Shown here: positions 1-58,334 of the stretch, in pieces
How the letters are laid out: every line of letters begins with the position of its first letter
Position numbering within the stretch: position 1 is the stretch's first letter
Source of the DNA: Lachnospiraceae bacterium
GTDB taxonomy: Bacteria; Bacillota; Clostridia; Lachnospirales; Lachnospiraceae
Assembly (NCBI GenBank): GCA_022797535.1
Contig: JAAWKU010000004.1
Span: 1-58,334, forward strand
Reading direction: 5' to 3'
Length of the DNA: 58,334 nucleotides
Made by a program: the position numbers and the translations under genes
The notes under the pieces: generated by a model
The model's input: the letters and a program-made list of their open reading frames with translations, nothing else
Told to the model about the DNA's origin: nothing
Databases searched by the model: none

Positions 1-80
1 TTTCGGTTAACACTCACATGCCCGCTTTGGCAGCCATGCGATCTATTTTGTCCTTTTCAGGACCGTTCCTTGAAACAAAG

Positions 81-114
81 AAAACCCGTAAACACTGATG
101 TCTACGGGCTTTTC
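81..114 (-). terminator. Terminator behind the tRNA-Asn remnant
   Basis: CCCGTA (85-90) pairs with TACGGG (103-108), and the pairing extends into the loop. A-rich and T-rich flanks on the two sides would let it work in both directions. Read on the minus strand it lies just past the 3' end of the tRNA-Asn remnant, so it is probably the original tRNA terminator. Confidence 0.7.
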
Positions 115-119
115 CTAAC

Positions 120-178
120 TCCCCGAGTAGGGCTCGAACCTACAACAACTCGGTTAACAGCCGAGTGCTCTACCATTG
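120..178 (-). pseudogene. 3' part of a tRNA-Asn(GTT) gene; candidate attachment-site scar
   Basis: Read on the minus strand, this is the D-arm to 3' end of a tRNA-Asn: anticodon GTT at 158-156, the T-arm GGTTCGAGCCC, and the 3' acceptor strand CTCGGGGA. The expected 5' acceptor strand and first bases (GAGCTATCGGGGA on the plus strand) are replaced by unrelated AT-rich sequence after position 178. The gene cannot form an acceptor stem and should not be functional. A 3' tRNA segment with a foreign 5' side is the usual scar of site-specific integration into a tRNA gene, so this may mark an att site of this or an older element. That role is inferred. Confidence 0.8.
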
Positions 179-211
179 TATGATATGCAACCGGAAAAAT
201 AAAGATAGCAA

Positions 212-1231
212 TTAATGAATTTGAATTTCAGCTATACCTACTTTAGAATTTCCGCTACACTTAACTCGAAACTCTAATATTTTCACTCCAACTATGGATT
301 CATTAAACTCTTTTGTTGTATCGTTCGCTGATAAAATAATGGTGCGTATTTCCTCGTTATCTCCACATATAGTGATTTCCGCATCATATACTTGCCCCGC
401 ATCATTCCCCCCAATCATGCCGCTCCCACTAAAATCTATATGACCAACTACCCCTGATAGCTGGTTATATTTTCCGTCTAAATTGAAACATGCGAATGCA
501 GAATACGCATTATTAAACATAGTCACGCCTATATCGGATGAATATGTGTATATAGCATGTCTATAACTTTCCCCACCCATTTTAATATATTCTTTACTAT
601 TTAAAAGCCATAGATTTTCAGCCTTATGACATTCCACCGTATCCACCAAATATCTTGGCATTAGACTCGCTTTTTTATCAAGTAGTACTTGACTATTTGG
701 CACAACTTTTAGGGCCTCATCAACTAAACTTGACGCTTCCTCAAATTTTCCCTCACTTGCCAAAGGTTCAACTTCCATTAATATTGATATCTCATAATTC
801 GTTGTATAATCTTTAAGTAATGCAACTACATCCTCCGTTTTTTCAATTACACTATTTAATATAGGAATTGCAACTTCATAATCTAATAAATTAGCATACG
901 ATTCCGCAAGAGCAATTTTTTCAGAGCGCTCGTTTTCATTCTTTAATGCTGATACCTCTCCAAGCAAATTATCATATTCCGACTGCAACTTCGCATTATC
1001 TGTTTTCAATTTCTCTATATCTTTATCAACGGCTTCGAGCGCTTGTTCGTATGACATTTCTCTGTCAACGGATGCATAACGCTCCGATAAGGTTTCTACA
1101 ATTTTGTTCTCCGTAGAACGTTTTGAGTCAAAGTGAAAATAAAAACTTGCAACAATACTCAATGCTGCGAAAAAAAGCGTTAATATTTTCCAAATTGGAT
1201 TTTCTCTTTGCATTGGATTTTCTCTTTGCAT
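212..1231 (-). CDS. Membrane-anchored coiled-coil protein with NPCBM-like C-terminal domain
   Basis: Not assigned to a named family. After a short cytoplasmic start it has one membrane segment (IWKILTLFFAALSIVASFYF), then a coiled coil rich in K/E/L (EKLKTDNAKLQSEYDNLL), a helical TPR-like stretch, and a C-terminal beta-rich domain of about 140 residues. That last domain resembles NPCBM/NEW2 sugar-binding folds (GGNDAGQVYDAEITICGD). It is probably a membrane protein with an exposed ligand-binding domain. I start it at 1231 because AGGGGAAAGAA lies 4 bases upstream; the open frame extends 8 codons further. The first residues are a duplicated MQRENP, encoded by a direct DNA repeat of 18 bases. 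AT content is higher than in the transfer genes, so it may be host DNA or late cargo. Confidence 0.7.
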   Translation of the reverse strand: MQRENPMQRENPIWKILTLFFAALSIVASFYFHFDSKRSTENKIVETLSERYASVDREMSYEQALEAVDKDIEKLKTDNAKLQSEYDNLLGEVSALKNENERSEKIALAESYANLLDYEVAIPILNSVIEKTEDVVALLKDYTTNYEISILMEVEPLASEGKFEEASSLVDEALKVVPNSQVLLDKKASLMPRYLVDTVECHKAENLWLLNSKEYIKMGGESYRHAIYTYSSDIGVTMFNNAYSAFACFNLDGKYNQLSGVVGHIDFSGSGMIGGNDAGQVYDAEITICGDNEEIRTIILSANDTTKEFNESIVGVKILEFRVKCSGNSKVGIAEIQIH

Positions 1232-2078
1232 TCTTCTTTCCCCTAAAGTTAACAAATTTTACTTACTTTCACATAAAACAGAGTACAAATTATTTTTATC
1301 ACAATGCAAAATATTTTAGAAAAATATATACTTCAGAAAACCACAAAAAATTTGTAGAAATGAATTGCTGAAATTTAAGGCTCCTTCGTTGAAATTTGTA
1401 TATTCCGCATTGCCTAATTGTACACCACGCTAATCCATCATCTATGAATAGATAGGCGATATTATTTTTGGATAAATATTTATGATAATCATTTTCTGAT
1501 CGAATCTATACACTTTGCATCATACATTTGGAGGCTAAAACTTCTTTTACTATATGACGCTTCAAAATATTGTTATTTGCAAAATATTCTTAACAGTGAA
1601 TCGTCTTTCTTTATTATTTATCGTATCAAATTCTTTATATTTTTACAAGCGTGTTTTACTAAAAACATAAAAATACAAAATATACATATACATATTTTCC
1701 ATACTCGCACCTCTCACATGCCTAATACCACCATGAATTAAGTTGCTAACTCGAAACCATCGAATTATTTCCGCTCGTTATATAATTATCATAAAGCGAT
1801 GTTGGTAAATTTGCTATCTCTCCAGCCATAATAAGCATCTGCCGTCTTTTAACAGGTTGCCGCCACGATTTTCATTATAAAAGCATTTCCCCTCCCAAAG
1901 TACTCCGAGAAATGTTTATCTTTCATTTCATTATTTGTCCCCGTTCGACACTACTCCTTAGAACGGGCACAAGGCACTCCCATGGGCAATAGATAAAACT
2001 GTAATGCAGATCTTAGTATACTATTTCTGCAGTTTTCTATTTATTAGCAATACGCTGGTTTTCTTACCATAATTCAAC
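1232..2078. other. AT-rich gap without a convincing gene
   Basis: No start with a ribosome binding site leads into a credible frame on either strand. The only structure I see is the diverged repeat at 1858-1992, listed separately. The rest is A/T-rich filler between the coiled-coil gene and the serine recombinase. Confidence 0.6.
1858..1992. repeat. Diverged direct repeat, copy 1 (mate at 5351-5495)
   Basis: About 135 bases align with 5351-5495 in the same orientation. Shared blocks include the GCCGCC.. start, AAAGCATTTCC/AAAGACATTTCC, TCATTTCATTA/TTTCATTTATC, GTTCGACACTACTCC and GGGC(A/G)CAAG. Read on the minus strand this copy encodes a short peptide containing KDKHFSEYFGRGNAFIMK, but the mate does not keep that frame. 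It is therefore treated as a non-coding or decayed repeat. Confidence 0.75.
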
Positions 2079-3737
2079 TCAGTATAAATTCATGCCCTGA
2101 TATGATATGTTTTCATCCGGCTCATTGGCGGCAGGATGCATCAATGTGTCCAAAAACTCATTGGCATTCCATTCCGTGCAGAACTGGCTGTATGTCATGT
2201 TGAGTTCCACGGATATCTTGTAATCCTTGCCTACTTCGACACGTTTGAGCAGCTGGCATGCTATCATTTTCCTCTGCTCCATCGTTGCCGAGTCAAATTC
2301 CTCCGCCCACGACTTAAACTGTTTATAGGCTGGCGTGACCATTTCGATCCCCTGCTTTTTTTGTGTTTCTTCCTCTTTGAGCTTTTCCAGCTGTGTTTCC
2401 GATTCCTCGATCCTCTTTTTGACGGTCTGGATGGCCTGTGTCAGATCCTCCGGCGAATAAAGGCTGTCCCCTGTCAGAGTCTTGGCGATCTCCATCTGCA
2501 GCTTTGTAAGCTGCTCCCGGTGTTTGCCAAGTTCAAACCCCAGTTTTTTCTGCATGGCGCGGTTGCCGGCTATCCTGCGCTGGAACAGGTCCTGTATCTT
2601 TTCTTCCTCCGGCGCGCCGCTCATGGATTTAAATATTTGGCGTATGGTCTGGCTGACCATGCCGTCCACTTTTTCTGCCTGATAGGTAGTCTGCCCGTCA
2701 CACGGGCAGAGTTTGCGGCTCTTGTGGTAGCAGGAATATTTGACCTGGTCCACATGGTATACGGAACCGTCAGCCCTTTCATAGCTGTCCGTGTAATGGC
2801 TGGAGACCAGCCGCCCGCCGCAGTGGGCGCAGAATATATTGCCCGAAAGCAGCGCCCGCCCTTTGGTATGCATGGCAACGTGCCGCTTTTCCTCATTCTT
2901 TTTGCTGCGCTGCTCCATGATGTACATGATCCTGCTGTAGGTTTCATCGCTTCTGAGCCTGAGTGCCTGTAAAGCATCCGAAGTTGATCCGTCCTCAAGC
3001 CGCCCGCAGTAATAAGGGTCTTTCAAGATGCGGCTGATCTTAGTCCCTGTGAATTTTTCTCCGGACCGTGTTTTATATCCTTCCTTATTTAATAGATCCG
3101 CCAGTCTCCATGCGCCATAACCCTTTTGGACCGTCATTTCGTCAATCATGGCCAGAATTTCTTTCTCCATAGGATCTATCTCATATTTTTGGATGGGAGC
3201 GCCTTTCCGGTTCACCAGCCCGCTGTCCGTCAGGCAGTAGCCGAATTTTACCGGCCCGCCAGTGTACAGCCCCCCTGTCTGCATCTGCTGCATTTTACTG
3301 CTGATCCGGATGGATGTCTTTTCACTCTCTCCTGACGCCTGCCAGAACCGCAGGTAATTCATCAGTTTATCCACATGGTTGTCAAACCTCTGCTGTCCTT
3401 CCCGTGCGCTCCACACTTCAATGCCATGCTTGGCAAACCACTCTACCACGAACGGGGTCTCGTCATCAATCCTGCCGATGCGGTCGAACATAAAAACCAG
3501 CAGGATGTCAAACTCATCCTTCAGGGCGGCCTCTTTTAAATCCTGTATGGCATCCCTGTCCTGCGCCGACACCTTGTATCCTGAGATGCCTTTCTCTGAA
3601 AACTCCCTCTGGATGACCCAGTCCGTCTGGCGGCCTGCAAATTCATGGCAGGCCGTCCTCTGCATTGGGATGTCATTTTCATTTTTGTCAACCTGTTTTT
3701 TTGTTGATACCCTGTATAGACAATATACCCGTTTCAT
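2079..3737 (-). CDS. Large serine recombinase (TnpX-like integrase)
   Basis: Site-specific recombinase expected to excise and integrate the element through a Ser-DNA phosphodiester intermediate. The N-terminal resolvase domain (1-150) has YRVSTKKQ with catalytic Ser11 and the FDRIGR arginine motif. The recombinase domain follows (about 170-290), then a zinc ribbon (CAHCGG near 305 and a later Cys pair) and a coiled-coil region (about 400-470), the layout of TnpX/TndX-type enzymes of clostridial transposons. At 552 residues the length is typical and nothing looks broken. GGAGGTA directly precedes the ATG. It is the last gene of a minus-strand block with the small genes above 3.8 kb. It may be the integrase of the whole ICE or of a smaller nested unit. 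Confidence 0.95.
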   Translation of the reverse strand: MKRVYCLYRVSTKKQVDKNENDIPMQRTACHEFAGRQTDWVIQREFSEKGISGYKVSAQDRDAIQDLKEAALKDEFDILLVFMFDRIGRIDDETPFVVEWFAKHGIEVWSAREGQQRFDNHVDKLMNYLRFWQASGESEKTSIRISSKMQQMQTGGLYTGGPVKFGYCLTDSGLVNRKGAPIQKYEIDPMEKEILAMIDEMTVQKGYGAWRLADLLNKEGYKTRSGEKFTGTKISRILKDPYYCGRLEDGSTSDALQALRLRSDETYSRIMYIMEQRSKKNEEKRHVAMHTKGRALLSGNIFCAHCGGRLVSSHYTDSYERADGSVYHVDQVKYSCYHKSRKLCPCDGQTTYQAEKVDGMVSQTIRQIFKSMSGAPEEEKIQDLFQRRIAGNRAMQKKLGFELGKHREQLTKLQMEIAKTLTGDSLYSPEDLTQAIQTVKKRIEESETQLEKLKEEETQKKQGIEMVTPAYKQFKSWAEEFDSATMEQRKMIACQLLKRVEVGKDYKISVELNMTYSQFCTEWNANEFLDTLMHPAANEPDENISYQGMNLY

Positions 3738-3830
3738 GCATTACCTCCGTGCTTGCTGTTGTATGGGACTGCGCGGCCTGCCGTTAATCCGTTTTCAATG
3801 TTCCACACCATAACCACGCAGGCACCGTGG

Positions 3831-4022
3831 TCATCCCGGTTGTTCTGCATCCCCGCACAGCAGCGGTATCCTCTGTATGCGTTCTTCATATGCCCCTGTG
3901 AGGATATCCCTGACTCTGGATTTCACATCCACTGATTCTTCCGCGCTGAACCTGACCATAACATCGCCTCCGCTGATGCACAGCTGGAAAATGGGATTTT
4001 TATTATACTGCTGGCTGCCCAA
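3831..4022 (-). CDS. Small transposon-encoded protein, TnpW-like
   Basis: A 63-residue protein immediately upstream of the recombinase. It has the beta-strand plus amphipathic-helix pattern seen in TnpW-type proteins of clostridial transposons (VMVRFSAEES then VKSRVRDILTGAYEERI). The function of that family is unknown. The start is TTG at 4022 with a perfect AGGAGG 8 bases upstream. The family match rests on pattern and context only. Confidence 0.6.
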   Translation of the reverse strand: MGSQQYNKNPIFQLCISGGDVMVRFSAEESVDVKSRVRDILTGAYEERIQRIPLLCGDAEQPG

Positions 4023-4108
4023 GATAAGCCCCTCCTTTTATAATTCTTATTGATCGCATTCTTACTGCTTTATCTTGTGCAGGCACAGCATTGCTGCTGT
4101 TGCCTTAT

Positions 4109-4453
4109 CTATATCAGCTCCATCAGCCCGTCCAGCGGGGAGTACACCTGCAGTCCGCAGCCTTCTGCCAGTGCCTTAAGCTGCGCCATCTGCATGGACG
4201 AATGCGTCAGGCAGCGTCGGTTTGCCACCAGCAGAATATCCGCTTCCCCCCGGATGGCAGCATCCGCAAAACGCCGGAAACCGTTGCGCTCACACAACGG
4301 CCTCCTCCCTATGTCGCTGGAGCTGCCCGCCATTTCAAATCCCATCTGCTCTGCATAATCAAAGAGCAGCATGCGCTGCTTTTTTAATGTGTCATTTTGA
4401 TCCTCTGGCGCATCAATTGAGCAGTAAGCCCAGGCACGTCTCCCTTTGTCCAT
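4109..4453 (-). CDS. Resolvase-like protein lacking the catalytic serine
   Basis: The fold and order of motifs match the serine-recombinase catalytic domain: WAYCSIDAP at the N-terminus, a helix with Q, then DILLVANRRCL and a final beta-strand VYSPLDGLMELI. Where active enzymes have YxRVS, this protein has YCSID, so both the arginine and the nucleophilic serine are replaced. There is no DNA-binding tail; the protein stops after about 114 residues. It may bind recombinase subunits or DNA as a regulator, or be a decaying copy. The start at 4453 follows AAAGGGGG with 6-base spacing; a longer frame begins at 4510. It overlaps the toxin gene by about 40 bases, which suggests co-expression. Confidence 0.7.
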   Translation of the reverse strand: MDKGRRAWAYCSIDAPEDQNDTLKKQRMLLFDYAEQMGFEMAGSSSDIGRRPLCERNGFRRFADAAIRGEADILLVANRRCLTHSSMQMAQLKALAEGCGLQVYSPLDGLMELI

Positions 4454-4901
4454 AAGCAGCCCCCTTTCTGTCCCCCGGCTCAGCCTGATTTCTTCTAGCG
4501 GGTTCTGCATCAGTCTCTTTTCCTTGCTGCTTCCGGGCCTCCTGCGGGCAGAACATCCCGTCCAGCCCTAAACTGACCACAATTGCATGATCCACATCCT
4601 GCATGGTCACCCTGTCCGCCCGGCCTATGTATTCCTTCAGCCTGGTCCGGTCAATGGTGCGAACCTGTTCCAGCAGGACGGTGGATTCCTGTACCAGCCC
4701 ATAAGGGCTGTCCTCCAGTCTGATATGGGTGGGGAGCGGTTTCTTTCCCTGCCTGCTGGTAATGGCGGCTGCGATCACCGTGGGGCTGTGCCGGTTCCCC
4801 AAGTCATTCTGTATGATCAGCACAGGCCGGGTGCCGCCTTGCTCGCTCCCGACCACTGGTGTCAGGTCAGCATAATAGATATCGCCCCTTTTAATCTGCA
4901 T
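4413..4901 (-). CDS. PemK/MazF-family toxin
   Basis: Sequence-specific endoribonuclease of the MazF/PemK fold. The signature GDIYYADLTPVVGSEQGGTRP at the N-terminus (RG-D-I-Y-x-A-DL plus the TRP motif), the PTVIAAAITS strand, LVQESTVLLEQVRTID and the final helix are all present. The core ends near residue 120; about 40 extra charged residues follow and overlap the next gene. AAGGGGAC precedes the ATG. No classical MazE precedes it; the nearest candidate partner is the basic 110-residue protein just upstream, and that pairing is inference. Such genes stabilise mobile elements or regulate them after entry. Confidence 0.92.
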   Translation of the reverse strand: MQIKRGDIYYADLTPVVGSEQGGTRPVLIIQNDLGNRHSPTVIAAAITSRQGKKPLPTHIRLEDSPYGLVQESTVLLEQVRTIDRTRLKEYIGRADRVTMQDVDHAIVVSLGLDGMFCPQEARKQQGKETDAEPARRNQAEPGDRKGAAYGQRETCLGLLLN

Positions 4902-4936
4902 GCTTGTCCCCTTTCCGGCAGGATGTCTCCCCGCCC

Positions 4937-5269
4937 TTATCCAAATTCCATGCCATATAGCTTGATAGCCGCAAACCTGCCCTCTGCTGCAAAATATTCA
5001 TCTGCCGGTTTCCTTTTAAGCCGGAGGACTCCCCCTGCCGCCTTTTTCCCTGTCTGGCTCTGTGCCGGCCTGATGATGATCCGCGGGCGCGCTCTTGGCT
5101 CCGGACCGCCTTGGATAAGCCCCCTGCCGGATTCTCCGGCATTGCTGCTATCAGGTATTCCTCTTCTGGACTGCCTTTTCCTATGGCATGTTTTTTTATG
5201 GAATCTGCTTCTGTCAGGTATGCTTATGCATACGAGCCGTTTTACCATGTTTACCATTTTTTGAATCAT
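4937..5269 (-). CDS. Basic hypothetical protein upstream of the MazF-like toxin
   Basis: I do not recognise this 110-residue protein. It is strongly basic in its first 80 residues (many R, K and S) and ends in a compact hydrophobic tail ADEYFAAEGRFAAIKLYGMEFG (last ~22 residues). AGGAAGGAG lies directly upstream of the ATG. It stops 35 bases before the toxin gene in the same direction, the position usually taken by an antitoxin. Known MazE-type antitoxins are acidic at the C-terminus, so that role is doubtful. Confidence 0.45.
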   Translation of the reverse strand: MIQKMVNMVKRLVCISIPDRSRFHKKTCHRKRQSRRGIPDSSNAGESGRGLIQGGPEPRARPRIIIRPAQSQTGKKAAGGVLRLKRKPADEYFAAEGRFAAIKLYGMEFG

Positions 5270-5350
5270 ACGCTCCTTCCTGCCCTATATGTTTCATGGC
5301 ACAAGGATGGCGGCAGCACAGCTAATTGCATTATCATGCCCTGCTTTCAC

Positions 5351-5495
5351 TGCCGCCGTAGTTTCTATCATAAAGACATTTCCTGTCCCAAAAGTCTCCC
5401 GGCCCGGAAATGCTTGTCCTTTGTTTCATTTATCTGCCCCTGTTCGACACTACTCCCCGGGGCGGGCGCAAGATGCGCCCATAGGCAGCAGCCAA
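5351..5495. repeat. Diverged direct repeat, copy 2 (mate at 1858-1992)
   Basis: Same orientation as copy 1. It carries the identical core GTTCGACACTACTCC and parallel flanks but is clearly richer in G/C, which suggests old duplication followed by different mutational histories. The two copies bracket the recombinase, small protein, resolvase-like gene, toxin and upstream gene. Confidence 0.75.
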
Positions 5496-5608
5496 AGACC
5501 GGCCCTGGCTTAAAGGCCGTCATGGGTTTTCCCCCTCCGAGGTTCTCTCCGGGCCGCCCTCATTGCGTGATCCCGCTCCTGCGGGGCTGTGACTGGACGG
5601 AAGTATCA

Positions 5609-5857
5609 TTATGGGCTGTCCATGTCATGGCAAACGGCCCGCCACAGGCCGCCTTGGGACGAACATTTGCCGCTCTGCATCTTTGATGTGATCTTATTGA
5701 CAGGTTGTTCCCTGCAGATGGTCCTGGCGTATTCTCCGCACCGCTTTGCTCTTTCAAGCTGGACAGCTAACGTATCTTTGCTGCTGGATATGACCGCCTG
5801 CCGACGGTATTTTTCAAAGAGCGGAGGGAAGAAAAAGCCCCCTCTACTTACTTCCAC
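5609..5857 (-). CDS. Possible small protein between the sigma-like gene and the toxin block
   Basis: The open frame has a GTG at 5857 and no clear ribosome binding site. The middle (SSKDTLAVQLERAKRCGEYA) looks helical and protein-like, while the N-terminus looks like leader sequence. It is in line with the upstream sigma-like gene on the same strand. Without a good start or a recognised family this is only a candidate; the rest of 5496-5886 shows nothing else. Confidence 0.3.
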   Translation of the reverse strand: MEVSRGGFFFPPLFEKYRRQAVISSSKDTLAVQLERAKRCGEYARTICREQPVNKITSKMQSGKCSSQGGLWRAVCHDMDSP

Positions 5858-5886
5858 GTTGGCAGAACGTTTTGCACACCCTGTTA

Positions 5887-6339
5887 TTAACTTTTTTCCA
5901 AAATTTTTTTCAGTTTTTTAAGGATGCGATTTTTTCTCTTGTGTACGGCATTGTGGTATATTCCCATGCCTGCCGCAGCCTCCCGTTCTGTCTGGCCCTG
6001 AAAAAACAGGCGGTCTATCAGTTCCCGCTCATCATCAGGCAATAAAAAAAGAGCGTTATGTAACTGTGCGCACTGAATTCTACGCAGCACGGTTTCCTCT
6101 ACGCTCTCTGTTTTCCCGGCAAACTGCATCTTCTGATCTAGAAGACGTTCAAGGGAATCTTCCCTGCTGGGTATGACCGTTATATTATGCTTTTCCTGGT
6201 TTACAATAGTTTGCTCTGTTTTTAAATCATACTCCTGATACTGCATTTTTCTTTCTGTGGTTCTCAATACAGTGATTACTTCCTTGCTGGCCTCCGGATA
6301 CATCTTCTTATAATCCGGTATTCTGTATGGTTTTGCCAT
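5887..6339 (-). CDS. Sigma-70 region 4-like HTH regulator
   Basis: A 150-residue protein whose C-terminal 60 residues form a sigma region 4 helix-turn-helix: LLPDDERELIDRLFFQGQ, then TEREAAAGMGIYHNAVHKRK. The N-terminal half has no sigma region 2. This matches the small sigma-like regulators of Tn916- and clostridial ICE-type elements, which control transfer or recombinase genes. The start at 6339 is set by AAGGAGG with 8-base spacing; 28 codons further upstream stay open but have no signal. It heads the minus-strand recombination block. Confidence 0.85.
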   Translation of the reverse strand: MAKPYRIPDYKKMYPEASKEVITVLRTTERKMQYQEYDLKTEQTIVNQEKHNITVIPSREDSLERLLDQKMQFAGKTESVEETVLRRIQCAQLHNALFLLPDDERELIDRLFFQGQTEREAAAGMGIYHNAVHKRKNRILKKLKKILEKS

Positions 6340-6435
6340 AGGCTTATCCTCCTTCAATTTCAAATTGCAAGAAACCAAAGGACAAATGGCGGGCTGCGAC
6401 ATCTTTGCGCTGTCGCACCGCATACAGTAAACTGG

Positions 6436-6474
6436 CAGAAAAAAAGCTGCACCCGAATTATATTGGATGCAGCA
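6436..6474 (-). terminator. Intrinsic terminator below the secreted-protein operon
   Basis: On the minus strand GCTGCATCC pairs with GG(G)TGCAGC, followed by seven T. It would stop transcription coming from the cargo genes above 6.9 kb before the sigma-like regulator. Confidence 0.8.
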
Positions 6475-6956
6475 TGAAATACTATATAGAATTCTAAGAT
6501 ATTATAGAAAGAAAAACGAAAATATGTCGAACTGTGTAGCGCTATAGTCCCTATACAGCTTATAGTGCAATAAGAACAATCCTGTTTCCGTTGATTTTCT
6601 TTTTCTTCCAAATTCTATTTCCCTTTGACAATGGGAAACAGCCTTTGTGTCTATCTCTGACAGATTCCCAACGTTATTGTTGCCAGAGAAATTATACCAA
6701 AAGAATTTGTTATTATATTGTCGAAATACAGCTATTAAGCCAAAAATATCCAACCATTTTACGCTCTTCTTTCCTGTGTTTACTGATCAGTTACAAAGAA
6801 ACGGCAATGTCATGCAGTGTTACTGCTTGTAATATTTAGAAAATAGATAATATTGATGCTTACCTAAATTACTTGTTGTAAGCTCTTTGAATATTCTCTC
6901 ATTATTTTGGGTGGTTTATGGCATTTTCATTATATTCATCAATGTTCTGCTGCTAT
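6475..6956. other. AT-rich gap, nothing recognised
   Basis: Low-GC sequence with only short frames lacking ribosome binding sites. I see no repeat or structured element beyond the terminator at its left edge. Confidence 0.55.
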
Positions 6957-7091
6957 TTATTTACTCTCACTAATGTAAACGCTTGCCCTGTTTTGAATAA
7001 TATCTGCAACATCATCCACATCCCGGTCATTGTGAAACAAATAATCCACTTCCTCCAATAAAATATTATACAAATACGATCTACTGTGGCG
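6957..7091 (-). pseudogene. C-terminal fragment of an extracellular solute-binding protein
   Basis: The 44-codon frame ends in VDYLFHNDRDVDDVADIIQN followed by RASVYISESK and a stop. This is the standard C-terminus of family-1 ABC sugar-binding lipoproteins (a helix with a pattern like VEEVADIIQNRVQLYLSE). In-frame stops lie directly upstream, so only the last ~40 residues remain. It is a relic of host or earlier cargo DNA and should have no function. Confidence 0.65.
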
Positions 7092-7137
7092 TTATGCTCA
7101 ATTTTACAGATTACACCCTTTAAATGAAGAAATAATG

Positions 7138-8019
7138 TTAATCTATCTTTTCTCCGAATCTATAATTCTCAGGGTACTCAATGTCATAAATATCCTCCCC
7201 ATAAGGGATATCCAATGTATGGTTTTCACTTAACACATATTCTTTCCCCTTGATTTTAAACACACTGCCCGGTTCATACTTACAAAGTATTCTCCCGGTT
7301 TTCGTCAGGCTCTCATATTTCACATTATATCGTTCCTGAGTATAAATCAAAGTAGTATATTTTCCTGTAGAATAAAACCGGGTTGTTTCCGTGTCTCCCA
7401 TTTTCACCGTGAAGAACCCCGGCTGTATGCCCGCTTCCTCCAGATACGCCTCTACTTCACCCAGAGAAAAACTCTCGGCAATATAGACAGTATCTTTGGC
7501 CGTGCCTATATAGTTCCAAAACCAGGAATATCTCTCCAGTGTCCCATCGTAAGGCGCACCCCTCAAATACTCCGAGAAAATGGAACCCGGCACATGGTCA
7601 TTTGTATATAAATAATGCTCTCTGCCGTCTTTGGATACATATTTGAAATATGTATTTTTCCCAAAATCAATGCAGTTGTTTTCCGCTTTTACTTCTTTAA
7701 GCCCGGATGTATTGACAGGAGGAATCTGATCGGTAGTGAATGATCTCCCGTCCCGCAGGAAATGCACATTTCCCTGCGACTGCACCCATGAAATATTGTT
7801 GTTAATGAGTGCCAGCATATCCTTCGGTATATATTCCGCTTTCCTGCCATTTCCTGCGGAATATGTGCTAAAATATACATCATTGCTTCTGCTCCGCACA
7901 AAAATGTCCCTTTTTGCCTGCGGATTTTTCTTTCCCAGCAGCATGTTGATCAGTTTTTTTTCGGAATTATTGCTGCTCATTTTCTGTTCTAAAAGCTGGT
8001 TTGTCACCCTTACCATCAT
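7138..8019 (-). CDS. Hypothetical protein, third gene of ECF-controlled operon
   Basis: I do not recognise this 293-residue protein. It has no signal peptide or membrane segment. It is rich in aromatic residues and beta-strand patterns, with YSWFWNYIGTAKDTVYIAES in the middle and acidic Asp/Glu clusters at the end (IPYGEDIYDIEYPENYRFGE). The start at 8019 follows GGCAGGAGG with good spacing; the frame stays open 26 codons further without a signal. It lies 85 bases below the PPC-like secreted protein, probably in the same operon. Confidence 0.7.
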   Translation of the reverse strand: MMVRVTNQLLEQKMSSNNSEKKLINMLLGKKNPQAKRDIFVRSRSNDVYFSTYSAGNGRKAEYIPKDMLALINNNISWVQSQGNVHFLRDGRSFTTDQIPPVNTSGLKEVKAENNCIDFGKNTYFKYVSKDGREHYLYTNDHVPGSIFSEYLRGAPYDGTLERYSWFWNYIGTAKDTVYIAESFSLGEVEAYLEEAGIQPGFFTVKMGDTETTRFYSTGKYTTLIYTQERYNVKYESLTKTGRILCKYEPGSVFKIKGKEYVLSENHTLDIPYGEDIYDIEYPENYRFGEKID

Positions 8020-8104
8020 AAAGCCTCCTGCCACATGGCATGCATTCCCCACAGCCAGTCTTGCATCATGAGGAATGCATGAGCGTTTTTCTTTCAAACT
8101 GTTT

Positions 8105-8962
8105 TTATGGAATGATTGTCATATCATCTTCAACATACTCTGAAGTTACCGGATATACATACTGGAATGTTATGGTAGGCGAAAACGTTATATCTTTTGA
8201 ATACTCAAATATGATCTGCCAGTTACTGCGTATGGGCATTGACAGTGAGACCAGCCCTCTTTTACTCCATGTATACCTATCCAGATTAATTGTATTGCTT
8301 GTTGTACGATTCCTAACAGCAATACCATCAACTGCCGTTGACCTGACATTGTTTACTGTCATGGAATAAACAATTGCACCTTCTGGTATCTCTGTTTCCC
8401 CTCGTAAATCCGCAGAAGAAGAGCTGTCTGAACCCTGCATTGTTACACTTCCAAGTTCAACTGTACAGGATGCAACCGTATAAACCGGGTCTCCAACCAG
8501 CAATGAGTAATCCCGTATGGACGACATGTTTGTATAAATTCTTACATAATAGTAACCGGCCGTAGCCACCCTAAAACCATAAGCCTTGCTGCCAAATCCG
8601 GTTTTTATATATTCATCACTTATTATGGGGATGGAGCTGGATTCAGAATACACTTCAAAGTTGAAATATGAATCGCCATTCAGTGTAACATATTGCGTTC
8701 CGGCATCCAGATAAACCTTAAACCAGTCCTCATCACCTGAACTCGTTGATCCATCTACCACATACTGATTCGGCTTGCTTCCACTAACTGCCTGTGCAGG
8801 CGTTTCACGATTTGCTGTAATCGTCATTGCGGTTTCTCTGGTATTATTAGGCTCCTTTTCATACACCGTAGTAGCTGCCTGTACCGGCAGAGAGATAATG
8901 TTCATCAAAGTAACGCACGATAATACAACTGCAAGAATTCGTTTTTTTAACTTCATTTTCAT
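8105..8962 (-). CDS. Secreted protein with PPC-like beta-sandwich domain
   Basis: It has a clear Sec signal peptide: KMKLKKR, a hydrophobic core, then LPVQA before the mature TTVYEKEPNNT. The mature N-terminal ~120 residues have the hallmarks of bacterial pre-peptidase C-terminal domains (EPNNTRETAMTI, DEDWFKVYL, GYYYVRIY). A second beta-rich domain of about 110 residues ends the protein. Probably exported and surface or matrix associated, with unknown ligand. The start at 8962 is fixed by GGAGG 9 bases upstream. It sits between two co-directional genes and likely belongs to the ECF sigma operon starting at 9424. Confidence 0.8.
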   Translation of the reverse strand: MKMKLKKRILAVVLSCVTLMNIISLPVQAATTVYEKEPNNTRETAMTITANRETPAQAVSGSKPNQYVVDGSTSSGDEDWFKVYLDAGTQYVTLNGDSYFNFEVYSESSSIPIISDEYIKTGFGSKAYGFRVATAGYYYVRIYTNMSSIRDYSLLVGDPVYTVASCTVELGSVTMQGSDSSSSADLRGETEIPEGAIVYSMTVNNVRSTAVDGIAVRNRTTSNTINLDRYTWSKRGLVSLSMPIRSNWQIIFEYSKDITFSPTITFQYVYPVTSEYVEDDMTIIP

Positions 8963-8994
8963 AAGTTTATTCCTCCATTTCATATTGTTCGTAC

Positions 8995-9396
8995 TCAATA
9001 CGTCCTTTCTGCTGACGTTGCGGTCTTAGTTTCCCCGTCCGCACTGCAGGTCATAGCAACCCGGTATGTGCCTCTGGAAACCTGATATGTTTCGGCAACA
9101 GATGTACTGCTTGTATCGCTGGAATTCTCCCAGGACTCCACATCAACCCACGTGCCTGAAACACTCTTTTGCAGCGTAACTTCCACATAAGTGCTGGTAA
9201 CGCCCAATTTCCCTCTTACAAAACCGGATATAGATGCGGTGCCGTCACTGGAAATGGAAAGTTCTGTGCCATATACACTTATGCTGGCCATTCTCGGCTC
9301 CATTTGCACATCGAGCTCTCTTGCATGAACTGGAATCGGTAGTATCAGGCCGCATAACAGTACACAGACAACTGCCATTCTGCATATTTTTTTCAT
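8995..9396 (-). CDS. Small secreted protein, first gene of ECF-controlled operon
   Basis: A 133-residue protein with signal peptide KKICRMAVVCVLLCGLILPI ending at VHARE. The mature part is about 105 residues of beta-strand pattern rich in S/T, with a fibronectin- or Ig-like rhythm (GTELSISSDGTASISGFVRG, TWVDVESWENSS). No family is assigned. The start at 9396 follows AAAGGAGGAA. An ECF-type promoter at 9424-9452 would give a leader of only about 20 bases, which makes this the promoter-proximal gene of a three-gene operon. Confidence 0.75.
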   Translation of the reverse strand: MKKICRMAVVCVLLCGLILPIPVHARELDVQMEPRMASISVYGTELSISSDGTASISGFVRGKLGVTSTYVEVTLQKSVSGTWVDVESWENSSDTSSTSVAETYQVSRGTYRVAMTCSADGETKTATSAERTY

Positions 9397-9423
9397 TGGC
9401 AGATTCCTCCTTTCACTAAACAA

Positions 9424-9452
9424 TAACGAAATGGGATACCCTGTTTGTTACA
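9424..9452 (-). promoter_or_regulatory. ECF sigma-type promoter of the secreted-protein operon
   Basis: On the minus strand TGTAACA (9452-9446) and CGTTA (9428-9424) are separated by 17 bases. The same two elements with the same spacing lie upstream of the ECF sigma gene at 10771-10799. The shared sequence extends to TGTAACAAACAG and TTTCGTTATTGTT, whereas the 9 bases between these blocks differ. The predicted transcript starts about 20 bases before the ATG at 9396. Confidence 0.8.
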
Positions 9453-9474
9453 TTTTTTTCAAATTTTTTAATAT

Positions 9475-10164
9475 TTAATGCCTGTCATCCTCTATGCTGG
9501 CAAATATCATACATACTTCTTCAATGCTTAGGCTGCCCGCTGTCAATACATAAACATACCTGCCGTACTCACAATATGCATTCACAAACCCATCAAGGTA
9601 CAGTGAAATGGCGACCTGTTTCCCGTTAACCTCTTTGATAACCTGTTGATCGTATTCTGTGTCTGCAATTAATTCTCCCCCGTCCTGAACCAGCATCTGG
9701 TCCCATGTGATTATTTTTCCATCTTCATTTGCATATGTTACGCTGAACCAATGCTCTAAGACAATTCTTTCCGTCTCCTGATAACCCTCCGGAATAAATC
9801 CGGGTTCATGGCACTGCATATCCCTCTGGTTCTGGTTCACAAAGTAAGAATATACTATGGCATCTTCCCAGATGGACTTTACCGTCTCAAAAAATCTGGT
9901 TCTGTACGCCTGTACACTCATTGTTATTGCAAACAGGGGGCCGAGCACGCACAGGAACAGGAGCGCCGCCCTTCTGTGCCGCCTGTAAAATATGCCTGTC
10001 CATGGATGTGCCTCCCTCCTTATCAGCTTCTTCATCCTGTGTTCAAACCGGCCTGAAAACTGATAACTATAGTCCGTTTCATTCTCAAGCTCCCTTATGA
10101 TCGCCTCATCAACCACCGGCATATACTTATACAGCCATTCATCAGTCACCCTTATTTTTTCCAT
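9475..10164 (-). CDS. Membrane protein with DUF4367-like extracellular domain, likely anti-sigma factor
   Basis: A cytoplasmic N-terminus of about 70 residues, one membrane segment (AALLFLCVLGPLFAITMSVQ) and an extracellular domain of about 140 residues. That domain has the DUF4367 pattern (GFIPEGYQETERIVLEHW and a C-terminal helix beginning SIEEVCMIFASI). This is the usual partner of clostridial ECF sigma factors and is expected to hold sigma at the membrane. It overlaps the end of the sigma gene by 23 bases. GGAGG with 6-base spacing supports the ATG at 10164. The anti-sigma role is inferred from topology and coupling. Confidence 0.8.
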   Translation of the reverse strand: MEKIRVTDEWLYKYMPVVDEAIIRELENETDYSYQFSGRFEHRMKKLIRREAHPWTGIFYRRHRRAALLFLCVLGPLFAITMSVQAYRTRFFETVKSIWEDAIVYSYFVNQNQRDMQCHEPGFIPEGYQETERIVLEHWFSVTYANEDGKIITWDQMLVQDGGELIADTEYDQQVIKEVNGKQVAISLYLDGFVNAYCEYGRYVYVLTAGSLSIEEVCMIFASIEDDRH

Positions 10165-10696
10165 GTCCATCCTCCAGTTTTTGTAACGCGTCCTCAATCA
10201 GCAGTTTCCCCCGGGCAATCCGTTGTCTCACTGTGCCTTCCTGAATGCCGCATAATCCGGCAATTTCCCTGTTTTCCAGATTTGCGGAATATTTTAATAA
10301 GAAAATGTCCCTGTATTTTACAGGCAGGTTTTTCAATATATCTAAAACATCATTCTCCAAATCCGTTTCCATATAAACCACCGGTATATCCTTTCCTGCT
10401 AATTCATCCACATATATTTCTCTCCGGGTCCGTGCGTTTTTCTTTCTATAAAGGTCAACAGCCGCATTTTTAACGGCTGTAACCAAATATCTCTTTGTCT
10501 GCAGGCTTTCCGGCTCCCCAATGACATCCATATGCATGGCTAAATTCATAAACGCATTATGTACGGCATCCTCTGCAGAAAAGCGGTCATGGAGTACATC
10601 CATTGCAACCTTCTGCATCAGGTATCTGTATTTTTCGTATAGGGTAACAAATTTCCGCCTGCCCTCCGGCGTATCTATCATCAATAAAAATATCAT
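10142..10696 (-). CDS. ECF RNA polymerase sigma factor
   Basis: A 184-residue two-domain sigma factor: region 2 (LYEKYRYLMQKVAMDVLHDR, then SAEDAVHNAF), the region 2.4-like AVKNAAVDLYRKKNART, and region 4 (LPVKYRDIFLLKY, ENREIAGLCGIQEGTVRQRI). The length is normal for the ECF group. It is followed with overlap by the membrane partner gene. Its own upstream promoter at 10771-10799 matches that of the secreted-protein operon, so autoregulation is likely. The start is taken as the first ATG, with a modest GGGGAA signal. Confidence 0.93.
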   Translation of the reverse strand: MIFLLMIDTPEGRRKFVTLYEKYRYLMQKVAMDVLHDRFSAEDAVHNAFMNLAMHMDVIGEPESLQTKRYLVTAVKNAAVDLYRKKNARTRREIYVDELAGKDIPVVYMETDLENDVLDILKNLPVKYRDIFLLKYSANLENREIAGLCGIQEGTVRQRIARGKLLIEDALQKLEDGHGKNKGD

Positions 10697-10770
10697 ATAG
10701 GTTCCCCGTCACGGTTATATATGTGTTTTCCCCTTGCGTTATCTAAACCTGTTTCACTGTCTATTAACAA

Positions 10771-10799
10771 TAACGAAATACAAGGGACTGTTTGTTACA
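10771..10799 (-). promoter_or_regulatory. ECF sigma-type promoter of the sigma/anti-sigma genes
   Basis: TGTAACA (10799-10793), 17-base spacer, CGTTA (10775-10771). It is the twin of the element at 9424-9452. It implies that the sigma factor transcribes its own gene and the downstream secreted proteins. Confidence 0.8.
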
Positions 10800-11020
10800 T
10801 TTCTCCTAAAATTTATATATCCATTTTTCATCAAAAATTGCCCCTACACTTTCCCATATCATGATTTATACCCGTTTTTATATTATTAATCAAGCAGAAA
10901 TGTAAAATTTCCAGTTATACCGTGGTTTTATTATAATTTTTTATAGTTGTATTTTTACAGTTGCTTTTCTCCGCATTCAGAGTTAATATACACCAACCAC
11001 GAGAAAAGGAGGCATTTTTT

Positions 11021-11329
11021 ATGGACAAAAATTCTGTATTATACCAACTGATGGCGATGCGGTTGGACAGCGCTATTAACAGCATCGCAGAACGGGACGA
11101 GGACTACCAGGCTTCGCTCAGCGCGGTTGACAAATATATCGACCAGCTGAAAGCACTTCCTCTTCCGAAAGAAACCCAGAAGCTGGTCAACGACTGCATG
11201 AGCGGGCATATTGCCATCGGCAGCTGCTGGGGGAGGCTTGCATACCTGCAGGGATTTTCTGACTGCCGGGAACTGCTCCTGAAGCCGCTGCTGTCTGGGA
11301 AGGAGGATGCCGGCCATGGACTCCTATAG
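11021..11329 (+). CDS. DUF6809-like small protein
   Basis: A 102-residue helical protein with a patterned N-terminus DKNSVLYQLMAMRLDSAINS and AVDKYIDQLKALPLPKETQ. It resembles DUF6809-type proteins found in Firmicute prophages and ICEs, of unknown function. AAAGGAGG with good spacing fixes the ATG at 11021. It opens the only plus-strand operon of the window; 10800-11020 upstream is AT-rich and should hold its promoter. Confidence 0.7.
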   Translation: MDKNSVLYQLMAMRLDSAINSIAERDEDYQASLSAVDKYIDQLKALPLPKETQKLVNDCMSGHIAIGSCWGRLAYLQGFSDCRELLLKPLLSGKEDAGHGLL

Positions 11330-11894
11330 GCTTTCCTTCACCCTTGACCCTGAACAGGCTAAAACTCTCTCCGGCCTGTCCAGACGGTGCCGGGATATTA
11401 ATGGCTGGGGGCCCCATGAGCTTCTCCAGTATGCCGCCACAGCCAATTCCAGCGCGGAGATAGACTTAAAGCTGGATTTTTTACAGGATGCGGTCACGCA
11501 TCTGGAAAATGCCGGCCGCATGCAGGCTGAAAAAGACGGGGTGCGCATCACGGATGAAGAAAAAGCCGTCTGCCGAAGGGTTGCCGATGCTTTCGCGGAA
11601 ATGTACAGCATAGACCTCATGGTGCTGGATGCCGGACAGTACGGCTTTGTGAAACTGCAATACTACAAACACCCTTTCGGTTTTGACGAGACCAGCCTCT
11701 TCACCTCCGGCAGGGACCTGTTTGACGACCTCTGGGGCGAATGGTACACCTGGCGGCTCCTTGCGCTCACAAAGGGCACCCCTCTGGCTGAGCTTGACTA
11801 TCAGGACATGTTCCGCTGCCTGCCGGAAGAACAGCGGACAGAGCTCCTGGGCAAAAGGGAGTATTTCCTTGGCCTATCCGGGATCAGCCTTTGA
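11316..11894 (+). CDS. Hypothetical protein of plus-strand operon
   Basis: I do not recognise this 192-residue soluble protein. It is mostly helical, with a C-terminal half rich in W/Y/F (LFDDLWGEWYTWRLLALTKG). It overlaps the preceding gene by 14 bases, and GGAGG sits 8 bases before the ATG at 11316. The overlap argues for co-translation with the DUF6809-like protein. Confidence 0.65.
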   Translation: MDSYRLSFTLDPEQAKTLSGLSRRCRDINGWGPHELLQYAATANSSAEIDLKLDFLQDAVTHLENAGRMQAEKDGVRITDEEKAVCRRVADAFAEMYSIDLMVLDAGQYGFVKLQYYKHPFGFDETSLFTSGRDLFDDLWGEWYTWRLLALTKGTPLAELDYQDMFRCLPEEQRTELLGKREYFLGLSGISL

Positions 11895-11903
11895 GGGCGC
11901 CCT

Positions 11904-12125
11904 GTGAACAAAGCGGAACGGATTAAACAGAGCAGATTCCCCATCACCAGGCATAACATCCTCCGCCTGCGGGAACAGAAACACCTGCGGAACATGGATC
12001 TGGCGGCAAAGCTGCAGCTTGAGGGCATCCCCATCAGCACCAGCACACTCAGCAGGATTGAACAGGGAGGCCTGCAGTCCTTCCGCCGAACAGCCGGCTG
12101 CCCTTCAGGAAATATCGGGGTGTGA
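11904..12125 (+). CDS. Xre-family HTH regulator, probably frameshifted
   Basis: The N-terminal 55 residues are a Cro/C1 helix-turn-helix: RHNILRLREQKHLRNMDLAA, ISTSTLSRIEQG. After SRIEQG the frame gives an implausible tail (GLQSFRRTAGC...). A shifted frame just downstream reads QPAALQEISGCDCGGFFRPC, which looks like the expected C-terminal helix. The likely reading is a repressor gene with a frameshift near 12065, or a sequence error. The GTG start is 9 bases after the preceding stop. Confidence 0.6.
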   Translation: MNKAERIKQSRFPITRHNILRLREQKHLRNMDLAAKLQLEGIPISTSTLSRIEQGGLQSFRRTAGCPSGNIGV

Positions 12126-12273
12126 TTGCGGCGGCTTCTTCCGCCCCTGCTGATCCCGGCCTTGTTTTTTATCCCGTCATTCCCTACCGGCGTAAAACCA
12201 TATTTTTTCTCTGCCGGTAAAATATTTCTTAGAGTGATGCCTTCGCCGCTTACGCCACCATGTCATATCCCTT

Positions 12274-12318
12274 ACGCCGCCAGAAGGGCGCACTCCCCCC
12301 TTGGCGGCGTTTCTTTTT
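12274..12318 (+). terminator. Terminator of the plus-strand operon
   Basis: ACGCCGCCA (12274-12282) pairs perfectly with TGGCGGCGT (12302-12310), followed by TTCTTTTTC. It ends the 11.0-12.1 kb operon and may also act on the converging minus-strand transfer transcript. Confidence 0.85.
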
Positions 12319-12361
12319 CTGCGGAAGCGCTGGCTGCATCACCGTTTCTCTGGTTTTATTA

Positions 12362-12625
12362 TCAAACTCTGCCCTTCAACGTAAAGAGCAGGCTGCTCCG
12401 CCCGCCGTTCTCCCGCCAGCGCTGCTCCTTTGTGACAATCCCTGCCCGCACCAGATCGTCTATCGCCCTCTCCACGGTCCGCCGGGAGAGCTGCAGTTCC
12501 TTCGCAATGGTCCCAATGGCCGGATAGCACTGCCCTTTCTGATTGCTGCGGTCCTTCAGGTACATGTACACGGCCTTGGCACGGTGGGGCAGTTCCTGGG
12601 CATAGATCTCCGTAAAATACCCCAT
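12362..12625 (-). CDS. Winged-helix DNA-binding protein
   Basis: An 87-residue protein made of one winged helix-turn-helix: SNQKGQCYPAIGTIAKELQL, SRRTVERAIDDLVRAG, then the wing IVTKEQRWRENGG. It resembles the HTH_36/replication-initiator N-terminal domains common in ICEs. AGGGGGC precedes the ATG, which is only 9 bases past the end of virD4, so it is the last gene of the transfer transcript. It probably regulates the element or its replication. Confidence 0.85.
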   Translation of the reverse strand: MGYFTEIYAQELPHRAKAVYMYLKDRSNQKGQCYPAIGTIAKELQLSRRTVERAIDDLVRAGIVTKEQRWRENGGRSSLLFTLKGRV

Positions 12626-12634
12626 AGGCGCCCC

Positions 12635-14449
12635 CTAATCTGTCCGCAGGGGCATGCGCCTGGGCAGGCGTGGTTGCTCCTTCTCCCGGATTACCGGCGT
12701 GTGGCTCTGGCCCCCTGTCCCGGCAGCGCCGTGCTGGTAGAACGGCTCCCCAGATTCCCCATCCTCCAGTTCCTCATCCTCCTGCCGGCGCAGGATCTCC
12801 TGCTCCAGTTCAAAGCGGTCTGCGTATAAGACCTCCCTTGCCGCCCGCTCCGGCACTTCATAAGCCTCCCCGAGTATGATTCCCCATTTCAGGAACAGCG
12901 GGAGCTTTGTCTGCATGGGGCAGCACCCGGTCTTTGCAAGGATGAAATGCCCCTTGGGGAGCGTCTTTAGTTCGTCCGGGGACATTAACGGCCTGCCCAT
13001 CATCTGCAGGCTCTGGCTGGGATCGTTCTTCCCCCTTGAGATGGAGCCGGACAGCACCGTCCTGTTCCCCAGGGCTTTGGAGAGGATGTCTGCGCTCTCC
13101 GAGCTTGGCGCAAAGCCGCCGAAGAGAATGTCCTGGCAGTTGTCGATGATGATGCTGGAGCCCTCCTTCCCGTAGTTTTTCTGCAGCTGGGCAAAGCTCT
13201 GGATGATGGGCACCATGCTGATGCGCCTGGAACGGCCTGCGGAGAACATCATCTCCATGGACTCGATTTTCGGTATGGTACCGATCTCGTCCGCAAACAC
13301 CATGACCCTGTTGGGCAGCTTTCCCCCGTGCTCGTCCGCGATGGAGAGCATCTCCCGGTAGAGCTGCTGGAGGAACAGGGACACCATGAAATACTTGGTG
13401 TTATCTTCCTCCGGCAGTACGATGAAGATGGCTGCCTTATTGGTGCAGAAAGTTTCCGTATCCAGGGTGCTGTCAAAGCACAGGATCTGCTCCATCTCAC
13501 TGTCCAGGAACGCATTCAGGCGGCTCATGGCGGTGGAGAGCACCGAGGCCATTGCCTGTTCCGCACTGTTCAATGCCGCCCCTGCAAACCATCTGGCTTT
13601 GTGTTCGGCGGGCAGCTTATCCATCAATAGCTGGAACAGGTTCCGGTTCTTTACCGGCGAGGGGGCCATCAGGTCCTGGAGCAGCTTGAACACGGAGACG
13701 ATGTGGCGCTTCTGCGGCGGACAATATTCCGCGATCAGCAGGATCACCGATGCCAGCAGCCCCTCCGCCGCGTCATAGAAAAACGCATTCTGCCCGTAGC
13801 TGCTGGCCTGCGCGCCGTCCGAGCAGATGATGGTCTTGGCCGTGATCTTGGCATATTTCTCCGCCCTGGCTTTGGCCGCCAGGTTTCCCCCATCCGCCAG
13901 GTATTCGTCCATGTATTTGTTCACCATGGTCAGGATGTTGCCGCCGTCCGAGCGGGTGGGGTTGCGCAGGTCAAGGATGGATACCCGGTAGCCGTAGTGT
14001 CCCTTTGCGATCCCCGCGTAGTTGCGGAACAGGTCGCCCTTGGTGTCCGTGGTCACAAAGCTCATCCCGGACGCACAGGCGTATTCGATGTTTGGGTATA
14101 GAAAGTTGGCGGTCTTGCCCACGCCTGCGGCGCCGATCATCAGGCAGTGGATATCCCCCTCATCCACTAACGCTGTGATGCTGCCTCCGTGTTTTTTACA
14201 GCCCACCACCAGCCCCTGTGCCGCTGGCAGGTTCCCGCCCCTGCGCCATTTCTCCGGCTCATAGGGGACATGGGCATAGGTTTCCCGGATCTCCTTTTCC
14301 GTGGCAAACCTGGCCGTGCCGTGCTGGCCGTCCCCCACGGTCCGGGACTTGATGCCGTTTAAAGTATAATAATGGGACAGCAGGGAGATGCCGCCGATGA
14401 CGGCGAACATCCCCGCGCCCATCAGTATCAGCATTACGACTGGCTGCAT
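12635..14449 (-). CDS. VirD4/TraG-type coupling protein
   Basis: Type IV coupling ATPase that brings the relaxase-DNA complex to the channel. One or two N-terminal membrane segments (VVMLILMGAGMFAVIGGISL), Walker A GAAGVGKT at 106-113, TTDTKGDLFRNYAG, and Walker B VMVFADEIGTIPK, with the arginine-rich GRSRRISMVPIIQSFAQL region after it. The length (604) is normal for Gram-positive VirD4. The last 50 residues are charged and lack a fold. It overlaps the Toprim/DUF3991 gene by 16 bases. Confidence 0.95.
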   Translation of the reverse strand: MQPVVMLILMGAGMFAVIGGISLLSHYYTLNGIKSRTVGDGQHGTARFATEKEIRETYAHVPYEPEKWRRGGNLPAAQGLVVGCKKHGGSITALVDEGDIHCLMIGAAGVGKTANFLYPNIEYACASGMSFVTTDTKGDLFRNYAGIAKGHYGYRVSILDLRNPTRSDGGNILTMVNKYMDEYLADGGNLAAKARAEKYAKITAKTIICSDGAQASSYGQNAFFYDAAEGLLASVILLIAEYCPPQKRHIVSVFKLLQDLMAPSPVKNRNLFQLLMDKLPAEHKARWFAGAALNSAEQAMASVLSTAMSRLNAFLDSEMEQILCFDSTLDTETFCTNKAAIFIVLPEEDNTKYFMVSLFLQQLYREMLSIADEHGGKLPNRVMVFADEIGTIPKIESMEMMFSAGRSRRISMVPIIQSFAQLQKNYGKEGSSIIIDNCQDILFGGFAPSSESADILSKALGNRTVLSGSISRGKNDPSQSLQMMGRPLMSPDELKTLPKGHFILAKTGCCPMQTKLPLFLKWGIILGEAYEVPERAAREVLYADRFELEQEILRRQEDEELEDGESGEPFYQHGAAGTGGQSHTPVIREKEQPRLPRRMPLRTD

Positions 14450-15870
14450 ATCTGTGCCACCCCTCCTTCCTGTTTCTGTGCCTGCTGTTTTTCAGCCACA
14501 AAAATATGGGCCCTGATGCACTCCATCGTAAGGCCCACACATTTTTTGACCAGCGTTTCTTTTTCCTCATCCGTTTCCGGCCCTGTTCCCGCAAAGCATG
14601 CCGTCACGCTTTCAAAGGCATTCTGAATATCCGCAAGACGGGATTTCAGGTTTCCTTTATCCCTGTGGGGCCTGTACCTGCCGCACAGGTTGGCGATGAT
14701 CTGCCCCGGCGCAGCATCCCGCCCCAGCTCTTTTCCGTACCTCTCCATGATCCTGACCGCGATCCCCGCCAGAATCAGGCCGTCCCCGTCAAAGGCATCC
14801 TCCAGCTGTTTCAGGCCGGTCCCCTTCTGCAGCGTCTGGTAGATCCCATAGTGGTACCGTTTCAGGGATTCCGCAGTGGCATGCCGGATGTCCATGCCCT
14901 CCGCCACTTCCTTGAGCGTTCCGCACCATGCCCTGCACTCCGTTATCCCCGGATGCTCCTTTGCCGGGACCGGCTCCAGCCCGTTCTGCGCTTTCAGATC
15001 TTCGTTCCAGTCCTTGTTGGCCGGCTGCAGCATCCTCACACGGACATCCTGCCGCCGCTCCTTTACGGCGTCCGCCAGCCGGTAGCTGTTCTCTATGCCC
15101 GCGGGGTCATGGTCCAGGCAGAGGACCACGGTGTCGGCCTGAGGGCTGTCCTCCAGCATCTGGATCATGGCGTGTGCCGATATGCCGCTTAACGCCACAT
15201 AGCTGTTCTCCTGCCAGCCTTTTTTGTGCAGCGTGATAAAGGACAGCATGTCGATGGGGGCCTCGAACACATAGACGGCATTCCCTTTCCCGAGGTGCCG
15301 GAAACTGTATCTGGGGTCGCTGCCGTCCACGTTTCCCTTGAACGCATTCCCCTTTGTATGGCTTCCCCGCTTATGGGCGTGGCGGGCGGTGCCCTCCGCA
15401 TCGTACCCTACAAACACCACGTTGTGGTATTTCGCGTCCTCATAAATCATCTTTTTTCTGGCGAAAGCGGAGACCACCTCCCGGTCCAGGCAGCGGGTCT
15501 TTGTCAGGTAGGCATAGGCCCGCCGCATATCCGGGTTCGCCTCTGGCAGTGCAAAGGGCTTTGGCTCTTTTTCTTTTTCCGGCTCACTGGCGCGGTATGC
15601 CTGCCCCTGCTCCCCGCCAAGGAGCAGTGTTACCGCCTCCGGGAATGTGCTGTTGTAATGCATCTGCACGAAGTCGATGGCACAGCCGCCAGTTTCCGCC
15701 GCATGGTCGTACCAGCGGTTGCCCCGCACCGTGATGCTGTGGTCGCTGGCCAGCCGTTTCTCCCTGCCGGAGCGCAGCAGCTTCTCCCCCCGCCGGGAGA
15801 GGAAGTCCTCTAAATCCACCTCGTTGGCCCGCTGTTTCTGCTCGTCCGTAAAATAAACAAATCCTGCCAT
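14434..15870 (-). CDS. DUF3991/Toprim primase-like protein
   Basis: Order of parts: an N-terminal zinc-ribbon-like or CHC2-derived region (DLEDFLSRRGEKLLRSGRE, WYDHAAETGGCAIDFVQMHY), a DUF3991 segment, then a Toprim fold (VYVFEAPIDMLSF with the catalytic Glu; VVLCLDHDPAGI with the DxD-type motif). About 190 further residues form a helical C-terminus. These proteins accompany MobP3 relaxases and are thought to act in primer synthesis or DNA processing during transfer. GGAGG before the ATG at 15870 fixes the start. Confidence 0.88.
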   Translation of the reverse strand: MAGFVYFTDEQKQRANEVDLEDFLSRRGEKLLRSGREKRLASDHSITVRGNRWYDHAAETGGCAIDFVQMHYNSTFPEAVTLLLGGEQGQAYRASEPEKEKEPKPFALPEANPDMRRAYAYLTKTRCLDREVVSAFARKKMIYEDAKYHNVVFVGYDAEGTARHAHKRGSHTKGNAFKGNVDGSDPRYSFRHLGKGNAVYVFEAPIDMLSFITLHKKGWQENSYVALSGISAHAMIQMLEDSPQADTVVLCLDHDPAGIENSYRLADAVKERRQDVRVRMLQPANKDWNEDLKAQNGLEPVPAKEHPGITECRAWCGTLKEVAEGMDIRHATAESLKRYHYGIYQTLQKGTGLKQLEDAFDGDGLILAGIAVRIMERYGKELGRDAAPGQIIANLCGRYRPHRDKGNLKSRLADIQNAFESVTACFAGTGPETDEEKETLVKKCVGLTMECIRAHIFVAEKQQAQKQEGGVAQICSQS

Positions 15871-16023
15871 CCTTACACCTCCATTCTGCTTAAGTGCCAC
15901 ATCTTTCCAACCCGAGCGCCTGCTGTATTTGCCGGGGTTCTACAGGCGCAGGCATCCGGGATAAAGCCAGCATTATTGGTTTGGCTCATTGCCTGCGGGA
16001 ATAAAGGATATCTCTGTGCCTGA

Positions 16024-18990
16024 TCAGATCTGCTCCTGCACAGGCTCCCTGTCATCCCTCTTGTGGCCCTGGGCCTGTTTCTTCTCCGAGAGCCTGCGGC
16101 GGCGTTTCCGGTCGATGTGGAACGGGCTGCCCCCTGCGGCCCTCTGCACATCCTCCCTAAGCAGCTTTTCCAGCCGGTGCATCAGGCGGGTTGCTGCCAG
16201 GAACAGGTCGGCGTCCTGAAATGCATCCATGTGCTCCAGCAGGAATGCCGCATAAATGTTGCCCTGTCCCGCGGCGGCCTGCAGGTACACAGTGGCTTTT
16301 TCCCTGTCATGGGGAATGTCTTTTCCGCAGAGGTACAGCTTTCCAAGGGCATACTGTGCATGTTGGTTTCCCTGCCCTGCAGACTGCTCCAGCCAGTAGA
16401 CGGCTTTTTCCACGTCCTTTGGAATATCCTCCCCGGAAAGACACAGTTTTCCAATGGTGTATTGTGCGTATTGGTTTCCTCGTTCTGCGGACTGCCCCAG
16501 CCAGTAGACGGCTTTTTCCACGTCCTTTGGGATATCCTCCCCGGAAAGACACAGTTTTCCAAGGGCGTACTGTGCGTATTGGTTTCCCTGTCCTGCGGAC
16601 TGCCCCAGCCAGCAGACGGCTTTTTCCATGTCCTTTGGGATATCTTCCTCGGATAGATACAGCCGCCCCAGCCGGTATGCCGCATAATCATTTCCCTGTC
16701 CTGCCGATAAGGTGAACAGTTCCACCGCCCTTGCAGCGTCCCTTTCTACCACCTCCCCGGACAGGCAGAGCTTACCGAGGGTATATTGGGCGGCGGCGTT
16801 TCCCGTCTCCGCCGCCTTAGTAATCCAACGGACGGCCTGCGCAGTATTTCCTTCCCCGGTTTCCAGCCACAGTTTCCCAAGGGCATACTGCGCATGGACG
16901 TTCCCCATCTTTGCCGCCCGCCCCCAATAAGCCGCAGCGGCATCATCATCCCTCTCGGTTCCCGTGCCGGTGTGCAGCATCTGTCCCAGACGGTACTGCA
17001 GCTTGTCATCTCCGCTCTTTTCTTCCAGATACAGAAAGCCGGAAAATGCATTCTGAAAACTGGTATCGGCCCGGCTGCTGTCCGTCTGTGTGCCAATCCC
17101 GTCACGGTACATCCTTGCCAGTTCATAATCCGCATATGGATTGCCCTGTTCCGCAGAGCAGCCATAAAGCCGGAATGCCTCTGTGTCATCCTGTGCCACG
17201 CCCTGCCCCCGGTGGTATAAGCCCGCAAGGGAATACTGCGCATACTTATGCCCTGCCGCTGCCGCCTGGGACAGCCACCGCGCCGCTGTCCCATAGTCCT
17301 GTTCGGCGCCAAGTCCGGCGGCATATATTTTCCCGATGCGGTATTGCAGGTAGGGGCGTTCCCCTTCCTTTGCTTCTTTCTCTGCCCCATGGAAAGCCTG
17401 CAGCGCCTTGGCGTACCATTCCTGCGCCGCATCCTGATCCGCATCCTGTCCAAGACCGTCCGCACATATCCTGCCCAGATCATGCATCGCCAAGGCGTTC
17501 CCCGCCTCCGCCTCCTGACACAGCAGGGTGCGGGCCTGTGTAAAGTCCTGCACGACATTCCCTGATCCGTAGAGATATCTGCGGGCCTGCTTATAGTTCT
17601 TGTTCCACTCCGCATAAAAGGCCGGACTGCCGCCAGCATCTTTCGGTGATTCCCTTTCCGCCGTCCTGCCGTCAGGTTCTTCCGCCCTGTCCGCATCCTC
17701 CGTGGGCCAGTCAGGGATAACCTCCGAAAACCAATCAGAGGCATCACTCAGAAAACAATCAGAGGCATCTTCCGGAAACTGGCCAGCGGTGTCTTCCCTG
17801 TCTGGCAGTCCTTCCCCGTCCGGAAACAGGCTCTCCCTTTCTTCCTGCCATGCCTCATCCTCAAAGAGAAACCGGCCGCTGCCCAGCCTGACCGCCTCCG
17901 TGATTACCATGTTCTTCAGGCTCTTAAACTGGGGCTGGCTGGAAAGCGGCGGCAAGGGCGGCGTGCTGTTCCGGTAAGTCAGCAGAATCTCACCCTGCCA
18001 TTTCCCCCATGCCCGGTACAGCGCATCCACCTTTTCCTCCTTCGCCAGTTCATCTACGATTCTGTCTACCAGATTTTTCACATCCCGCTTAAGGTACCCG
18101 TACACTTTTTTCCCGCCCGTGTTCTGCAGACGTTCTGAAAGTCGCACCATCATCTTCTCAATCTCCGTGCTTGCCACCGTGCTGCGGCGCAGTGCGTCCA
18201 TCGTCTCCCGCACCGCATTTGCAGCGCCTTTTTTCAGGTCTGTGCGGGATTGGTTCTGTTTTTCATAGATGTGCGCAAAGTCTTGCCGGAAGATATCGTG
18301 GGCCAGCTCCGAGCGCATGGCCTCGATGGACTTTTCCGTCAGGTATCCGTCATTGTCCTTTGCGGAATAGACCATCAGGTGTACATGGGGGTGGTGTCCC
18401 TCGTTGTGGAATGCGGCATACCAGCGCAGGTTGGCGCTGTCAATCTTCATGTGTTTGCAGAGCATAGCCCGCTTGGAGCGCAGCAGCGCCATCCACTGTG
18501 CGGCGCTGTCATAACCCAGCCTTGCGGCATCCTCCCGCCGTAGGGAGATGACGTGGGTCCAGACCGGGCCTTTATGTGCGGCCGCTTCCTGCTCCACCTG
18601 TTTTAACACCACCGCTTTCCCTGCGTCCGTAAACAGGCCGTGCTCACCCAGGCGTTCCACTCTGGGACGGTTTGCGATGTAATCCACATAGTTCTTCCGG
18701 CTGCCGATGAGATCCACGTTCTGCTCCAGAGCACAGGAGATAAACTCCGATGCGTTCCCCATGGTGGGGCGCAGCAAAAAGTCCGTGTATTCCAGCATCT
18801 CCTTTGCGGGCGGGATGTCACGGACGATCTGGCGTATCAGGTCTTTCTGCTGTATTGTGGCCGGGAGGTTCTGCCTGCTCCCTTCCACCTTCTCCACGCC
18901 CTCACGGGTGCTGACGTAGCGGACATAGTTCTCCAGCTGTGCTGGAGGCGCGTCCCGCAGGTAGCGGGAGGTAAAGATTATTTTTGGCAT
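16024..18990 (-). CDS. mobP3: MobP3-family relaxase with a long Sel1-repeat tail
   Basis: The relaxase nicks oriT and covalently leads the strand into the recipient. The N-terminal ~360 residues match MobP3: PKIIFTSRYLRDAP, YVRYVSTREGVEKVEGS with the candidate tyrosines, RPRVERLGEHGLFTDAGKAV, and the metal triad HHPHVHLMVYS near 200. A charged linker follows (about 360-460), then about eleven Sel1/TPR-like repeats of 36 residues (AQYALGKLCLSGEDIPKD and variants) to about 940, and a basic tail. Sel1 repeats bind protein partners; here they may contact VirD4 or host factors (inference). Three of the repeats are nearly identical in DNA. GGAGGGG before the ATG at 18990 sets the start. Confidence 0.93.
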   Translation of the reverse strand: MPKIIFTSRYLRDAPPAQLENYVRYVSTREGVEKVEGSRQNLPATIQQKDLIRQIVRDIPPAKEMLEYTDFLLRPTMGNASEFISCALEQNVDLIGSRKNYVDYIANRPRVERLGEHGLFTDAGKAVVLKQVEQEAAAHKGPVWTHVISLRREDAARLGYDSAAQWMALLRSKRAMLCKHMKIDSANLRWYAAFHNEGHHPHVHLMVYSAKDNDGYLTEKSIEAMRSELAHDIFRQDFAHIYEKQNQSRTDLKKGAANAVRETMDALRRSTVASTEIEKMMVRLSERLQNTGGKKVYGYLKRDVKNLVDRIVDELAKEEKVDALYRAWGKWQGEILLTYRNSTPPLPPLSSQPQFKSLKNMVITEAVRLGSGRFLFEDEAWQEERESLFPDGEGLPDREDTAGQFPEDASDCFLSDASDWFSEVIPDWPTEDADRAEEPDGRTAERESPKDAGGSPAFYAEWNKNYKQARRYLYGSGNVVQDFTQARTLLCQEAEAGNALAMHDLGRICADGLGQDADQDAAQEWYAKALQAFHGAEKEAKEGERPYLQYRIGKIYAAGLGAEQDYGTAARWLSQAAAAGHKYAQYSLAGLYHRGQGVAQDDTEAFRLYGCSAEQGNPYADYELARMYRDGIGTQTDSSRADTSFQNAFSGFLYLEEKSGDDKLQYRLGQMLHTGTGTERDDDAAAAYWGRAAKMGNVHAQYALGKLWLETGEGNTAQAVRWITKAAETGNAAAQYTLGKLCLSGEVVERDAARAVELFTLSAGQGNDYAAYRLGRLYLSEEDIPKDMEKAVCWLGQSAGQGNQYAQYALGKLCLSGEDIPKDVEKAVYWLGQSAERGNQYAQYTIGKLCLSGEDIPKDVEKAVYWLEQSAGQGNQHAQYALGKLYLCGKDIPHDREKATVYLQAAAGQGNIYAAFLLEHMDAFQDADLFLAATRLMHRLEKLLREDVQRAAGGSPFHIDRKRRRRLSEKKQAQGHKRDDREPVQEQI
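16391..16714 (-). repeat. Near-identical 108-bp tandem repeats inside the relaxase gene
   Basis: Units begin at 16391, 16499 and 16607, exactly 108 bases apart, each encoding one 36-residue Sel1 repeat with the motif DIPKDVEKAVYWLGQSAG. Neighbouring Sel1 units differ much more, so these three are a recent expansion that could change in number by slippage or recombination. Confidence 0.9.
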
Positions 18991-19013
18991 GGCGTTCCCC
19001 TCCTTTATCACAC

Positions 19014-19045
19014 AAAAAAAGAACGCCCTTGTATGAACGTTCTTA
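19014..19045 (-). terminator. Terminator below the type III toxin-antitoxin operon
   Basis: On the minus strand AAGAACG pairs with CGTTCTT around a 12-base loop, followed by seven T. It separates the inserted toxin-antitoxin locus from the relaxase gene, which starts 23 bases further on. Confidence 0.85.
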
Positions 19046-19057
19046 CAAAATATTTTA

Positions 19058-19825
19058 TTAGTATTCTTTGATTTCTATTTTCTGTATTTCCAATATATCT
19101 TCTGGAGGTATGCTTTTTTTAATATGCTGGCCTATGCTTATTGGATAGTCGTAATCCATAAACAGTTTCGAGGTTATAAATCTCAATATCTCCATAAACA
19201 CGTCATCATTTTGGAACGAATATAGATCATTTAATTTGAAACGGAATTTTACCATCACCGGAGTTCCCATTCCCGTCAACACGTCCCATATCTTTTCCAT
19301 TCCTTCATGATTCTCAAATGAGCGCTCTGCAATTTCGCCGCCATAATTTCTTGCAAAATAATTAAATTTTCCCTTATAGAGCAGATTGTCTGGTGCAAAA
19401 AAGCATACCCGCCCCTTGCGTTCTCCAAGATACCCATCATACATTTTCCGTATTCTTGCCATGGCATAACCAATGTCACTCTCCACTATGCCATTTTCCC
19501 TTAACGCTTTAGATAATCGGTTACAGTAACTGTCAAACTCCAGCTTGGCTAATCCATGCTTCAGTATTTCATCATCGGAACAGATTCTTGTAACATGGTA
19601 TCCAATCCAAAAATATTTTTCTGCTATATTCCAAAATTCTTTATACACCAGCTGGATAATGTTTTCTGACCAAAAAAAATCACTAGGTAAAGCACATTGA
19701 ACGGAAAAGGCATCTTTCGGTGTTCGTGAATTTACATACTTTTGCAGATGATCAGAACGATTTTTAACGCACTCCATAATATCTTCAGGATAGGTTTCTA
19801 TCTGTTCAACATATATTTCTTTCAT
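19058..19825 (-). CDS. Unknown protein coupled to the type III toxin
   Basis: I do not recognise this 255-residue protein. It is mixed alpha/beta, with no signal peptide or membrane segment, and is rich in aromatic residues (EKYFWIGYHVTRICSDDEIL, RVCFFAPDNLLYKGKFNYFA). Its ATG shares the sequence ATGA with the toxin stop codon, and GGAGGG lies just upstream, so it is translationally coupled to the toxin. It ends at a strong terminator, making it the last gene of the toxin-antitoxin transcript. Type III systems normally contain only RNA and toxin, so this is an added component or passenger; its role is open. Confidence 0.8.
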   Translation of the reverse strand: MKEIYVEQIETYPEDIMECVKNRSDHLQKYVNSRTPKDAFSVQCALPSDFFWSENIIQLVYKEFWNIAEKYFWIGYHVTRICSDDEILKHGLAKLEFDSYCNRLSKALRENGIVESDIGYAMARIRKMYDGYLGERKGRVCFFAPDNLLYKGKFNYFARNYGGEIAERSFENHEGMEKIWDVLTGMGTPVMVKFRFKLNDLYSFQNDDVFMEILRFITSKLFMDYDYPISIGQHIKKSIPPEDILEIQKIEIKEY

Positions 19826-20376
19826 ATATCCCTCCGCTGTGTCTTCCAATGCTGCTGATTCTTCCGCTTCTGCTGTACCATTTCCAGCTTTTTAAAATCG
19901 CAACAGCGTTTTTTCAAGAAACCATTGGCTTTATCCGACTGTACCATGATATACAGCTTATTAGCCTTTTTGACAATAGCTTCTTGGTTGCGCTGACACC
20001 AATCCAGCTGCTTTACCGCCATTTTTTTATAATTCCTTGCGGCAGCATCATCCCTTCCGATTACCCGGAGATTCAAGGGAACAATACAGCTTTCATCCAC
20101 TGGTATCATGTTGTTAAAATTTAAAACACCAATCAGCTTCTCCCCATCTAAAATTTTCATAAAATCCACATCATTCTTCATGGTTTTATGTTTTGGCTTC
20201 GGGGAGCTTAATGGGATGCAGTATTTCTGTTCCCCGCACACAATTACGATTCCCACAAAGGGCCTGGTTTCCTTTCCGACCTGTGGGGATACCGACATAA
20301 CTCTGTCATCTGCTTTTGCCAGATTTCGTATGTACTTCATATCTATGAGGTATAAATTCAGCCTTTTCTGTTCCAT
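19822..20376 (-). CDS. ToxN/AbiQ-family type III toxin (endoribonuclease)
   Basis: A 184-residue protein of the ToxN/AbiQ family. The opening LNLYLIDMKYIRNLAKADDR, the strand FVGIVIVCGEQKYCIPLSSPKPKHKTM and NNMIPVDESCIVPLNL are the typical N-terminal features, and KRCCDFKKLE ends the fold. Known relatives cut RNA at A-rich sites and are held inactive by a pseudoknot RNA made from upstream repeats. Just such a repeat array and terminator lie upstream at 20424-20564. AAGGGAC precedes the ATG. It may serve in phage defence or in element maintenance. The lower GC than its neighbours suggests insertion into the transfer region. Confidence 0.9.
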   Translation of the reverse strand: MEQKRLNLYLIDMKYIRNLAKADDRVMSVSPQVGKETRPFVGIVIVCGEQKYCIPLSSPKPKHKTMKNDVDFMKILDGEKLIGVLNFNNMIPVDESCIVPLNLRVIGRDDAAARNYKKMAVKQLDWCQRNQEAIVKKANKLYIMVQSDKANGFLKKRCCDFKKLEMVQQKRKNQQHWKTQRRDI

Positions 20377-20423
20377 AGCTGTCCCTTCATCAAAAATATT
20401 TTTCGCAAATTTTCTTTCGGGTA

Positions 20424-20451
20424 AAACTTAAGGCTGCGCTTCCGCGCAGCC
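20424..20451 (-). terminator. Terminator between antitoxin RNA and toxin
   Basis: GGCTGCGC pairs perfectly with GCGCAGCC around a GGAA tetraloop, followed by TTAAGTTTT. Known type III loci have a leaky terminator at this place to make excess RNA antitoxin over toxin mRNA. Confidence 0.88.
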
Positions 20452-20600
20452 TCAGATCGACTCCACTTCCGGTAGGACTCACCGCTTTTATAGGTTCCAC
20501 TTCCGGTAGGACTCACCGCTTTTATAGGTTCCACTCTCAGTAGGACTCACTGCTTTTTACAAGAGCATAAACTCCCATACGATAAGCTATGCTTATCTCT
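20452..20600 (-). ncRNA. Type III antitoxin RNA (ToxI-like), three 34-nt repeats
   Basis: Three head-to-tail repeats of exactly 34 bases (20463-20496, 20497-20530, 20531-20564); two are almost identical and the third has a few changes. The unit contains GCGGTGAGTCCTACCGGAAG, able to form a small hairpin or pseudoknot. The RNA would start near 20600, pass a GATAAGC/GCTTATC hairpin (20581-20597), and end at the 20424-20451 terminator. The expected action is that ToxN cuts the precursor into 34-nt units that then bind and inhibit it; the cut sites cannot be told from sequence alone. Confidence 0.85.
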
Positions 20601-20606
20601 AACTAA

Positions 20607-20635
20607 TTTATACCCAAAAATAGAAACTATGTCAA
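20607..20635 (-). promoter_or_regulatory. Sigma-A promoter of the antitoxin RNA
   Basis: Consensus TTGACA (20635-20630), a 17-base spacer, and TATAAA (20612-20607) on the minus strand. The strength fits the need for a large excess of antitoxin RNA. Confidence 0.88.
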
Positions 20636-20687
20636 GAAAATTTTTCATATTGTTTAATAATTTTAAAGCCCTTTCCTTCGGCCGCTA

Positions 20688-21101
20688 TCAGTTTTCCCGC
20701 CTCTGGTACCTGTACGCATCTTCAAACTCCACTGCGCCGTTGATGCGCTTCACTTCCTCCACACACTTCACATGGAGTTTCTGCAGCGCCTCCCCATCCA
20801 CGTCATGGGTGTAAGCAATGATCTGGGACAGCTTGGAAAGTTCCACCGCAATCTTAAAGTCCATCCGGGCCAGACGGTTCTCGCTGTCCTGCACCGTCCC
20901 TGCCACGGCGGAGGATAAGGACTGGAGCAGGTAATCTTCCGCCTTCCCCGCCATGAGGTATCCCAGATAAAACCGCAGCGCGTCCCCGATCAGCTCCGTG
21001 CGGTTTCTGGCCGCACCATTCCCGATGCAGGAATCGGCCAGCTCCAGAAGCTGCGTATCCACCCTGATGGAAAATTTGGCCTTATCCGCATTTGCGCCCA
21101 T
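20688..21101 (-). CDS. Relaxosome accessory protein (MobC/ribbon-helix-helix type)
   Basis: A 137-residue protein with an N-terminal ribbon-helix-helix (KAKFSIRVDTQLLELADSCI, NRTELIGDALRFYLGYLMAG) and a helical tail containing MDFKIAVELSKLSQIIAYTH, typical of proteins that bind oriT next to the relaxase. AGGAGG before the ATG at 21101 fixes the start; the open frame extends 76 codons further without a signal. In the ancestral order it would precede mobP3 directly; the type III toxin-antitoxin locus now separates them. Confidence 0.82.
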   Translation of the reverse strand: MGANADKAKFSIRVDTQLLELADSCIGNGAARNRTELIGDALRFYLGYLMAGKAEDYLLQSLSSAVAGTVQDSENRLARMDFKIAVELSKLSQIIAYTHDVDGEALQKLHVKCVEEVKRINGAVEFEDAYRYQRREN

Positions 21102-21562
21102 GGCATCCTCCTTCCTCCTGCCCTGTTTGCCCCCAGCCACCCTTAAAAATCCCCCTTTTCTTCTGATTTTCCTGCTGATTTCTCTGTCAAGCCACCTGAT
21201 TATCTGAAAACCTGTATCTCTGGGTGGCATCTGCCTTTCCCGCACGGCTTTGCCGGGCGGTGTGAACCGGGCGAGGGGGCTTGCAAAAGCCACCCGCCCT
21301 TTAACCTGCACACATTTCGACCCTGCCAATTACCCCCGGTTTCCCCGCCATTTTGGGCTGCCCCGCACTCCCTGCTGACAGGATTTGGGACTGTTTTCGC
21401 CAAATCGCCCCAAACAGGGCAGAAAGGGTGTCAGGCGGCCTGTTTATCCACTTTTCCCAAACAAGGGCACAAATCGCCCCACGGACGGCCACAGGGGGTA
21501 ACAGGGGCTTTCCTCTTACCCTGCCCTCACTTTGAGCGCCGCCTGTTCCGGATTGCGGGAGG
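21102..21562. other. Intergenic region, candidate oriT
   Basis: There is no credible gene in 460 bases between the relaxosome protein and the DUF6103 gene. It has several short inverted repeats, such as GGCTTGCAAAAGCC (21279-21292) and opposed CGCCC/GGGCG blocks, plus repeated ATCGCCCCA near 21403 and 21473. Position next to the relaxosome gene makes it the best oriT candidate, but I cannot point to a nic site. Confidence 0.35.
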
Positions 21563-21793
21563 TCAGACACCCCCGCCGCCTGCCTGGGATCTGGCCGGCC
21601 TGCGGGTAGCGGGCGGCGCATCCTCCCTGCTCTCGATGTACTCCCGGACGGCCTGGGGGACATACTTCTCATACATCTTCCCCATCGCCTCCGCCAGCTC
21701 CCCCTCGAAGTCCACGTTCTTTTTTCCCATGTACTGCCTGATGGCGCTTAATTTTTCCTCGTCATACTTCACCGTGAATGCCGTCTGCTTCAT
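21563..21793 (-). CDS. DUF6103-family small protein
   Basis: 76 residues: KQTAFTVKYDEEKLSAIRQY then a helix ending YEKYVPQAVREYIESRE and a short disordered tail. It matches the DUF6103 family of clostridial ICEs, function unknown, possibly DNA binding. AAAGGAG before the ATG at 21793 sets the start. It is in line with the DUF6329 genes. Confidence 0.8.
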   Translation of the reverse strand: MKQTAFTVKYDEEKLSAIRQYMGKKNVDFEGELAEAMGKMYEKYVPQAVREYIESREDAPPATRRPARSQAGGGGV

Positions 21794-21827
21794 GCTTTTC
21801 TCCTTTCTGGTTTTATCTCCCGTCCCC

Positions 21828-22457
21828 TCACATGGATGGGAGCATCCCCTGTGTCCCCGCAGGGACATCTGTCTGGCTGCTGCTTTTCATTTCCTCCTGG
21901 CTGATCCCATCCGTCAGTCCCTCCTGGGCAGTCCCCCTCTGGCAGTTCGGGCAGAAACCAAGGTGGTACGCCACGTCAAACTGCCCGTCCTCAATGACCA
22001 GGTCCGCCACCTCCGGGCGGCTGCAGAGCATGTCCCCCAGGGTCTCCTGCAGGAACGGCTTCCTCTCCACGCACAGGCCGGTCATGTCCTCCAGTTCATC
22101 AAAGCTGACCGTCCAGTTCCCCTCCGTGGTCCGGCTGGTGCCCCCGGCAATGATGGCATCCACGGCCTCCGCCAGCTCCAAGTTCAGCCTGGAGAGCGTG
22201 GGGTAGCGCAGGGCTGTGGCCTCCGGCACATAGGAGGCATACCGGGCGTATCCGCTGCCCCCGCTCTCCACCAGCAGGCAGTGGTACACACCCTCCCCGT
22301 CCACCCCCATCACTTCCGTACTTTCCACGATGACCTCGTGGCGGTGCAGGGGGTGGCGCAGCATTTCCTCCAGCTTCCCCGCCGGGACCGTGACGGTTTT
22401 CTCTATGGCAAATTCCCGGAAAGTAAAATCCGGCTTGTGTTCAAACACTGTTTTCAT
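21828..22457 (-). CDS. DUF6329-family protein, short paralogue
   Basis: 209 residues. It shares its layout with the N-terminal half of the next gene upstream (22516-23628): a basic start with KPxF, the strand GVYHCLLV, YARYASYVPEA, then an acidic helical part and a Cys pair CPNCQ near 180. The family is known only from mobile elements. The tail DVPAGT also occurs in VirB4. GGAGG upstream supports the ATG. Confidence 0.78.
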   Translation of the reverse strand: MKTVFEHKPDFTFREFAIEKTVTVPAGKLEEMLRHPLHRHEVIVESTEVMGVDGEGVYHCLLVESGGSGYARYASYVPEATALRYPTLSRLNLELAEAVDAIIAGGTSRTTEGNWTVSFDELEDMTGLCVERKPFLQETLGDMLCSRPEVADLVIEDGQFDVAYHLGFCPNCQRGTAQEGLTDGISQEEMKSSSQTDVPAGTQGMLPSM

Positions 22458-22515
22458 ATCCTGCAGCCTCCTTCCCCCGGGGCCGCCAACATCAGGGAAA
22501 GACAGCCCCGCCCTT

Positions 22516-23628
22516 TCACATGGACTGGATCGGCGTTTCCTCCTGTCCTATGTCCGGCCATCCTTCCAGAAGACCTTCAACGGACATGGGGAGGATATCC
22601 TGAACGCCCCCGCCTGCCGCCAGATGTTCTGCCGCCCGTGCCATCTCCCATGGGAAGATGCAGGAACGGTGCTCCGCAAGGGAGACCATCTCCCCGGCCA
22701 CCCTGTCCCCATGCCTCTCCCGGATGGCACGGAAACGGCACATAAATTCATCCAAAAACACCTCTGCCGTCTTGCCGGGTACTTTCGGCTCCCCCGCCTT
22801 ATCATACCCCTCCAGCTCCTTTGCCCACTCATACCAGACTGCGGCCGCCTCCCCGCTGCATGGGCGGATGGCCTCCAGCTCCCTTGCGAACACCTCGTAT
22901 TCCATCCCCTGTCTTTTTGCAAAAAAGCTGCCCACCCTCCCCACGGGGATAAAACCTACATCCGATTCATGGACCAGATATGTGTCAGCCGGTATGCCGC
23001 TGCGGATCAGGTCGCCAAGCCTCTGCCGTTTTTCCTCCGGACAGGCGTGTTCTGCGATTTCTTCTTTCTGGCGTTCCTGGATCTGCTCCGGGTGGTATCG
23101 GATGCCGAAACAATCTCCCCGGATACACACTTCTACCACCTCCGGCCTCTCTGCGATCATGTCCGCCATAAGCTCCTGCAGGAACGGGTTTTCTCCCAGC
23201 TCCAGGCCGGACTGCTCCCTGATTTCTTCAAAACTGACCTCCCAATATCCCTCCTGCTCGTTGTCCAGCCCCTTTGTGATAAACTGCTCCACCAAAAGCG
23301 CCAGCCTGTACCCCATCTCCGACAGGGAGTCGTATAGAAAAGCTGCCGCATCCGGCACATAGGAGGCATAGCGGGCATAATCATACCCATCCGCCTCCAC
23401 CAGAACGCCATCCCGGTGGTTTTCGCCGGTGACCAGCAGGCAGTGGTACACGCCACTTTCATCCTGGCGCATCAGATTCACATTCCCTTTTATATAGTCA
23501 TGGTATTCCATCGGGCTTTGCAGGAATCGTTCAAATTCCCTTTCTGAAAGGCGGATGGTCTTTTCCGCCTTTGTCTGGCAGAGTTTAAAGCATGGCTTGT
23601 GTTCCATGATAACATTTGTTGGATTCAT
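22516..23628 (-). CDS. DUF6329-family protein, long paralogue
   Basis: 371 residues. The N-terminal ~190 residues are paralogous to the downstream gene (GVYHCLLVTGEN, YARYASYVPDAAAFLYDSLS, NPFLQELMADMIAERPEVVE). The C-terminal half is specific, with VGFIPVGRVGSFFAKRQGME and a helical end. No catalytic motif is visible. AGGAGGG before the ATG at 23628 sets the start; it follows the NlpC/P60 gene by 10 bases, so the two are co-transcribed. Confidence 0.78.
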   Translation of the reverse strand: MNPTNVIMEHKPCFKLCQTKAEKTIRLSEREFERFLQSPMEYHDYIKGNVNLMRQDESGVYHCLLVTGENHRDGVLVEADGYDYARYASYVPDAAAFLYDSLSEMGYRLALLVEQFITKGLDNEQEGYWEVSFEEIREQSGLELGENPFLQELMADMIAERPEVVEVCIRGDCFGIRYHPEQIQERQKEEIAEHACPEEKRQRLGDLIRSGIPADTYLVHESDVGFIPVGRVGSFFAKRQGMEYEVFARELEAIRPCSGEAAAVWYEWAKELEGYDKAGEPKVPGKTAEVFLDEFMCRFRAIRERHGDRVAGEMVSLAEHRSCIFPWEMARAAEHLAAGGGVQDILPMSVEGLLEGWPDIGQEETPIQSM

Positions 23629-23638
23629 GGTGTCCCTC

Positions 23639-24652
23639 CTAATCCGGCAGGCGTCCGAAGGAAAAAAATTTTTCCCTCCAGTATGCCGTCTCAATGCTTG
23701 TGTAGCCAATGGGTGAGCCGCAGTGCAGCATCCTTCCCCCGCCCACATAGATCCCCACATGGCTCACCGGGCCGCTGCTGGCATAGGTGCCGCTGAAGAA
23801 CACCAGGTCGCCGGGCTGCGCTTCCTCCTTCGGCACGATGGCGCATTGGTTATAGATCCCCGTGGCCGTGGTGCGGGACAGGGGATAGGCTCCGGAATGG
23901 GTGTAGACCCAGCAGACAAACCCGGAGCAGTCAAAGGATGTCTCTGGCGTCGATCCCCCCCACACATAGGGGTAGCCCAGATACTTCTCCCCCTCCGCAA
24001 TCAGCGCCGCAAAACTGCCGTCCCCCATGGCCTCGCCGGGCGGCAGACCGCTCCCCGGCCCGGCCTGCCCGTATTTTGCCAGCACATAGATGCGCTGGGC
24101 ATTGGCCCTGTCCTCGTCCGTGATCCCCCGCCCCAGCAGGGCGGACAGGTTACCGTACACGGTCCCCATGTCCGTGATGGGGACTGCCGCCGTGTAGGTT
24201 TGCCCTTCCTCATCCTCCCGTTCCTCATAGTCCACGAAACAGTCCGCAAAGCCCCTGTAATCGTCATCGTTCATCCGGGGCTGCTCCGCGCCGAAAAACA
24301 GAGAATAGAAAACCGCCTTGACACGGTATCCGTCCACCGTGCCATCCTCCGCCATTTCGTTGATCTCAGCCAGAACCGCATCCAGTTCCCGGAAGCTCTC
24401 CCGCATCTTCTCGATATACATCCGGTAATCTGCCGGGAGTCCCGCCGACAGGTATCCGCCGCCCCACGCCAGATCCACTGCGGCGTTGTTATGCGCTGCC
24501 GTGCCGGACAGCGCGCACAGGATCATCACAACGATCAGGATAAAAGGCGTCAGGACTGCAGCCGCCACGGTGGCTATCGCTGTCCTCCCCCTCTTGTCTG
24601 ACGCCGCGGCCAGCACGGCCTTGGCCGCCAGCACAGCTGCCGTTGCCGCCAT
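23639..24652 (-). CDS. NlpC/P60 peptidoglycan hydrolase of the transfer apparatus
   Basis: An N-terminal hydrophobic stretch (TAIATVAAAVLTPFILIVVM) places it in the membrane. A lysozyme-like helical segment follows (about 70-180), and the C-terminal 120 residues are NlpC/P60 with catalytic Cys in TSFDCSGFVCW (near 239) and His in VSHVGIYVGGG (near 296). It should open the cell wall for the mating channel, like VirB1 or Tn916 Orf14. AGGAGGG before the ATG at 24652 fixes the start. Confidence 0.92.
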   Translation of the reverse strand: MAATAAVLAAKAVLAAASDKRGRTAIATVAAAVLTPFILIVVMILCALSGTAAHNNAAVDLAWGGGYLSAGLPADYRMYIEKMRESFRELDAVLAEINEMAEDGTVDGYRVKAVFYSLFFGAEQPRMNDDDYRGFADCFVDYEEREDEEGQTYTAAVPITDMGTVYGNLSALLGRGITDEDRANAQRIYVLAKYGQAGPGSGLPPGEAMGDGSFAALIAEGEKYLGYPYVWGGSTPETSFDCSGFVCWVYTHSGAYPLSRTTATGIYNQCAIVPKEEAQPGDLVFFSGTYASSGPVSHVGIYVGGGRMLHCGSPIGYTSIETAYWREKFFSFGRLPD

Positions 24653-24687
24653 AGGCTTCCCTCCTTTCTTTCCATACGCCTGCAGCA

Positions 24688-25212
24688 TCACCCCATCGGC
24701 TCCATCCCGCCCATTCCGGTCATCCCCTGCCCCTGGTCCCCCATGCCCATGTCCTGCCCAAACACTTTTGCGTAGGCATTATGGATGGCGTCCTCCAAAG
24801 GCTTTGTATCCAGCCCGCACTGCTCATAGCCCGCCCATATGGCATCCGCGTACCCGTCAGACGGGATGCCGAATTCACGTCCGGGTGTCATGATATAACC
24901 CATGGCGGACACCTCTTTCCCATCCATTTCCACCTGCAGCATCTGTTTCCCGTAAAGTCTGGGATACCCTTCGTAGCGGTCCAGTGCCTGCTCATCCGCC
25001 CTGCGGATCTTCCATAAAAGCACAGGCACTGAGCTGCCCTCCTTCGGCTCCACGGTGGCAACCGCTCCTCTGGGCACTCCCCGGAACAGCAGCTCATACC
25101 CTTTCAGCTCACCTGTCCCCACCACCTCCGCAGTGGGGCAGCGGAATGCCATCTGTGTCTGGTTCATGTTGCTGCCGTATGCCAGATATATTGTTTCCTT
25201 TTTTCTTCCCAT
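24688..25212 (-). CDS. Gamma-glutamylcyclotransferase-like (GGCT/AIG2) protein
   Basis: The motif YLAYGSNMNQTQM is the GGCT substrate-binding loop; the later YEGYPRLYGKQM carries the conserved glutamate. The family opens gamma-glutamyl-amide bonds. It is followed closely upstream by an amidoligase, a known pair in mobile elements thought to make and break isopeptide or amide links on proteins or peptidoglycan peptides. The M/G/Q-rich tail is probably disordered. Start at 25212 (AAGGAG, 11-base spacing); a GTG at 25266 is possible. Confidence 0.85.
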   Translation of the reverse strand: MGRKKETIYLAYGSNMNQTQMAFRCPTAEVVGTGELKGYELLFRGVPRGAVATVEPKEGSSVPVLLWKIRRADEQALDRYEGYPRLYGKQMLQVEMDGKEVSAMGYIMTPGREFGIPSDGYADAIWAGYEQCGLDTKPLEDAIHNAYAKVFGQDMGMGDQGQGMTGMGGMEPMG

Positions 25213-25324
25213 TTTCGGATATGCTCCTTTCCCTTGCACTGCCTGTCCTTTTCCCGTCACAGGCACACCCTTCTGTCAGTCTGCCGGATCTGTCCATGCA
25301 ATGCGGCAGGACCGGCATGATCTC

Positions 25325-26374
25325 CTACATGCTCATCACATAAGACTGCGTCTCCTGTCCGGTCTCTTCCTGCCCGCTCTCTGGAACGGCAGGCGCTTCC
25401 CTTTCCTGTGCAGGGTTCTCCTGCTCCGCCCGCTCCTTTTCTCTTTTCTGTCTTTGCCTTTCCTTCTGCGCCTCCGCCTGGGCCGGATCGCGCCATGCGA
25501 TGCAGCCCGGAAGCTCCGCCAGCAGGTGCTGTCTGGCGGTGGCAAATTCGTCCCCGATCAGCCCAAGGCGCAGCAGCCAGGTGCGGAACGTGTATTTCTC
25601 ATTGGTGGTCTGGGTCTTCCTTCGGCTGGCGCATGCCTGGTTCAGCGCCTGTGCAGTGATGGCCAGGCTGAACTGGATATACGCCTTTACCTTGCCTGCG
25701 TGGAGCGTCCCGTTGAACAAACGGAACTCCACCGTCCCCTTCTGGAATACGGAGTGGAGGTTCAGGCAGTGGTACCGGCTGTCATCATAATGATGGAGTC
25801 TGCGGCTGTCGCCGTCATACCAGATCCGTTCCACCCCGTCCAGGGTTTTCGGCTTCTTCTGGTTCAGTTCCTCCAGAAACCGTTCCTCCATCTTCCGGCA
25901 GTATTGATGCTCGCGGGCCACGGATACCTTCAGAGCCCTGTAGATCAGATCCTCCTTGGACGCCATGATGTTCGTGATGTTGCGCAGCGTCCGGGCATCA
26001 AAGGGGGAGGCGTCCACATGCACATGGATGCCGCATTTTTCATTGGTGATCGCCCCATGCTTCCTCAGTTCACGGATGATCTCCTGAATGGGTATGATAT
26101 CCTCATAACGACAGATGGGGCTGACCATCTCTGTCTTGTAATCACCCTCTGCCCTTACCCTACGCCCCCCTATCTTCCGCTCCGGGATGATGCTGGCATC
26201 CATCATAAATTTCCACTGCCGCCCCTGTCTGTCCAGCGCTGTATAGGTTTCATACCCTGTCCCCGCATAGTAGCTTTCTGTCCCGAAATATGCGGCAGCA
26301 ACCTCCGCAGCCTCCTGCCGCGTGATTCCGGTCATCTCAATCTCAATGCCGAACCGCTGTTCCTTAAGCTCCAA
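25325..26374 (-). CDS. Amidoligase (COOH-NH2 ligase, glutamine-synthetase fold)
   Basis: The signature motifs of the amidoligase family are all present: FGIEIEMTG at the start, KTEMVSPICRYED, GIHVHVDAS, and TVEFRLFNGTLHAGKVKAYI. It should form an amide bond using ATP; the substrate is unknown, and peptidoglycan peptides or a secreted protein are possible given the NlpC/P60 neighbour. The last 60 residues are charged, E/Q/R-rich and disordered. The start is TTG at 26374 with GGGAGG 8 bases upstream; a nearer ATG is out of frame. Confidence 0.9.
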   Translation of the reverse strand: MELKEQRFGIEIEMTGITRQEAAEVAAAYFGTESYYAGTGYETYTALDRQGRQWKFMMDASIIPERKIGGRRVRAEGDYKTEMVSPICRYEDIIPIQEIIRELRKHGAITNEKCGIHVHVDASPFDARTLRNITNIMASKEDLIYRALKVSVAREHQYCRKMEERFLEELNQKKPKTLDGVERIWYDGDSRRLHHYDDSRYHCLNLHSVFQKGTVEFRLFNGTLHAGKVKAYIQFSLAITAQALNQACASRRKTQTTNEKYTFRTWLLRLGLIGDEFATARQHLLAELPGCIAWRDPAQAEAQKERQRQKREKERAEQENPAQEREAPAVPESGQEETGQETQSYVMSM

Positions 26375-26407
26375 CCATGTCCCCTCCCTTCTGTCCTGCA
26401 GGCACTT

Positions 26408-28255
26408 CTAGCGGCCTCCCGCCTTTCCGAACAGCCGGGCCTTATGCTCCGGGGCGTTAACCAGCAGGTTGTACCGCTCGTTGCCGCACTTGTAGAGGCA
26501 CACGCCCCTCTGGGGGTAGCGGATCAGGCCGTACTCGCTCTCCTCCAGCTGGAGGGTGTCCGTGTAGAATCTGGCGTCAATGCTGCCCGCGTTGAACAGG
26601 AACTGGTGGGTGGGGATGGAGAACAGGGGCTTGGTATACTCCCTGATGCCGTCCAGATTAAAATCCTCCAGGTTCTGGCTGGCGATGATCACCGCCGAAT
26701 CCTTCTTCCGCACGCGTTTCATGAAATTGCGGACGTACTCCACGGCGGTCAGGTTTGACAAAAACAGGTAGAACTCGTCCAGACTGGCCGCCGTGTTCCC
26801 CACGGTCAGCAGCTCATCGCTCATAAAGGAGAGCACGTTGAACAGCAGGGCGTCTTTGAGGCTCCGGCTGGCCTGCAGCAGCCCCTTCACCCCGAAAGTG
26901 ATAAAGCTGGAATCCGTGATGTTGGTATGCCCGTTGAAGAACTTGCTCTCCGCGCCCACGCACATGGAGTGCAGCCCCAGCAGGATGCCCCGCAGCATCT
27001 CCGCTGTATAGAGCTGCCGCTTATCCTCGTCAAACGCCTTGTACTCCGCCTCCATCAGGGCATACAGGTCGGAGAGGACAGGGTAGTCCTCCGGCGCCAG
27101 GCTGTCGAAGTCACTCTGGTCCGTAATCCCCCATCCTGCATACAGTTTCTGGATCATAATCTCTATGACATCAATCTCCCTGTCCGTGAAGTCCTTGTAG
27201 CTGCGGAAAAAATCTTTTAAGAAGCTGATGTGCTGGGACAGCCGGGAGCGGATGCGGAATGTCTGGGGCGCGTCCATGTCCTCCGGGCCTGCGGCGTCAT
27301 CCCAGGTCTTAGGCTCTAAGGGGTTTATGATGTACCTGCCGCCCATCAGGTCTATAAAGCAGCCGCCCAGATTGTCCGTCAGATCCTCGTACTCCATCTC
27401 CGGGTCCAGGGCACAGACGCGCATCCCTGATTCCCGCAGGTTGGTCAGGAGCAGCTTCAGCAGATGGCTCTTGCCCTGGCCGCTGTTGCCAAGGATCAGG
27501 ATGTTTGCGTTGGTCTTGTCATCTGCCCTGCGGCCCACGTCCACCAGCACGTTGCTGCCGAACTTGTCCCGCCCGATATAGAAGCCCTGGGGGTCTGTCT
27601 TCCCGGAGTAGTTAAAGGGGTAGAGGTTCGCCACGCTGCTGGCGGGCAGCACCCGCTCGAACTGGTCACGGAACAGGTTGTGGCCCGTGGGCATCACGCA
27701 CTGGAACCCCTGTTTCTGGCGCAGCATCAGCTTATCCACGTTCAGCTTGGAACGGATCAGCTCCGTCAGCACCTCCGTCTGTAGGAGTTTCAGCTGATCC
27801 AGGTCATGGGCGCACAGCTCCAGGTAGACCGCCGTGTGCAGCAGCGGCTCCCTGTTGCGGTGCATCTGCGCCACGATGGCCGCCACGTCCTGCAGGTTGC
27901 TCTCCGCCAGCACGGTGGCCTGCAGATCGTTGGTGCTGCCCCGGTCCATGCGGTTCTTGTTTGCCGCGTTGCTGATGATCTTCCTTTCCTCCACCGGCGT
28001 CACATGGCGGGTGTAGATGCGCAGGGTCACGCCGTCCTTTTCCCCAAGGCGGGAGAGGATGGCCTGCTCATCGGTAGCCGTGGGGTATTCCCGCAGCGCC
28101 CACACACAGCGGTATGTGTTCCCGCAGATGAAGTGGTCCGTCTCAAACTTGATGACGGAGGGCGCGATCATATCCATGAATTCCTGGATATGCACAGCCT
28201 CCGGTGTCCCTGCCGGCACATTCGTCCCCGCAGGGACATTTTCTGCTCTTTTCAA
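26408..28255 (-). CDS. VirB4/TrsE-family conjugation ATPase
   Basis: The motor ATPase of the type IV secretion channel. Walker A is GNSGQGKS (about 258-265), Walker B lies around AASLDEFYLFLSN, and the C-terminal IASQNLEDF motif follows. The length of 615 matches Gram-positive TrsE, whose N-terminal part is encoded separately by a TrsD-like gene (29270-29860). TTG at 28255 with GGAGG 7 bases upstream starts the protein as MKRAENVPAGTNVPAGT. That duplicated VPAGT motif is encoded by an imperfect palindromic repeat. A Fic gene separates it from the TrsD-like and PrgI genes. Confidence 0.95.
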   Translation of the reverse strand: MKRAENVPAGTNVPAGTPEAVHIQEFMDMIAPSVIKFETDHFICGNTYRCVWALREYPTATDEQAILSRLGEKDGVTLRIYTRHVTPVEERKIISNAANKNRMDRGSTNDLQATVLAESNLQDVAAIVAQMHRNREPLLHTAVYLELCAHDLDQLKLLQTEVLTELIRSKLNVDKLMLRQKQGFQCVMPTGHNLFRDQFERVLPASSVANLYPFNYSGKTDPQGFYIGRDKFGSNVLVDVGRRADDKTNANILILGNSGQGKSHLLKLLLTNLRESGMRVCALDPEMEYEDLTDNLGGCFIDLMGGRYIINPLEPKTWDDAAGPEDMDAPQTFRIRSRLSQHISFLKDFFRSYKDFTDREIDVIEIMIQKLYAGWGITDQSDFDSLAPEDYPVLSDLYALMEAEYKAFDEDKRQLYTAEMLRGILLGLHSMCVGAESKFFNGHTNITDSSFITFGVKGLLQASRSLKDALLFNVLSFMSDELLTVGNTAASLDEFYLFLSNLTAVEYVRNFMKRVRKKDSAVIIASQNLEDFNLDGIREYTKPLFSIPTHQFLFNAGSIDARFYTDTLQLEESEYGLIRYPQRGVCLYKCGNERYNLLVNAPEHKARLFGKAGGR

Positions 28256-28326
28256 ATAGGCACCTCCAATCAGATAATGTGGGGAAAGCCTGCCGCCTGG
28301 CAGCCCCCTCCTGCTTAAATGGGCAC

Positions 28327-28362
28327 AAAAAAACACCGGACACATCTCTGCATCCGGCGCCC
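28327..28362 (-). terminator. Terminator between fic and virB4
   Basis: Minus strand: CGCCGGA pairs with TCCGGTG, followed by seven T. It lies inside the transfer operon just before virB4, so it may set expression levels or be read through. Confidence 0.75.
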
Positions 28363-28397
28363 TGCCGTCTCAAAATCTCTTTCTTCTGTTTATGGCC

Positions 28398-29165
28398 TTA
28401 CTGTAATGTGGGGGACTGGCCCCTCTCCTGCTGTGGTCCGGAAAGCTCAATGTACCGCTCCATCTGCCTGTCCACAAGCCCTGCCACCAGCTCCGCAAAG
28501 GGCTGCAGGTTCCCCTCCACCGCATAGGCCTCCAGTGCCTTGAAATATTCCAGCCTGTCCTCCTTGGCGATGGAAACGGGCGGGAACCCCTCCGCCATGA
28601 GCTGGTAGTTCATGATGAGCCTTGAGGTCCTCCCGTTCCCATCCGTGAACGGGTGTATCTTCACAAATTCCGCATGGGTCCACGCCGCCAGCTCCACCGG
28701 GTTCAGCTCCTTCCCCTTCCAGGACAGGTCCGCGTAAAAGTCCTTTACCTGCCGGTACATGAGCGGCGGGGGCGGCGGCATATGCTGTGCGCCGGAGATA
28801 TACACCTGCACGTCCCGGTATACCCCGCCGACCTGGATGTTCTCCATCAGCAGGGCATGGATGTCCTTGACCTTCCCCTCGTCCAGGGGCATCCCCTTCC
28901 CGATGCATTCCTTCACATAGCGGAACGCCTTGCGGTGGTTGACCGCCTCATAGATCTCCCGCAGCGCCTTCCCCCCGATGGAGATCCCGTCCTCCAGGAG
29001 CACCTTTGTCTCGATGAGCGACAGGGTATTCCCTTCTATGGCCGTGGAATTGTGGGTATATTCTATTTCAAATGCCCGGTCAAAGGTGAACGTGGTATAT
29101 TCCGGGATGGATTCCCGGCACCGGCCGTATAGTTCCTTTTTCCGGAACAGCTCCTGATAGTCCAC
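28398..29165 (-). CDS. Fic-domain protein (AMPylase-type), self-inhibited class II
   Basis: The catalytic motif HPFTDGNGRTSR is complete (around 172). NSTAIEGNT near 38-46 is the inhibitory helix motif (S/T)xxxE(G/N), so the protein carries its own brake. The N-terminal DUF4172-like part and the C-terminal helices are of normal length. Fic enzymes transfer AMP to Ser, Thr or Tyr of target proteins; the target here is unknown. The start is GTG at 29165 after AAGGAGGG; the open frame continues 8 codons upstream. The position inside the transfer operon suggests a role in maintenance or recipient control. Confidence 0.9.
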   Translation of the reverse strand: MDYQELFRKKELYGRCRESIPEYTTFTFDRAFEIEYTHNSTAIEGNTLSLIETKVLLEDGISIGGKALREIYEAVNHRKAFRYVKECIGKGMPLDEGKVKDIHALLMENIQVGGVYRDVQVYISGAQHMPPPPPLMYRQVKDFYADLSWKGKELNPVELAAWTHAEFVKIHPFTDGNGRTSRLIMNYQLMAEGFPPVSIAKEDRLEYFKALEAYAVEGNLQPFAELVAGLVDRQMERYIELSGPQQERGQSPTLQ

Positions 29166-29269
29166 AAAAAAGCCCTCCTTCTCTTTCAAAACTTCCTCTT
29201 ACAGTATAGCACATTTCCCCGCTATAGTAAGCCGGAATTTCATTTCCTGTAAAGGAAATTGTCCCCCGC

Positions 29270-29860
29270 CTAGTCCTCCGGCATGATCCACCGCTCCCCG
29301 TCAAAGTCCTCGAACCGCTCCGTGGTCACGTTCTGCTCATAGTACACCGCAAGGATGCGCTTTAAGTCCTCCCGGTCCGCCCTCTTTACGGAAAATCCCT
29401 GCTCCTTCAAGGACTTCTCGATGCGGGACAGGTAGGGGAGCACCTCCGGCTCCTTTTCCTCCCGCAGCCGCACCATGATCAGGAATTCGCGGGCTGTGGC
29501 CATCTGCACCTGTATCCGGTCAAGGTGGGCCTGGTCTTTTTCCAGGAGCCTGCGCACCACGGGGTTTTCCTCCTGCTCCATGCGGGCGCGCAGGAACCGC
29601 TTGTTGTCCTCAAAGCTCTCCCGGCTGTTTAAGCACAGCATCTCGATCTCCGCCACGCCTTTTAACACTGTCATCAGCGCATAGATCCTGGCCCCCACGC
29701 TGGACGGTGACAGCACGGAGATGTTGGAGGGCTTCACGATGAAATACACCAGCTCCCCATGCCCGTAGGTCACCAGGCTGTAGTCCGTGACCTCCGCCGC
29801 CCCGATCAGCTGGCGGGTGGACGCCCTCTGCCTTTCCTCCCTTTTTTCTTTTCTGCTCAT
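29270..29860 (-). CDS. TrsD-like conjugal transfer protein (VirB4 N-terminal-like)
   Basis: 197 residues, soluble and mostly helical: YSLVTYGHGELVYFIVKPSN then SVGARIYALMTVLKGVAEIE and LLEKDQAHLDRIQVQMATA. It resembles the separately encoded N-terminal domain of the VirB4 ATPase in Gram-positive systems (TrsD to TrsE). The ATG overlaps the stop codon of the PrgI gene (ATGA) and GGAGG lies upstream, giving the order PrgI, TrsD, Fic, VirB4. Confidence 0.75.
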   Translation of the reverse strand: MSRKEKREERQRASTRQLIGAAEVTDYSLVTYGHGELVYFIVKPSNISVLSPSSVGARIYALMTVLKGVAEIEMLCLNSRESFEDNKRFLRARMEQEENPVVRRLLEKDQAHLDRIQVQMATAREFLIMVRLREEKEPEVLPYLSRIEKSLKEQGFSVKRADREDLKRILAVYYEQNVTTERFEDFDGERWIMPED

Positions 29861-30120
29861 TCCGTATACCTCCATTCAAAGAACTGCTGGCCCGCGAAAA
29901 AGAATGCGCAGGCATACCTGATAAAATCCAGAATGCTGGTGTCCTCAAAGCGGATCGTCAGAAAGGAATAGACCGCCGTGAGCACGATGGGCGGGAAAAA
30001 GCCTGCCTGTGTCAGCGCCAGAATGGAAAGCAGCGCACACACGCCGATAATTCCGATATCCTTAAGCTGCCAGAGCCACATTGTGGCTTTGGCCTTCAAA
30101 TTGTCAGGGTAAATATACAA
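29857..30120 (-). CDS. PrgI-family membrane protein
   Basis: An 87-residue VirB3-like protein with two membrane segments (IGIIGVCALLSILAL and PPIVLTAVYSFLTIRF) and the typical start YIYPDNLKAKATMWLW. It forms part of the inner-membrane complex next to VirB4. The start is TTG with AAGGAGG 8 bases upstream. It overlaps the next gene by 4 bases. Confidence 0.9.
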   Translation of the reverse strand: MYIYPDNLKAKATMWLWQLKDIGIIGVCALLSILALTQAGFFPPIVLTAVYSFLTIRFEDTSILDFIRYACAFFFAGQQFFEWRYTE

Positions 30121-30300
30121 CTGACCGCCTCCTTCATAAATTTATGAATAATATCCGGCTCCTGCACAGCTTTCCTCCCGCCGCCTGTTTCCTGCGGGCA
30201 TCCGTCCTGTGCACCGGCTCCTGTCACGGAAAAACCGCCGCACCCTGTGGCGCTGGCGGCATCTCCTGCATCCGCATTCTTCCCTTTGGTCCTTCTCCTG

Positions 30301-30720
30301 TTACGCAGGCTCCCCCTGTGCATCCTCCTGCGGGGTTTCTGTCTCCGTCTGCCCTGCCGTTTCCTGTTCCGGCTGTGCCTCTGCCTCCGCGCCTTGTGCC
30401 GTCTCTTTTTCCGTCTCCGTCCGCGTCCCTGTCTCCGCTTCCTGCAGCGCCTTTTCAATAAGGCCGATCACGAAGTCCTTCTGGCTTAAGCCCGTCACTT
30501 TCAGGTGTGCCTTGACCCGCTCAAAAAATTCCTCTGATACCTGGAATGCCAGTGTCCTTGTCGTCCCGTTTGCCATGTTCTTTCCTCCATTCTCAAAGTG
30601 TTCCTTCAGCACCATCTCGACATATTGGCTGAGTGTCAGTTTCATCTGTTCCTGCTCTGTCCGGGCCTGCGTGTGCAGGGACTCCGGGATCATCGCGCAT
30701 AGGTTTTTACGGTTTTCCAT
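30301..30720 (-). CDS. Small regulator-like protein with Q/E/T-rich tail
   Basis: 140 residues. The N-terminal half contains two helical segments, with IPESLHTQARTEQEQMKLTL and TRTLAFQVSEEFFERVKAHL preceding SQKDFVIGLIEKALQ, like duplicated ribbon-helix-helix units. The C-terminal 50 residues are low-complexity (EAEAQPEQETAGQTETETPQ). It is probably a DNA-binding regulator of the transfer genes; the start at 30720 follows GGAGCGG. The 180 bases between it and the PrgI gene show nothing further. Confidence 0.65.
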   Translation of the reverse strand: MENRKNLCAMIPESLHTQARTEQEQMKLTLSQYVEMVLKEHFENGGKNMANGTTRTLAFQVSEEFFERVKAHLKVTGLSQKDFVIGLIEKALQEAETGTRTETEKETAQGAEAEAQPEQETAGQTETETPQEDAQGEPA

Positions 30721-30834
30721 GTCCCGCCGCTCCTTTCTCTGTCCTCTGTAGGCCAAGTATACCGGCAATGCATGGGGAAAGCCATACCAATACCCAACAA
30801 GGATTTCCCGCAAAAGGATGCAGGACCACCAATG

Positions 30835-32736
30835 TTATACATCCCCAGAGCTGCCCTCCCGCCTGCGCAGGAAATATGCAATCCCGCGCAGCACGAAGTC
30901 CACGCAGGGGATTGCCACGCTGTTTCCCAGCGCCTTGTACCGCGCGCTGTCCGATGCGCCGGGGATGTCCGTCCAGCCGTCTGGAAAGCCTTGCAGGCGC
31001 TCGCATTCCAGCGGCGTCAGTCGCCGGATCAGGTTTCGTTTCCCCACGATGCATTTATCCTGGCTGACATACTGGTTACTAACCCCTTTCTCATCCCCCC
31101 GGCACAATGATCCTACCAGTTCCTGATAGGTTTCTTCCCCATTTTCATTCTCTTCTTCTGCCGGTATCGGTTCCCCCACCCCATCCGTGCTGTCGAACCG
31201 GAGCGAAAACACCGCATGGTGGTCCGTAGCCGTCAATGTGTAGGAGATGCCAGACTGGCACCCAAAACCGTTCCCGCCGTTTTGGGGCTGCCTGTCAATG
31301 ATGTTGCCGGTAATGCACAGCGTTTCCTGCAGGATAGGGATACCACTCTGGTTCCTGCTTGGGCGCGGGTCTGTGATAGTGGGGCATATCCCCTCCCCGG
31401 TCCCGGCGTGTCCCTGCCGGGAGGCCAGCACCAGAGGCTGGTTGTTCCCTCCCATCCCGAAGCCTGCAGAGACGGTCTGGGATATCCCTACCGGCCCCCT
31501 GAACCGGGAATCCTGCCCGTGGTTGTCGAACACCAGAGGCTGGTGCCCATGCTCCTGCGCCCGGAGGGTGCCTGTCTTATTTTCTGTCAGGTGCATCTGG
31601 CTGCCGCCCTGATCATTCAGGCACAGCACACCAGGGCGCTCCGATGCTGGGGAGCATTCCCCGTTCCCCTTGCCCGCAGCCCCAAAATCCAAAAGCCCGC
31701 CCAGATCTACAGCCTCATCCCGCTGGTTCACATGGAAGCTGCTTCCTGCCGGGAGACGCACCGTTTCCTCCCCCGGCTGCGCCACCAGAGGCTGGTGGCA
31801 GCCCATCCTTGCCCTTAGTGTTACCGTCACGTCTTCCGTGACATCCATCCTCTCCCCGCCCTGATCATTCAGGCAGTATGTTTCCTCTGGGAGATCTTTT
31901 GTCTGCAGATACCCATGGCCGCCTCCATCCCCGCCGTACAGGGCCGGCCATGTGCCGGACTCCCCGAAGATACGGCGGCTCTGTACATCCCATGGGGTCA
32001 GGCAAGCCCCGCCTGCACCATCAGCGCCTCCTTGAGCTGCGCCGGCAGCTCCTTGCCCCTCTCCCCCGCCCGCCGCAGTATCCCCTGGCAGGCCGTCCGG
32101 CTTAAATAGTATTTCGGGTGCGGTGAGTCCTCCAAAATCTGCGACAAGGAAGATACGGCGGCGTCTCTGGGCGACTCCCCAGAATTGAGCGTCCAGGACT
32201 CTCCAAGCCAGGCTGAATTTATCTCCCAGAATGGCCGCCCCAGCAGGTCCCCAGCGCCCGGCGTCAGGTCGAGGCACATGACAGGAACTGTCCTTGATTC
32301 TGACAATCTCTTCGATGACCGCCCGGAAGTCCTCGCCGCCCGCGGAGCTGAACGCCCCTGGGACATTTTCCCAAACGAGGTATCTAGGTCGGACAAGGTC
32401 ATCTGGTATACCCCTTCTCCCATCGGCTTCTCTCATCTCCTTTACGATACGCACCTGCTCCATGAACAGCCCGGACCGCTCCCCCGCAAGCCCCTGGCGT
32501 TTCCCCGCCACGGACAGATCCTGACAGGGCGATCCCCCGCAGATGACCTCCACCGGGGGCAGCACCGCCCCGTCCAGTTTCGTGATGTCCCCCACATGGA
32601 GCATTCCGGGGAACCTTATCTTGGTCACTTCCATGGGGAACGCCTCGATCTCGCTGGCCCATGCCGGGGTGATCCCGTTATGCACGGCGGCCAGCGGGAA
32701 TCCCCCGATGCCGTCAAACAGGCTGCCCATCGTCAT
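30835..32736 (-). CDS. DNA cytosine-5 methyltransferase with repeat-bearing target region
   Basis: All C5-methyltransferase motifs are in order: GSLFDGIGGFPLA (I), GGSPCQDLSVAGKRQG with catalytic Cys near 70 (IV), ENVPGAF (VI), QRRRRIFLV (VIII), RRLTPLECERLQGFPDGW (IX) and ARYKALGNSVAIPC (X). Between VIII and IX lie about 300 residues, far more than a simple enzyme needs. They contain two copies of CLNDQGG...M..TE..T.TLRA....HQPLV and further related QPLV blocks, suggesting several target-recognition modules. It should protect the element from restriction in new hosts. The ATG at 32736 overlaps the stop of the preceding gene (TGATG). Confidence 0.93.
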   Translation of the reverse strand: MTMGSLFDGIGGFPLAAVHNGITPAWASEIEAFPMEVTKIRFPGMLHVGDITKLDGAVLPPVEVICGGSPCQDLSVAGKRQGLAGERSGLFMEQVRIVKEMREADGRRGIPDDLVRPRYLVWENVPGAFSSAGGEDFRAVIEEIVRIKDSSCHVPRPDAGRWGPAGAAILGDKFSLAWRVLDAQFWGVAQRRRRIFLVADFGGLTAPEILFKPDGLPGDTAAGGGEGQGAAGAAQGGADGAGGACLTPWDVQSRRIFGESGTWPALYGGDGGGHGYLQTKDLPEETYCLNDQGGERMDVTEDVTVTLRARMGCHQPLVAQPGEETVRLPAGSSFHVNQRDEAVDLGGLLDFGAAGKGNGECSPASERPGVLCLNDQGGSQMHLTENKTGTLRAQEHGHQPLVFDNHGQDSRFRGPVGISQTVSAGFGMGGNNQPLVLASRQGHAGTGEGICPTITDPRPSRNQSGIPILQETLCITGNIIDRQPQNGGNGFGCQSGISYTLTATDHHAVFSLRFDSTDGVGEPIPAEEENENGEETYQELVGSLCRGDEKGVSNQYVSQDKCIVGKRNLIRRLTPLECERLQGFPDGWTDIPGASDSARYKALGNSVAIPCVDFVLRGIAYFLRRREGSSGDV

Positions 32737-33131
32737 CACAGGCGCCCCCCGACACCCCCCATGGCCTGCACTGTCCCTGCCATGTCCTCCCCCAGATGTA
32801 GAAATTCCGCCACCGTCTCTCTGGAAATGCGGCGGACAGGGATTTTATGCCTCCACGCCGCTTTCAGTTCCTCCTGCATGCCGCCGGAGACGCGGCTGCC
32901 GCACAGCCACATCTCGCCGCACACCTCAAGGAGCTTAAGCCCCATCCTGATCCCCAGTTCCCGCTGTTCCGGCACTGTGTCATCCAGCAGCTGCGGGTAC
33001 AAAAGGTGGGCCGCCACCGGGGTGCAGCCCCGCTCCATCGCCAGTCGGCAGGCAGCTTTCGCGAACGCCACGTTTCCCTCCAAATCCCCCGCATAGGGGG
33101 ACGCAATATATACAATCTTTCCTTCTGCCAT
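32736..33131 (-). CDS. Nucleoside 2-deoxyribosyltransferase-like protein (DUF4406/DUF7768 type)
   Basis: 131 residues with the Rossmann-like pattern of deoxyribosyltransferase relatives: KIVYIASPYAGDLEGNVAFA, the helix AKAACRLAMERGCTPVAAHL, and LCGSRVSGGMQEELKAAW. Such proteins are common in phages and ICEs; the substrate is unknown, possibly a nucleotide. It is coupled to the methyltransferase by overlapping stop and start codons, which hints at DNA or nucleotide modification. GGAGG precedes the ATG. Confidence 0.8.
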   Translation of the reverse strand: MAEGKIVYIASPYAGDLEGNVAFAKAACRLAMERGCTPVAAHLLYPQLLDDTVPEQRELGIRMGLKLLEVCGEMWLCGSRVSGGMQEELKAAWRHKIPVRRISRETVAEFLHLGEDMAGTVQAMGGVGGRL

Positions 33132-33140
33132 AAGCGCCTC

Positions 33141-34100
33141 CTACTTCACTACCTGCACAATGGTCTTTGTCAGGTTCACAGCCCCCTGGGCCGCATAAAC
33201 TGCGCCCATCACATTGGCTCTGGTCCCGGTATCCAGCCCGAACTGCCCCGCGATGCGGGGGACCTCCCCTGACGACAGCATCAGTCCAAGCCCCAGCAGG
33301 GCGTGGTCCTTCACCACCATCAGCCCCGCCACCAGGATAGTCGCCTGCAGGAACGTGGTCAGGCACAGCCCGATGACCTGCTTGCACCAGCCCGTAAAGC
33401 CGTCGATATATCCTCTGGGGACGCTGAACAGGTAGAGGCTTCCCACTGCGATCTGTATCATCAGAATGCCGCCCCTTTTCAGGTTGGCAAAGAACACCTT
33501 GATGACAGCGTAGCCCATGAGGATCAGTATAAAAATCATCAGTATCGGATTGGTGATGCTCCCAAGCCCCCCGAACACTCCCGCGGAGGCGGCATCCTGC
33601 CATGTCCCTGCATCCTTTAGGGACTCAATCGTGCTTACAGCCACCGCCCCGAAGTCTGAACCGAAACCGGTAATCCCCGCCGTAAAGCTGCCTTGCAGGG
33701 ACACGCACAGCTTGTAGAGTTCCACCGGCACGGTGGAGAACAGCCCCGCCGCCATAAACCCTTTGATGGCGTTAAGGCCCGTCTCCCGGATGCTTCCCCT
33801 CCCGCTCTGGCACTCAATTCCGCACTCGAACACCGCCACCACCAGCCCGGTGGCGTACAGCGCCCATGCCAGATAGGAAAAGAACAGCACGATGGACTGC
33901 ACCCACCCCATCTCAAACAGGTCGGCCCCCATGTTTCCCATCTGCATAAAGAAATCGCCTAAGAACCCTACTATCTGGCCGTAAATCCAGTCGATGATCT
34001 GGCCCAGCACGGTATCGGCGATAAAATCCCATATGAACACTTCCGCACTCACTTCCTTCCCGGTATGCGGATACTCCCTGTTCCGCTTCTTCTTTTCCAC
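33141..34100 (-). CDS. VirB6/TrbL-like polytopic membrane protein (DUF6045 type)
   Basis: About six membrane segments, including WVQSIVLFFSYLAWALYATG, ILMIFILILMGYAVIKVFFA, and QVIGLCLTTFLQATILVAGL. The soluble start carries IADTVLGQIIDWIYGQIVGF. It forms the inner-membrane core of the channel. The start is uncertain: GTG at 34100 has a weak signal, and in-frame GTG codons near 34052 and 34040 also fit. The first ~50 codons are duplicated as a decayed copy at 34618-34760. Confidence 0.85.
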   Translation of the reverse strand: MEKKKRNREYPHTGKEVSAEVFIWDFIADTVLGQIIDWIYGQIVGFLGDFFMQMGNMGADLFEMGWVQSIVLFFSYLAWALYATGLVVAVFECGIECQSGRGSIRETGLNAIKGFMAAGLFSTVPVELYKLCVSLQGSFTAGITGFGSDFGAVAVSTIESLKDAGTWQDAASAGVFGGLGSITNPILMIFILILMGYAVIKVFFANLKRGGILMIQIAVGSLYLFSVPRGYIDGFTGWCKQVIGLCLTTFLQATILVAGLMVVKDHALLGLGLMLSSGEVPRIAGQFGLDTGTRANVMGAVYAAQGAVNLTKTIVQVVK

Positions 34101-34129
34101 TTTTTCCGCTTTTCTTCCTGCCGTTTATC

Positions 34130-34552
34130 TCAGCACATCTTCTGGCCCATCTGCGGCACCGGCTCCCGGAACACGTCCAGGTAATCGCTGACCGCCCTGG
34201 ATAGCTGCCCATAGTCATCCGCATTCGGCTTGTATATATACCATTCTACGTTTCTGCCGTCTTTCCATATATGCGGGCAGATGCCGTCACGGAAGCAGGG
34301 GTTGTTTACCTTCCTGCTCCCCCACAGGTCTGAAAAATGCAGCATCATGCTGTCAATCTCTCCTTCATGGCGGTTGATGAGAACCACCTTCAGGGCATCA
34401 TAGTTGTCTGAAACAAAAGAGTCAGTAAAATGGATTTTCACGCAGATGTCCTCTGAGAGCCTGCCATAGCAGGCTTTCCCTACAATACGGACATCGGAAA
34501 GCCCCGTTCCCTTCCCAAAAAGTTTCCGCAGTTCCTGCTCAAAAAAAGTCAT
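34130..34552 (-). CDS. Unknown ICE protein, paralogue A
   Basis: 140 residues; about 60 percent identical by eye to 34765-35193. Shared features: TFFEQEL, FGKG.GLSD.RIVG.ACYGRL, HFSDLWG..KVNNP.FRDGI, a Trp/Tyr-rich middle, and LSRAVSDYLDVFREPV. I assign no family. It is soluble with no catalytic signature. GGGAGG before the ATG at 34552 sets the start. It looks like one product of a tandem duplication that also copied the 5' end of the VirB6-like gene. Confidence 0.75.
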   Translation of the reverse strand: MTFFEQELRKLFGKGTGLSDVRIVGKACYGRLSEDICVKIHFTDSFVSDNYDALKVVLINRHEGEIDSMMLHFSDLWGSRKVNNPCFRDGICPHIWKDGRNVEWYIYKPNADDYGQLSRAVSDYLDVFREPVPQMGQKMC

Positions 34553-34617
34553 GCCTGCACCTCCCTGCATGCTTCAGCGCACATGCCAATCAATAATTAG
34601 ACTATTAATCGCCTAAA

Positions 34618-34760
34618 CTCCTGCCATCTGCCCGTAAATCCGGCCGATAATCCGGCACGGTGTCGGCGGCAGAATCCCAGCAGAGTCCTATATGAAAACT
34701 TCCGCCGCCCCTTCCTTCCCAAACACGGATGCTTTCCGCTCCACTTTTTCTTCCCTGCCC
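34618..34760 (-). pseudogene. Decayed duplicate of the 5' end of the VirB6-like gene
   Basis: This spacer aligns with 33960-34128 in the same order: CCGTAAATCC, GATAATCC/GATGATCT, GGCACGGTGTCGGC/AGCACGGTATCGGC, CCTATATGAAAACTTCCGC/CCATATGAACACTTCCGC, CTTCCTTCCC and CCACTTTTTC. Indels break the frame. It is what remains of a second VirB6-like gene start, showing that the unit VirB6 start plus unknown protein was duplicated. Confidence 0.8.
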
Positions 34761-34764
34761 TTAC

Positions 34765-35193
34765 TCAGCACATCCTCTGCTCCATCTGCGGCTCCTGCAC
34801 CGGCTCCCGGAACACGTCCAGGTAATCGCTGACCGCCCCGGATAGCTGCCTGAAATCAGCATCTGTGGGCTTATATACATACCATTCTGTTTTTCCGCCG
34901 TTTTTCCAGATATGCGCATGAATCCCATCACGGAAGTCAGGGTTATTTACCTTTTTTCTCCCCCACAAGTCGGAAAAATGCAGCCGTACACAGTCAATCG
35001 GCCCTTCATGGCGGTTGAGCATCGTGACCTTCAGCACATCGTAGTAGTTCGCTTTACTCACTGCGACAAATTTCGCTTTCAGGCAGATGTCCCCGGAGAG
35101 CCTGCCATAGCAGGCATTCCCCACAATCCGAATATCTGAAAGCCCCATATCCTTCCCAAAAATCCTCTGCAGCTCCTGTTCAAAAAATGTCAT
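34765..35193 (-). CDS. Unknown ICE protein, paralogue B
   Basis: 142 residues, tandem paralogue of 34130-34552. It differs mainly in the second quarter (CLKAKFVAVSKANYYDVLKV versus CVKIHFTDSFVSDNYDALKV) and in the linker before the final MEQRMC. GGCAGGAGG lies 7 bases before the ATG. Both copies are intact, so both may be functional. Confidence 0.75.
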   Translation of the reverse strand: MTFFEQELQRIFGKDMGLSDIRIVGNACYGRLSGDICLKAKFVAVSKANYYDVLKVTMLNRHEGPIDCVRLHFSDLWGRKKVNNPDFRDGIHAHIWKNGGKTEWYVYKPTDADFRQLSGAVSDYLDVFREPVQEPQMEQRMC

Positions 35194-35327
35194 GCCTATA
35201 CCTCCTGCCCGCTTTCCCGGGTGTCAATTCAATATTCTGTTGTTTGTCTTATTACTGCACAATGGGGCTATGCTCATGTTATCGTACTAATCCGTATCCG
35301 GATATGGAATGTCCAGACTTCCCGATA

Positions 35328-35430
35328 TGCCGCCTGCGGCGGCACAAACACTTAATGAGAAGAATTGCTTCTTTGCATTTCTTCCGTGTGAGATTTAGAA
35401 CTTTTTGGCGTCCCATCCTATGATGGGATG
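35328..35430. repeat. Cluster of palindromic hairpins upstream of virB2-like gene
   Basis: Three hairpins in a row: TGCCGCCTGCGGCGGCA (35328-35344), GAAGAATTGC...GCATTTCTTC (35359-35384, one mismatch), and TCCCATCCTATGATGGGA (35411-35428). The first two also occur as a pair at 55459-55510. The whole 35194-35458 interval has no gene. Confidence 0.75.
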
Positions 35431-35458
35431 TCTTTAGAAGTCCTTCTCATACTTTTCC

Positions 35459-35794
35459 CTATATCCCAAGTATCTGCCAGATATAAAGTGGTGCTGTCAG
35501 CGTGAACACCAGACAGGCAAACAGGATCGCCGGAGCCGCCCATTCAAACTGTCCGTGTTTCCGATAATCAAAGTACGCCGTCCCCAGCTTGGCAAAGAAG
35601 AACACAGCCAGAATCAGGTCGATGGCGGGGAACACCACTTTGTTCACCACCGTTTTGATCTGGGCCGATGCCGTGATCCATGTCCCCTCAATCGCCCCCG
35701 CCACATCGCCGGATGCCGCATATGCGGGGACGCAGAACATGCTGGCGGCAAGGAGCGCCGCACACAGTAAAAGAGCCATTTTCTTCATTTTCAT
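35459..35794 (-). CDS. VirB2-like pilin (DUF3852 type)
   Basis: 111 residues. The signal peptide KKMALLLCAALLAASMFCVP is cut after AYA, leaving a mature protein with two membrane segments (VFPAIDLILAVFFFAKLG and AAPAILFACLVFTLTAPLYI) separated by a short basic loop. This is the shape of VirB2/TrbC-type conjugative pilins. GGGAG precedes the ATG. It lies just below the large secreted protein gene and above the VirB6-like gene. Confidence 0.85.
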   Translation of the reverse strand: MKMKKMALLLCAALLAASMFCVPAYAASGDVAGAIEGTWITASAQIKTVVNKVVFPAIDLILAVFFFAKLGTAYFDYRKHGQFEWAAPAILFACLVFTLTAPLYIWQILGI

Positions 35795-35847
35795 AGGTTA
35801 TCTCCCTTCTTTTTTCCTTTTCCTGATGATAGTTTTCCACCCTGCTG

Positions 35848-37590
35848 TCAGTCCGGGTTCTGCGGTGCGATATGCCAGTCGCTCCAAAGGTTCCCGCTTA
35901 TGGTCACAGAGTCCGTCAAATCCATGGAGAGCATCCCTGCGGGCGTCCAGCAGTCTATGAGCCATGTGTAGGCCGTATAGCCCCCGTCCGGGTACCATAT
36001 GGGGGTGAAGTGGGTCCTGCGGTTGTAGGTGCTGTAGGGGTTCTCCTTGAACTCATGAGACACGTCATAGCCGCCGCCCATGCGCTCCAGAAGCCGCCAG
36101 TAACTCTGGTAGCCGAACTCCGGGAAATAGGTGACGGCATTCTGCGCCGCCGTGACCGCTGACGGCTGGCTCGTACTCACATGAGTGTCCACCCGCTCCT
36201 GGATGCCGTATCCGGATTTCAGGGTCCTCCCGCTGGCCGTGGGTGATTTTGCGTCCGGAGTGACTGCCATGGACGCGGAAAGGCTGGCATAATATCGGTC
36301 GAAAGAAAACTCCCATCCTCCGTGGTCGCACCATTCCCCCTCGTCCTCGCCGTCCTCGTTATAATCGCTGTGCCATACCCAGTGCTCCTTCCACCAGGGG
36401 CGCCAGATCCCCCAGCTGGCTGACGTCACCTGCCCCTTTGCCGGGGCTGGCACACTGGAAAAACCGTCATTCCTGTCATCCGCATTGGGGTCCGGGGGCG
36501 GGTTCGCGTCCAGGTCCACGATATTCGCCCGGATAGTGCCCTTGCTTGCAGAGCCGCCCCCATGCACGTCCACTGTGATCACCATGACCTGCGGCTCCCT
36601 GGGCGTCCTCCAGCGCACCCACGCCAGCTGGCTCTCCCCTTCCGGGTAATAGACGCCGTTCACCGTATAGCTGCCCCCCGCGATGTGGAACGTGACGGAG
36701 ACCGGGTGGTCCGGGTCGCTCTGGCCGCCCCTGATCGTCACCGCGGTGATCACCTCCGTATCCGTGCGGTACTCATAGTCGCAGTCCGTCACTTCCGGTA
36801 TCTGCGGCGGCATGTCATTGAAGCGCACGATGCCAAGCCCAAGGCTGGACTTGATGTCCGCGTTGGAGGCTGCCGTGTTCCGGCTTCCGCCCCATGCCGG
36901 GAACCCTAAGTCCGCCGTTTCCAAAAACAGGGCCAGGGGGAGGTTCTTATGCGACAAGGACACCATCTTCCGCCGCAGCCCGCCGCTTATTTTTTCATCA
37001 TAAAGGGCCGCCTCTGTGGCCGTGGTGGCGATAAAGGCGCCCTGGAACATGTAATAGGCAACCGGCTCAATGAGCAGCCGATACTCGCCGTTTACTAATA
37101 CATCAAACTCCATCCCCACCAGGTCCGCAATGCCCCGCACCACCTGCTCATCCGTGAAATAGCTCTTGATGGCAGAGATGTTGCTGGTGCCGCTGGAGCT
37201 GACGATCCGGGGCAGCGCCTGGGAGGGGTTCGTATAGGCATAGCCGCCCTGTGCCGGGGAAAGCCCTGCGCCGCCGCTGTACTGCAGCTTGCTCACCTTC
37301 CCGAAATGGTAAACACTGCCGGGGATGCTCTGGTTGGTCAGGTCTATGGGCGTGGTGACCACTGAATGGTCGCTGGCCCTTACCACGCTCACCCTCACCC
37401 CGTCATAGCCCGGCGTCCATTTGTTCTGGCTGGTCCCCTGCCCCATGCCGCCTCCCCCGCCGTCCATGTTCCCCTCCCCTGTGGCATGGGCAGGAACGGC
37501 AGACAAAAGGGAGCAGAGCAGGGAAACCGCCAGCAGGAATGCAATGCTTTTCCCTACTTTCCTGTTCTGTCTCAGGTTCATTCCTCTCAA
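35848..37590 (-). CDS. Large secreted protein of the conjugation cluster
   Basis: About 580 residues. The signal peptide (NRKVGKSIAFLLAVSLLCSL, cut after HA) is followed by a Gly/Met-rich stretch and a beta-rich extracellular part. W-rich blocks (SWGIWRPWWKEHWVWHSDYN; an acidic NEDGEDEGEW run) occur near the end. It has no LPxTG anchor or transmembrane tail. It is probably a secreted or channel-associated protein seen in clostridial ICEs; exact role unknown. The start is TTG at 37590 (AGGAGG, 6-base spacing) or ATG at 37581. Confidence 0.7.
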   Translation of the reverse strand: MRGMNLRQNRKVGKSIAFLLAVSLLCSLLSAVPAHATGEGNMDGGGGGMGQGTSQNKWTPGYDGVRVSVVRASDHSVVTTPIDLTNQSIPGSVYHFGKVSKLQYSGGAGLSPAQGGYAYTNPSQALPRIVSSSGTSNISAIKSYFTDEQVVRGIADLVGMEFDVLVNGEYRLLIEPVAYYMFQGAFIATTATEAALYDEKISGGLRRKMVSLSHKNLPLALFLETADLGFPAWGGSRNTAASNADIKSSLGLGIVRFNDMPPQIPEVTDCDYEYRTDTEVITAVTIRGGQSDPDHPVSVTFHIAGGSYTVNGVYYPEGESQLAWVRWRTPREPQVMVITVDVHGGGSASKGTIRANIVDLDANPPPDPNADDRNDGFSSVPAPAKGQVTSASWGIWRPWWKEHWVWHSDYNEDGEDEGEWCDHGGWEFSFDRYYASLSASMAVTPDAKSPTASGRTLKSGYGIQERVDTHVSTSQPSAVTAAQNAVTYFPEFGYQSYWRLLERMGGGYDVSHEFKENPYSTYNRRTHFTPIWYPDGGYTAYTWLIDCWTPAGMLSMDLTDSVTISGNLWSDWHIAPQNPD

Positions 37591-37671
37591 ACACATCCTC
37601 CTTTCCAACCGGGCAGGGCAGTCCTTCTCCCCTACCCGCCGTGCGGCCCATTCCCCTGCATGGGCCAGTGC

Positions 37672-37705
37672 ATAAAAAAAGTGCCGCACATTGACCTGTA
37701 CGGCG
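37672..37705 (-). terminator. Terminator between DUF6550-like gene and secreted protein
   Basis: GCCGTACA pairs with TGTGCGGC, followed by seven T on the minus strand. It separates the genes upstream of 37.74 kb from the secreted-protein/VirB2 unit. Confidence 0.78.
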
Positions 37706-37739
37706 CCTTTCCATCAAAATTTTTTTCAGTTTATCCGAT

Positions 37740-38330
37740 TTAATCCATGCTTCCGATCTTGTTCCCGTTCTCATACATGTTGTCTGCCTGGGTTGCGGTG
37801 TTTGCACCCAGGTTGGGCACATTATCAAATCCGGGCAGCCCTCCGCTGCTGTTTCCGCCCCCGTCATCCGCAGGCGGCACATAGGTGTCATGGTCCACCG
37901 GCTCCGGGGTGGTCTCCACCTTGGTCCCGTCCGGCTTTTCCTCCGGGTCCGTCAGGGTTTCCTCATCCGGCTGCTGCGGCTTTTCCACCTCCGGCTGGAT
38001 GCTCTGATCCGGCTGCTCAGTCTGCACCGGCGGTTCGGTCTGTACCGGCGGTTCAGTCTGCGCTGGCGGTTCGGTCTGTACCGGCGGTTCGGTCTGTACC
38101 GGCGGTTCAGTCTGCACCGGTTGTATGGCCACCCCCGCACTGCCCTCTTCCCCACTCTCCACCGCAGGGGAGGGGGTGACAAGCACCGCCGCAGCTCCAC
38201 TTTCGGGAAGTACATCCTCCCCCGCAGGCGGCTTTGCAAACCGCAGGCTGATGGCTGCCAGCAGTCCCGCGCAGATGGCGATGCCTCCCCCGACTGCCAG
38301 ACGTCTTTTCGTCTTTTCTGTCATCTTCAT
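37740..38330 (-). CDS. Membrane-anchored Pro-rich repeat protein (DUF6550-like)
   Basis: 196 residues: a single N-terminal membrane segment (LAVGGGIAICAGLLAAISL), then a long extracellular low-complexity stalk with six PVQTEP/PAQTEP hexapeptide repeats, and an acidic Pro-rich C-terminus. The repeats are near-identical in DNA (18 bp). It resembles stalk proteins of clostridial ICE transfer regions; the function may be to span the cell wall. GGAGGG before the ATG. Confidence 0.75.
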   Translation of the reverse strand: MKMTEKTKRRLAVGGGIAICAGLLAAISLRFAKPPAGEDVLPESGAAAVLVTPSPAVESGEEGSAGVAIQPVQTEPPVQTEPPVQTEPPAQTEPPVQTEPPVQTEQPDQSIQPEVEKPQQPDEETLTDPEEKPDGTKVETTPEPVDHDTYVPPADDGGGNSSGGLPGFDNVPNLGANTATQADNMYENGNKIGSMD

Positions 38331-38393
38331 ACTAATCCCTCCTTTGGCATGGCTGTTATGGTTTAGTCCTCTTTTGTTCGGTTTGTACGATTT

Positions 38394-38423
38394 ACCATAC
38401 TACATATTTAGAATAAAGTCTAG
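38394..38423 (-). promoter_or_regulatory. Possible promoter upstream of the DUF6550-like gene
   Basis: TAGACT and TATGGT with 17-base spacing on the minus strand, in a short AT-rich gap after the pseudopilin genes. Matches are four of six at each box, so this is a weak call. Confidence 0.35.
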
Positions 38424-38430
38424 CGATATT

Positions 38431-39000
38431 TCAGAATACTTCAATATATCCTGCCTGCACCTTCACCGTGATGTGCATGGAGGGGAGGAGCCTCCCGCCA
38501 AAGCGCACCGGCACCTCCAGCCGGATCACGGCGTCCGCCTCGAACCTGGCCGCGTTCTGCGGGTCGGACGGAGCGAGGGGCGCGTTCCTGACTGTGACGG
38601 AGAGGCTGTCGATGGCAAACTCCAGCGCCTCCCCGTTATCCCCCGCGTATTTGACGTGCCTGCCGCCTTCTTCCTGTGTCCCAAGGGTGAGGTCGAGAAA
38701 GGAATAGATATCCCCCTCATTGATTGCCGCCTCCCATGCCCCGCCGCCGTCCGGCAGATAATTTCCGGAATAGCCCTCCCTCACGCCATGGTACACGCCA
38801 TAGTAATTGTCATTGACGGTGGAGATGATGGCATCCTCCGTGGCGTCCCGGACGCCCGCTGCGATCAGCTGCAGGCGGAAATACTCCGAGATGCCGCAGA
38901 AGATGATGAGCAGCCCCAAAGCGGCGGCAATGGCAAGAGGAAAAGACGCCCCGCTTTTGTCCTTAAATATCTTCCATATCTTTTTTCCCATTCTGGCCAC
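38431..39000 (-). CDS. TadE/TadG-like pseudopilin
   Basis: 189 residues. The basic start KIWKIFKDKSGASFPLAIAA leads into a single membrane helix (AAALGLLIIFCGISEYF), the class III prepilin-like arrangement of TadE-type minor pilins. The exposed part is beta-rich. It is the last gene of a contiguous Tad cluster and lies 1 base below the DUF4320-like gene. Confidence 0.78.
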   Translation of the reverse strand: MARMGKKIWKIFKDKSGASFPLAIAAALGLLIIFCGISEYFRLQLIAAGVRDATEDAIISTVNDNYYGVYHGVREGYSGNYLPDGGGAWEAAINEGDIYSFLDLTLGTQEEGGRHVKYAGDNGEALEFAIDSLSVTVRNAPLAPSDPQNAARFEADAVIRLEVPVRFGGRLLPSMHITVKVQAGYIEVF

Positions 39001-39001
39001 C

Positions 39002-39412
39002 TCACTTCCAATACACTTCTGATTTCCCGGTGGCCTGCGAGCGCAGGATGACAGGGAACGAACCGAAATTCCCGAACAGCCCGATGTCCTTCTGCAGCGT
39101 CAGGGTCACCGTCACCTCCTGGTTCAGCTGTATCTGCCCGCTGTCAGACCACGCAATCTGCGGGTCGATCCCCGTCCTCTCCCGCAGGACGGCAGCCCGC
39201 CTGTCCGTCTCCGCACCGATGTGCCCGGAAATCTCCGCCTCCCGCATCAGTTCCGTGGCAAAGGTGTCAAGCTGCTGTTTGGCGATGAACACCGGCAGCA
39301 CCCGCAGCGAGAGCGCCAGCACCAGCATAACGCACAGCACCAGAACGGCCACGTCCACATACCCCTCCGCCCGCCGCCCTTTTATGATGCGGCAGAACCG
39401 TTTTCTCAGCAC
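39002..39412 (-). CDS. DUF4320-like pseudopilin
   Basis: 136 residues, with a basic start and RRAEGYVDVAVLVLCVMLVL, in which G-Y/F-V-D precedes the hydrophobic helix as in Flp prepilins cut by a TadV/CpaA peptidase. The rest is extracellular and beta-rich. It overlaps the gene above by 7 bases. Confidence 0.78.
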   Translation of the reverse strand: MLRKRFCRIIKGRRAEGYVDVAVLVLCVMLVLALSLRVLPVFIAKQQLDTFATELMREAEISGHIGAETDRRAAVLRERTGIDPQIAWSDSGQIQLNQEVTVTLTLQKDIGLFGNFGSFPVILRSQATGKSEVYWK

Positions 39413-40203
39413 ATGACCACCCCCTGTCTCTGGACACCTTCCCCTACCTGCGCTACCATGGGGTACTCCCCGATGCCGGTTCCCTTGTCCTTCATGTTCC
39501 AGAGCATATGGTCGATTTCCTCATGGCGGTCGCAGTTTTCATTGTCCTGCCAGCTGTCCCGCAGCAGTTCCAGCGGATTTTCAAACTGCAGCAGATAGTC
39601 CGCATATCCCACGAATGCCCCCTCCACCAGCACTTCCTCATAGATGAATTTTGCCGCGGCGATCTCTGATGCCATCTCAATGAGTTCTTCTGCAGGTTTC
39701 TGCCGAAGCTGTCGGATGTATGCCTCATAGCAGGCTTTCAGCCGCTCTTTCAGCCTTTTTTCCTTTCCGTCATCCATTGCCTTGTCCACCTCCTTCCTGT
39801 TATCTTCCACCTCTGCCCCCATCCTTTCCCTGTCCACCTCCTTTATACTTTCCCATGTCGGCCCTATCACTTCATCCAGTTCCAGATACCGCGGGTTTGC
39901 CACAATGTATCCGCAAAGCAGCATGCGGACGATCAGCTGGAATTCAGCGGCCCAATCCCTTAAGTCCTGCCCGGTATTGGCGTACCATGTGTCAAATTCA
40001 CGGATCAGCGCCAGCGTCTGCCTGTCCGAAAGCCCAAGCGGGAGGAATGCCAGAGGATGCCCCGCGCCGTCATGACAGAACGCATCTTCTGCTTCCATCC
40101 TCCCCGTCCTGTCTGAACGCAGGGAGAGCTTGCAGCTGTTGTCCTCATCCATGGGGGAGATGCCAATGACCTCATAGATTTCATGCCTGTAGATTGTTTT
40201 CAT
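39406..40203 (-). CDS. Unknown protein inside the Tad cluster (DUF3848-like C-terminus)
   Basis: 265 residues, soluble and acidic. The middle is a long charged helix (EVEDNRKEVDKAMDDGKEKR). The C-terminal part LRQKPAEELIEMASEIAAAK with YADYLLQFENPLELL resembles DUF3848, a family of mobile elements. No Tad counterpart is known to me. AGGAGAGGGAG precedes the ATG at 40203. Confidence 0.6.
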   Translation of the reverse strand: MKTIYRHEIYEVIGISPMDEDNSCKLSLRSDRTGRMEAEDAFCHDGAGHPLAFLPLGLSDRQTLALIREFDTWYANTGQDLRDWAAEFQLIVRMLLCGYIVANPRYLELDEVIGPTWESIKEVDRERMGAEVEDNRKEVDKAMDDGKEKRLKERLKACYEAYIRQLRQKPAEELIEMASEIAAAKFIYEEVLVEGAFVGYADYLLQFENPLELLRDSWQDNENCDRHEEIDHMLWNMKDKGTGIGEYPMVAQVGEGVQRQGVVMC

Positions 40204-40213
40204 ACTCCCTCTC

Positions 40214-41086
40214 CTAAAACATCCCGCCAAGGCTCTGCAGCGCCACATAACAGATAATGGCTAAGTAGGTCAGCAGGAAACATACCAGCATGATGAAAGA
40301 GAACACCCTGATCTTTGGCGGTATCTTCTGCGCCTGGGCCTTCAGCCTCTGCAGCTCCATCTGCTTGAAATCGTGGGACAGCATCTGGAAATACACGGCA
40401 CTGTCATCCCCCCGCAGCACCCCGATCAGCCCCCGCACCACATCTGAGAGCATGGGGGAATTGAGCCTTGCCTCGAACCGGGTCAGCGCCGCCTCATAGT
40501 TGGAGGAGCGCATGTCCGCCAGCAGGACGTCAAGCTCCCCTTTGAGGGCCTCCCCTGCGTTTCCCCGGAAACGCTCCAGCATGCCGATCACGTTCCGGCT
40601 GGCTTTCAGCTCCTGCTCGATGGTGGCCACCATTCTGGGCAGCTCCCCCTCGATCTGCTCCCGCTTTGCCTTCAGCCGCTCGTCCGCTTTCCCGGTCTCC
40701 CTGAAGTACAAAAGGAGGGCAAGAACCACCACAAAGGGGGCAAGCAGCGGCATCAGGAAGAGGCAGGGTATCACGCCTAAGAGCACCGCCCCCGCTTTCA
40801 CCAGAGCGTATGCCTGGTAGACCTCCGGCTCCATGCCCATGCCGCCTGCCTTCAGCACGTTTGCCATCCGGCTTCTCTTGTACTCGTCCATCCGGATGTG
40901 CTTTGACAGTTTCACAGCCGCTGACATCAGGCAGGCTTCCACGGTCTTTGCTGCCTTCTTCTCCTGTTTCACCGTCCCCAGAATAGCCCTGGATGCGCCG
41001 GTGGTGGGCAGTCGTAAGAATGCGGCTGTCAGGTAAAACAGTCCAAGGGACAAAAGCAGCCCGAATAAGAATAAAAGTCCCGTCAT
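40214..41086 (-). CDS. TadC-like type II secretion F-domain protein
   Basis: 290 residues with membrane segments at both ends and in the middle (LLFLFGLLLSLGLFYLTAAF, VLALLLYF, IMLVCFLLTYLAIICYVAL) and the T2SSF cytoplasmic helices (LPRMVATIEQELKASRNVIG). It pairs with the TadB-like gene directly upstream. AGGAGG before the ATG at 41086. Confidence 0.87.
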   Translation of the reverse strand: MTGLLFLFGLLLSLGLFYLTAAFLRLPTTGASRAILGTVKQEKKAAKTVEACLMSAAVKLSKHIRMDEYKRSRMANVLKAGGMGMEPEVYQAYALVKAGAVLLGVIPCLFLMPLLAPFVVVLALLLYFRETGKADERLKAKREQIEGELPRMVATIEQELKASRNVIGMLERFRGNAGEALKGELDVLLADMRSSNYEAALTRFEARLNSPMLSDVVRGLIGVLRGDDSAVYFQMLSHDFKQMELQRLKAQAQKIPPKIRVFSFIMLVCFLLTYLAIICYVALQSLGGMF

Positions 41087-41091
41087 GGCGC

Positions 41092-42021
41092 TCACCTCCT
41101 GTATTCTATGGGACGGGTCAGCTTCACCACAAAGCCTGCAGATATGAAGATTGCCGCGGCTGTGGCGGACAGGATCACCTGTCCTAATGGCGTGTGCATC
41201 AGCACATGGTACCAATCCTTGTTTAACAGGTACATTAACGGGATGTTCCCCACCACGAAGATAACCATGATCAGGAATTCCTTGCGGGGTTCCACGATCA
41301 GATACTCCAGCTCCGCATTCACGTTCCGCATATCCGAGAGTTTCGTCACGATGGGCGTCAGGGTGGTTTTCAGGCTTCGGTCATGCTGGCAGTCGCTGAC
41401 GGCGTCGCACCATTCCCGGAACACCTCGTTGTCAATCCGCCCCCGCATGGCCTTCAGCGCCGCCTCCACATCCGGGCTGACCATCTTGATCTGCATCAGG
41501 AAGTCCCGGAACACCTTGGAGACCGGCGGGTTTAAATAGCTGATGTTTTCCTCCACGGCTGTCACGATGTCCTCGGTCCGCAGATAAGCGGTGGTGACCA
41601 CCGACAGGGCCGTCTCCAGCTCCGCCGACACGTCACGCCTGTAATGGCCTGCCGTCAGCTTCACATACCAGAACGGCAGGAACAAAAAACCCACCGCCAT
41701 TACCGGGGCCAGAAAAAAGTTCCCCAAAAGAATGGCGGTGGAGCCGCCCATACAGAACAAGGCCAGGGCCTCCGCGCATATCAGCGAAAAGCGTTTCCCC
41801 CTCCCTGTCATCTCCAGTACGCCCTGGGCCTCCAGAATCTCCCTGCGCAGGGGTCCGGGTCTCCTGCGCCCGGTAGTTTCCCGGATATCCTCCCGGATGC
41901 TGCCTTTCGGCTTTATCAGGAAAGCGAACAGGCCGTCCGTGAATTCCGTGGGCTTTAGGCCCAGGATCAGGAACACGCCTGTTATCAGCCCGGCGCAGGC
42001 CAGCAGTTGGATCGCTGTCAT
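41092..42021 (-). CDS. TadB-like type II secretion F-domain protein
   Basis: 309 residues with the same layout as TadC: N-terminal membrane segment, central loop, T2SSF domain (ALSVVTTAYLRTEDIVTAVE) and two C-terminal membrane segments. It forms the inner-membrane platform driven by TadA. It overlaps the TadA gene by 4 bases (ATGA), and AAGGAGG lies upstream. Confidence 0.87.
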   Translation of the reverse strand: MTAIQLLACAGLITGVFLILGLKPTEFTDGLFAFLIKPKGSIREDIRETTGRRRPGPLRREILEAQGVLEMTGRGKRFSLICAEALALFCMGGSTAILLGNFFLAPVMAVGFLFLPFWYVKLTAGHYRRDVSAELETALSVVTTAYLRTEDIVTAVEENISYLNPPVSKVFRDFLMQIKMVSPDVEAALKAMRGRIDNEVFREWCDAVSDCQHDRSLKTTLTPIVTKLSDMRNVNAELEYLIVEPRKEFLIMVIFVVGNIPLMYLLNKDWYHVLMHTPLGQVILSATAAAIFISAGFVVKLTRPIEYRR

Positions 42022-43658
42022 AGGGCATCCCCCTCCTTCCTTTTTCCGTTGCTGCCAGACACCGCCAGAAGCCGCGAGAGCATCTCCTGAGGCATCCCGT
42101 TCTCCATCAGGCGGCGGGCAAGCCCCTCCGATATGGGGTTCACCTGCCTATGGCTGCCATTTATTATGAACCTGCCGTTTTCCACCCGGTTCTCCGTGAT
42201 CTGGTACTGGAACAGGGGGCGGAACTTCCTTGTGCCGTCCGGCAGGATCTCACATTCCATAATCTCCATCAGCCGCCGGTCCTTGTTCTCAAGCTGCTTG
42301 CAGAATGCCACGATGGGGTATGCCTCCGTGACGAACCCCATCAGGGTGTCATCCCCCATGTCGACAGCCCTCTTGCAGAGGGACACCATGCGCCTGTAGG
42401 TGGCGTCGCAGCTCATGGAGTGGATGGTGGTGACCACGGCCACGCCGGTGCGGGCGGCTTCCTGCGCCGCATTCGCCTCCGGCCCCCGCATCTCCCCCAC
42501 CACGATGATGTCAGGGTTGAAGCGCAGCGCCATGTCAAGGAGGGCGATCTGGTCCACCCTCTGGCGCTCGTTCTCGCTGTCGCGGGTCAGGGTATGGATG
42601 ACGGAATTGACCACTTTTCCCTCCTTCCTGCGCACCAGGGCCAGCTCTCTGGAGCCGTTCTCTATGCTGTAGATGCGCTTGCCGTCAGGAATGGTGGTGA
42701 GCAGCCACCCAAGGAGGGTGGTCTTGCCGGAGCTGGTGGCTCCCGCCACGCACACGGAGATGCCGTAACGGATGCATTCCGCCAAAAAGTCCAGCATCTG
42801 CCCCGTGGCCGTCCCGCCCTTTATGAAGTCCTGCTTTTTCATGCTCTGGGGGTTGACGATACGGATGCTGGCCGCCACGCCCACGTCCTCATCCACTATG
42901 GGTGTCTTTAATACGGCAATGCGGATGTTCTTGGAGAGGTGCCCCAGGACGCTGGGGCTGGCATCGTCCAGCACCATGCCGGAAACGTGCAGCATGCGCC
43001 GCACCACGTTGATGGCATGCTCCGGGCTGTCGAAATGCTCCGTGAGCTTCTCCGTCACGCCGCCCGAAAACTGCACCTCCACGTCATCCCATGCGTTGAT
43101 GTCGATCTCCTCTATGCCCTCCCCGTAGATATATTTGGTCAGGAAACCGAATTCCGCCATCTCGCAATAGATGGCATCGATCAGCGTTTCCGTGTCCATG
43201 CCCGGCACGGATATCCTGTGGTCCAGAATATACTTTCCCGCAAAGCGCCGGATCTGCGCTCTGGCATCTTCACTGCCCTCCGCTGTGACCAGGCTGCTGT
43301 ACTCTTTGGAAAGATATGCCTGCACCTCCTTAAGCACGGAGGCAAAATCCCTGCCCTCCGCATCCGCCTCAAAGAACAGGCCGTGGGCGCGCAGCGTACT
43401 GACATCCCGTCTGGGGGCGTCATAATCTTCCCCACTTTCGGGGAATCCCTCCCCGGCAGGGACATTCCGTATCTCCTCTGCTGTAGGTTCCGCCTGTTTT
43501 CCGGCATCTCTTTGGTTCGGACGGTCTTCCCCTGCACACGGAGGAATGGCATGTGCGGTTTCCGCCTCCGGATTCCCCGCAGCCATGCTTTTTCCTGTCT
43601 GAACACTTCCGTAAAAATCCCCCTGTAATGCCGCCCGGCTCCGCTTTTCCCCTAACAT
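42018..43658 (-). CDS. TadA/CpaF-family secretion ATPase
   Basis: A VirB11/TadA type ATPase powering the Tad pilus. Walker A GATSSGKTTLL near 307-317, the Asp box and Walker B in NPDIIVVGEMRGPEANAAQ, and the His box TIHSMSCD are all intact. The N-terminal 90 residues are disordered and include VPAGEG. The length (546) is slightly long because of this tail. GGGAGG before the ATG. Confidence 0.93.
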   Translation of the reverse strand: MLGEKRSRAALQGDFYGSVQTGKSMAAGNPEAETAHAIPPCAGEDRPNQRDAGKQAEPTAEEIRNVPAGEGFPESGEDYDAPRRDVSTLRAHGLFFEADAEGRDFASVLKEVQAYLSKEYSSLVTAEGSEDARAQIRRFAGKYILDHRISVPGMDTETLIDAIYCEMAEFGFLTKYIYGEGIEEIDINAWDDVEVQFSGGVTEKLTEHFDSPEHAINVVRRMLHVSGMVLDDASPSVLGHLSKNIRIAVLKTPIVDEDVGVAASIRIVNPQSMKKQDFIKGGTATGQMLDFLAECIRYGISVCVAGATSSGKTTLLGWLLTTIPDGKRIYSIENGSRELALVRRKEGKVVNSVIHTLTRDSENERQRVDQIALLDMALRFNPDIIVVGEMRGPEANAAQEAARTGVAVVTTIHSMSCDATYRRMVSLCKRAVDMGDDTLMGFVTEAYPIVAFCKQLENKDRRLMEIMECEILPDGTRKFRPLFQYQITENRVENGRFIINGSHRQVNPISEGLARRLMENGMPQEMLSRLLAVSGSNGKRKEGDAL

Positions 43659-44464
43659 CCGAACACCTCCCTTGTAATGGCCTCCATAGATTTCCGGAAT
43701 GCCCTGCTGTCCTTCAGCCCCAATTCTTTGAACAGGTTCCCCTCCAGAACCTGTGACGCCACCTCATCGGAATGGGGTATCTGGAACGCCACGCTCCCCA
43801 GCACCTGCTCCATATGTCCGCTTGCCTCGTTAGGGTACACGTTGGCTGCCACCCTGTACTGCTTTTCCGCATCCCATTTGCTCTCCTTTAATAAGGGCAG
43901 CTGGCTGGACAGGTAGCTGATGGATTTTAAGTCGCAGTTCACCATCCGCAGCACTGCATCGGACTTGAGCAGGGCGATAGCGGAGAGGATATCGTTGGCA
44001 ATGGAGCTGCTACAGTCGATGACCACATAGGGGGCGATGTTCCTTAACGCCTGCAGCAGTTCCTCCGCCTGGGGACGCTCATAGGGCGGATAGGTGTATT
44101 CGTTCTCCCCTTTCCGCATTCCGAGGATGGCAAGGTGGCGGAATTTCTTATGGGTGATGCAGTTGTGCCGCACCAGAGATTCCGACACATGGCTCGCCGC
44201 AAGGATGCTCCCGAGAGAATGTTCTTCCTCCAGATCCCCGGGCGGGCAGATGCAGGGGAGCATGGGTGTGTTCATGTCACATAAGAGCAGCGCCACGTCC
44301 TTCTTCTGCTGTGCCAGATATGCCGCCAGCTTGACGGCCACCGTTGTCTTACCGCAGCCGGGACTACCCCACACCGCCAGCACCCGATTTCCTTTTTCAG
44401 GCTCTTTCCGATTATCCTCCCCGCCGTTGTGTCGGCTGAATATGCTGTTCTTCATGAAATTCAA
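43652..44464 (-). CDS. TadZ/CpaE-like ParA-type ATPase
   Basis: 270 residues with a P-loop WGSPGCGKTTVAVKLAAYLA (a classic Walker A rather than the deviant KGG form) and a Walker B-like VVIDCSSSIANDI. The position between CpaB and TadA marks it as the TadZ/CpaE locator that places the pilus machine. The start is TTG at 44464 or ATG at 44455; both have nearby G-rich signals. Confidence 0.8.
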   Translation of the reverse strand: MNFMKNSIFSRHNGGEDNRKEPEKGNRVLAVWGSPGCGKTTVAVKLAAYLAQQKKDVALLLCDMNTPMLPCICPPGDLEEEHSLGSILAASHVSESLVRHNCITHKKFRHLAILGMRKGENEYTYPPYERPQAEELLQALRNIAPYVVIDCSSSIANDILSAIALLKSDAVLRMVNCDLKSISYLSSQLPLLKESKWDAEKQYRVAANVYPNEASGHMEQVLGSVAFQIPHSDEVASQVLEGNLFKELGLKDSRAFRKSMEAITREVFGC

Positions 44465-44467
44465 TCC

Positions 44468-45337
44468 CTATTCCCCCCCGCTTCCCGACAGCGCTTCCTC
44501 CGCCTGCTGGATCACATCCTCCATGGACTGGCCGTTTTCGGGGCTGTCACCTCTTTCCCCTGTTTCCTGAGTGTCCTCTGCGCTTTTTTCCTCATCTTCT
44601 TCTGCAGGCGCATACAGTTCTTCCAGCACGGCATCCTGCGCCGTAATAAATTTGGCGGTGTTTTCCGCATCCCCCCGGTATACCAGCGAAAGGTGCAGCC
44701 TGCCCTCTGCCTCCAGTTCCGCCAATATTCTTGACTGTTCCGGCGCCACCAGCAGCGTCACGGTGGTGGGCAGCTCCCTTTCGGAGTCCCCATCCTCCCG
44801 CTCCCCGGTATTGGCGTCATACCCGCTGTTCGCCGTCACGGCAATGACCTCCACATACTGAAGTTCGGGCGGTATTACGGTCACCCCCTGCTTTTTGTAG
44901 TCTGGGGCGATGACGGATACGATGTCGCCGCTCTGCAGCTTTCCCGACAGCCCGTTGGCAAAGGCTTTCACCGTCACGGACATGGCCTGTTTCTCGCCGT
45001 TTAAGCTGTAAAGGTAGGCGTTCTCTGCGGCAGGCTCATCTGCGATTTTGGAGGCGATGATATAGTCTCCCGGCACAAAGTCGGCGGAGGCGTACCTGCC
45101 GATGGCCGTCTCCGGGTTCCTCACCACATCCTCCGGCAGGTTGTACCCTCCTACCTCCACCACCTTCACCTGCGCCGCCGTGATCTCATCGCCCTTTTTG
45201 ATCTCCCGAACCACCCGCACGATCTGAGTCTTTTCGCTGATGCTCTTGTTAAAAAGCGGTATAACCGCAAAGCATATGGTCAGCGACAGTATGATGCAGG
45301 CCACCCCTATGACGATCCTGTTCTTAAAAATCTGCAT
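44468..45337 (-). CDS. cpaB: CpaB/RcpC-like SAF-domain protein
   Basis: 289 residues: N-terminal membrane segment (IVIGVACIILSLTICFAVI), then SAF domain (REIKKGDEITAAQVKVVEVG, SADFVPGDYIIASKI) and an RcpC/CpaB part (LQSGDIVSVIAPDYK). The C-terminal 60 residues are acidic and disordered. It is periplasm/wall-side scaffolding of Tad pili. GGAGGG before the ATG. Confidence 0.88.
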   Translation of the reverse strand: MQIFKNRIVIGVACIILSLTICFAVIPLFNKSISEKTQIVRVVREIKKGDEITAAQVKVVEVGGYNLPEDVVRNPETAIGRYASADFVPGDYIIASKIADEPAAENAYLYSLNGEKQAMSVTVKAFANGLSGKLQSGDIVSVIAPDYKKQGVTVIPPELQYVEVIAVTANSGYDANTGEREDGDSERELPTTVTLLVAPEQSRILAELEAEGRLHLSLVYRGDAENTAKFITAQDAVLEELYAPAEEDEEKSAEDTQETGERGDSPENGQSMEDVIQQAEEALSGSGGE

Positions 45338-45361
45338 TCTTTTCCCTCCAAAAATAATTTT

Positions 45362-45727
45362 TCACATGCACAACCCCGCCATCTCCTGCGGGCATGCCGT
45401 CTGCTGCGCCTGCCCCATGAGCTCCCCAAGGCTGCACATCGGCTCATCCTCATGGAATTCTATCCCCTTCAGGCACAGGGATTCCCTGCCATGGAAAGGA
45501 AGCGGCTCCATGGAAATAATCGCCCCGACACAATTTTCTGTGACCGGCCTCTGTGAGGCATAATTGTTCTTAGCATCCATAGGCTCCCCGGAGCCGAAAA
45601 GGTCATAACAATAAAGTCCTTCGGGGACAGTGCCATGGTCAACCGGCGCACCTGTCCCCCAGACTGTCCTTCCCTCCAGCTCTGCCCGTTCATACATCCA
45701 CCCTCCGGCATCTGTACGTTTTTCCAT
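45362..45727 (-). CDS. LPD28-domain protein, copy 1
   Basis: 121 residues. It matches the protein at 49610-49981: YERAELEGRTVWGTGAPVDH, then GTVPEGLYCYDLFGSGEPMD and a late ISMEPLPF. LPD28 is a domain of large polyvalent proteins from phages and conjugative elements. The start at 45727 has GGAGG; the frame extends 57 codons upstream over the small membrane peptide gene but without signal. Confidence 0.75.
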   Translation of the reverse strand: MEKRTDAGGWMYERAELEGRTVWGTGAPVDHGTVPEGLYCYDLFGSGEPMDAKNNYASQRPVTENCVGAIISMEPLPFHGRESLCLKGIEFHEDEPMCSLGELMGQAQQTACPQEMAGLCM

Positions 45728-45780
45728 CCCGATCCCTCCAAAGTCCGGGCGGGCCTTCCATGAAAGCCCGCCCCCCTGTC

Positions 45781-45882
45781 TTACCTGCCCACTGCGTATC
45801 TTTTCCTGCGGCTGCGCAGGAACGCCGCCAGTGCCACCACCGGCACGGCGGTACAAAGTGTGATGATGATTTTCTTTTTCAT
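45781..45882 (-). CDS. 33-residue membrane peptide
   Basis: A short gene: KKKIIITLCTAVPVVALAAF then LRSRRKRYAVGR. It is a basic-flanked single membrane helix. GGAGG lies 8 bases before the ATG, and the ATG overlaps the stop codon of the prepilin peptidase gene (ATGA), so it is translationally coupled. It may be a small subunit of the Tad or peptidase complex, or a cell-wall stalk anchor. No family known to me. Confidence 0.65.
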   Translation of the reverse strand: MKKKIIITLCTAVPVVALAAFLRSRRKRYAVGR

Positions 45883-46340
45883 ATGGTCCATCCTCCAATC
45901 TTCATGAAATAGGCCATGGCTGCCCCTGCCGCCAGGAACGGCCCTGCGGGGTGGGCGGTCCTTCCCGGCCTCCCCTTAAGCCTCCTTACGCAGGAACAGA
46001 TAAGCCCGTAAACGGTAAACACTGACAGCCCCATGACGGATGCCGCCAGGCTGGCCGGCAGTCCCAGCATAATTCCCATGGATGCCGCCAGCTTGATGTC
46101 CCCGCCCCCGATCCCTCTTGGCTCTTTCCCCACCAGTGCCACTAAGAGGTACGGCAGCGCCGTAAATGCCCCGGCAAGGTTCCATGGGGAAAAATGCAGC
46201 AGGGACAGCAGTGCGATGGCCGTCTGCAGGCTGTCCGGGATCTCCCTGCTCTTGATGTCGCAGACGGAAACCGCGGCCAAAAGAAAAAGGAACAGCACAG
46301 CCTGCAGCACCACCCCTGGTGATGCAGGGTTAACCGGCAT
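45879..46340 (-). CDS. TadV/CpaA-type A24 prepilin peptidase
   Basis: 153 residues with four membrane segments. The two catalytic aspartates are in VCDIKSREIPD and GGGDIKLAASMG, as in prepilin peptidases of the Flp/Tad type. It should process the Flp-like prepilin encoded just upstream and the pseudopilins. The start overlaps the prepilin gene by 11 bases and has a weak ribosome binding site, suggesting coupling. Confidence 0.9.
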   Translation of the reverse strand: MPVNPASPGVVLQAVLFLFLLAAVSVCDIKSREIPDSLQTAIALLSLLHFSPWNLAGAFTALPYLLVALVGKEPRGIGGGDIKLAASMGIMLGLPASLAASVMGLSVFTVYGLICSCVRRLKGRPGRTAHPAGPFLAAGAAMAYFMKIGGWTI

Positions 46341-46569
46341 AGTTGAACATCTGCTGGATGCGGTTCACCAGCGTGGGCAGCACCGTATCCTTGAACAGGG
46401 CATACAGGCCCCCAAGCAGGAGCGCGCCAAGCACCACGGCGATCAGGATCTTCACTGCCGTGTCCACATATCCCTCCCCGGAACGCTCCGCCAGTTTCTT
46501 TCCTGCCTCCATGGCCTTTGCCACAAAAACGCCGCACATCCTGTCCATCTGGTTTCTGATCTTCTTCAT
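46330..46569 (-). CDS. Flp-type prepilin (DUF6133-like)
   Basis: 79 residues: charged leader ending RSGEGYVDTAVKI, then hydrophobic helix LIAVVLGALLLGGLYALF and a short tail. The G-E-G-Y-V-D before the helix resembles the Flp cleavage site, and the protein sits directly upstream of the peptidase. It is probably the major or a minor subunit of the ICE-encoded pilus. Confidence 0.8.
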   Translation of the reverse strand: MKKIRNQMDRMCGVFVAKAMEAGKKLAERSGEGYVDTAVKILIAVVLGALLLGGLYALFKDTVLPTLVNRIQQMFNYAG

Positions 46570-46623
46570 TAATTTTCCTCCATTTTCTGGTTTTATGGTT
46601 TTGATAGTGTCATCCTGCTGCTG

Positions 46624-46968
46624 TTACATCCCTGCCATCTGCTGGCTTTCCTGGGGTGTTTCCCCTCCTGCTGCTTCCTGTACGGCAGGAGGGGCCTGCG
46701 CCATGGCGAGCACCTGCTGGTAGGCATCCAGCACGGCATTGTGGAGTTCATTGCGAAACTCCGCTGTCACAGGGAAGCACACCTCCCTGTAGCCATCCGT
46801 TGTCTTGCGGCTGGGCATGGACACGAACAGGCCGTCCCTACCGCCCTCCACCACCTTGATTCCCCGCACGGCAAAGCAGCCGTCTATGGTCGCAGAGGCA
46901 TAGGCGCGGATGCCGCCCTGCTGTCCGGGCGGGTACATGGAACTGATCTTGACATCCAGTGTAGGCAT
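46624..46968 (-). CDS. SpoVG-family protein
   Basis: 114 residues. The core LDVKISSMYPPGQQGGIRAY with ATIDGCFAVRGIKVVEGG and VSMPSRKTTDGYREVCFPVT is the SpoVG fold, a DNA/RNA-binding regulator. ICE-borne copies have extra Q/P-rich tails, as here. AAGGAGG before the ATG. It opens the region of establishment-type genes. Confidence 0.92.
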   Translation of the reverse strand: MPTLDVKISSMYPPGQQGGIRAYASATIDGCFAVRGIKVVEGGRDGLFVSMPSRKTTDGYREVCFPVTAEFRNELHNAVLDAYQQVLAMAQAPPAVQEAAGGETPQESQQMAGM

Positions 46969-47058
46969 AAAAATCCTCCTTCTTTTTTCTGCCCTTTACA
47001 GGGCATTGATGCTTTCTATCCAGCAGACAGGCATGCGGCATTGGACGCCTTCTGCCTG

Positions 47059-47622
47059 TCAGAGCTGCATTGTCTGGCCCTGGGCCTGCTGTGGGGCGGT
47101 GAACCCTATTTCCTGGAAACCGATGCGGTCCACATAGTAGAAGCTGCTCCCCGTGCCGTCATAAAGCTCCAGCACATCGCTCATGGAGAGGGAGTGCCCC
47201 TTATAGCTGGCCGGGAGGGCGCTGCCGTCATTCCCGAACTTCCTGTACAGCGCCTCCAGGTCGTTGGTCTGTGCCGCCCCGTCATATACGGCCCTGTAGT
47301 TCTCCTTGTCCGGCGGGCCGAACTTCCTGCACATTTCCTCGTACCCGATGAATTTCATATACACGTCCACATCGGGTTTCAACTGCCAGACACGGATATT
47401 TTTAAGTCCCTGCGCCGTACCGGCCTCCTGTCCCACGGCCATGAGGCGGTCGAACATCCCGTCCATCCACTGGACTTTCTGGACCTGCCGCTGCCTCTCC
47501 AGGAACCTGCAGAGCTCATCCCCCCTGAACATGGGGTCCACCACGGCACATCCGTCCTCCACTCTGCCTGCCCGGCTCCCGTAATACATGATGATCCCGT
47601 TTTCAATCCGGATCTGGTTCAC
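47059..47622 (-). CDS. YodL-domain protein
   Basis: 187 residues. The YodL part is VWQLKPDVDVYMKFIGYEEM. The following HSLSMSDVLELYDG and SSFYYVDRIGFQEI form the associated small beta domain of polyvalent proteins. Usual in phages and ICEs; function unknown, perhaps host takeover. The start is GTG at 47622 with AAGGGGG. Confidence 0.8.
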   Translation of the reverse strand: MNQIRIENGIIMYYGSRAGRVEDGCAVVDPMFRGDELCRFLERQRQVQKVQWMDGMFDRLMAVGQEAGTAQGLKNIRVWQLKPDVDVYMKFIGYEEMCRKFGPPDKENYRAVYDGAAQTNDLEALYRKFGNDGSALPASYKGHSLSMSDVLELYDGTGSSFYYVDRIGFQEIGFTAPQQAQGQTMQL

Positions 47623-47662
47623 ATTCCTGCCCCCTTCCTGCGCATAGTCATTGCCGGTGTCA

Positions 47663-48223
47663 TTACGTCATGGTCATCCCTCCGCCCTGCCCCTGCCGGA
47701 ATTCAGTAAGGGCCTGTTCATCGGGATATATGAGCTTTCCGTCCATGACCTCCAGCACCGCGAAATCATCCCTGTCGCAGATCAGCACCCGGTGCTGGTA
47801 GGGTTTTTGCATCTCCACATAGTCAAGGGCCTCCTGGGGGCTGTACAGCCACACCCCTGCGCTGTAGCGGCCGTCCGGCAGGAAGCTGTAGCCGGAGTAT
47901 TCCGGCTCGTTCCCTGCAAGATCCTTTGCCCCTACCGGGCGGACCTGGGAGAGCATCAGCTTCGCCTCGTCTGGCAAAAGCTCCGGCTTCAGCGTCCCCG
48001 TCACATCCTCCCGCCAGAACCGGCAGCTTTCCCCGTTTGAAAGGGATACCAGGAATACGCTCCGCCCCATGGGGTTCGGGTTCGCCCCGTTCCCTCCGGT
48101 GCAGAGGAAAAGCTGGCCCGGATGCTCCGGGGGCAGCGCTGCCCTGTTCAACACCACCACCTTCCCTTTCAGGGAGATGCCGTACCCGGTCTGGCCGCAG
48201 TCGCCTTTCGTGTATTCACGCAT
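47663..48223 (-). CDS. Hypothetical ICE protein
   Basis: 186 residues, no recognised family. It begins with a beta-rich part (GKVVVLNRAALPPEHPGQLF, GRSVFLVSLSNGESCRFWRE), a helix LLPDEAKLMLSQVRPVGAKD and a C-terminal strand region (HRVLICDRDDFAVLEVMDGK). GGAGG before the ATG; overlaps the AbrB-like gene by 8 bases. Confidence 0.65.
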   Translation of the reverse strand: MREYTKGDCGQTGYGISLKGKVVVLNRAALPPEHPGQLFLCTGGNGANPNPMGRSVFLVSLSNGESCRFWREDVTGTLKPELLPDEAKLMLSQVRPVGAKDLAGNEPEYSGYSFLPDGRYSAGVWLYSPQEALDYVEMQKPYQHRVLICDRDDFAVLEVMDGKLIYPDEQALTEFRQGQGGGMTMT

Positions 48224-48506
48224 GATGCCGTGCCTCCTTTTTCTGCAGCATCCCGCTCAGTTCCGCAAGCATCTGGAGCTTCGTGCTGTCCGGCATGGTC
48301 TTTAACGCCGCATGCACATATGCCTCCACCGCCTCCGGCGACTGGTCTCCGGGTTCTATCACATCCACCCTGCGGACGGTCACTTTCCCGTCCGCGAGCC
48401 CAAGCCCCACGATGCCGCCGTATTCCAGGTTTGCCGCCTCCCGCAGCGCCTTGGGGATCAGCACCCTTCCCTTGCCGTCCATCAGCTTATAGATTGCATT
48501 GCCCAT
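48216..48506 (-). CDS. AbrB/SpoVT-type DNA-binding protein
   Basis: 96 residues; the N-terminal 50 are a swapped-hairpin AbrB domain (MDGKGRVLIPKALREAANLE, IVGLGLADGKVTVRRVD), followed by a helical C-terminus. A likely regulator of the establishment genes. AAGGAGG before the ATG at 48506. Confidence 0.87.
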   Translation of the reverse strand: MGNAIYKLMDGKGRVLIPKALREAANLEYGGIVGLGLADGKVTVRRVDVIEPGDQSPEAVEAYVHAALKTMPDSTKLQMLAELSGMLQKKEARHHA

Positions 48507-48575
48507 AGTTCCCTCCTTCCTTTTCCTAGGCGGTTTCCATGATGCCATAGCCGCCCATCCTGCTAATACACACGG

Positions 48576-48653
48576 GAAGAATCGCCTTCAGGCGATTCTT
48601 CTGGAAATGGTCTGGATTTTCTTTGGCCGGGTATTTCCGGCCTTAGAAAATCC
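48576..48653. repeat. Two strong hairpins upstream of the AbrB gene
   Basis: GAAGAATCGCC (48576-48586), TTCA loop, GGCGATTCTTC (48591-48601), a perfect 11-bp stem. Next GGATTTTC-TTT-GGCCGG (48614-48630) pairs with CCGGCC-TTA-GAAAATCC (48637-48653). There is no T-run, so these are not simple terminators. The first belongs to the same family as 35359-35384 and 55484-55510. Confidence 0.75.
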
Positions 48654-48662
48654 CCATTTCCT

Positions 48663-49613
48663 TCACAGCCCGAACAGGCTCATCTGCCTAGGCTGCGCCC
48701 GTTCCCGTTCCTTGGGGTCATAGTTGGTGATCAGCACCTCCGGGAATTCACAGCCGCCGTCATAACGCTGTGCCAGGTTGTTGATGCGGGTGACTGCCGT
48801 GATGGTGTACCCTGCGTACAGGTCCCGTATAAAGCCGCAGTCATTGTAGCTGACCATCCATTTCCCCCTGCACCCCGCCAGCACGTCCCGCAGCCTTGCG
48901 TGGTCCTCTTTCCGGAACACCACCGCATAGTGCCCCTCCGTCTCATAATAGGGCGGGTCGCAGTAGAAAAAGGCGCCGTCCCGGTCGTACTGCTGGATCA
49001 GCGCCTCGAAGTCCTTGTTCTCCACCACCGTGTCCGCAAGCCTGCGGGATGCCTGCCAGATGGTGTCAAAGCATTTGCGCACGTCAAAGTTCTTGCAGCC
49101 GTAGGACGTGCAGCCGCTCCCGTAGCTGTACCGGATCAGCTTGAAGAACGCGGCCGCCCGCTTCACGTCCGTCACCTCCGCGTTCTCCATCAGGATCGCC
49201 CGTATTTCCTCAAAATCAGGCGCCGGCAAGGAAATCTGCGCCAGTTCCAGTTCTTCCGCCAGGAACGGGACGTCAAACTCCTGCTTGTCGAGGAACCTGC
49301 GGATGACGGTAAACTCGTCCCTGCTGTTCACCGGCAGGAAACCAAGTTCCCTTAAGAATGCCCATGTCCTGTCCTTCACGCAGCCGAACAGGTTGGCGAG
49401 GTTGGAGTTGTAGTCGTTATAGACCTCCATGCACCTGCCACTGGGCGGCCTGCCGAAGAGCACCCACCCGCCCCCGCCGAACACCTCGATATAGCGGTCA
49501 AAGTTTACGGGGAACATCGTATAAATCAGCTTCCGAAGGGCTTTCTTCCCGCCCACCCATGAGATAAAGCTGTCTATGCCGCACCACCTCCTTTCCTGCG
49601 GCGGCAGTTTCAC
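48663..49613 (-). CDS. DNA adenine methyltransferase (Dam/D12 class)
   Basis: The SAM-binding motif is FISWVGGKKALRKLI near the N-terminus and the catalytic DPPYYETEGHY appears around residue 207 (DPPY). Methylates adenine in double-stranded DNA, probably as protection. The start is odd: the best ribosome binding site (AAGGAGG) points to an ATA codon at 49577 (protein beginning IDSFISW, where homologues begin MxSFISW). The nearest ordinary start is GTG at 49613, overlapping the preceding stop but with a weak signal. Coordinates use GTG. Confidence 0.9.
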   Translation of the reverse strand: MKLPPQERRWCGIDSFISWVGGKKALRKLIYTMFPVNFDRYIEVFGGGGWVLFGRPPSGRCMEVYNDYNSNLANLFGCVKDRTWAFLRELGFLPVNSRDEFTVIRRFLDKQEFDVPFLAEELELAQISLPAPDFEEIRAILMENAEVTDVKRAAAFFKLIRYSYGSGCTSYGCKNFDVRKCFDTIWQASRRLADTVVENKDFEALIQQYDRDGAFFYCDPPYYETEGHYAVVFRKEDHARLRDVLAGCRGKWMVSYNDCGFIRDLYAGYTITAVTRINNLAQRYDGGCEFPEVLITNYDPKERERAQPRQMSLFGL

Positions 49614-49981
49614 TGTCCCATTGAAATGCCCTGGCCGGATGTTTCTTCTCCCTGCATGATGGCAAGCTGTTCCCTGTCTGCCTGCCGGAACTCCACAGCC
49701 CCCATGCTTTCCCCTAAAAAACCCCAGTCATCCGGATAGTAGCTGCCGCCCTCATCAAGCGGGAACGGCTCCCTGCACAGGATGGTTCCCCAATGGTTTA
49801 CCAGCACAAAGGGCGCTATCTGTGCAAAGCTGCCATCCAGATTGTCCGAATCCCTCACGTCATAACAGAAAAGCCCTTCCGGTACCGTGTCCCTGTCAAG
49901 GCGGGCGTTGGTAAACAGCACTACCCTACCGTCTACCTCCGCCACTTCATAACTTTCTTTTACTGCGTCATAGAGCGCCAT
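49610..49981 (-). CDS. LPD28-domain protein, copy 2
   Basis: 123 residues: ALYDAVKESYEVAEVDGRVV, then DTVPEGLFCYDVRDSDNLDG and ILCREPFPLDEG. Paralogue of 45362-45727. The gene overlaps the end of the ArdA-like gene upstream by 22 bases and the adenine methylase start by 4, so the three are translated together. GGGGAGGG before the ATG. The same start sequence (ALYEAVKE) survives as a remnant at 55612-55647. Confidence 0.8.
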   Translation of the reverse strand: MALYDAVKESYEVAEVDGRVVLFTNARLDRDTVPEGLFCYDVRDSDNLDGSFAQIAPFVLVNHWGTILCREPFPLDEGGSYYPDDWGFLGESMGAVEFRQADREQLAIMQGEETSGQGISMGQ

Positions 49982-51225
49982 ATTCCCTCCCCGCTCACTG
50001 CATTGCCATTCTCCAGTTTCCCCCGCTGTTCCTGCCCCGTATATTCATGCACAAACTCCTGCCTGTTCCGGGAGATGGTGCCATAGGAGGTAAACACAAA
50101 ACCTGCCTGTTCTATCTGCCGCTCCCCATACCCCCGGAAGTCAAAACGGGAAAAGGCAGGGTCGCCCGTGTCGATTCCGGCGCTCTGCAGGACATACTCC
50201 CCGTATGCGTCTGGTGAGAGGATATCCGAGCCGAAATCATAACAGCCCAGGTTGGCGGCAAAATCCAGCGCCATATCCATGTCAAAACACTGCTCCAGTT
50301 TCAGCACGGCCTTATACTTCATGAGCATCAGGTCATCCGGTGCCTCCCGCCGCAGTTCCTGCAGGCGCCCTGCCAGGGTGTTCAGCTTCCCGATATCCTC
50401 GTCCCCTACCATCTGGTACTGGAATGCCGGGATGATGCTCTTGGTCTCTGCGATTCGGCAGGCATCAAAGGATTCCTCACCAATGGACAGGAGCGCCCAC
50501 TGGAGGGCTTTTTCATCCGCAGGCAGTTCCAGCCATATGCCGCTGTCCCCGTCCGGCGCATCGGCCTTTTCGATCCGCAGGGACAAAAGCCCGCTGTGGC
50601 TGTCCCCACAGGAGGGCAGGTGCTCCCCGTCATAAAATTCCCGGCGGGCGGCGGTACTGCTGCGGTACACATAGCCCCTGGGGGTGAATGCCCCGTGGTC
50701 ACTGTTCCGCAGTGCCTTCCCTACCTTTGCGGAGTCCAGCAGCTCCACCGCCCCATCCGACAGACTCTCAACTATGTCAAGCATGCCGCCTTCCATGCAC
50801 GCCCTCCCAAGGCTTGTGTCATTTGTCACACCGGGATGGTATTCATAATCATCCAGACCGGCGGAAAGATTGATCAGTTCCTTCAGGGTGATGGTTTCCT
50901 TCCCTGTTTCCTCCATGTGTAGCTTTACGGCTCCTTCAAAGGTCCCGACCTGCATCTCATCTATACGGCTTACGGCATATGCCAGCAGGTTTAGTTCCTC
51001 CAGGGCATTTTCTCCTGAAATGGGGTTGTCAAACAAGGCGCTCCACAGGAAGTCCGGCCAGTCGCCGGTATCTTCCAGCATATACCCGCCTCCCTCCGGC
51101 ACATGGGCACGCTGGAGGGCATCCCTGACCTCATAGGGAGTGGCCGGCAGTTCCAACACCGCCCCCTGGTAGCCCCGCAGGTTCTCATGGCCGTCTGCAT
51201 AGATATTGACCCGCATCCGCATCAT
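49960..51225 (-). CDS. Large ArdA-like antirestriction protein, block A second gene
   Basis: 421 residues containing two ArdA-like domains in tandem. Domain 1 (about 1-190): VNIYADGHENLRGYQGAVLE, LNLLAYAVSRIDEMQVGTFE, LKELINLSAGLDDYEYHPGV, SDHGAFTPRGYVYR. Domain 2 (about 215-395): LELPADEKALQWALLSIG, DFRGYGERQIEQAGFVFTSY. ArdA proteins mimic DNA and block type I restriction enzymes; the net negative charge fits. The ATG at 51225 overlaps the stop of the upstream gene (ATGA). The family assignment is from patterns and should be checked by structure prediction. Confidence 0.8.
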   Translation of the reverse strand: MMRMRVNIYADGHENLRGYQGAVLELPATPYEVRDALQRAHVPEGGGYMLEDTGDWPDFLWSALFDNPISGENALEELNLLAYAVSRIDEMQVGTFEGAVKLHMEETGKETITLKELINLSAGLDDYEYHPGVTNDTSLGRACMEGGMLDIVESLSDGAVELLDSAKVGKALRNSDHGAFTPRGYVYRSSTAARREFYDGEHLPSCGDSHSGLLSLRIEKADAPDGDSGIWLELPADEKALQWALLSIGEESFDACRIAETKSIIPAFQYQMVGDEDIGKLNTLAGRLQELRREAPDDLMLMKYKAVLKLEQCFDMDMALDFAANLGCYDFGSDILSPDAYGEYVLQSAGIDTGDPAFSRFDFRGYGERQIEQAGFVFTSYGTISRNRQEFVHEYTGQEQRGKLENGNAVSGEGIWRSMTQ

Positions 51226-52859
51226 CCGTTCCCTCCCATCCTCATCCCCTGTCCCTGGGTCTGCCACTGTTTCAGATCCTGTTCCGTCTTGATAAAGAAA
51301 TCATCCCCGGAATGCCAGAAACTGACGCAGAGTTCTCCTTCTTCTGTCTTGATCTCCCGCTGCTCAAAGCCTTCCCCCCAGCCATCGGATTCCTGACCGT
51401 GCCATTCCTCCGTCAGACCTGCCAGTTCCTGGGGCGACAGGGGGCCGTGGCTTTTTACCTCCAGCACGCCCCACAGCTTCCCGTTCCACAGCTCTACCGT
51501 AGGGTTCATGCTGAACACCTTCCGTTTCAGCAGACGGTTGTGCAGGTAGACAGCAAGCCCTCTTTCCCCTTCTTCCTTCAGGTGTTCCTGCCCGATTTTC
51601 TCCAATATTTGGTTCTCATACTGGCACAGTTCCCCGGATTCCATTTCCATGGACTGATCCGAGATGCCGCCCCAATCCTCGTCATAAGGGTACAGCAGGC
51701 CGCTCAAGGGGCTGAACAGCTTCAGTTCCTCCAGTTCTTCCGTAAGCTGTGCGATTGGGCGATCCCTGCGCAGCACCATCCCATACCCTGTCTGCACAAC
51801 GCCCTCTTTCCTCATCTGGCCTTCCCCAAGTTTCCCATAATCCAGGTACGGCTGTACATCCTCATGGATGTGGATCTGTGCATTTTCCAGATAATAATGC
51901 CCATAATCCACGGCGGTCCGGATATCTTCCGGCAGTACCGTATACTGCTCCAGCTCTGCAATCACCCTCATGGCTTCTGCCATATCCTTTGGTACCTCTG
52001 CCTCCAGGGCTGCAAACAGCTTTCCCCTTTCCTTCTCATCTCTCAGGATGCCTTTTTCCGCCAGCATCCCTGAAAGCCCGTTCATTTCCCTGATGTCCCC
52101 GGAAAACGGCAGGAAATCCTCCAGCTCCCGAACAGGGCAGGTGATGCCTAATACTTTGCACTCATCCAGCCCATCTACCCCCAGGTTCTTCACCGCCAGC
52201 GCGAGCCTTTCCTCAGAAGCCGGGAGGGATACCGGGTAGGAGTGGTAATGTCCCGCCGCGTAAAAAGGGGAATGCAGCGATGCCTGGATGACGCACGATC
52301 TGTCATATCCAGGTGTCGGAAGGTATTTCCCGTCATAGACCTGTTCCAGCGGCTCCCCCGTCCGGATTACATAGCTGTAACCCGTAAAGCGCCCCACATT
52401 GTTTCTGGTATATTCCCTCCCTGCCGCACCGTAGTCAATAAAAGGCGCAAGCCGCTTCGGCACTTCCTCCTTCCCCAGCAGGTGCCTCCCCAATGCCTCA
52501 TGGCCTGTGACGCCATCGAAGAGCCTGAACTTGTCCATGTTGCAGGACAGGTTCACGATCTCCGCCATGGAATTCGGACTCTCGATATCCAGCGCCGCCT
52601 GGAATACAGCCTTTTCCCTTTCTGTCATCCCTTCCATATGCCGGTCCAAAAACTCCAGTTCCCGTATGCCCTGTCCCGGCTGGAGCGGCATCCCCTTCAG
52701 ATGTGCCTTTAAGCCCTCCAGCGTCCCGGTGACATCCTCGATTATAACTGTGCCCTCGTCACCGTTCTTCATGGCGGCCCGCCTTTCCTGCTTCCCCAGG
52801 GGGAATGCCAGCCATTGGCCGTCCGGTGCGGCGCTGCCGCTCAAATATACCCTTGTCAT
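51222..52859 (-). CDS. Large ArdA-like antirestriction protein, block A first gene
   Basis: 545 residues. The N-terminal ~85 residues are a leader domain. ArdA-like domain 1 has EREKAVFQAALDIESPNSMA, EIVNLSCNMDKFRLFDGVTG and DYGAAGREYTRNNVGRFTGY. Domain 2 has SLPASEERLALAVKNLGVDG and DYGKLGEGQMRKEGVVQTGY. The last ~160 residues (LKLFSPLSGLLY, NPTVELWNGKLWGVLEVKSH, EWHGQESDGWGEGFEQ, FFIKTEQDLKQ) form a separate domain that also exists alone at 53742-54191. AAAGGAG before the ATG; overlaps the DUF6075 gene by 4 bases. Confidence 0.8.
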   Translation of the reverse strand: MTRVYLSGSAAPDGQWLAFPLGKQERRAAMKNGDEGTVIIEDVTGTLEGLKAHLKGMPLQPGQGIRELEFLDRHMEGMTEREKAVFQAALDIESPNSMAEIVNLSCNMDKFRLFDGVTGHEALGRHLLGKEEVPKRLAPFIDYGAAGREYTRNNVGRFTGYSYVIRTGEPLEQVYDGKYLPTPGYDRSCVIQASLHSPFYAAGHYHSYPVSLPASEERLALAVKNLGVDGLDECKVLGITCPVRELEDFLPFSGDIREMNGLSGMLAEKGILRDEKERGKLFAALEAEVPKDMAEAMRVIAELEQYTVLPEDIRTAVDYGHYYLENAQIHIHEDVQPYLDYGKLGEGQMRKEGVVQTGYGMVLRRDRPIAQLTEELEELKLFSPLSGLLYPYDEDWGGISDQSMEMESGELCQYENQILEKIGQEHLKEEGERGLAVYLHNRLLKRKVFSMNPTVELWNGKLWGVLEVKSHGPLSPQELAGLTEEWHGQESDGWGEGFEQREIKTEEGELCVSFWHSGDDFFIKTEQDLKQWQTQGQGMRMGGNG

Positions 52860-53539
52860 CCTCTGCTCCTTTCTTCCTCCAATACCTCTGCCCCATACCG
52901 CCGGACCAGGAACGCCGTGACGACTGTCCGAAATGTCCCATCGCTGATCAGTTCCGGGTCGGTAAGCTCCGACAGGCTCAGACGGTTGGTCCCCTTGTAC
53001 AGGTCCTTTGCGCAGTGGAACACCACATAGCCGTCCAGCCCGATGCCCCGGATGCTGACGGCGGAAAAGTCAATCAGATCCGAATGCACCGCGCCCTCCG
53101 CCATCCCCCACAGCGCATGGTCTGCCGTCAGCAGGTAGAGGGCGGCGCACATGGCCTCCCTGTCAGGGACATCCGCCTGCGCCTTCCACTGGCGCCGGAA
53201 CCGCTCTTTGTGTCCCCCGTCCCGGAACGCGCTCCCGGTGCTGCCCTCCAGGCGCGACACGCGGTCTGTAAACGGGCCGAACCCCACCTCCCCGGTAAAC
53301 CGTCCCAGGAGGCTTGCGAAGTCCCCGCATCCGCCTCCAACGCTTCCACAGGGGCTGCCCCCGCCGGGCGGCTCGCAGTCCCCCCGCCCCTCTGTCTGCC
53401 CGCCGCAGCATCCATGCGCCTTTGTCATTTCCAGCCTGCTCACGGACATCCCGGCTTTCCTGGGCTTAAATCCCGGAACCTGCTGCATCTGCGCCTCCAT
53501 CCCTGCAAGCGGCATGCCGTTCATAAATTTAGATGCCAT
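52856..53539 (-). CDS. DUF6075-like protein with Gly/Cys-rich N-terminus
   Basis: 227 residues. The N-terminal 90 residues are Gly/Pro/Cys-rich (GCCGGQTEGRGDCEPPGGG) and look disordered or metal-binding. The C-terminal ~110 residues match DUF6075: AALYLLTADHALWGMAEGAV, DLIDFSAVSIRGIGLDGYVV, LSELTDPELISDGTFRTVVT. Function unknown; usual in clostridial ICEs near ArdA genes. AAGGGAG before the ATG at 53539. Confidence 0.75.
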   Translation of the reverse strand: MASKFMNGMPLAGMEAQMQQVPGFKPRKAGMSVSRLEMTKAHGCCGGQTEGRGDCEPPGGGSPCGSVGGGCGDFASLLGRFTGEVGFGPFTDRVSRLEGSTGSAFRDGGHKERFRRQWKAQADVPDREAMCAALYLLTADHALWGMAEGAVHSDLIDFSAVSIRGIGLDGYVVFHCAKDLYKGTNRLSLSELTDPELISDGTFRTVVTAFLVRRYGAEVLEEERSRG

Positions 53540-53741
53540 ATCTCCCTTTCCTTTCTGTCTTTCCAGCCTGTCTGCCGCAGATGCAGAAACGGCCAGTCTC
53601 CCGGAATATCCGAAAACCCGGTCGCCTTCCGCAGCAGTGCTGTAATGCGGTGATCCCCTCCCCGCAGTTTTACCCCATGCCCATGGCCTGTGTACCGCCT
53701 GTTGCCCGCTGCACACCTGCCTCGCCAAGTATCTCCTACCC

Positions 53742-54191
53742 CTACGTGATGCCCTTCAATTCCTGCTCCGTCTTGATGCTGGAACGCCTTGTATCCATGT
53801 AGTCCACATACAGGCTGCACCCCTCGTCACTATCCACGGCTTCCTGGGAGAACGACTCTCCCCACCCGTCCGTCATCTGTCCATGCCATTCGTCCTTTAA
53901 TGTTTCCAGTTCCCCGTCCGAAACCACGCCATGGCATTTTACTGTCAGCACGCTCCATATGCCGTGCGACCATACCTCCACGCCCGGATGCATGCTTATG
54001 ATGCGCTCCCTTAAGGACAGGGGCTGTAAATATTCCGCAAGCCCCCTTTCACTCTGCCGTATTTCGTCTTTATCCAAGGCATTCTGTATCTCACGCTTAT
54101 ACCCGGATAAAACAATCCTGTTCAGCGCCCTGCTATAATCCTCCGAATCATAAAAACGCCCGCTCAAAGGACTGTATAGCTTGATTTCCAC
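53742..54191 (-). CDS. Stand-alone copy of the C-terminal domain of the ArdA-like proteins
   Basis: 149 residues aligned end to end with the last third of 51222-52859 and 56875-58334: KLYSPLSGRFY, ERIISMHPGVEVWSHGIWSV, KDEWHGQMTDGWGESFSQE and SSIKTEQELK. It shows that this domain is an independent module. No motif suggests an enzyme. It lies between DUF6075 and the PP-loop gene. Confidence 0.72.
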   Translation of the reverse strand: MEIKLYSPLSGRFYDSEDYSRALNRIVLSGYKREIQNALDKDEIRQSERGLAEYLQPLSLRERIISMHPGVEVWSHGIWSVLTVKCHGVVSDGELETLKDEWHGQMTDGWGESFSQEAVDSDEGCSLYVDYMDTRRSSIKTEQELKGIT

Positions 54192-54277
54192 AATGTCTTT
54201 TTCCGCGCTTTCCTTTTCCTGCCTCCGATCTGTCCGCAGATTTTATAGTCTGCAGCCGCCTGCCCCCCTGATTCTCC

Positions 54278-55162
54278 CTATTCATTCTCCTGCATCCAGC
54301 CGTCAAAATCTTCCAGGCTCATCTGTCCCTCTATCTGCCCATCCTCCATCCACCAGGAGAACACATCCCCCGCCGTTTTCCACTTTGTGGGTATCCCCGC
54401 CGCGTGGATCACGTCTAGCATCCTCCCGAATGCCTGGGTATATGCCTGCCTGTATGTGGGGAACAGGCCGAATTCCATCCACCTGCGTTTCCCCGCCATC
54501 GGGCAGCCTATGCAGCCCACACGGTGGAATCCCATGTCATAGAGCGGGTTCATGGGGAGCCTTTCGCTGCGGATATACTCCCATACGTCCCTGTCCGTCC
54601 AGTCCACGATGGGGTTGCAAATCCTCTTTCCCTTCAGTTCGCAGCATTCGAACATCTGCCTATTCTCGTCATTGTCGTTGTTCAGGATAATCTTTTTATC
54701 CCGGTTATAGGTGAAATTCTCATACACCCCCCGGCTTTTCCTGCGTCTGGCGCTCTCCGCCCAGCGGACGCCGGTGGTGATAAAACGGTCCCTGCAGTAA
54801 GATTCCTTCAGCACCTGGCAGCAGTATCTCTGCAGCCTTGTGGGCGGGAATTTCTTTATGGGGATCAGCGTCCACATCGTCACTCGCTGTCCCTTGTAGG
54901 CCGGATAATTCACCCTGCATGTGACTCCCTGTTCCTCCAGTTTCCGGAAAGTCTCCCGCACATAGTAGATGGTAGGGGGCGCGTCCGCCGTGGTGAGGTT
55001 GTGCTGTACCTCATAAGGGATGCCCGCCCTCCTTACGATCTCCCGGCAAACGGCGCTGTCCTTGCCCCCGCTGTCCGTCACCATCAGGGGGCTTTCATAC
55101 AGGCGCAGCGACATCTCCGATGCCATTTTTACCCTTTCGATTGCTTTCTGTTCTAAATCCAT
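54278..55162 (-). CDS. PP-loop/PAPS-reductase-family protein
   Basis: 294 residues. The PP-loop SGGKDSAVCREIVRRAG sits near 31-47. RYCCQVLKE and GCIGCPMAGKRR provide four cysteines in the pattern of an iron-sulfur type reductase, and NPIVDWTDRDVWEYI is the family's C-terminal signature. The family uses ATP and reducing power for sulfur chemistry (PAPS reduction, tRNA or DNA thiolation). Here it stands alone among anti-restriction genes, so a DNA or RNA modification role is plausible but unproved. Start ATG at 55162 has a poor signal; ATG at 55126 with AAAGGGT is an alternative. Confidence 0.88.
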   Translation of the reverse strand: MDLEQKAIERVKMASEMSLRLYESPLMVTDSGGKDSAVCREIVRRAGIPYEVQHNLTTADAPPTIYYVRETFRKLEEQGVTCRVNYPAYKGQRVTMWTLIPIKKFPPTRLQRYCCQVLKESYCRDRFITTGVRWAESARRRKSRGVYENFTYNRDKKIILNNDNDENRQMFECCELKGKRICNPIVDWTDRDVWEYIRSERLPMNPLYDMGFHRVGCIGCPMAGKRRWMEFGLFPTYRQAYTQAFGRMLDVIHAAGIPTKWKTAGDVFSWWMEDGQIEGQMSLEDFDGWMQENE

Positions 55163-55263
55163 CCAAAAGGGAGTCAGATATCTTTTCCCTGGCCAGGACT
55201 CCGCCTCCTTCCTTCTGGTTTATTCCCGCAGGCAATGGGTCAAGCAGCGTGCCTGCACAGGCT

Positions 55264-55301
55264 GGGCAGAAAAAAAGCACCGGAAACATGCCGGTGCCCC
55301 T
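55264..55301 (-). terminator. Terminator upstream of the PP-loop gene
   Basis: GCACCGG pairs perfectly with CCGGTGC around a CATGTTT loop, followed by seven T on the minus strand. It ends transcripts from block B before the PP-loop gene. Confidence 0.87.
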
Positions 55302-55330
55302 CAATGCCCGTATTCATTTTTATACCCATC

Positions 55331-55510
55331 TGCGCGCTGCGGCGCGCACTTAAATCAATAGTTGAATACGCATTTTTATTCAACCTTATACCTCATGTGC
55401 GCTTCAGCGCACACTTAAATCAATAGTTGAATATGCATTTTATTCAACCTTCCAGACATGCCGCCTGCGGCGGCACAAAATGAGAAGAATTGCTTCTTTT
55501 GCAATTCTTC
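55331..55510. repeat. Tandem compound hairpin repeat array
   Basis: Two 65-bp units (55331- and 55396-) each contain a GC-rich hairpin (TGCGCGCTGCGGCGCGCA, TGTGCGCTTCAGCGCACA) followed by AAATCAATA and an AT hairpin GTTGAATA...TATTCAAC. A third GC hairpin TGCCGCCTGCGGCGGCA (55459-55475) keeps the spacing, and GAAGAATTGC...GCAATTCTTC (55484-55510) ends the array. Stems are kept by paired changes between units (GCGCGC/GTGCGC/GCCGCC), so structure seems selected. Confidence 0.8.
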
Positions 55511-55647
55511 CTCCGTACTGATAAACAGCCCGCTCCCCCTCTCCATATTCCCAAAGTCTACATACACTTCCCTCGCTCCCCGGCGGACAGGCATACAGCG
55601 GGGCATTAAACTTAAAACATTTCCTTAACTGCCTCATAGAGTGCCAT
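55500..55647 (-). pseudogene. Hybrid remnant: LPD28 start joined to ArdA-cluster tail
   Basis: The ATG at 55647 begins ALYEAVKE as in the LPD28 gene at 49981, with a good GGGGAAGGA, but stops after 11 residues. Just beyond, another frame reads REVYVDFGNMERGSGLFIST then EEELQK, the end of the C-terminal domain found in 53742-54191. It therefore joins the start of one gene and the end of another from a duplicated block, with the middle deleted. Confidence 0.7.
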
Positions 55648-56878
55648 ATGCCATTCCTTCCCCACACGCTGCACTTCTGTGTCCCTGCCCCATATACTCT
55701 TGCGCAATCTCCTGCCCGCTGCGGGAAATGGCTCCATAGGGGGTATATACATAACCGGCCTTGAATAGCTGCCTCTTTCCATATTCCTTGAAATTAAAAT
55801 GGGAAAAGGCTGGATCCTGCGTATCAATTCCGGCGCTCTTCAGAACAGATTCCCCATACGCATCCAAAGCGACCACATCAGGATTAAAATTATAACGGTC
55901 CAGATGTACGGCAATATCCAGCATCCTGTCCAATTCAGGATATTGCTCCAGTTCCAGTGCTGCTTTATATTTCATGAGCACCAGCCTGCTTTGCGGATCC
56001 TGCTGTATCTCTTTCAAATATTCAGCCAGCATGTTCAATTTCCTGATATCCTCTTTCCTGCCAAATCTGCGCCGGAATGCAGGGATGATACTGTTTACAT
56101 CCACAATCCTGCAGGCTGCAAGAGATTCCGCCCCTATGGATAGTAAAGCACCCTGAATAGTTTCTTCACCTGCTGGCAGTTCCAGCCATACCCTGCTGTT
56201 TCTGTCTGGTGCATCGGCTTTTTCTATCCACAAGGACAAAAGGCCGCTGTGGCTTTCCCCGCAAGCCGGCAGACGTTCACCATCATAGAGTTCACGGCCG
56301 GTATTTGCATTGCGGTATACATATCCATGGGCAGTGAACACTCCATGGTCGCTGTGCCGCAGCATTCTGCCGACTTTTCCGGGATCAAGCAGACTTGCAA
56401 CGTTATCAGGCAGGTTCACCAGAAACTCCAGCAGGCTTCCTTGAATACAGGCATGTCCCAGACTTATGTCATTTACCACACCTGGATAAAATGCATAATC
56501 ATCCAGACCACAGGCAAGATTTATCAGTTCTTTCAACTTGGCGGAGCCACCCCCCTTTTCCTCCAGTAAAAGTTGTACCGCGCCTTCATAAACCGTAAGT
56601 TGTAGTTCATCCATCTGCCCTACGATATCCGCCAGCAGGTTCATTTCCCCCAGAACATTTACGCCGGCAGGATTGCCTGTTTCCCATATGGCATACCAAA
56701 GAAAAGACGGCCATTCACCGATACCCTCCAGTTCATACCCGCCGCCCTCGGGCACATGGGCGCGCTGGAGAGCATCTTCAATCTCATATGGGGTAGCTGG
56801 CAGTTCCAGCACTGCCCCCTCGTATTCCCGGTTCCCGCTATAGCCGTCCGCTATGACATTAACCTTCCTGCGTTTCAT
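55634..56878 (-). CDS. Large ArdA-like antirestriction protein, block B second gene
   Basis: 414 residues, a close paralogue of 49960-51225 over the full length: RAHVPEGGGYELEGIGEWPS, LNLLADIVGQMDELQLTVYE, INLACGLDDYAFYPGVVNDI, SDHGVFTAHGYVYR, and the second domain with NFKEYGKRQLFKAGYVYTPY. Block B has a lower GC content than block A, which suggests separate acquisition or long divergence rather than a very recent copy. The ATG overlaps the upstream stop (ATGA). Confidence 0.8.
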   Translation of the reverse strand: MKRRKVNVIADGYSGNREYEGAVLELPATPYEIEDALQRAHVPEGGGYELEGIGEWPSFLWYAIWETGNPAGVNVLGEMNLLADIVGQMDELQLTVYEGAVQLLLEEKGGGSAKLKELINLACGLDDYAFYPGVVNDISLGHACIQGSLLEFLVNLPDNVASLLDPGKVGRMLRHSDHGVFTAHGYVYRNANTGRELYDGERLPACGESHSGLLSLWIEKADAPDRNSRVWLELPAGEETIQGALLSIGAESLAACRIVDVNSIIPAFRRRFGRKEDIRKLNMLAEYLKEIQQDPQSRLVLMKYKAALELEQYPELDRMLDIAVHLDRYNFNPDVVALDAYGESVLKSAGIDTQDPAFSHFNFKEYGKRQLFKAGYVYTPYGAISRSGQEIAQEYMGQGHRSAACGEGMAYGTL

Positions 56879-58334
56879 ATGCTCCCTCCCATCTGCATCC
56901 CAGCCCTCTGTGACTGCTCCTGTTTTAATTCCTGTTCCGTCTTTATGGAAAAGTCATCGCTGGAATTCCAGAAACTGACGCTAATATGCCCCTCTTCTGT
57001 TTCGATCTGTTGCTCAAATTCTTCCCCCCAGTTACAGCTTAGCTGTTCCTCCCAGATACGCTCCAGTCTGGACAATTCCTGCGGCGGCAAAGTGCCATAG
57101 GTTTTCACTTCCAGCACACACCAAAGTTCTCCGTTCCATAATTCCACTGTCGGTATCATGCTGAATATCTTCCGCTCTAATAAACGGTTTTCCAGATAAT
57201 ATACATATCCCCTATCTCCCTCTTTCTCAAGGCAGTTCTGGCGCACTCTCTTCTGGATTTCATCCTTAAACCGGCACAGTTCTCTGGGGCTTATTTCTTC
57301 AGCCTGATCCGAAACATCTCCCCCGCTGTCAAGGCGCAGAATTCCTTTCAACGGACTGAACAGCTTAAAGCCTGTCAGTTCCTCCGGAAGCTGGCGGATA
57401 GGCCTGTCCACACGCAGAATTAATCCATATTTTGTTTCTGCCACACTGTCCATTCTCATCTGCCTTTTTCCGAAAGCATCATAGTCAAAGAACGGCTTAA
57501 GACTGTCCACAATGCTTATCTTTTCTTTTTCCAGATAGTAATCTGCATAATCGGCTGCAGTCCTAATCTGCCAAGGCAGAAATTCGTAATATTCCAGCTT
57601 TTCGGCTATCTCCTTGGCCTGTGCCATATTTTCCGGCAGCTCCGCCTCCATCGCTGCAAACAGTTTATTCCGTAATCCGGCATCTTTCATAATTCCTTTC
57701 TCTGCCAATACCCAGGCAAACTCATTTATTTCCCGGACATTATCGGAAAGCGGCAGCAATGGTCTCAGTTCCTGGACAGGGCAGTTGATGTTTATGATCT
57801 TATGCGAGTCCAGCGTCTTTCCGCCCAGATTCTTCTCCGCCAGTGCAAGCCTTTCTTCAGAGGCTGGGAGGGAGATGGGGTAAGTAAAGTATTTTGCGGC
57901 ATTATAACAGGAATATAAGTTAACCAGAATAATACATGAACTGTCGTATACATGATCAGGCATTTTTTTTCCATCATAAATCCTCTGAAATGGCTTTCTC
58001 GCTAAAACTGCATACCCATATTCCGTAAAGCGTCCCCTGTGGCTCTCTGCGTACTTCTCCCCGACCGTCCTGTCATCCGGACACGGCAGCGTCCCTCTTG
58101 CAACATCCCCGCTTTCCAGCAGACGCTTTCCAAGTTCCTTATAGTCCGTTGCACCTTCGTAGAGCATAACATTATCCAGATTGCAGGACAGATTTATAAT
58201 ATCTATTATGCTGTGCGGTTTCACAATATCCAGAGCTGCCTGGAATACAGCTTTTTCCTTTTCTGTCATCCCCGCCGTCTGCTGGTCTAAAAACATCATT
58301 TCATCTATTCCCCTGTACGTCTGGAATATCTTTC
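56875..58334 (-). CDS. Large ArdA-like antirestriction protein, block B first gene (5' end outside window)
   Basis: The frame stays open to the right edge (…KIFQTYRGIDE before the ATG codons at 58299), matching an internal point about 65 residues into 51222-52859. The true start is therefore beyond the window. Parts as in its paralogue: EKEKAVFQAALDIVKPHSII, ESHRGRFTEYGYAVL, second domain SLPASEERLALAEKNLGGKT and DYDAFGKRQMRMDSVAETKY, and the C-terminal module NPTVELWN-like (IPTVELWNGELWCVLEVKTY, FSIKTEQELKQ). Confidence 0.78.
   Translation of the reverse strand, partial: KIFQTYRGIDEMMFLDQQTAGMTEKEKAVFQAALDIVKPHSIIDIINLSCNLDNVMLYEGATDYKELGKRLLESGDVARGTLPCPDDRTVGEKYAESHRGRFTEYGYAVLARKPFQRIYDGKKMPDHVYDSSCIILVNLYSCYNAAKYFTYPISLPASEERLALAEKNLGGKTLDSHKIININCPVQELRPLLPLSDNVREINEFAWVLAEKGIMKDAGLRNKLFAAMEAELPENMAQAKEIAEKLEYYEFLPWQIRTAADYADYYLEKEKISIVDSLKPFFDYDAFGKRQMRMDSVAETKYGLILRVDRPIRQLPEELTGFKLFSPLKGILRLDSGGDVSDQAEEISPRELCRFKDEIQKRVRQNCLEKEGDRGYVYYLENRLLERKIFSMIPTVELWNGELWCVLEVKTYGTLPPQELSRLERIWEEQLSCNWGEEFEQQIETEEGHISVSFWNSSDDFSIKTEQELKQEQSQRAGMQMGGSI

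Follow-up and report, generated by a model that had tools for sequence, protein, structure and literature searches.

What kind of system stands between the relaxosome gene and the MobP3 relaxase gene of the mobile element found in this Lachnospiraceae contig, of which we analysed a stretch of 58,334 nucleotides (the window)? A first-pass annotation had seen there a complete type III, ToxIN-like toxin-antitoxin locus embedded in an ICE. From comparisons at the sequence level, it is very probable that positions 19014-20635 are indeed a type III toxin-antitoxin locus of the ToxIN family, and that a Lachnospiraceae ICE carries it as cargo in its relaxosome-MobP3 slot. Profile and PDB matches, covariation of the RNA and comparison with related loci all back the ToxIN call. 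The ToxIN parts are present as announced, but a third gene (ORF2) had been overlooked, such that the locus reads, from 20635 to 19012 on the minus strand, as promoter, leader, ToxI array, hairpin, toxN, ORF2 and terminator.

The toxN gene (19822..20376, minus strand) is predicted to encode a 184-aa endoribonuclease toxin of the ToxN/AbiQ type, as had been proposed from its sequence: its product matched the Pfam ToxN profile PF13958 (E=2e-49, 168 bits for a cut-off of 25) and the PADLOC AbiQ profile (6.6e-37), together with four solved ToxN/AbiQ proteins in the PDB, which are 4ato (ToxN of B. thuringiensis, 1e-15), 2xd0 (Pectobacterium ToxN), 7d8o and 4glk (AbiQ, E=1.3e-7). The active site of ToxN_Ec comprises K33, T52, S53 and K55, with R replacing K33 in some clusters (PMC8860590), and the counterparts of these residues in our alignment are R38, S57, S58 and K60, the replacement of T52 by S being a conservative change that is common to most relatives. 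The genome holds one ToxN, the one of the window, and a search of this genome with the RNA model detected no second strong ToxI array. Viral contigs gave no match to the window ToxN protein, and an alignment query gave only four distant matches in them.

The promoter (TTGACA, 17 nt, TATAAA; 20607..20635, minus strand) is where it had been reported and is invariant in an alignment of the six closest loci; the consensus promoter scan demands a final T, which TATAAA does not have, and so omits it. Downstream, the single 5' hairpin described before became two by fold prediction, GATAAGC-AUA-GCUUAUC and AUGGGAGUUUAUGCUCUUGU, in a leader (20559..20597, minus strand) that is kept in relatives. Between ToxI and toxN, sequence and fold prediction gave a strong, GC-rich hairpin, GGCUGCGC-GGAA-GCGCAGCC (20423..20454, minus strand), and relatives have a hairpin at the equivalent position. 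It had been taken for a tetraloop terminator, of which the GGAA loop stands, but the U tract is interrupted (UUAAGUUUU) and the hairpin is absent from the simple terminator scan list, and we describe it as attenuator-like. The intrinsic terminator at the end of the operon (19012..19044, minus strand), found in the sequence and by the terminator scan, does carry the seven T that had been noted, but the 255-aa ORF2 stands between it and toxN.

The antitoxin would be encoded by the tandem array of three 34-nt units at 20456-20557, whose tandem score of 52 compares with at most 10 over 300 shuffles. These repeats had been called exact, and only two are: the third 34-mer matches them at 71% in the register of the repeat finder and at 30/34 in the unit's own register (AAAAGC...). 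Using a covariance model of the unit (R1), all three were recovered on the minus strand: the imperfect unit 1 (20524..20557, E=1.1e-12), which differs from unit 2 (20490..20523, E=2.3e-13) at 4/34 positions, and unit 3 (20456..20489, E=5e-12), whose 3' tail departs in its last bases, after GUGGA. The first stem (S1) is CGGU:ACCG in unit 2 and CAGU:ACUG in unit 1, a compensatory change, while the second stem (S2) of unit 2 is UCC:GGA.

Related loci were drawn from whole genomes and from GTDB contigs, and a pattern search upstream of toxN gave 210 units in 93 records, 148 of these units being distinct as some loci had been fetched twice. Stem positions fixed by the search pattern were not counted as evidence of covariation; at the pattern-free ones, the S1 pair 7:19 is G-C in 89 distinct units and A-U in 55, and the S2 pair between position 13 and the base after GUGG is U-A in 84, C-G in 38 and G-C in 21. 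When 34 distinct units were aligned, an H-type pseudoknot had 94.1% paired cells and a covariation of 0.343, with both stems contributing, versus 0.159 in shuffles (0/500 as high) and at most 0.083 in slid versions of the structure. Since kinship alone can beat shuffles without any structure, more weight should be given to the slid control and to the three kinds of S2 pair. The same core (GGUG-type stem, CUACC-type partner, AAGUG) is also found in Pectobacterium, Lactococcus, Fusobacterium and Sutcliffiella repeats, which identifies the fold of the window lineage as ToxI. Altogether, these comparisons indicate that the ToxI unit of the window lineage is an H-type pseudoknot of ordinary ToxI architecture.

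When we searched the loci with R1, including those used to build it, we recovered 126 units from 43 loci. All of them share the strand of the toxin gene and, with few exceptions, immediately precede toxN; three is the modal number of units across loci. No gathering-level match was obtained with Rfam (release 15) over the array, only chance matches with E up to 5. The suggestion that the unit defines a new antitoxin RNA family thus holds in a restricted way: the window-type unit has the pseudoknot core of known ToxI and is common to dozens of gut Firmicute loci, and it is new only as an antitoxin RNA unmatched in Rfam. Two side observations came from these searches: L061, L086 and L096 have extra ToxI arrays near toxN (R1), perhaps from neighbouring second ToxIN loci, and the ToxI units of L004, L059, L071-L076, L084, L085, L090 and L097 are longer (~48-53 nt), loop two of their pseudoknot containing an additional hairpin-like insert.

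The window encodes a serine recombinase, a coupling protein, a TraG-type ATPase, a toprim-like protein and a MobP3 relaxase, and the element is therefore ICE-like. Both flanking genes are on the minus strand: the MobP3/MobL relaxase with Sel1 repeats (16024..18990; NF041499, 1.8e-113; PF18555, 1.1e-32), and, upstream of it, a small protein without Pfam family (20688..21101), considered as relaxosome-type from synteny in related ICEs. The GC content is 36% in ORF2 and 42% in toxN versus 57-58% in these flanks, in line with the AT-richness noted previously. The relaxosome and MobP3 genes had been described as normally adjacent, and they are so in one of the four relatives in which both lay inside the fetched stretch (about 80 bp, L146), but 1.1 kb (L143), 1.6 kb (L142) and 3.1 kb (L144) of cargo separate them in the three others. 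Each of these three gaps contains a 95-aa ORF, accompanied, in the same order, by an aminoglycoside nucleotidyltransferase-like gene (4017-4511 of L143), by a radical SAM gene, and by MerR and small ORFs; in L145, a transposase-like gene is found at the contig end. Judging from these gene orders, ICEs of this family use the interval between the relaxosome and MobP3 genes as a slot for variable cargo. Other genes of the window were also noted on the minus strand: a PemK/MazF-like toxin gene (4413-4901; Pfam 3.7e-34), which gives the element a second toxin gene and is preceded by an Rfam pemK RNA (5520-5612), and a gene for a Fic/DOC-family protein among the transfer genes (28398-29189).

In L036, a Roseburia MAG, part of the same ICE is present with the order relaxosome, ToxIN, MobP3; its ToxN is 90% identical to that of the window and its operon-end terminator is identical, but ORF2 is missing. 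The simpler reading is that the slot received ToxIN first and ORF2 later, the alternative history being that ORF2 was lost in L036.

What, then, is ORF2 (19058..19825, minus strand)? One answer would be that the locus is a three-part defence operon, in which ToxI-ToxN and a co-expressed, ADP-ribosyltransferase-like ORF2 effector work together. The ATG of ORF2 overlaps the toxN stop as ATGA behind a good ribosome-binding site (GGAGGG), the protein has a YHxT motif, and the best VIA matches of its AlphaFold model were largely ADP-ribosyltransferase folds, all of which would suit such an effector. These matches had Z values of 4 to 7, below the clear level of the tool, the pLDDT of the model is 57, and the model of an ORF2 relative, also of low confidence, did not repeat them, such that the fold remains a weak lead from modelling and filing ORF2 as an ADP-ribosyltransferase was dropped. 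ORF2 had no family match in Pfam, NCBIfam or PADLOC, and nothing meaningful was found in plasmids, phages, viral contigs or PHROGs. Its relatives are rare: that of L034 lies 31 bp behind the end of HsdR, that of L033 follows a GmrSD/HNH restriction gene and that of L134 a SEC-C protein. The first two of these neighbourhoods would also fit a defence operon, but two ORF2 relatives are interrupted by stop codons; the L033 copy has two stops. L141 and L140 were set aside as relatives, their matches being weak and that of L141 landing on unrelated genes; in L139, a streptomycin adenylyltransferase gene (558-1415) directly precedes a truncated ORF2 relative. Among the loci seen, this genome is the only one with ORF2 behind ToxN, and L036, whose ToxIN copy in that slot is the closest, has none. 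A three-part operon is thus unlikely, and ORF2 is probably a defence-associated rider gene.

It is still less likely that the locus has lost its function and is decaying. Its AT-rich, foreign DNA and the altered C-terminal tail of ToxN beside ORF2, which is unlike that of the L036 ToxN, would fit such a decay, but the frame is intact, and the active-site residues, the promoter and all three pseudoknots, one with a compensatory change, have been retained. That the system would be a CptIN, a TenpIN or an AbiF is hardly credible: CptIN does occur in related bacteria of the gut, Eubacterium rectale for example (PMC4627078), but the toxin scores 168 bits with the ToxN profile while its sole NCBIfam match, TenpIN, reaches 13.2 bits for a cut-off of 90, and the units have 34 nt instead of 45 (CptI) or about 50 (TenpI) (PMC12373285).

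A ToxIN locus carried as ICE cargo may then work as follows, by analogy with its family. A single promoter would drive transcription of the ToxI array, and the hairpin before toxN would let only a share of the transcripts continue into toxN and into ORF2, the latter being probably a defence-associated rider added later behind toxN. ToxN would cleave the array at the A-rich linkers (UAU-AAAAG), releasing H-type pseudoknots of ~34 nt that would bind and block it. If the element was lost, or if a phage shut off host transcription, the ToxI supply would stop, the labile ToxI would decay, and free ToxN would cut mRNAs, leading to a growth stop. Processing, inhibition, addiction and phage defence are here all extrapolated from the family, and a combination of addiction with phage protection is plausible for the window ToxIN; against it, anti-phage activity is not universal among ToxIN systems, none having been seen for ToxIN_Bt in its native host (PMC5086642).

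The closest characterised systems are the ToxIN of B. thuringiensis (4ato) and Pectobacterium atrosepticum (2xd0/2xdb), which share with the window locus a ToxN homologue, 34-36-nt tandem units with a GGUGA-N4/5-UACC-AAGUG H-type pseudoknot core, A-rich linkers and a hairpin between array and toxin. Only about a third of the toxin residues are identical, however, and the number of units is three here versus 2.9 in Bt ToxIN and 5.5 in Pa ToxIN; S2 as UCC:GGA, the two-hairpin leader, the third, coupled gene after toxN and ICE carriage also set the window locus apart from both. AbiQ/antiQ of Lactococcus lactis (4glk) belongs to the same ToxN/AbiQ family and has about three units of 35 nt, but it is a Lactococcus phage-resistance locus, whereas the window is from a gut Lachnospiraceae ICE. 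The gut Lachnospiraceae and Roseburia ToxIN given in Table 3 of PMC6315513 share the family, the host group and a tandem array of around three units, with units of 38-39 nt for the entries seen in that table and mostly 34-36 nt in the window lineage. The CptIN of Eubacterium rectale (4rmo) shares the type III principle, with 45-nt units and a tetramer where the window has 34-nt units and a ToxN profile match. Separately, a Fusobacterium plasmid ToxN (L132, 798-1670) has an extended frame of about 290 aa.

Is a tandem array needed at all? Type III systems are defined by tandem arrays (PMC5086642), and repeats are called one of their key features (PMC12373285). A sister group of ToxN relatives, ~50% identical, has upstream regions without any tandem repeat (18 distinct regions; loci L005-L012, L015, L017, L018, L021, L093, L099, L101-L103, L105, L106, L108, L110-L112 and L114), in which one pseudoknot unit (GGUGAGUCCUACC..AAGUGG) is followed by AAAAGCG, a hairpin and a terminator. 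The GTDB loci of this clade have exactly one plausible unit apiece, one chance pattern match in L114 being set aside, and an R1 scan of 17 sister-clade loci gave one match at E<0.01 and no second in 14 of them; the L012 match was marginal (E=0.9), while L017 and L021 were assigned by sequence alone. In the tree, 15 sister-clade rows form one starred group (99/88), with a support of 91/82 when L021, which is on a very long branch, is included. In 21/23 records, 9 to 11 nt separate the end of a -10-like hexamer from the unit downstream of it, which would place the transcription start at the 5' end of the unit. The downstream hairpin covaries, both sides being changed in 8 rows at column pair 48:70, in 11 rows at 52:66 and in 8 rows at 54:64. 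A further pseudoknot between its loop and the pre-terminator sequence pairs by eye in some loci and fails in others, and was dropped. As for the toxin, the active-site motif SSPK is replaced by SHPV, SHAV or SHAA in ToxN of L006, L007, L010, L011, L105, L108, L110, L111 and L114.

From these alignments, we lean towards the following joint proposal: tandem repeats would not be defining for type III antitoxins, the sister clade using a single pseudoknot; the 5' end of this pseudoknot would be the transcription start and its 3' end would lie at one AAAAG, ahead of the conserved hairpin and the terminator; and part of the clade would have replaced two active-site residues of ToxN. A natural single-unit antitoxin is credible because a single CptI unit expressed from a plasmid is fully antitoxic (PMC4627078). 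In the literature searched, of incomplete coverage, we came across no type III antitoxin that lacks tandem repeats. The single-unit organisation appears to be at odds with how type III antitoxins have been defined in the literature and to be more novel than the window locus, and since reviews define type III systems by arrays, surveys requiring tandem repeats would miss this clade.

The window locus itself is an ordinary ToxIN of an already-known type. Its place in the relaxosome-MobP3 interval indicates that a toxin-antitoxin locus can settle there beside transfer genes, and the 148 distinct pseudoknot units provide a covariance model for an antitoxin unmatched in Rfam. The sister clade, finally, makes it testable why ToxI units repeat and how one pseudoknot can hold ToxN.

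Follow-up and report, generated by a model that had tools for sequence, protein, structure and literature searches.

Results

Gene content of the window

The window analysed here is the whole of contig C151 (58,334 bases), which comes from a 3.5-Mb draft genome with uncultured Lachnospiraceae as its nearest named relatives. Its far right holds four large genes in two blocks, all on the minus strand (Table 1): A1 and its paralogue B1 encode ArdA-ArdA-X proteins, and A2 and its paralogue B2 encode ArdA-ArdA proteins. The 5′ end of B1 lies beyond the contig edge, leaving visible a partial N-module, the C-module, and X. Four-nucleotide ATGA overlaps link A1 to A2, which starts with the ATG at 51225, and B1 to B2. 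The stop of G8 overlaps the start of A1, and the LPD28 gene overlaps the end of A2. When we re-read the sequence, the reading-frame coordinates, start/stop overlaps, and gene order given for both blocks by a first-pass annotation were all correct. The LPD28 remnant that it had noticed at the end of B2, which it overlaps, is also real: it reads MALYEAVKEMF-stop and matches the start of the intact gene (MALYDAVKES). An independent metagenome-assembled contig, L010, carries the end of B1, B2, the PAPS-reductase-like gene, the stand-alone X, G8, and A1 in the same order at >98% identity, and the array is thus not an assembly artefact.

By its gene content, the window covers the greater part of an integrative conjugative element (ICE). 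A MobL relaxase, a VirD4-type coupling protein, a VirB4-like ATPase, TrbL, and a serine recombinase are present. The relaxase is of unusual architecture, its C-terminal end bearing about ten Sel1 repeats, and the pilus-like genes include a secretion ATPase, T2SSF, RcpC/CpaB, and a likely prepilin peptidase. In the related element L009, chromosomal-type genes are found past ~7.1 kb and a flavodoxin gene there seems interrupted, which would put this end of the element some 2 to 3 kb from the ArdA operon.

Table 1. Features of the window, in order of position.
Feature	Position	Strand	Match or remark
Serine recombinase	2079-3737		ICE gene
PemK/MazF-like toxin	4413-5612	-	upstream pemK RNA motif at 5520-5612
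VirD4-type coupling protein	12635-14449		ICE gene
MobL relaxase	16024-19011	-	ICE gene
ToxN toxin	19822-20376	-	type III toxin-antitoxin system
VirB4/TraG-like ATPase	26408-28345		ICE gene
C5-type methyltransferase	30835-32739		
TrbL	33141-34100		ICE gene
Tad/Flp-type pilus-like genes	40214-46340	-	inside the conjugative element
Second LPD28-like stretch	45494-45712	-	42% identical to the LPD28 protein
SpoVG-like protein	46624-46968	-	PF04026, E 6.7e-26
YodL-domain protein	47059-47622	-	PF14191, E 2.4e-32
X7, conserved protein	47663-48223	-	downstream of methyltransferase in related elements
D12/Dam-type N6-adenine DNA methyltransferase	48663-49613	-	PF02086, E 9e-23; end of A operon
LPD28 domain protein, 123 aa, acidic	49610-49981	-	PF18843, E 1.2e-27
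A2, ArdA-ArdA, 421 aa	49960-51225	-	PF07275 twice, E 1.1e-8; N-module aa 1-204, C-module aa 209-398
A1, ArdA-ArdA-X, 545 aa	51222-52859	-	PF07275 twice, E 3.7e-14; own HMM; N-module aa 1-181, C-module aa 187-372, X aa 373-545
G8, conserved protein	52856-53539	-	recurs upstream of double-ArdA genes in relatives
Stand-alone X, 149 aa	53742-54191	-	39% identity to A1 aa 378-530, E 4e-30
PAPS-reductase-like protein	54278-55162	-	PF01507
Duplicated 65-bp unit	55331-55441	-	between block B and the PAPS gene
LPD28 remnant, 11 codons	55612-55647	-	direct reading
B2, A2 paralogue, ArdA-ArdA, 414 aa	55634-56878	-	PF07275 twice, E 1.1e-9
B1, A1 paralogue, 485 aa visible	56875-58334	-	PF07275, E 4.2e-6; own HMM

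The large proteins carry paired ArdA modules

PF07275 exceeds its Pfam cut-off in all four large proteins (27.9–54.1 bits versus 27). A1, A2, and B2 each have two matching stretches; B1 has one, and its truncated first module aligns with that of A1. Two ArdA modules per large protein, as first proposed, are therefore well founded. The accompanying count of about eight ArdA domains holds as eight modules, seven of them complete, since B1-N is cut by the contig end. The single extra module then described is actually three copies of X (the last module of A1, that of B1, and one standing alone). Searches of NCBIfam and PHROGs gave no useful match for A1, A2, B1, B2, X, or G8, with one marginal antirestriction PHROG match to B1 (E 0.02).

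Profiles of the A1 and A2 families were compared with the PDB, and the sole group of entries matched was Tn916 ArdA (2w82) with its EcoR124I complexes (7bto/7btr). Structure prediction led to the same fold. The AlphaFold2 model of A1 (pLDDT 86.7, pTM 0.79) aligned with 2w82 at Z 8.7 (150 residues, 3.8 Å) over aa 1-168, and that of A2 (pLDDT 80.2, pTM 0.69) at Z 11.0 (158 residues, 4.2 Å) over aa 211-388. The best unrelated folds reached Z 4.8 and 3.0, respectively, so that the ArdA likeness on which the first-pass annotation was built stands far above other folds. These alignments covered one module per model; the other module is assigned by homology and by its identical order of elements, both halves of A1, and likewise of A2, repeating one order of strands and helices. 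Two modules per chain were found here, and not the ordinary single-module homodimer form of 166–177 aa.

X is an acidic module of ~170 aa. Seventeen aligned examples have a common motif around SDGWGEGFEQ, and X has no Pfam or PDB profile match. Its likeness in structure to other alpha/beta folds is weak (Z <5) and not interpretable. The similarity of the stand-alone X to A1 runs on upstream to 54239 (tblastn), and this copy is probably the relic of another A1-type gene. An X-like stretch after the LPD28 remnant scored only 3.3 bits and is not claimed. G8 likewise has no Pfam or PDB match; its assignment as a TIR-domain protein was rejected, as the match was at chance level and occurred in only 1 of 11 members.

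Modules differ in charge

The modules are not equivalent in charge as calculated from sequence, which serves here as a proxy for surface charge. A2-N (-19), A2-C (-16), and B2-N (-18) are acidic and A1-C (-11) is intermediate, with A1-N (-5), B1-C (-3), B2-C (-2), and the partial B1-N (-2) near neutral. Most of the acidity of A1 and B1 is held by X (-19 of -34 and -12 of -19, respectively). For comparison, Tn916 ArdA has a net charge of -30 over the 158 residues compared, and typical ArdA proteins range from -22 to -29 (PMC3906837). Sample medians were -22 for single ArdAs, -28 for the ArdAs of long proteins, and -12 to -15 for tandem modules. Per residue, the medians of tandem modules and single ArdAs were -0.082 and -0.140 (Mann-Whitney p 3e-11, a value uncorrected for kinship). 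The uniformly acidic DNA-mimic surfaces expected at the outset are thus unsupported as stated; with several modules near neutral, "eight DNA mimics" overstates the case, and by this proxy charge is the one feature at odds with simple DNA mimicry. The position equivalent to the Tn916 interface residue Leu134 is, in a low-confidence alignment, mostly hydrophobic in C-modules and often Glu or Asp in N-modules, a possible hint that chains could join through their C-modules only.

An old double-ArdA family in Bacillota

Relatives were sought in Lachnospiraceae, Clostridia, and the whole phylum, and the loci obtained were then scanned with module profiles. ArdA-ArdA or ArdA-ArdA-X proteins were found in 19 of 391 Clostridia genomes (about 5% of those sampled), and the phylum-wide search detected them in other Bacillota classes as well. 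On these sequences, double ArdA is not confined to this locus and represents an old family spread over Bacillota. IMG/VR scans returned no close relatives of A1 or A2, and a plasmid collection yielded nothing for A2 and, for A1, single-module matches that were all weak.

In a maximum-likelihood tree built from 123 modules, a branch with support 98/91 sets off nearly all C-modules of double proteins, and nearly all N-modules fall into a separate group (95/81). The former lie apart from all other modules, and the latter from most single ArdAs and from long polyvalent-type ArdA domains. Such separate clades suggest that the fusion probably arose once, and one ancient fusion is the simplest reading of the tree.

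The multi-copy state, proposed from the window and supported there, also recurs in unrelated elements. Three double-ArdA genes are found in each of L123, L136/L137, L138/L139, and L140 (genomes G1037, G1013, and G1060, and one G703 contig), and four in L080 (MT835617.1). L080 is labelled 'Bacteriophage sp.', and records with double ArdA under that label derive from a faecal contig set. Its double-ArdA genes stand with Dam, YodL, and SpoVG in ICE order; judged by this content, it is probably a misassigned piece of an ICE and not a phage.

Duplication, selection, and allele exchange

Pairwise alignment confirmed the proposed duplication of the two blocks, with identities far beyond chance of 51% for A1/B1 (E 1e-176) and 57% for A2/B2 (E 5e-167). 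Estimates of dN/dS for A1 and A2 against their orthologues (0.21–0.37) indicate that both genes are under purifying selection. The corresponding value between blocks A and B was ~0.25, with dS saturated. In the tree, the A2-C and A1-C modules place the A/B divergence before block A split among the window, L009, and L011; the order is less clear for N-modules.

Nucleotide identity between the window and L009 is mostly 91–99% and drops to 63% over ~51180-50883, which encodes the first ~115 residues of A2; identity between L011 and the window there is 85%. By its identity profile, the start of A2 looks like an allele replacement between the window and L009 that spans approximately N-module domains 1 and 2. 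In Tn916 ArdA, these two domains hold the antirestriction activity (PMC3906837).

A Dam-type methyltransferase recurs beside double ArdA

The array had been described as lying next to two DNA methyltransferases. One of these, the Dam/D12-type gene, does adjoin it; the C5-type gene is ~17 kb away. In a first set of ~25 relative loci with double ArdA, a Dam-type gene lies within a few genes downstream in 14, and many of the loci without it stop at contig edges. Dam is also found downstream in the further elements of the second, phylum-wide set, one of them cut by the stretch end. Many elements have the order [PAPS-like]-G8-AAX-AA-[LPD28]-Dam-X7-YodL-SpoVG, or large parts of it, where AAX and AA denote ArdA-ArdA-X and ArdA-ArdA. 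The PAPS-reductase-like gene also stands beside double-ArdA genes in L072 and L073. Its product has weak similarity to BrxP and DndC profiles.

Discussion

We propose, with a probability of roughly 0.6, that the region is an antirestriction module of the ICE that would act in the recipient after conjugation, a reading favoured by the analogy with ArdA and by the methyltransferase linkage. The core operon would consist of G8, A1, A2, LPD28, and the Dam methyltransferase, with B1-B2 as a second, diverged version of A1-A2. Upon entry into the recipient, double-ArdA proteins would bind type I restriction enzymes as mimics of B-DNA, fill their DNA-binding clefts, and so block cleavage, and the co-encoded methyltransferase would modify the element DNA to give lasting protection. 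Fusion of the modules could provide a covalent pair in place of the weak ArdA dimer, and several diverged copies could widen the range of enzymes bound. We infer the antirestriction activity, its targets and timing, and the roles of X and G8 in this scheme. Type I restriction subunits (HSDR_N) occur in 17 of 41 related genomes. In conjugative leading regions, antirestriction genes are enriched together with orphan methyltransferases (PMC11541004).

A competing proposal, to which we give somewhat less than even odds, is that A2, the B2 N-module, and perhaps X mimic DNA, and that the near-neutral A1-N, B1, and B2-C serve as scaffold, dimerisation, target-adaptor, or other-protein-binding domains. 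The split in charge between modules, the concentration of A1 and B1 acidity in X, and the Leu134-equivalent pattern from the low-confidence alignment speak for such a division of labour; however, sequence charge differs from surface charge, and other members of the tandem family keep -12 to -15 per module. A further model, which we regard as unlikely, makes double ArdA an antirestriction architecture in its own right, with self-pairing gone from the N-module and retained in the C-module. Chains joined through their C-modules would then form a four-module rod that mimics about twice the DNA length of an ArdA dimer or bridges two sites of one translocating restriction complex, X would act as an acidic cap or engage a second target, and the diverged copies would have different target ranges.

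A rival reading, which seems quite improbable, treats block B as decaying residue of duplication that has no function of its own, and the stand-alone X and the LPD28 remnant likewise. The LPD28 remnant and the X fragment with its upstream relic fit such decay, as does the lack of block B in the related elements L009 and L011 (the latter ends shortly upstream), but B1 and B2 remain open over ~1450 and ~1240 bases, the A/B divergence is mostly synonymous (although dS is saturated), and multi-copy double-ArdA arrays recur in unrelated elements. We consider it very improbable that the proteins are mainly regulators that mimic DNA for host nucleoid or repressor proteins. ArdA proteins do change transcription in E. 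coli (PMC13300388 and the H-NS work cited therein), yet the recurrent neighbour of double ArdA is a DNA methyltransferase, which points to restriction.

Known forms of ArdA in the literature are single, embedded in polyvalent proteins, provided with extensions, or half-size (sArdA). ArdA of Tn916 (ORF18) has the same module fold and profile and is also carried on a Bacillota conjugative element, but it is one module of ~166 aa that forms a non-covalent dimer; here two modules are covalently joined, carry lower charge, and occur in several copies. The polyvalent-protein ArdA of Firmicutes conjugative elements (PMC5512222) likewise lies inside a larger protein, and such elements also carry LPD28 and YodL domains. 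ArdA proteins with long extensions (PMC3906837) are similarly larger; the long ArdA proteins found here have one ArdA module each, however, and double-ArdA proteins form their own clades. The half-size sArdA (PMC12548430) is also a size variant, but one of truncation as opposed to doubling. Plasmid leading-region antidefence islands (PMC11541004) likewise combine an antirestriction gene with an orphan methyltransferase; those islands are on plasmids, whereas the Bacillota ICEs described here are likened to them by gene content. In the open-access papers searched, no description of tandem or double ArdA domain proteins was found, and double ArdA is apparently an undescribed branch of the ArdA family in Bacillota mobile elements.

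The finding defines a widespread, apparently unnamed ArdA branch in Bacillota conjugative elements, together with two conserved partners, X and G8, for which the libraries searched contain no family. If the proteins are active, they would explain the passage of these elements through diverse type I restriction barriers and would provide structural studies of restriction-enzyme inhibition with a naturally occurring single-chain ArdA pair; X and G8 would then be candidate new antidefence proteins.

A 65-bp repeat beside block B

Each copy of the duplicated 65-bp unit contains one 8-bp and one 7-bp inverted repeat. One stem pair changes from C-G to T-A between the copies, with the stem kept, and DNA folding z-scores are -3.0 and -3.5. 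The unit was found only in the window and in L010. Its 19-base core has matches elsewhere in IMG/VR and 299 genomes, all without the surrounding hairpins, and we therefore take the repeat to be element-specific; it is a possible promoter or regulatory region.
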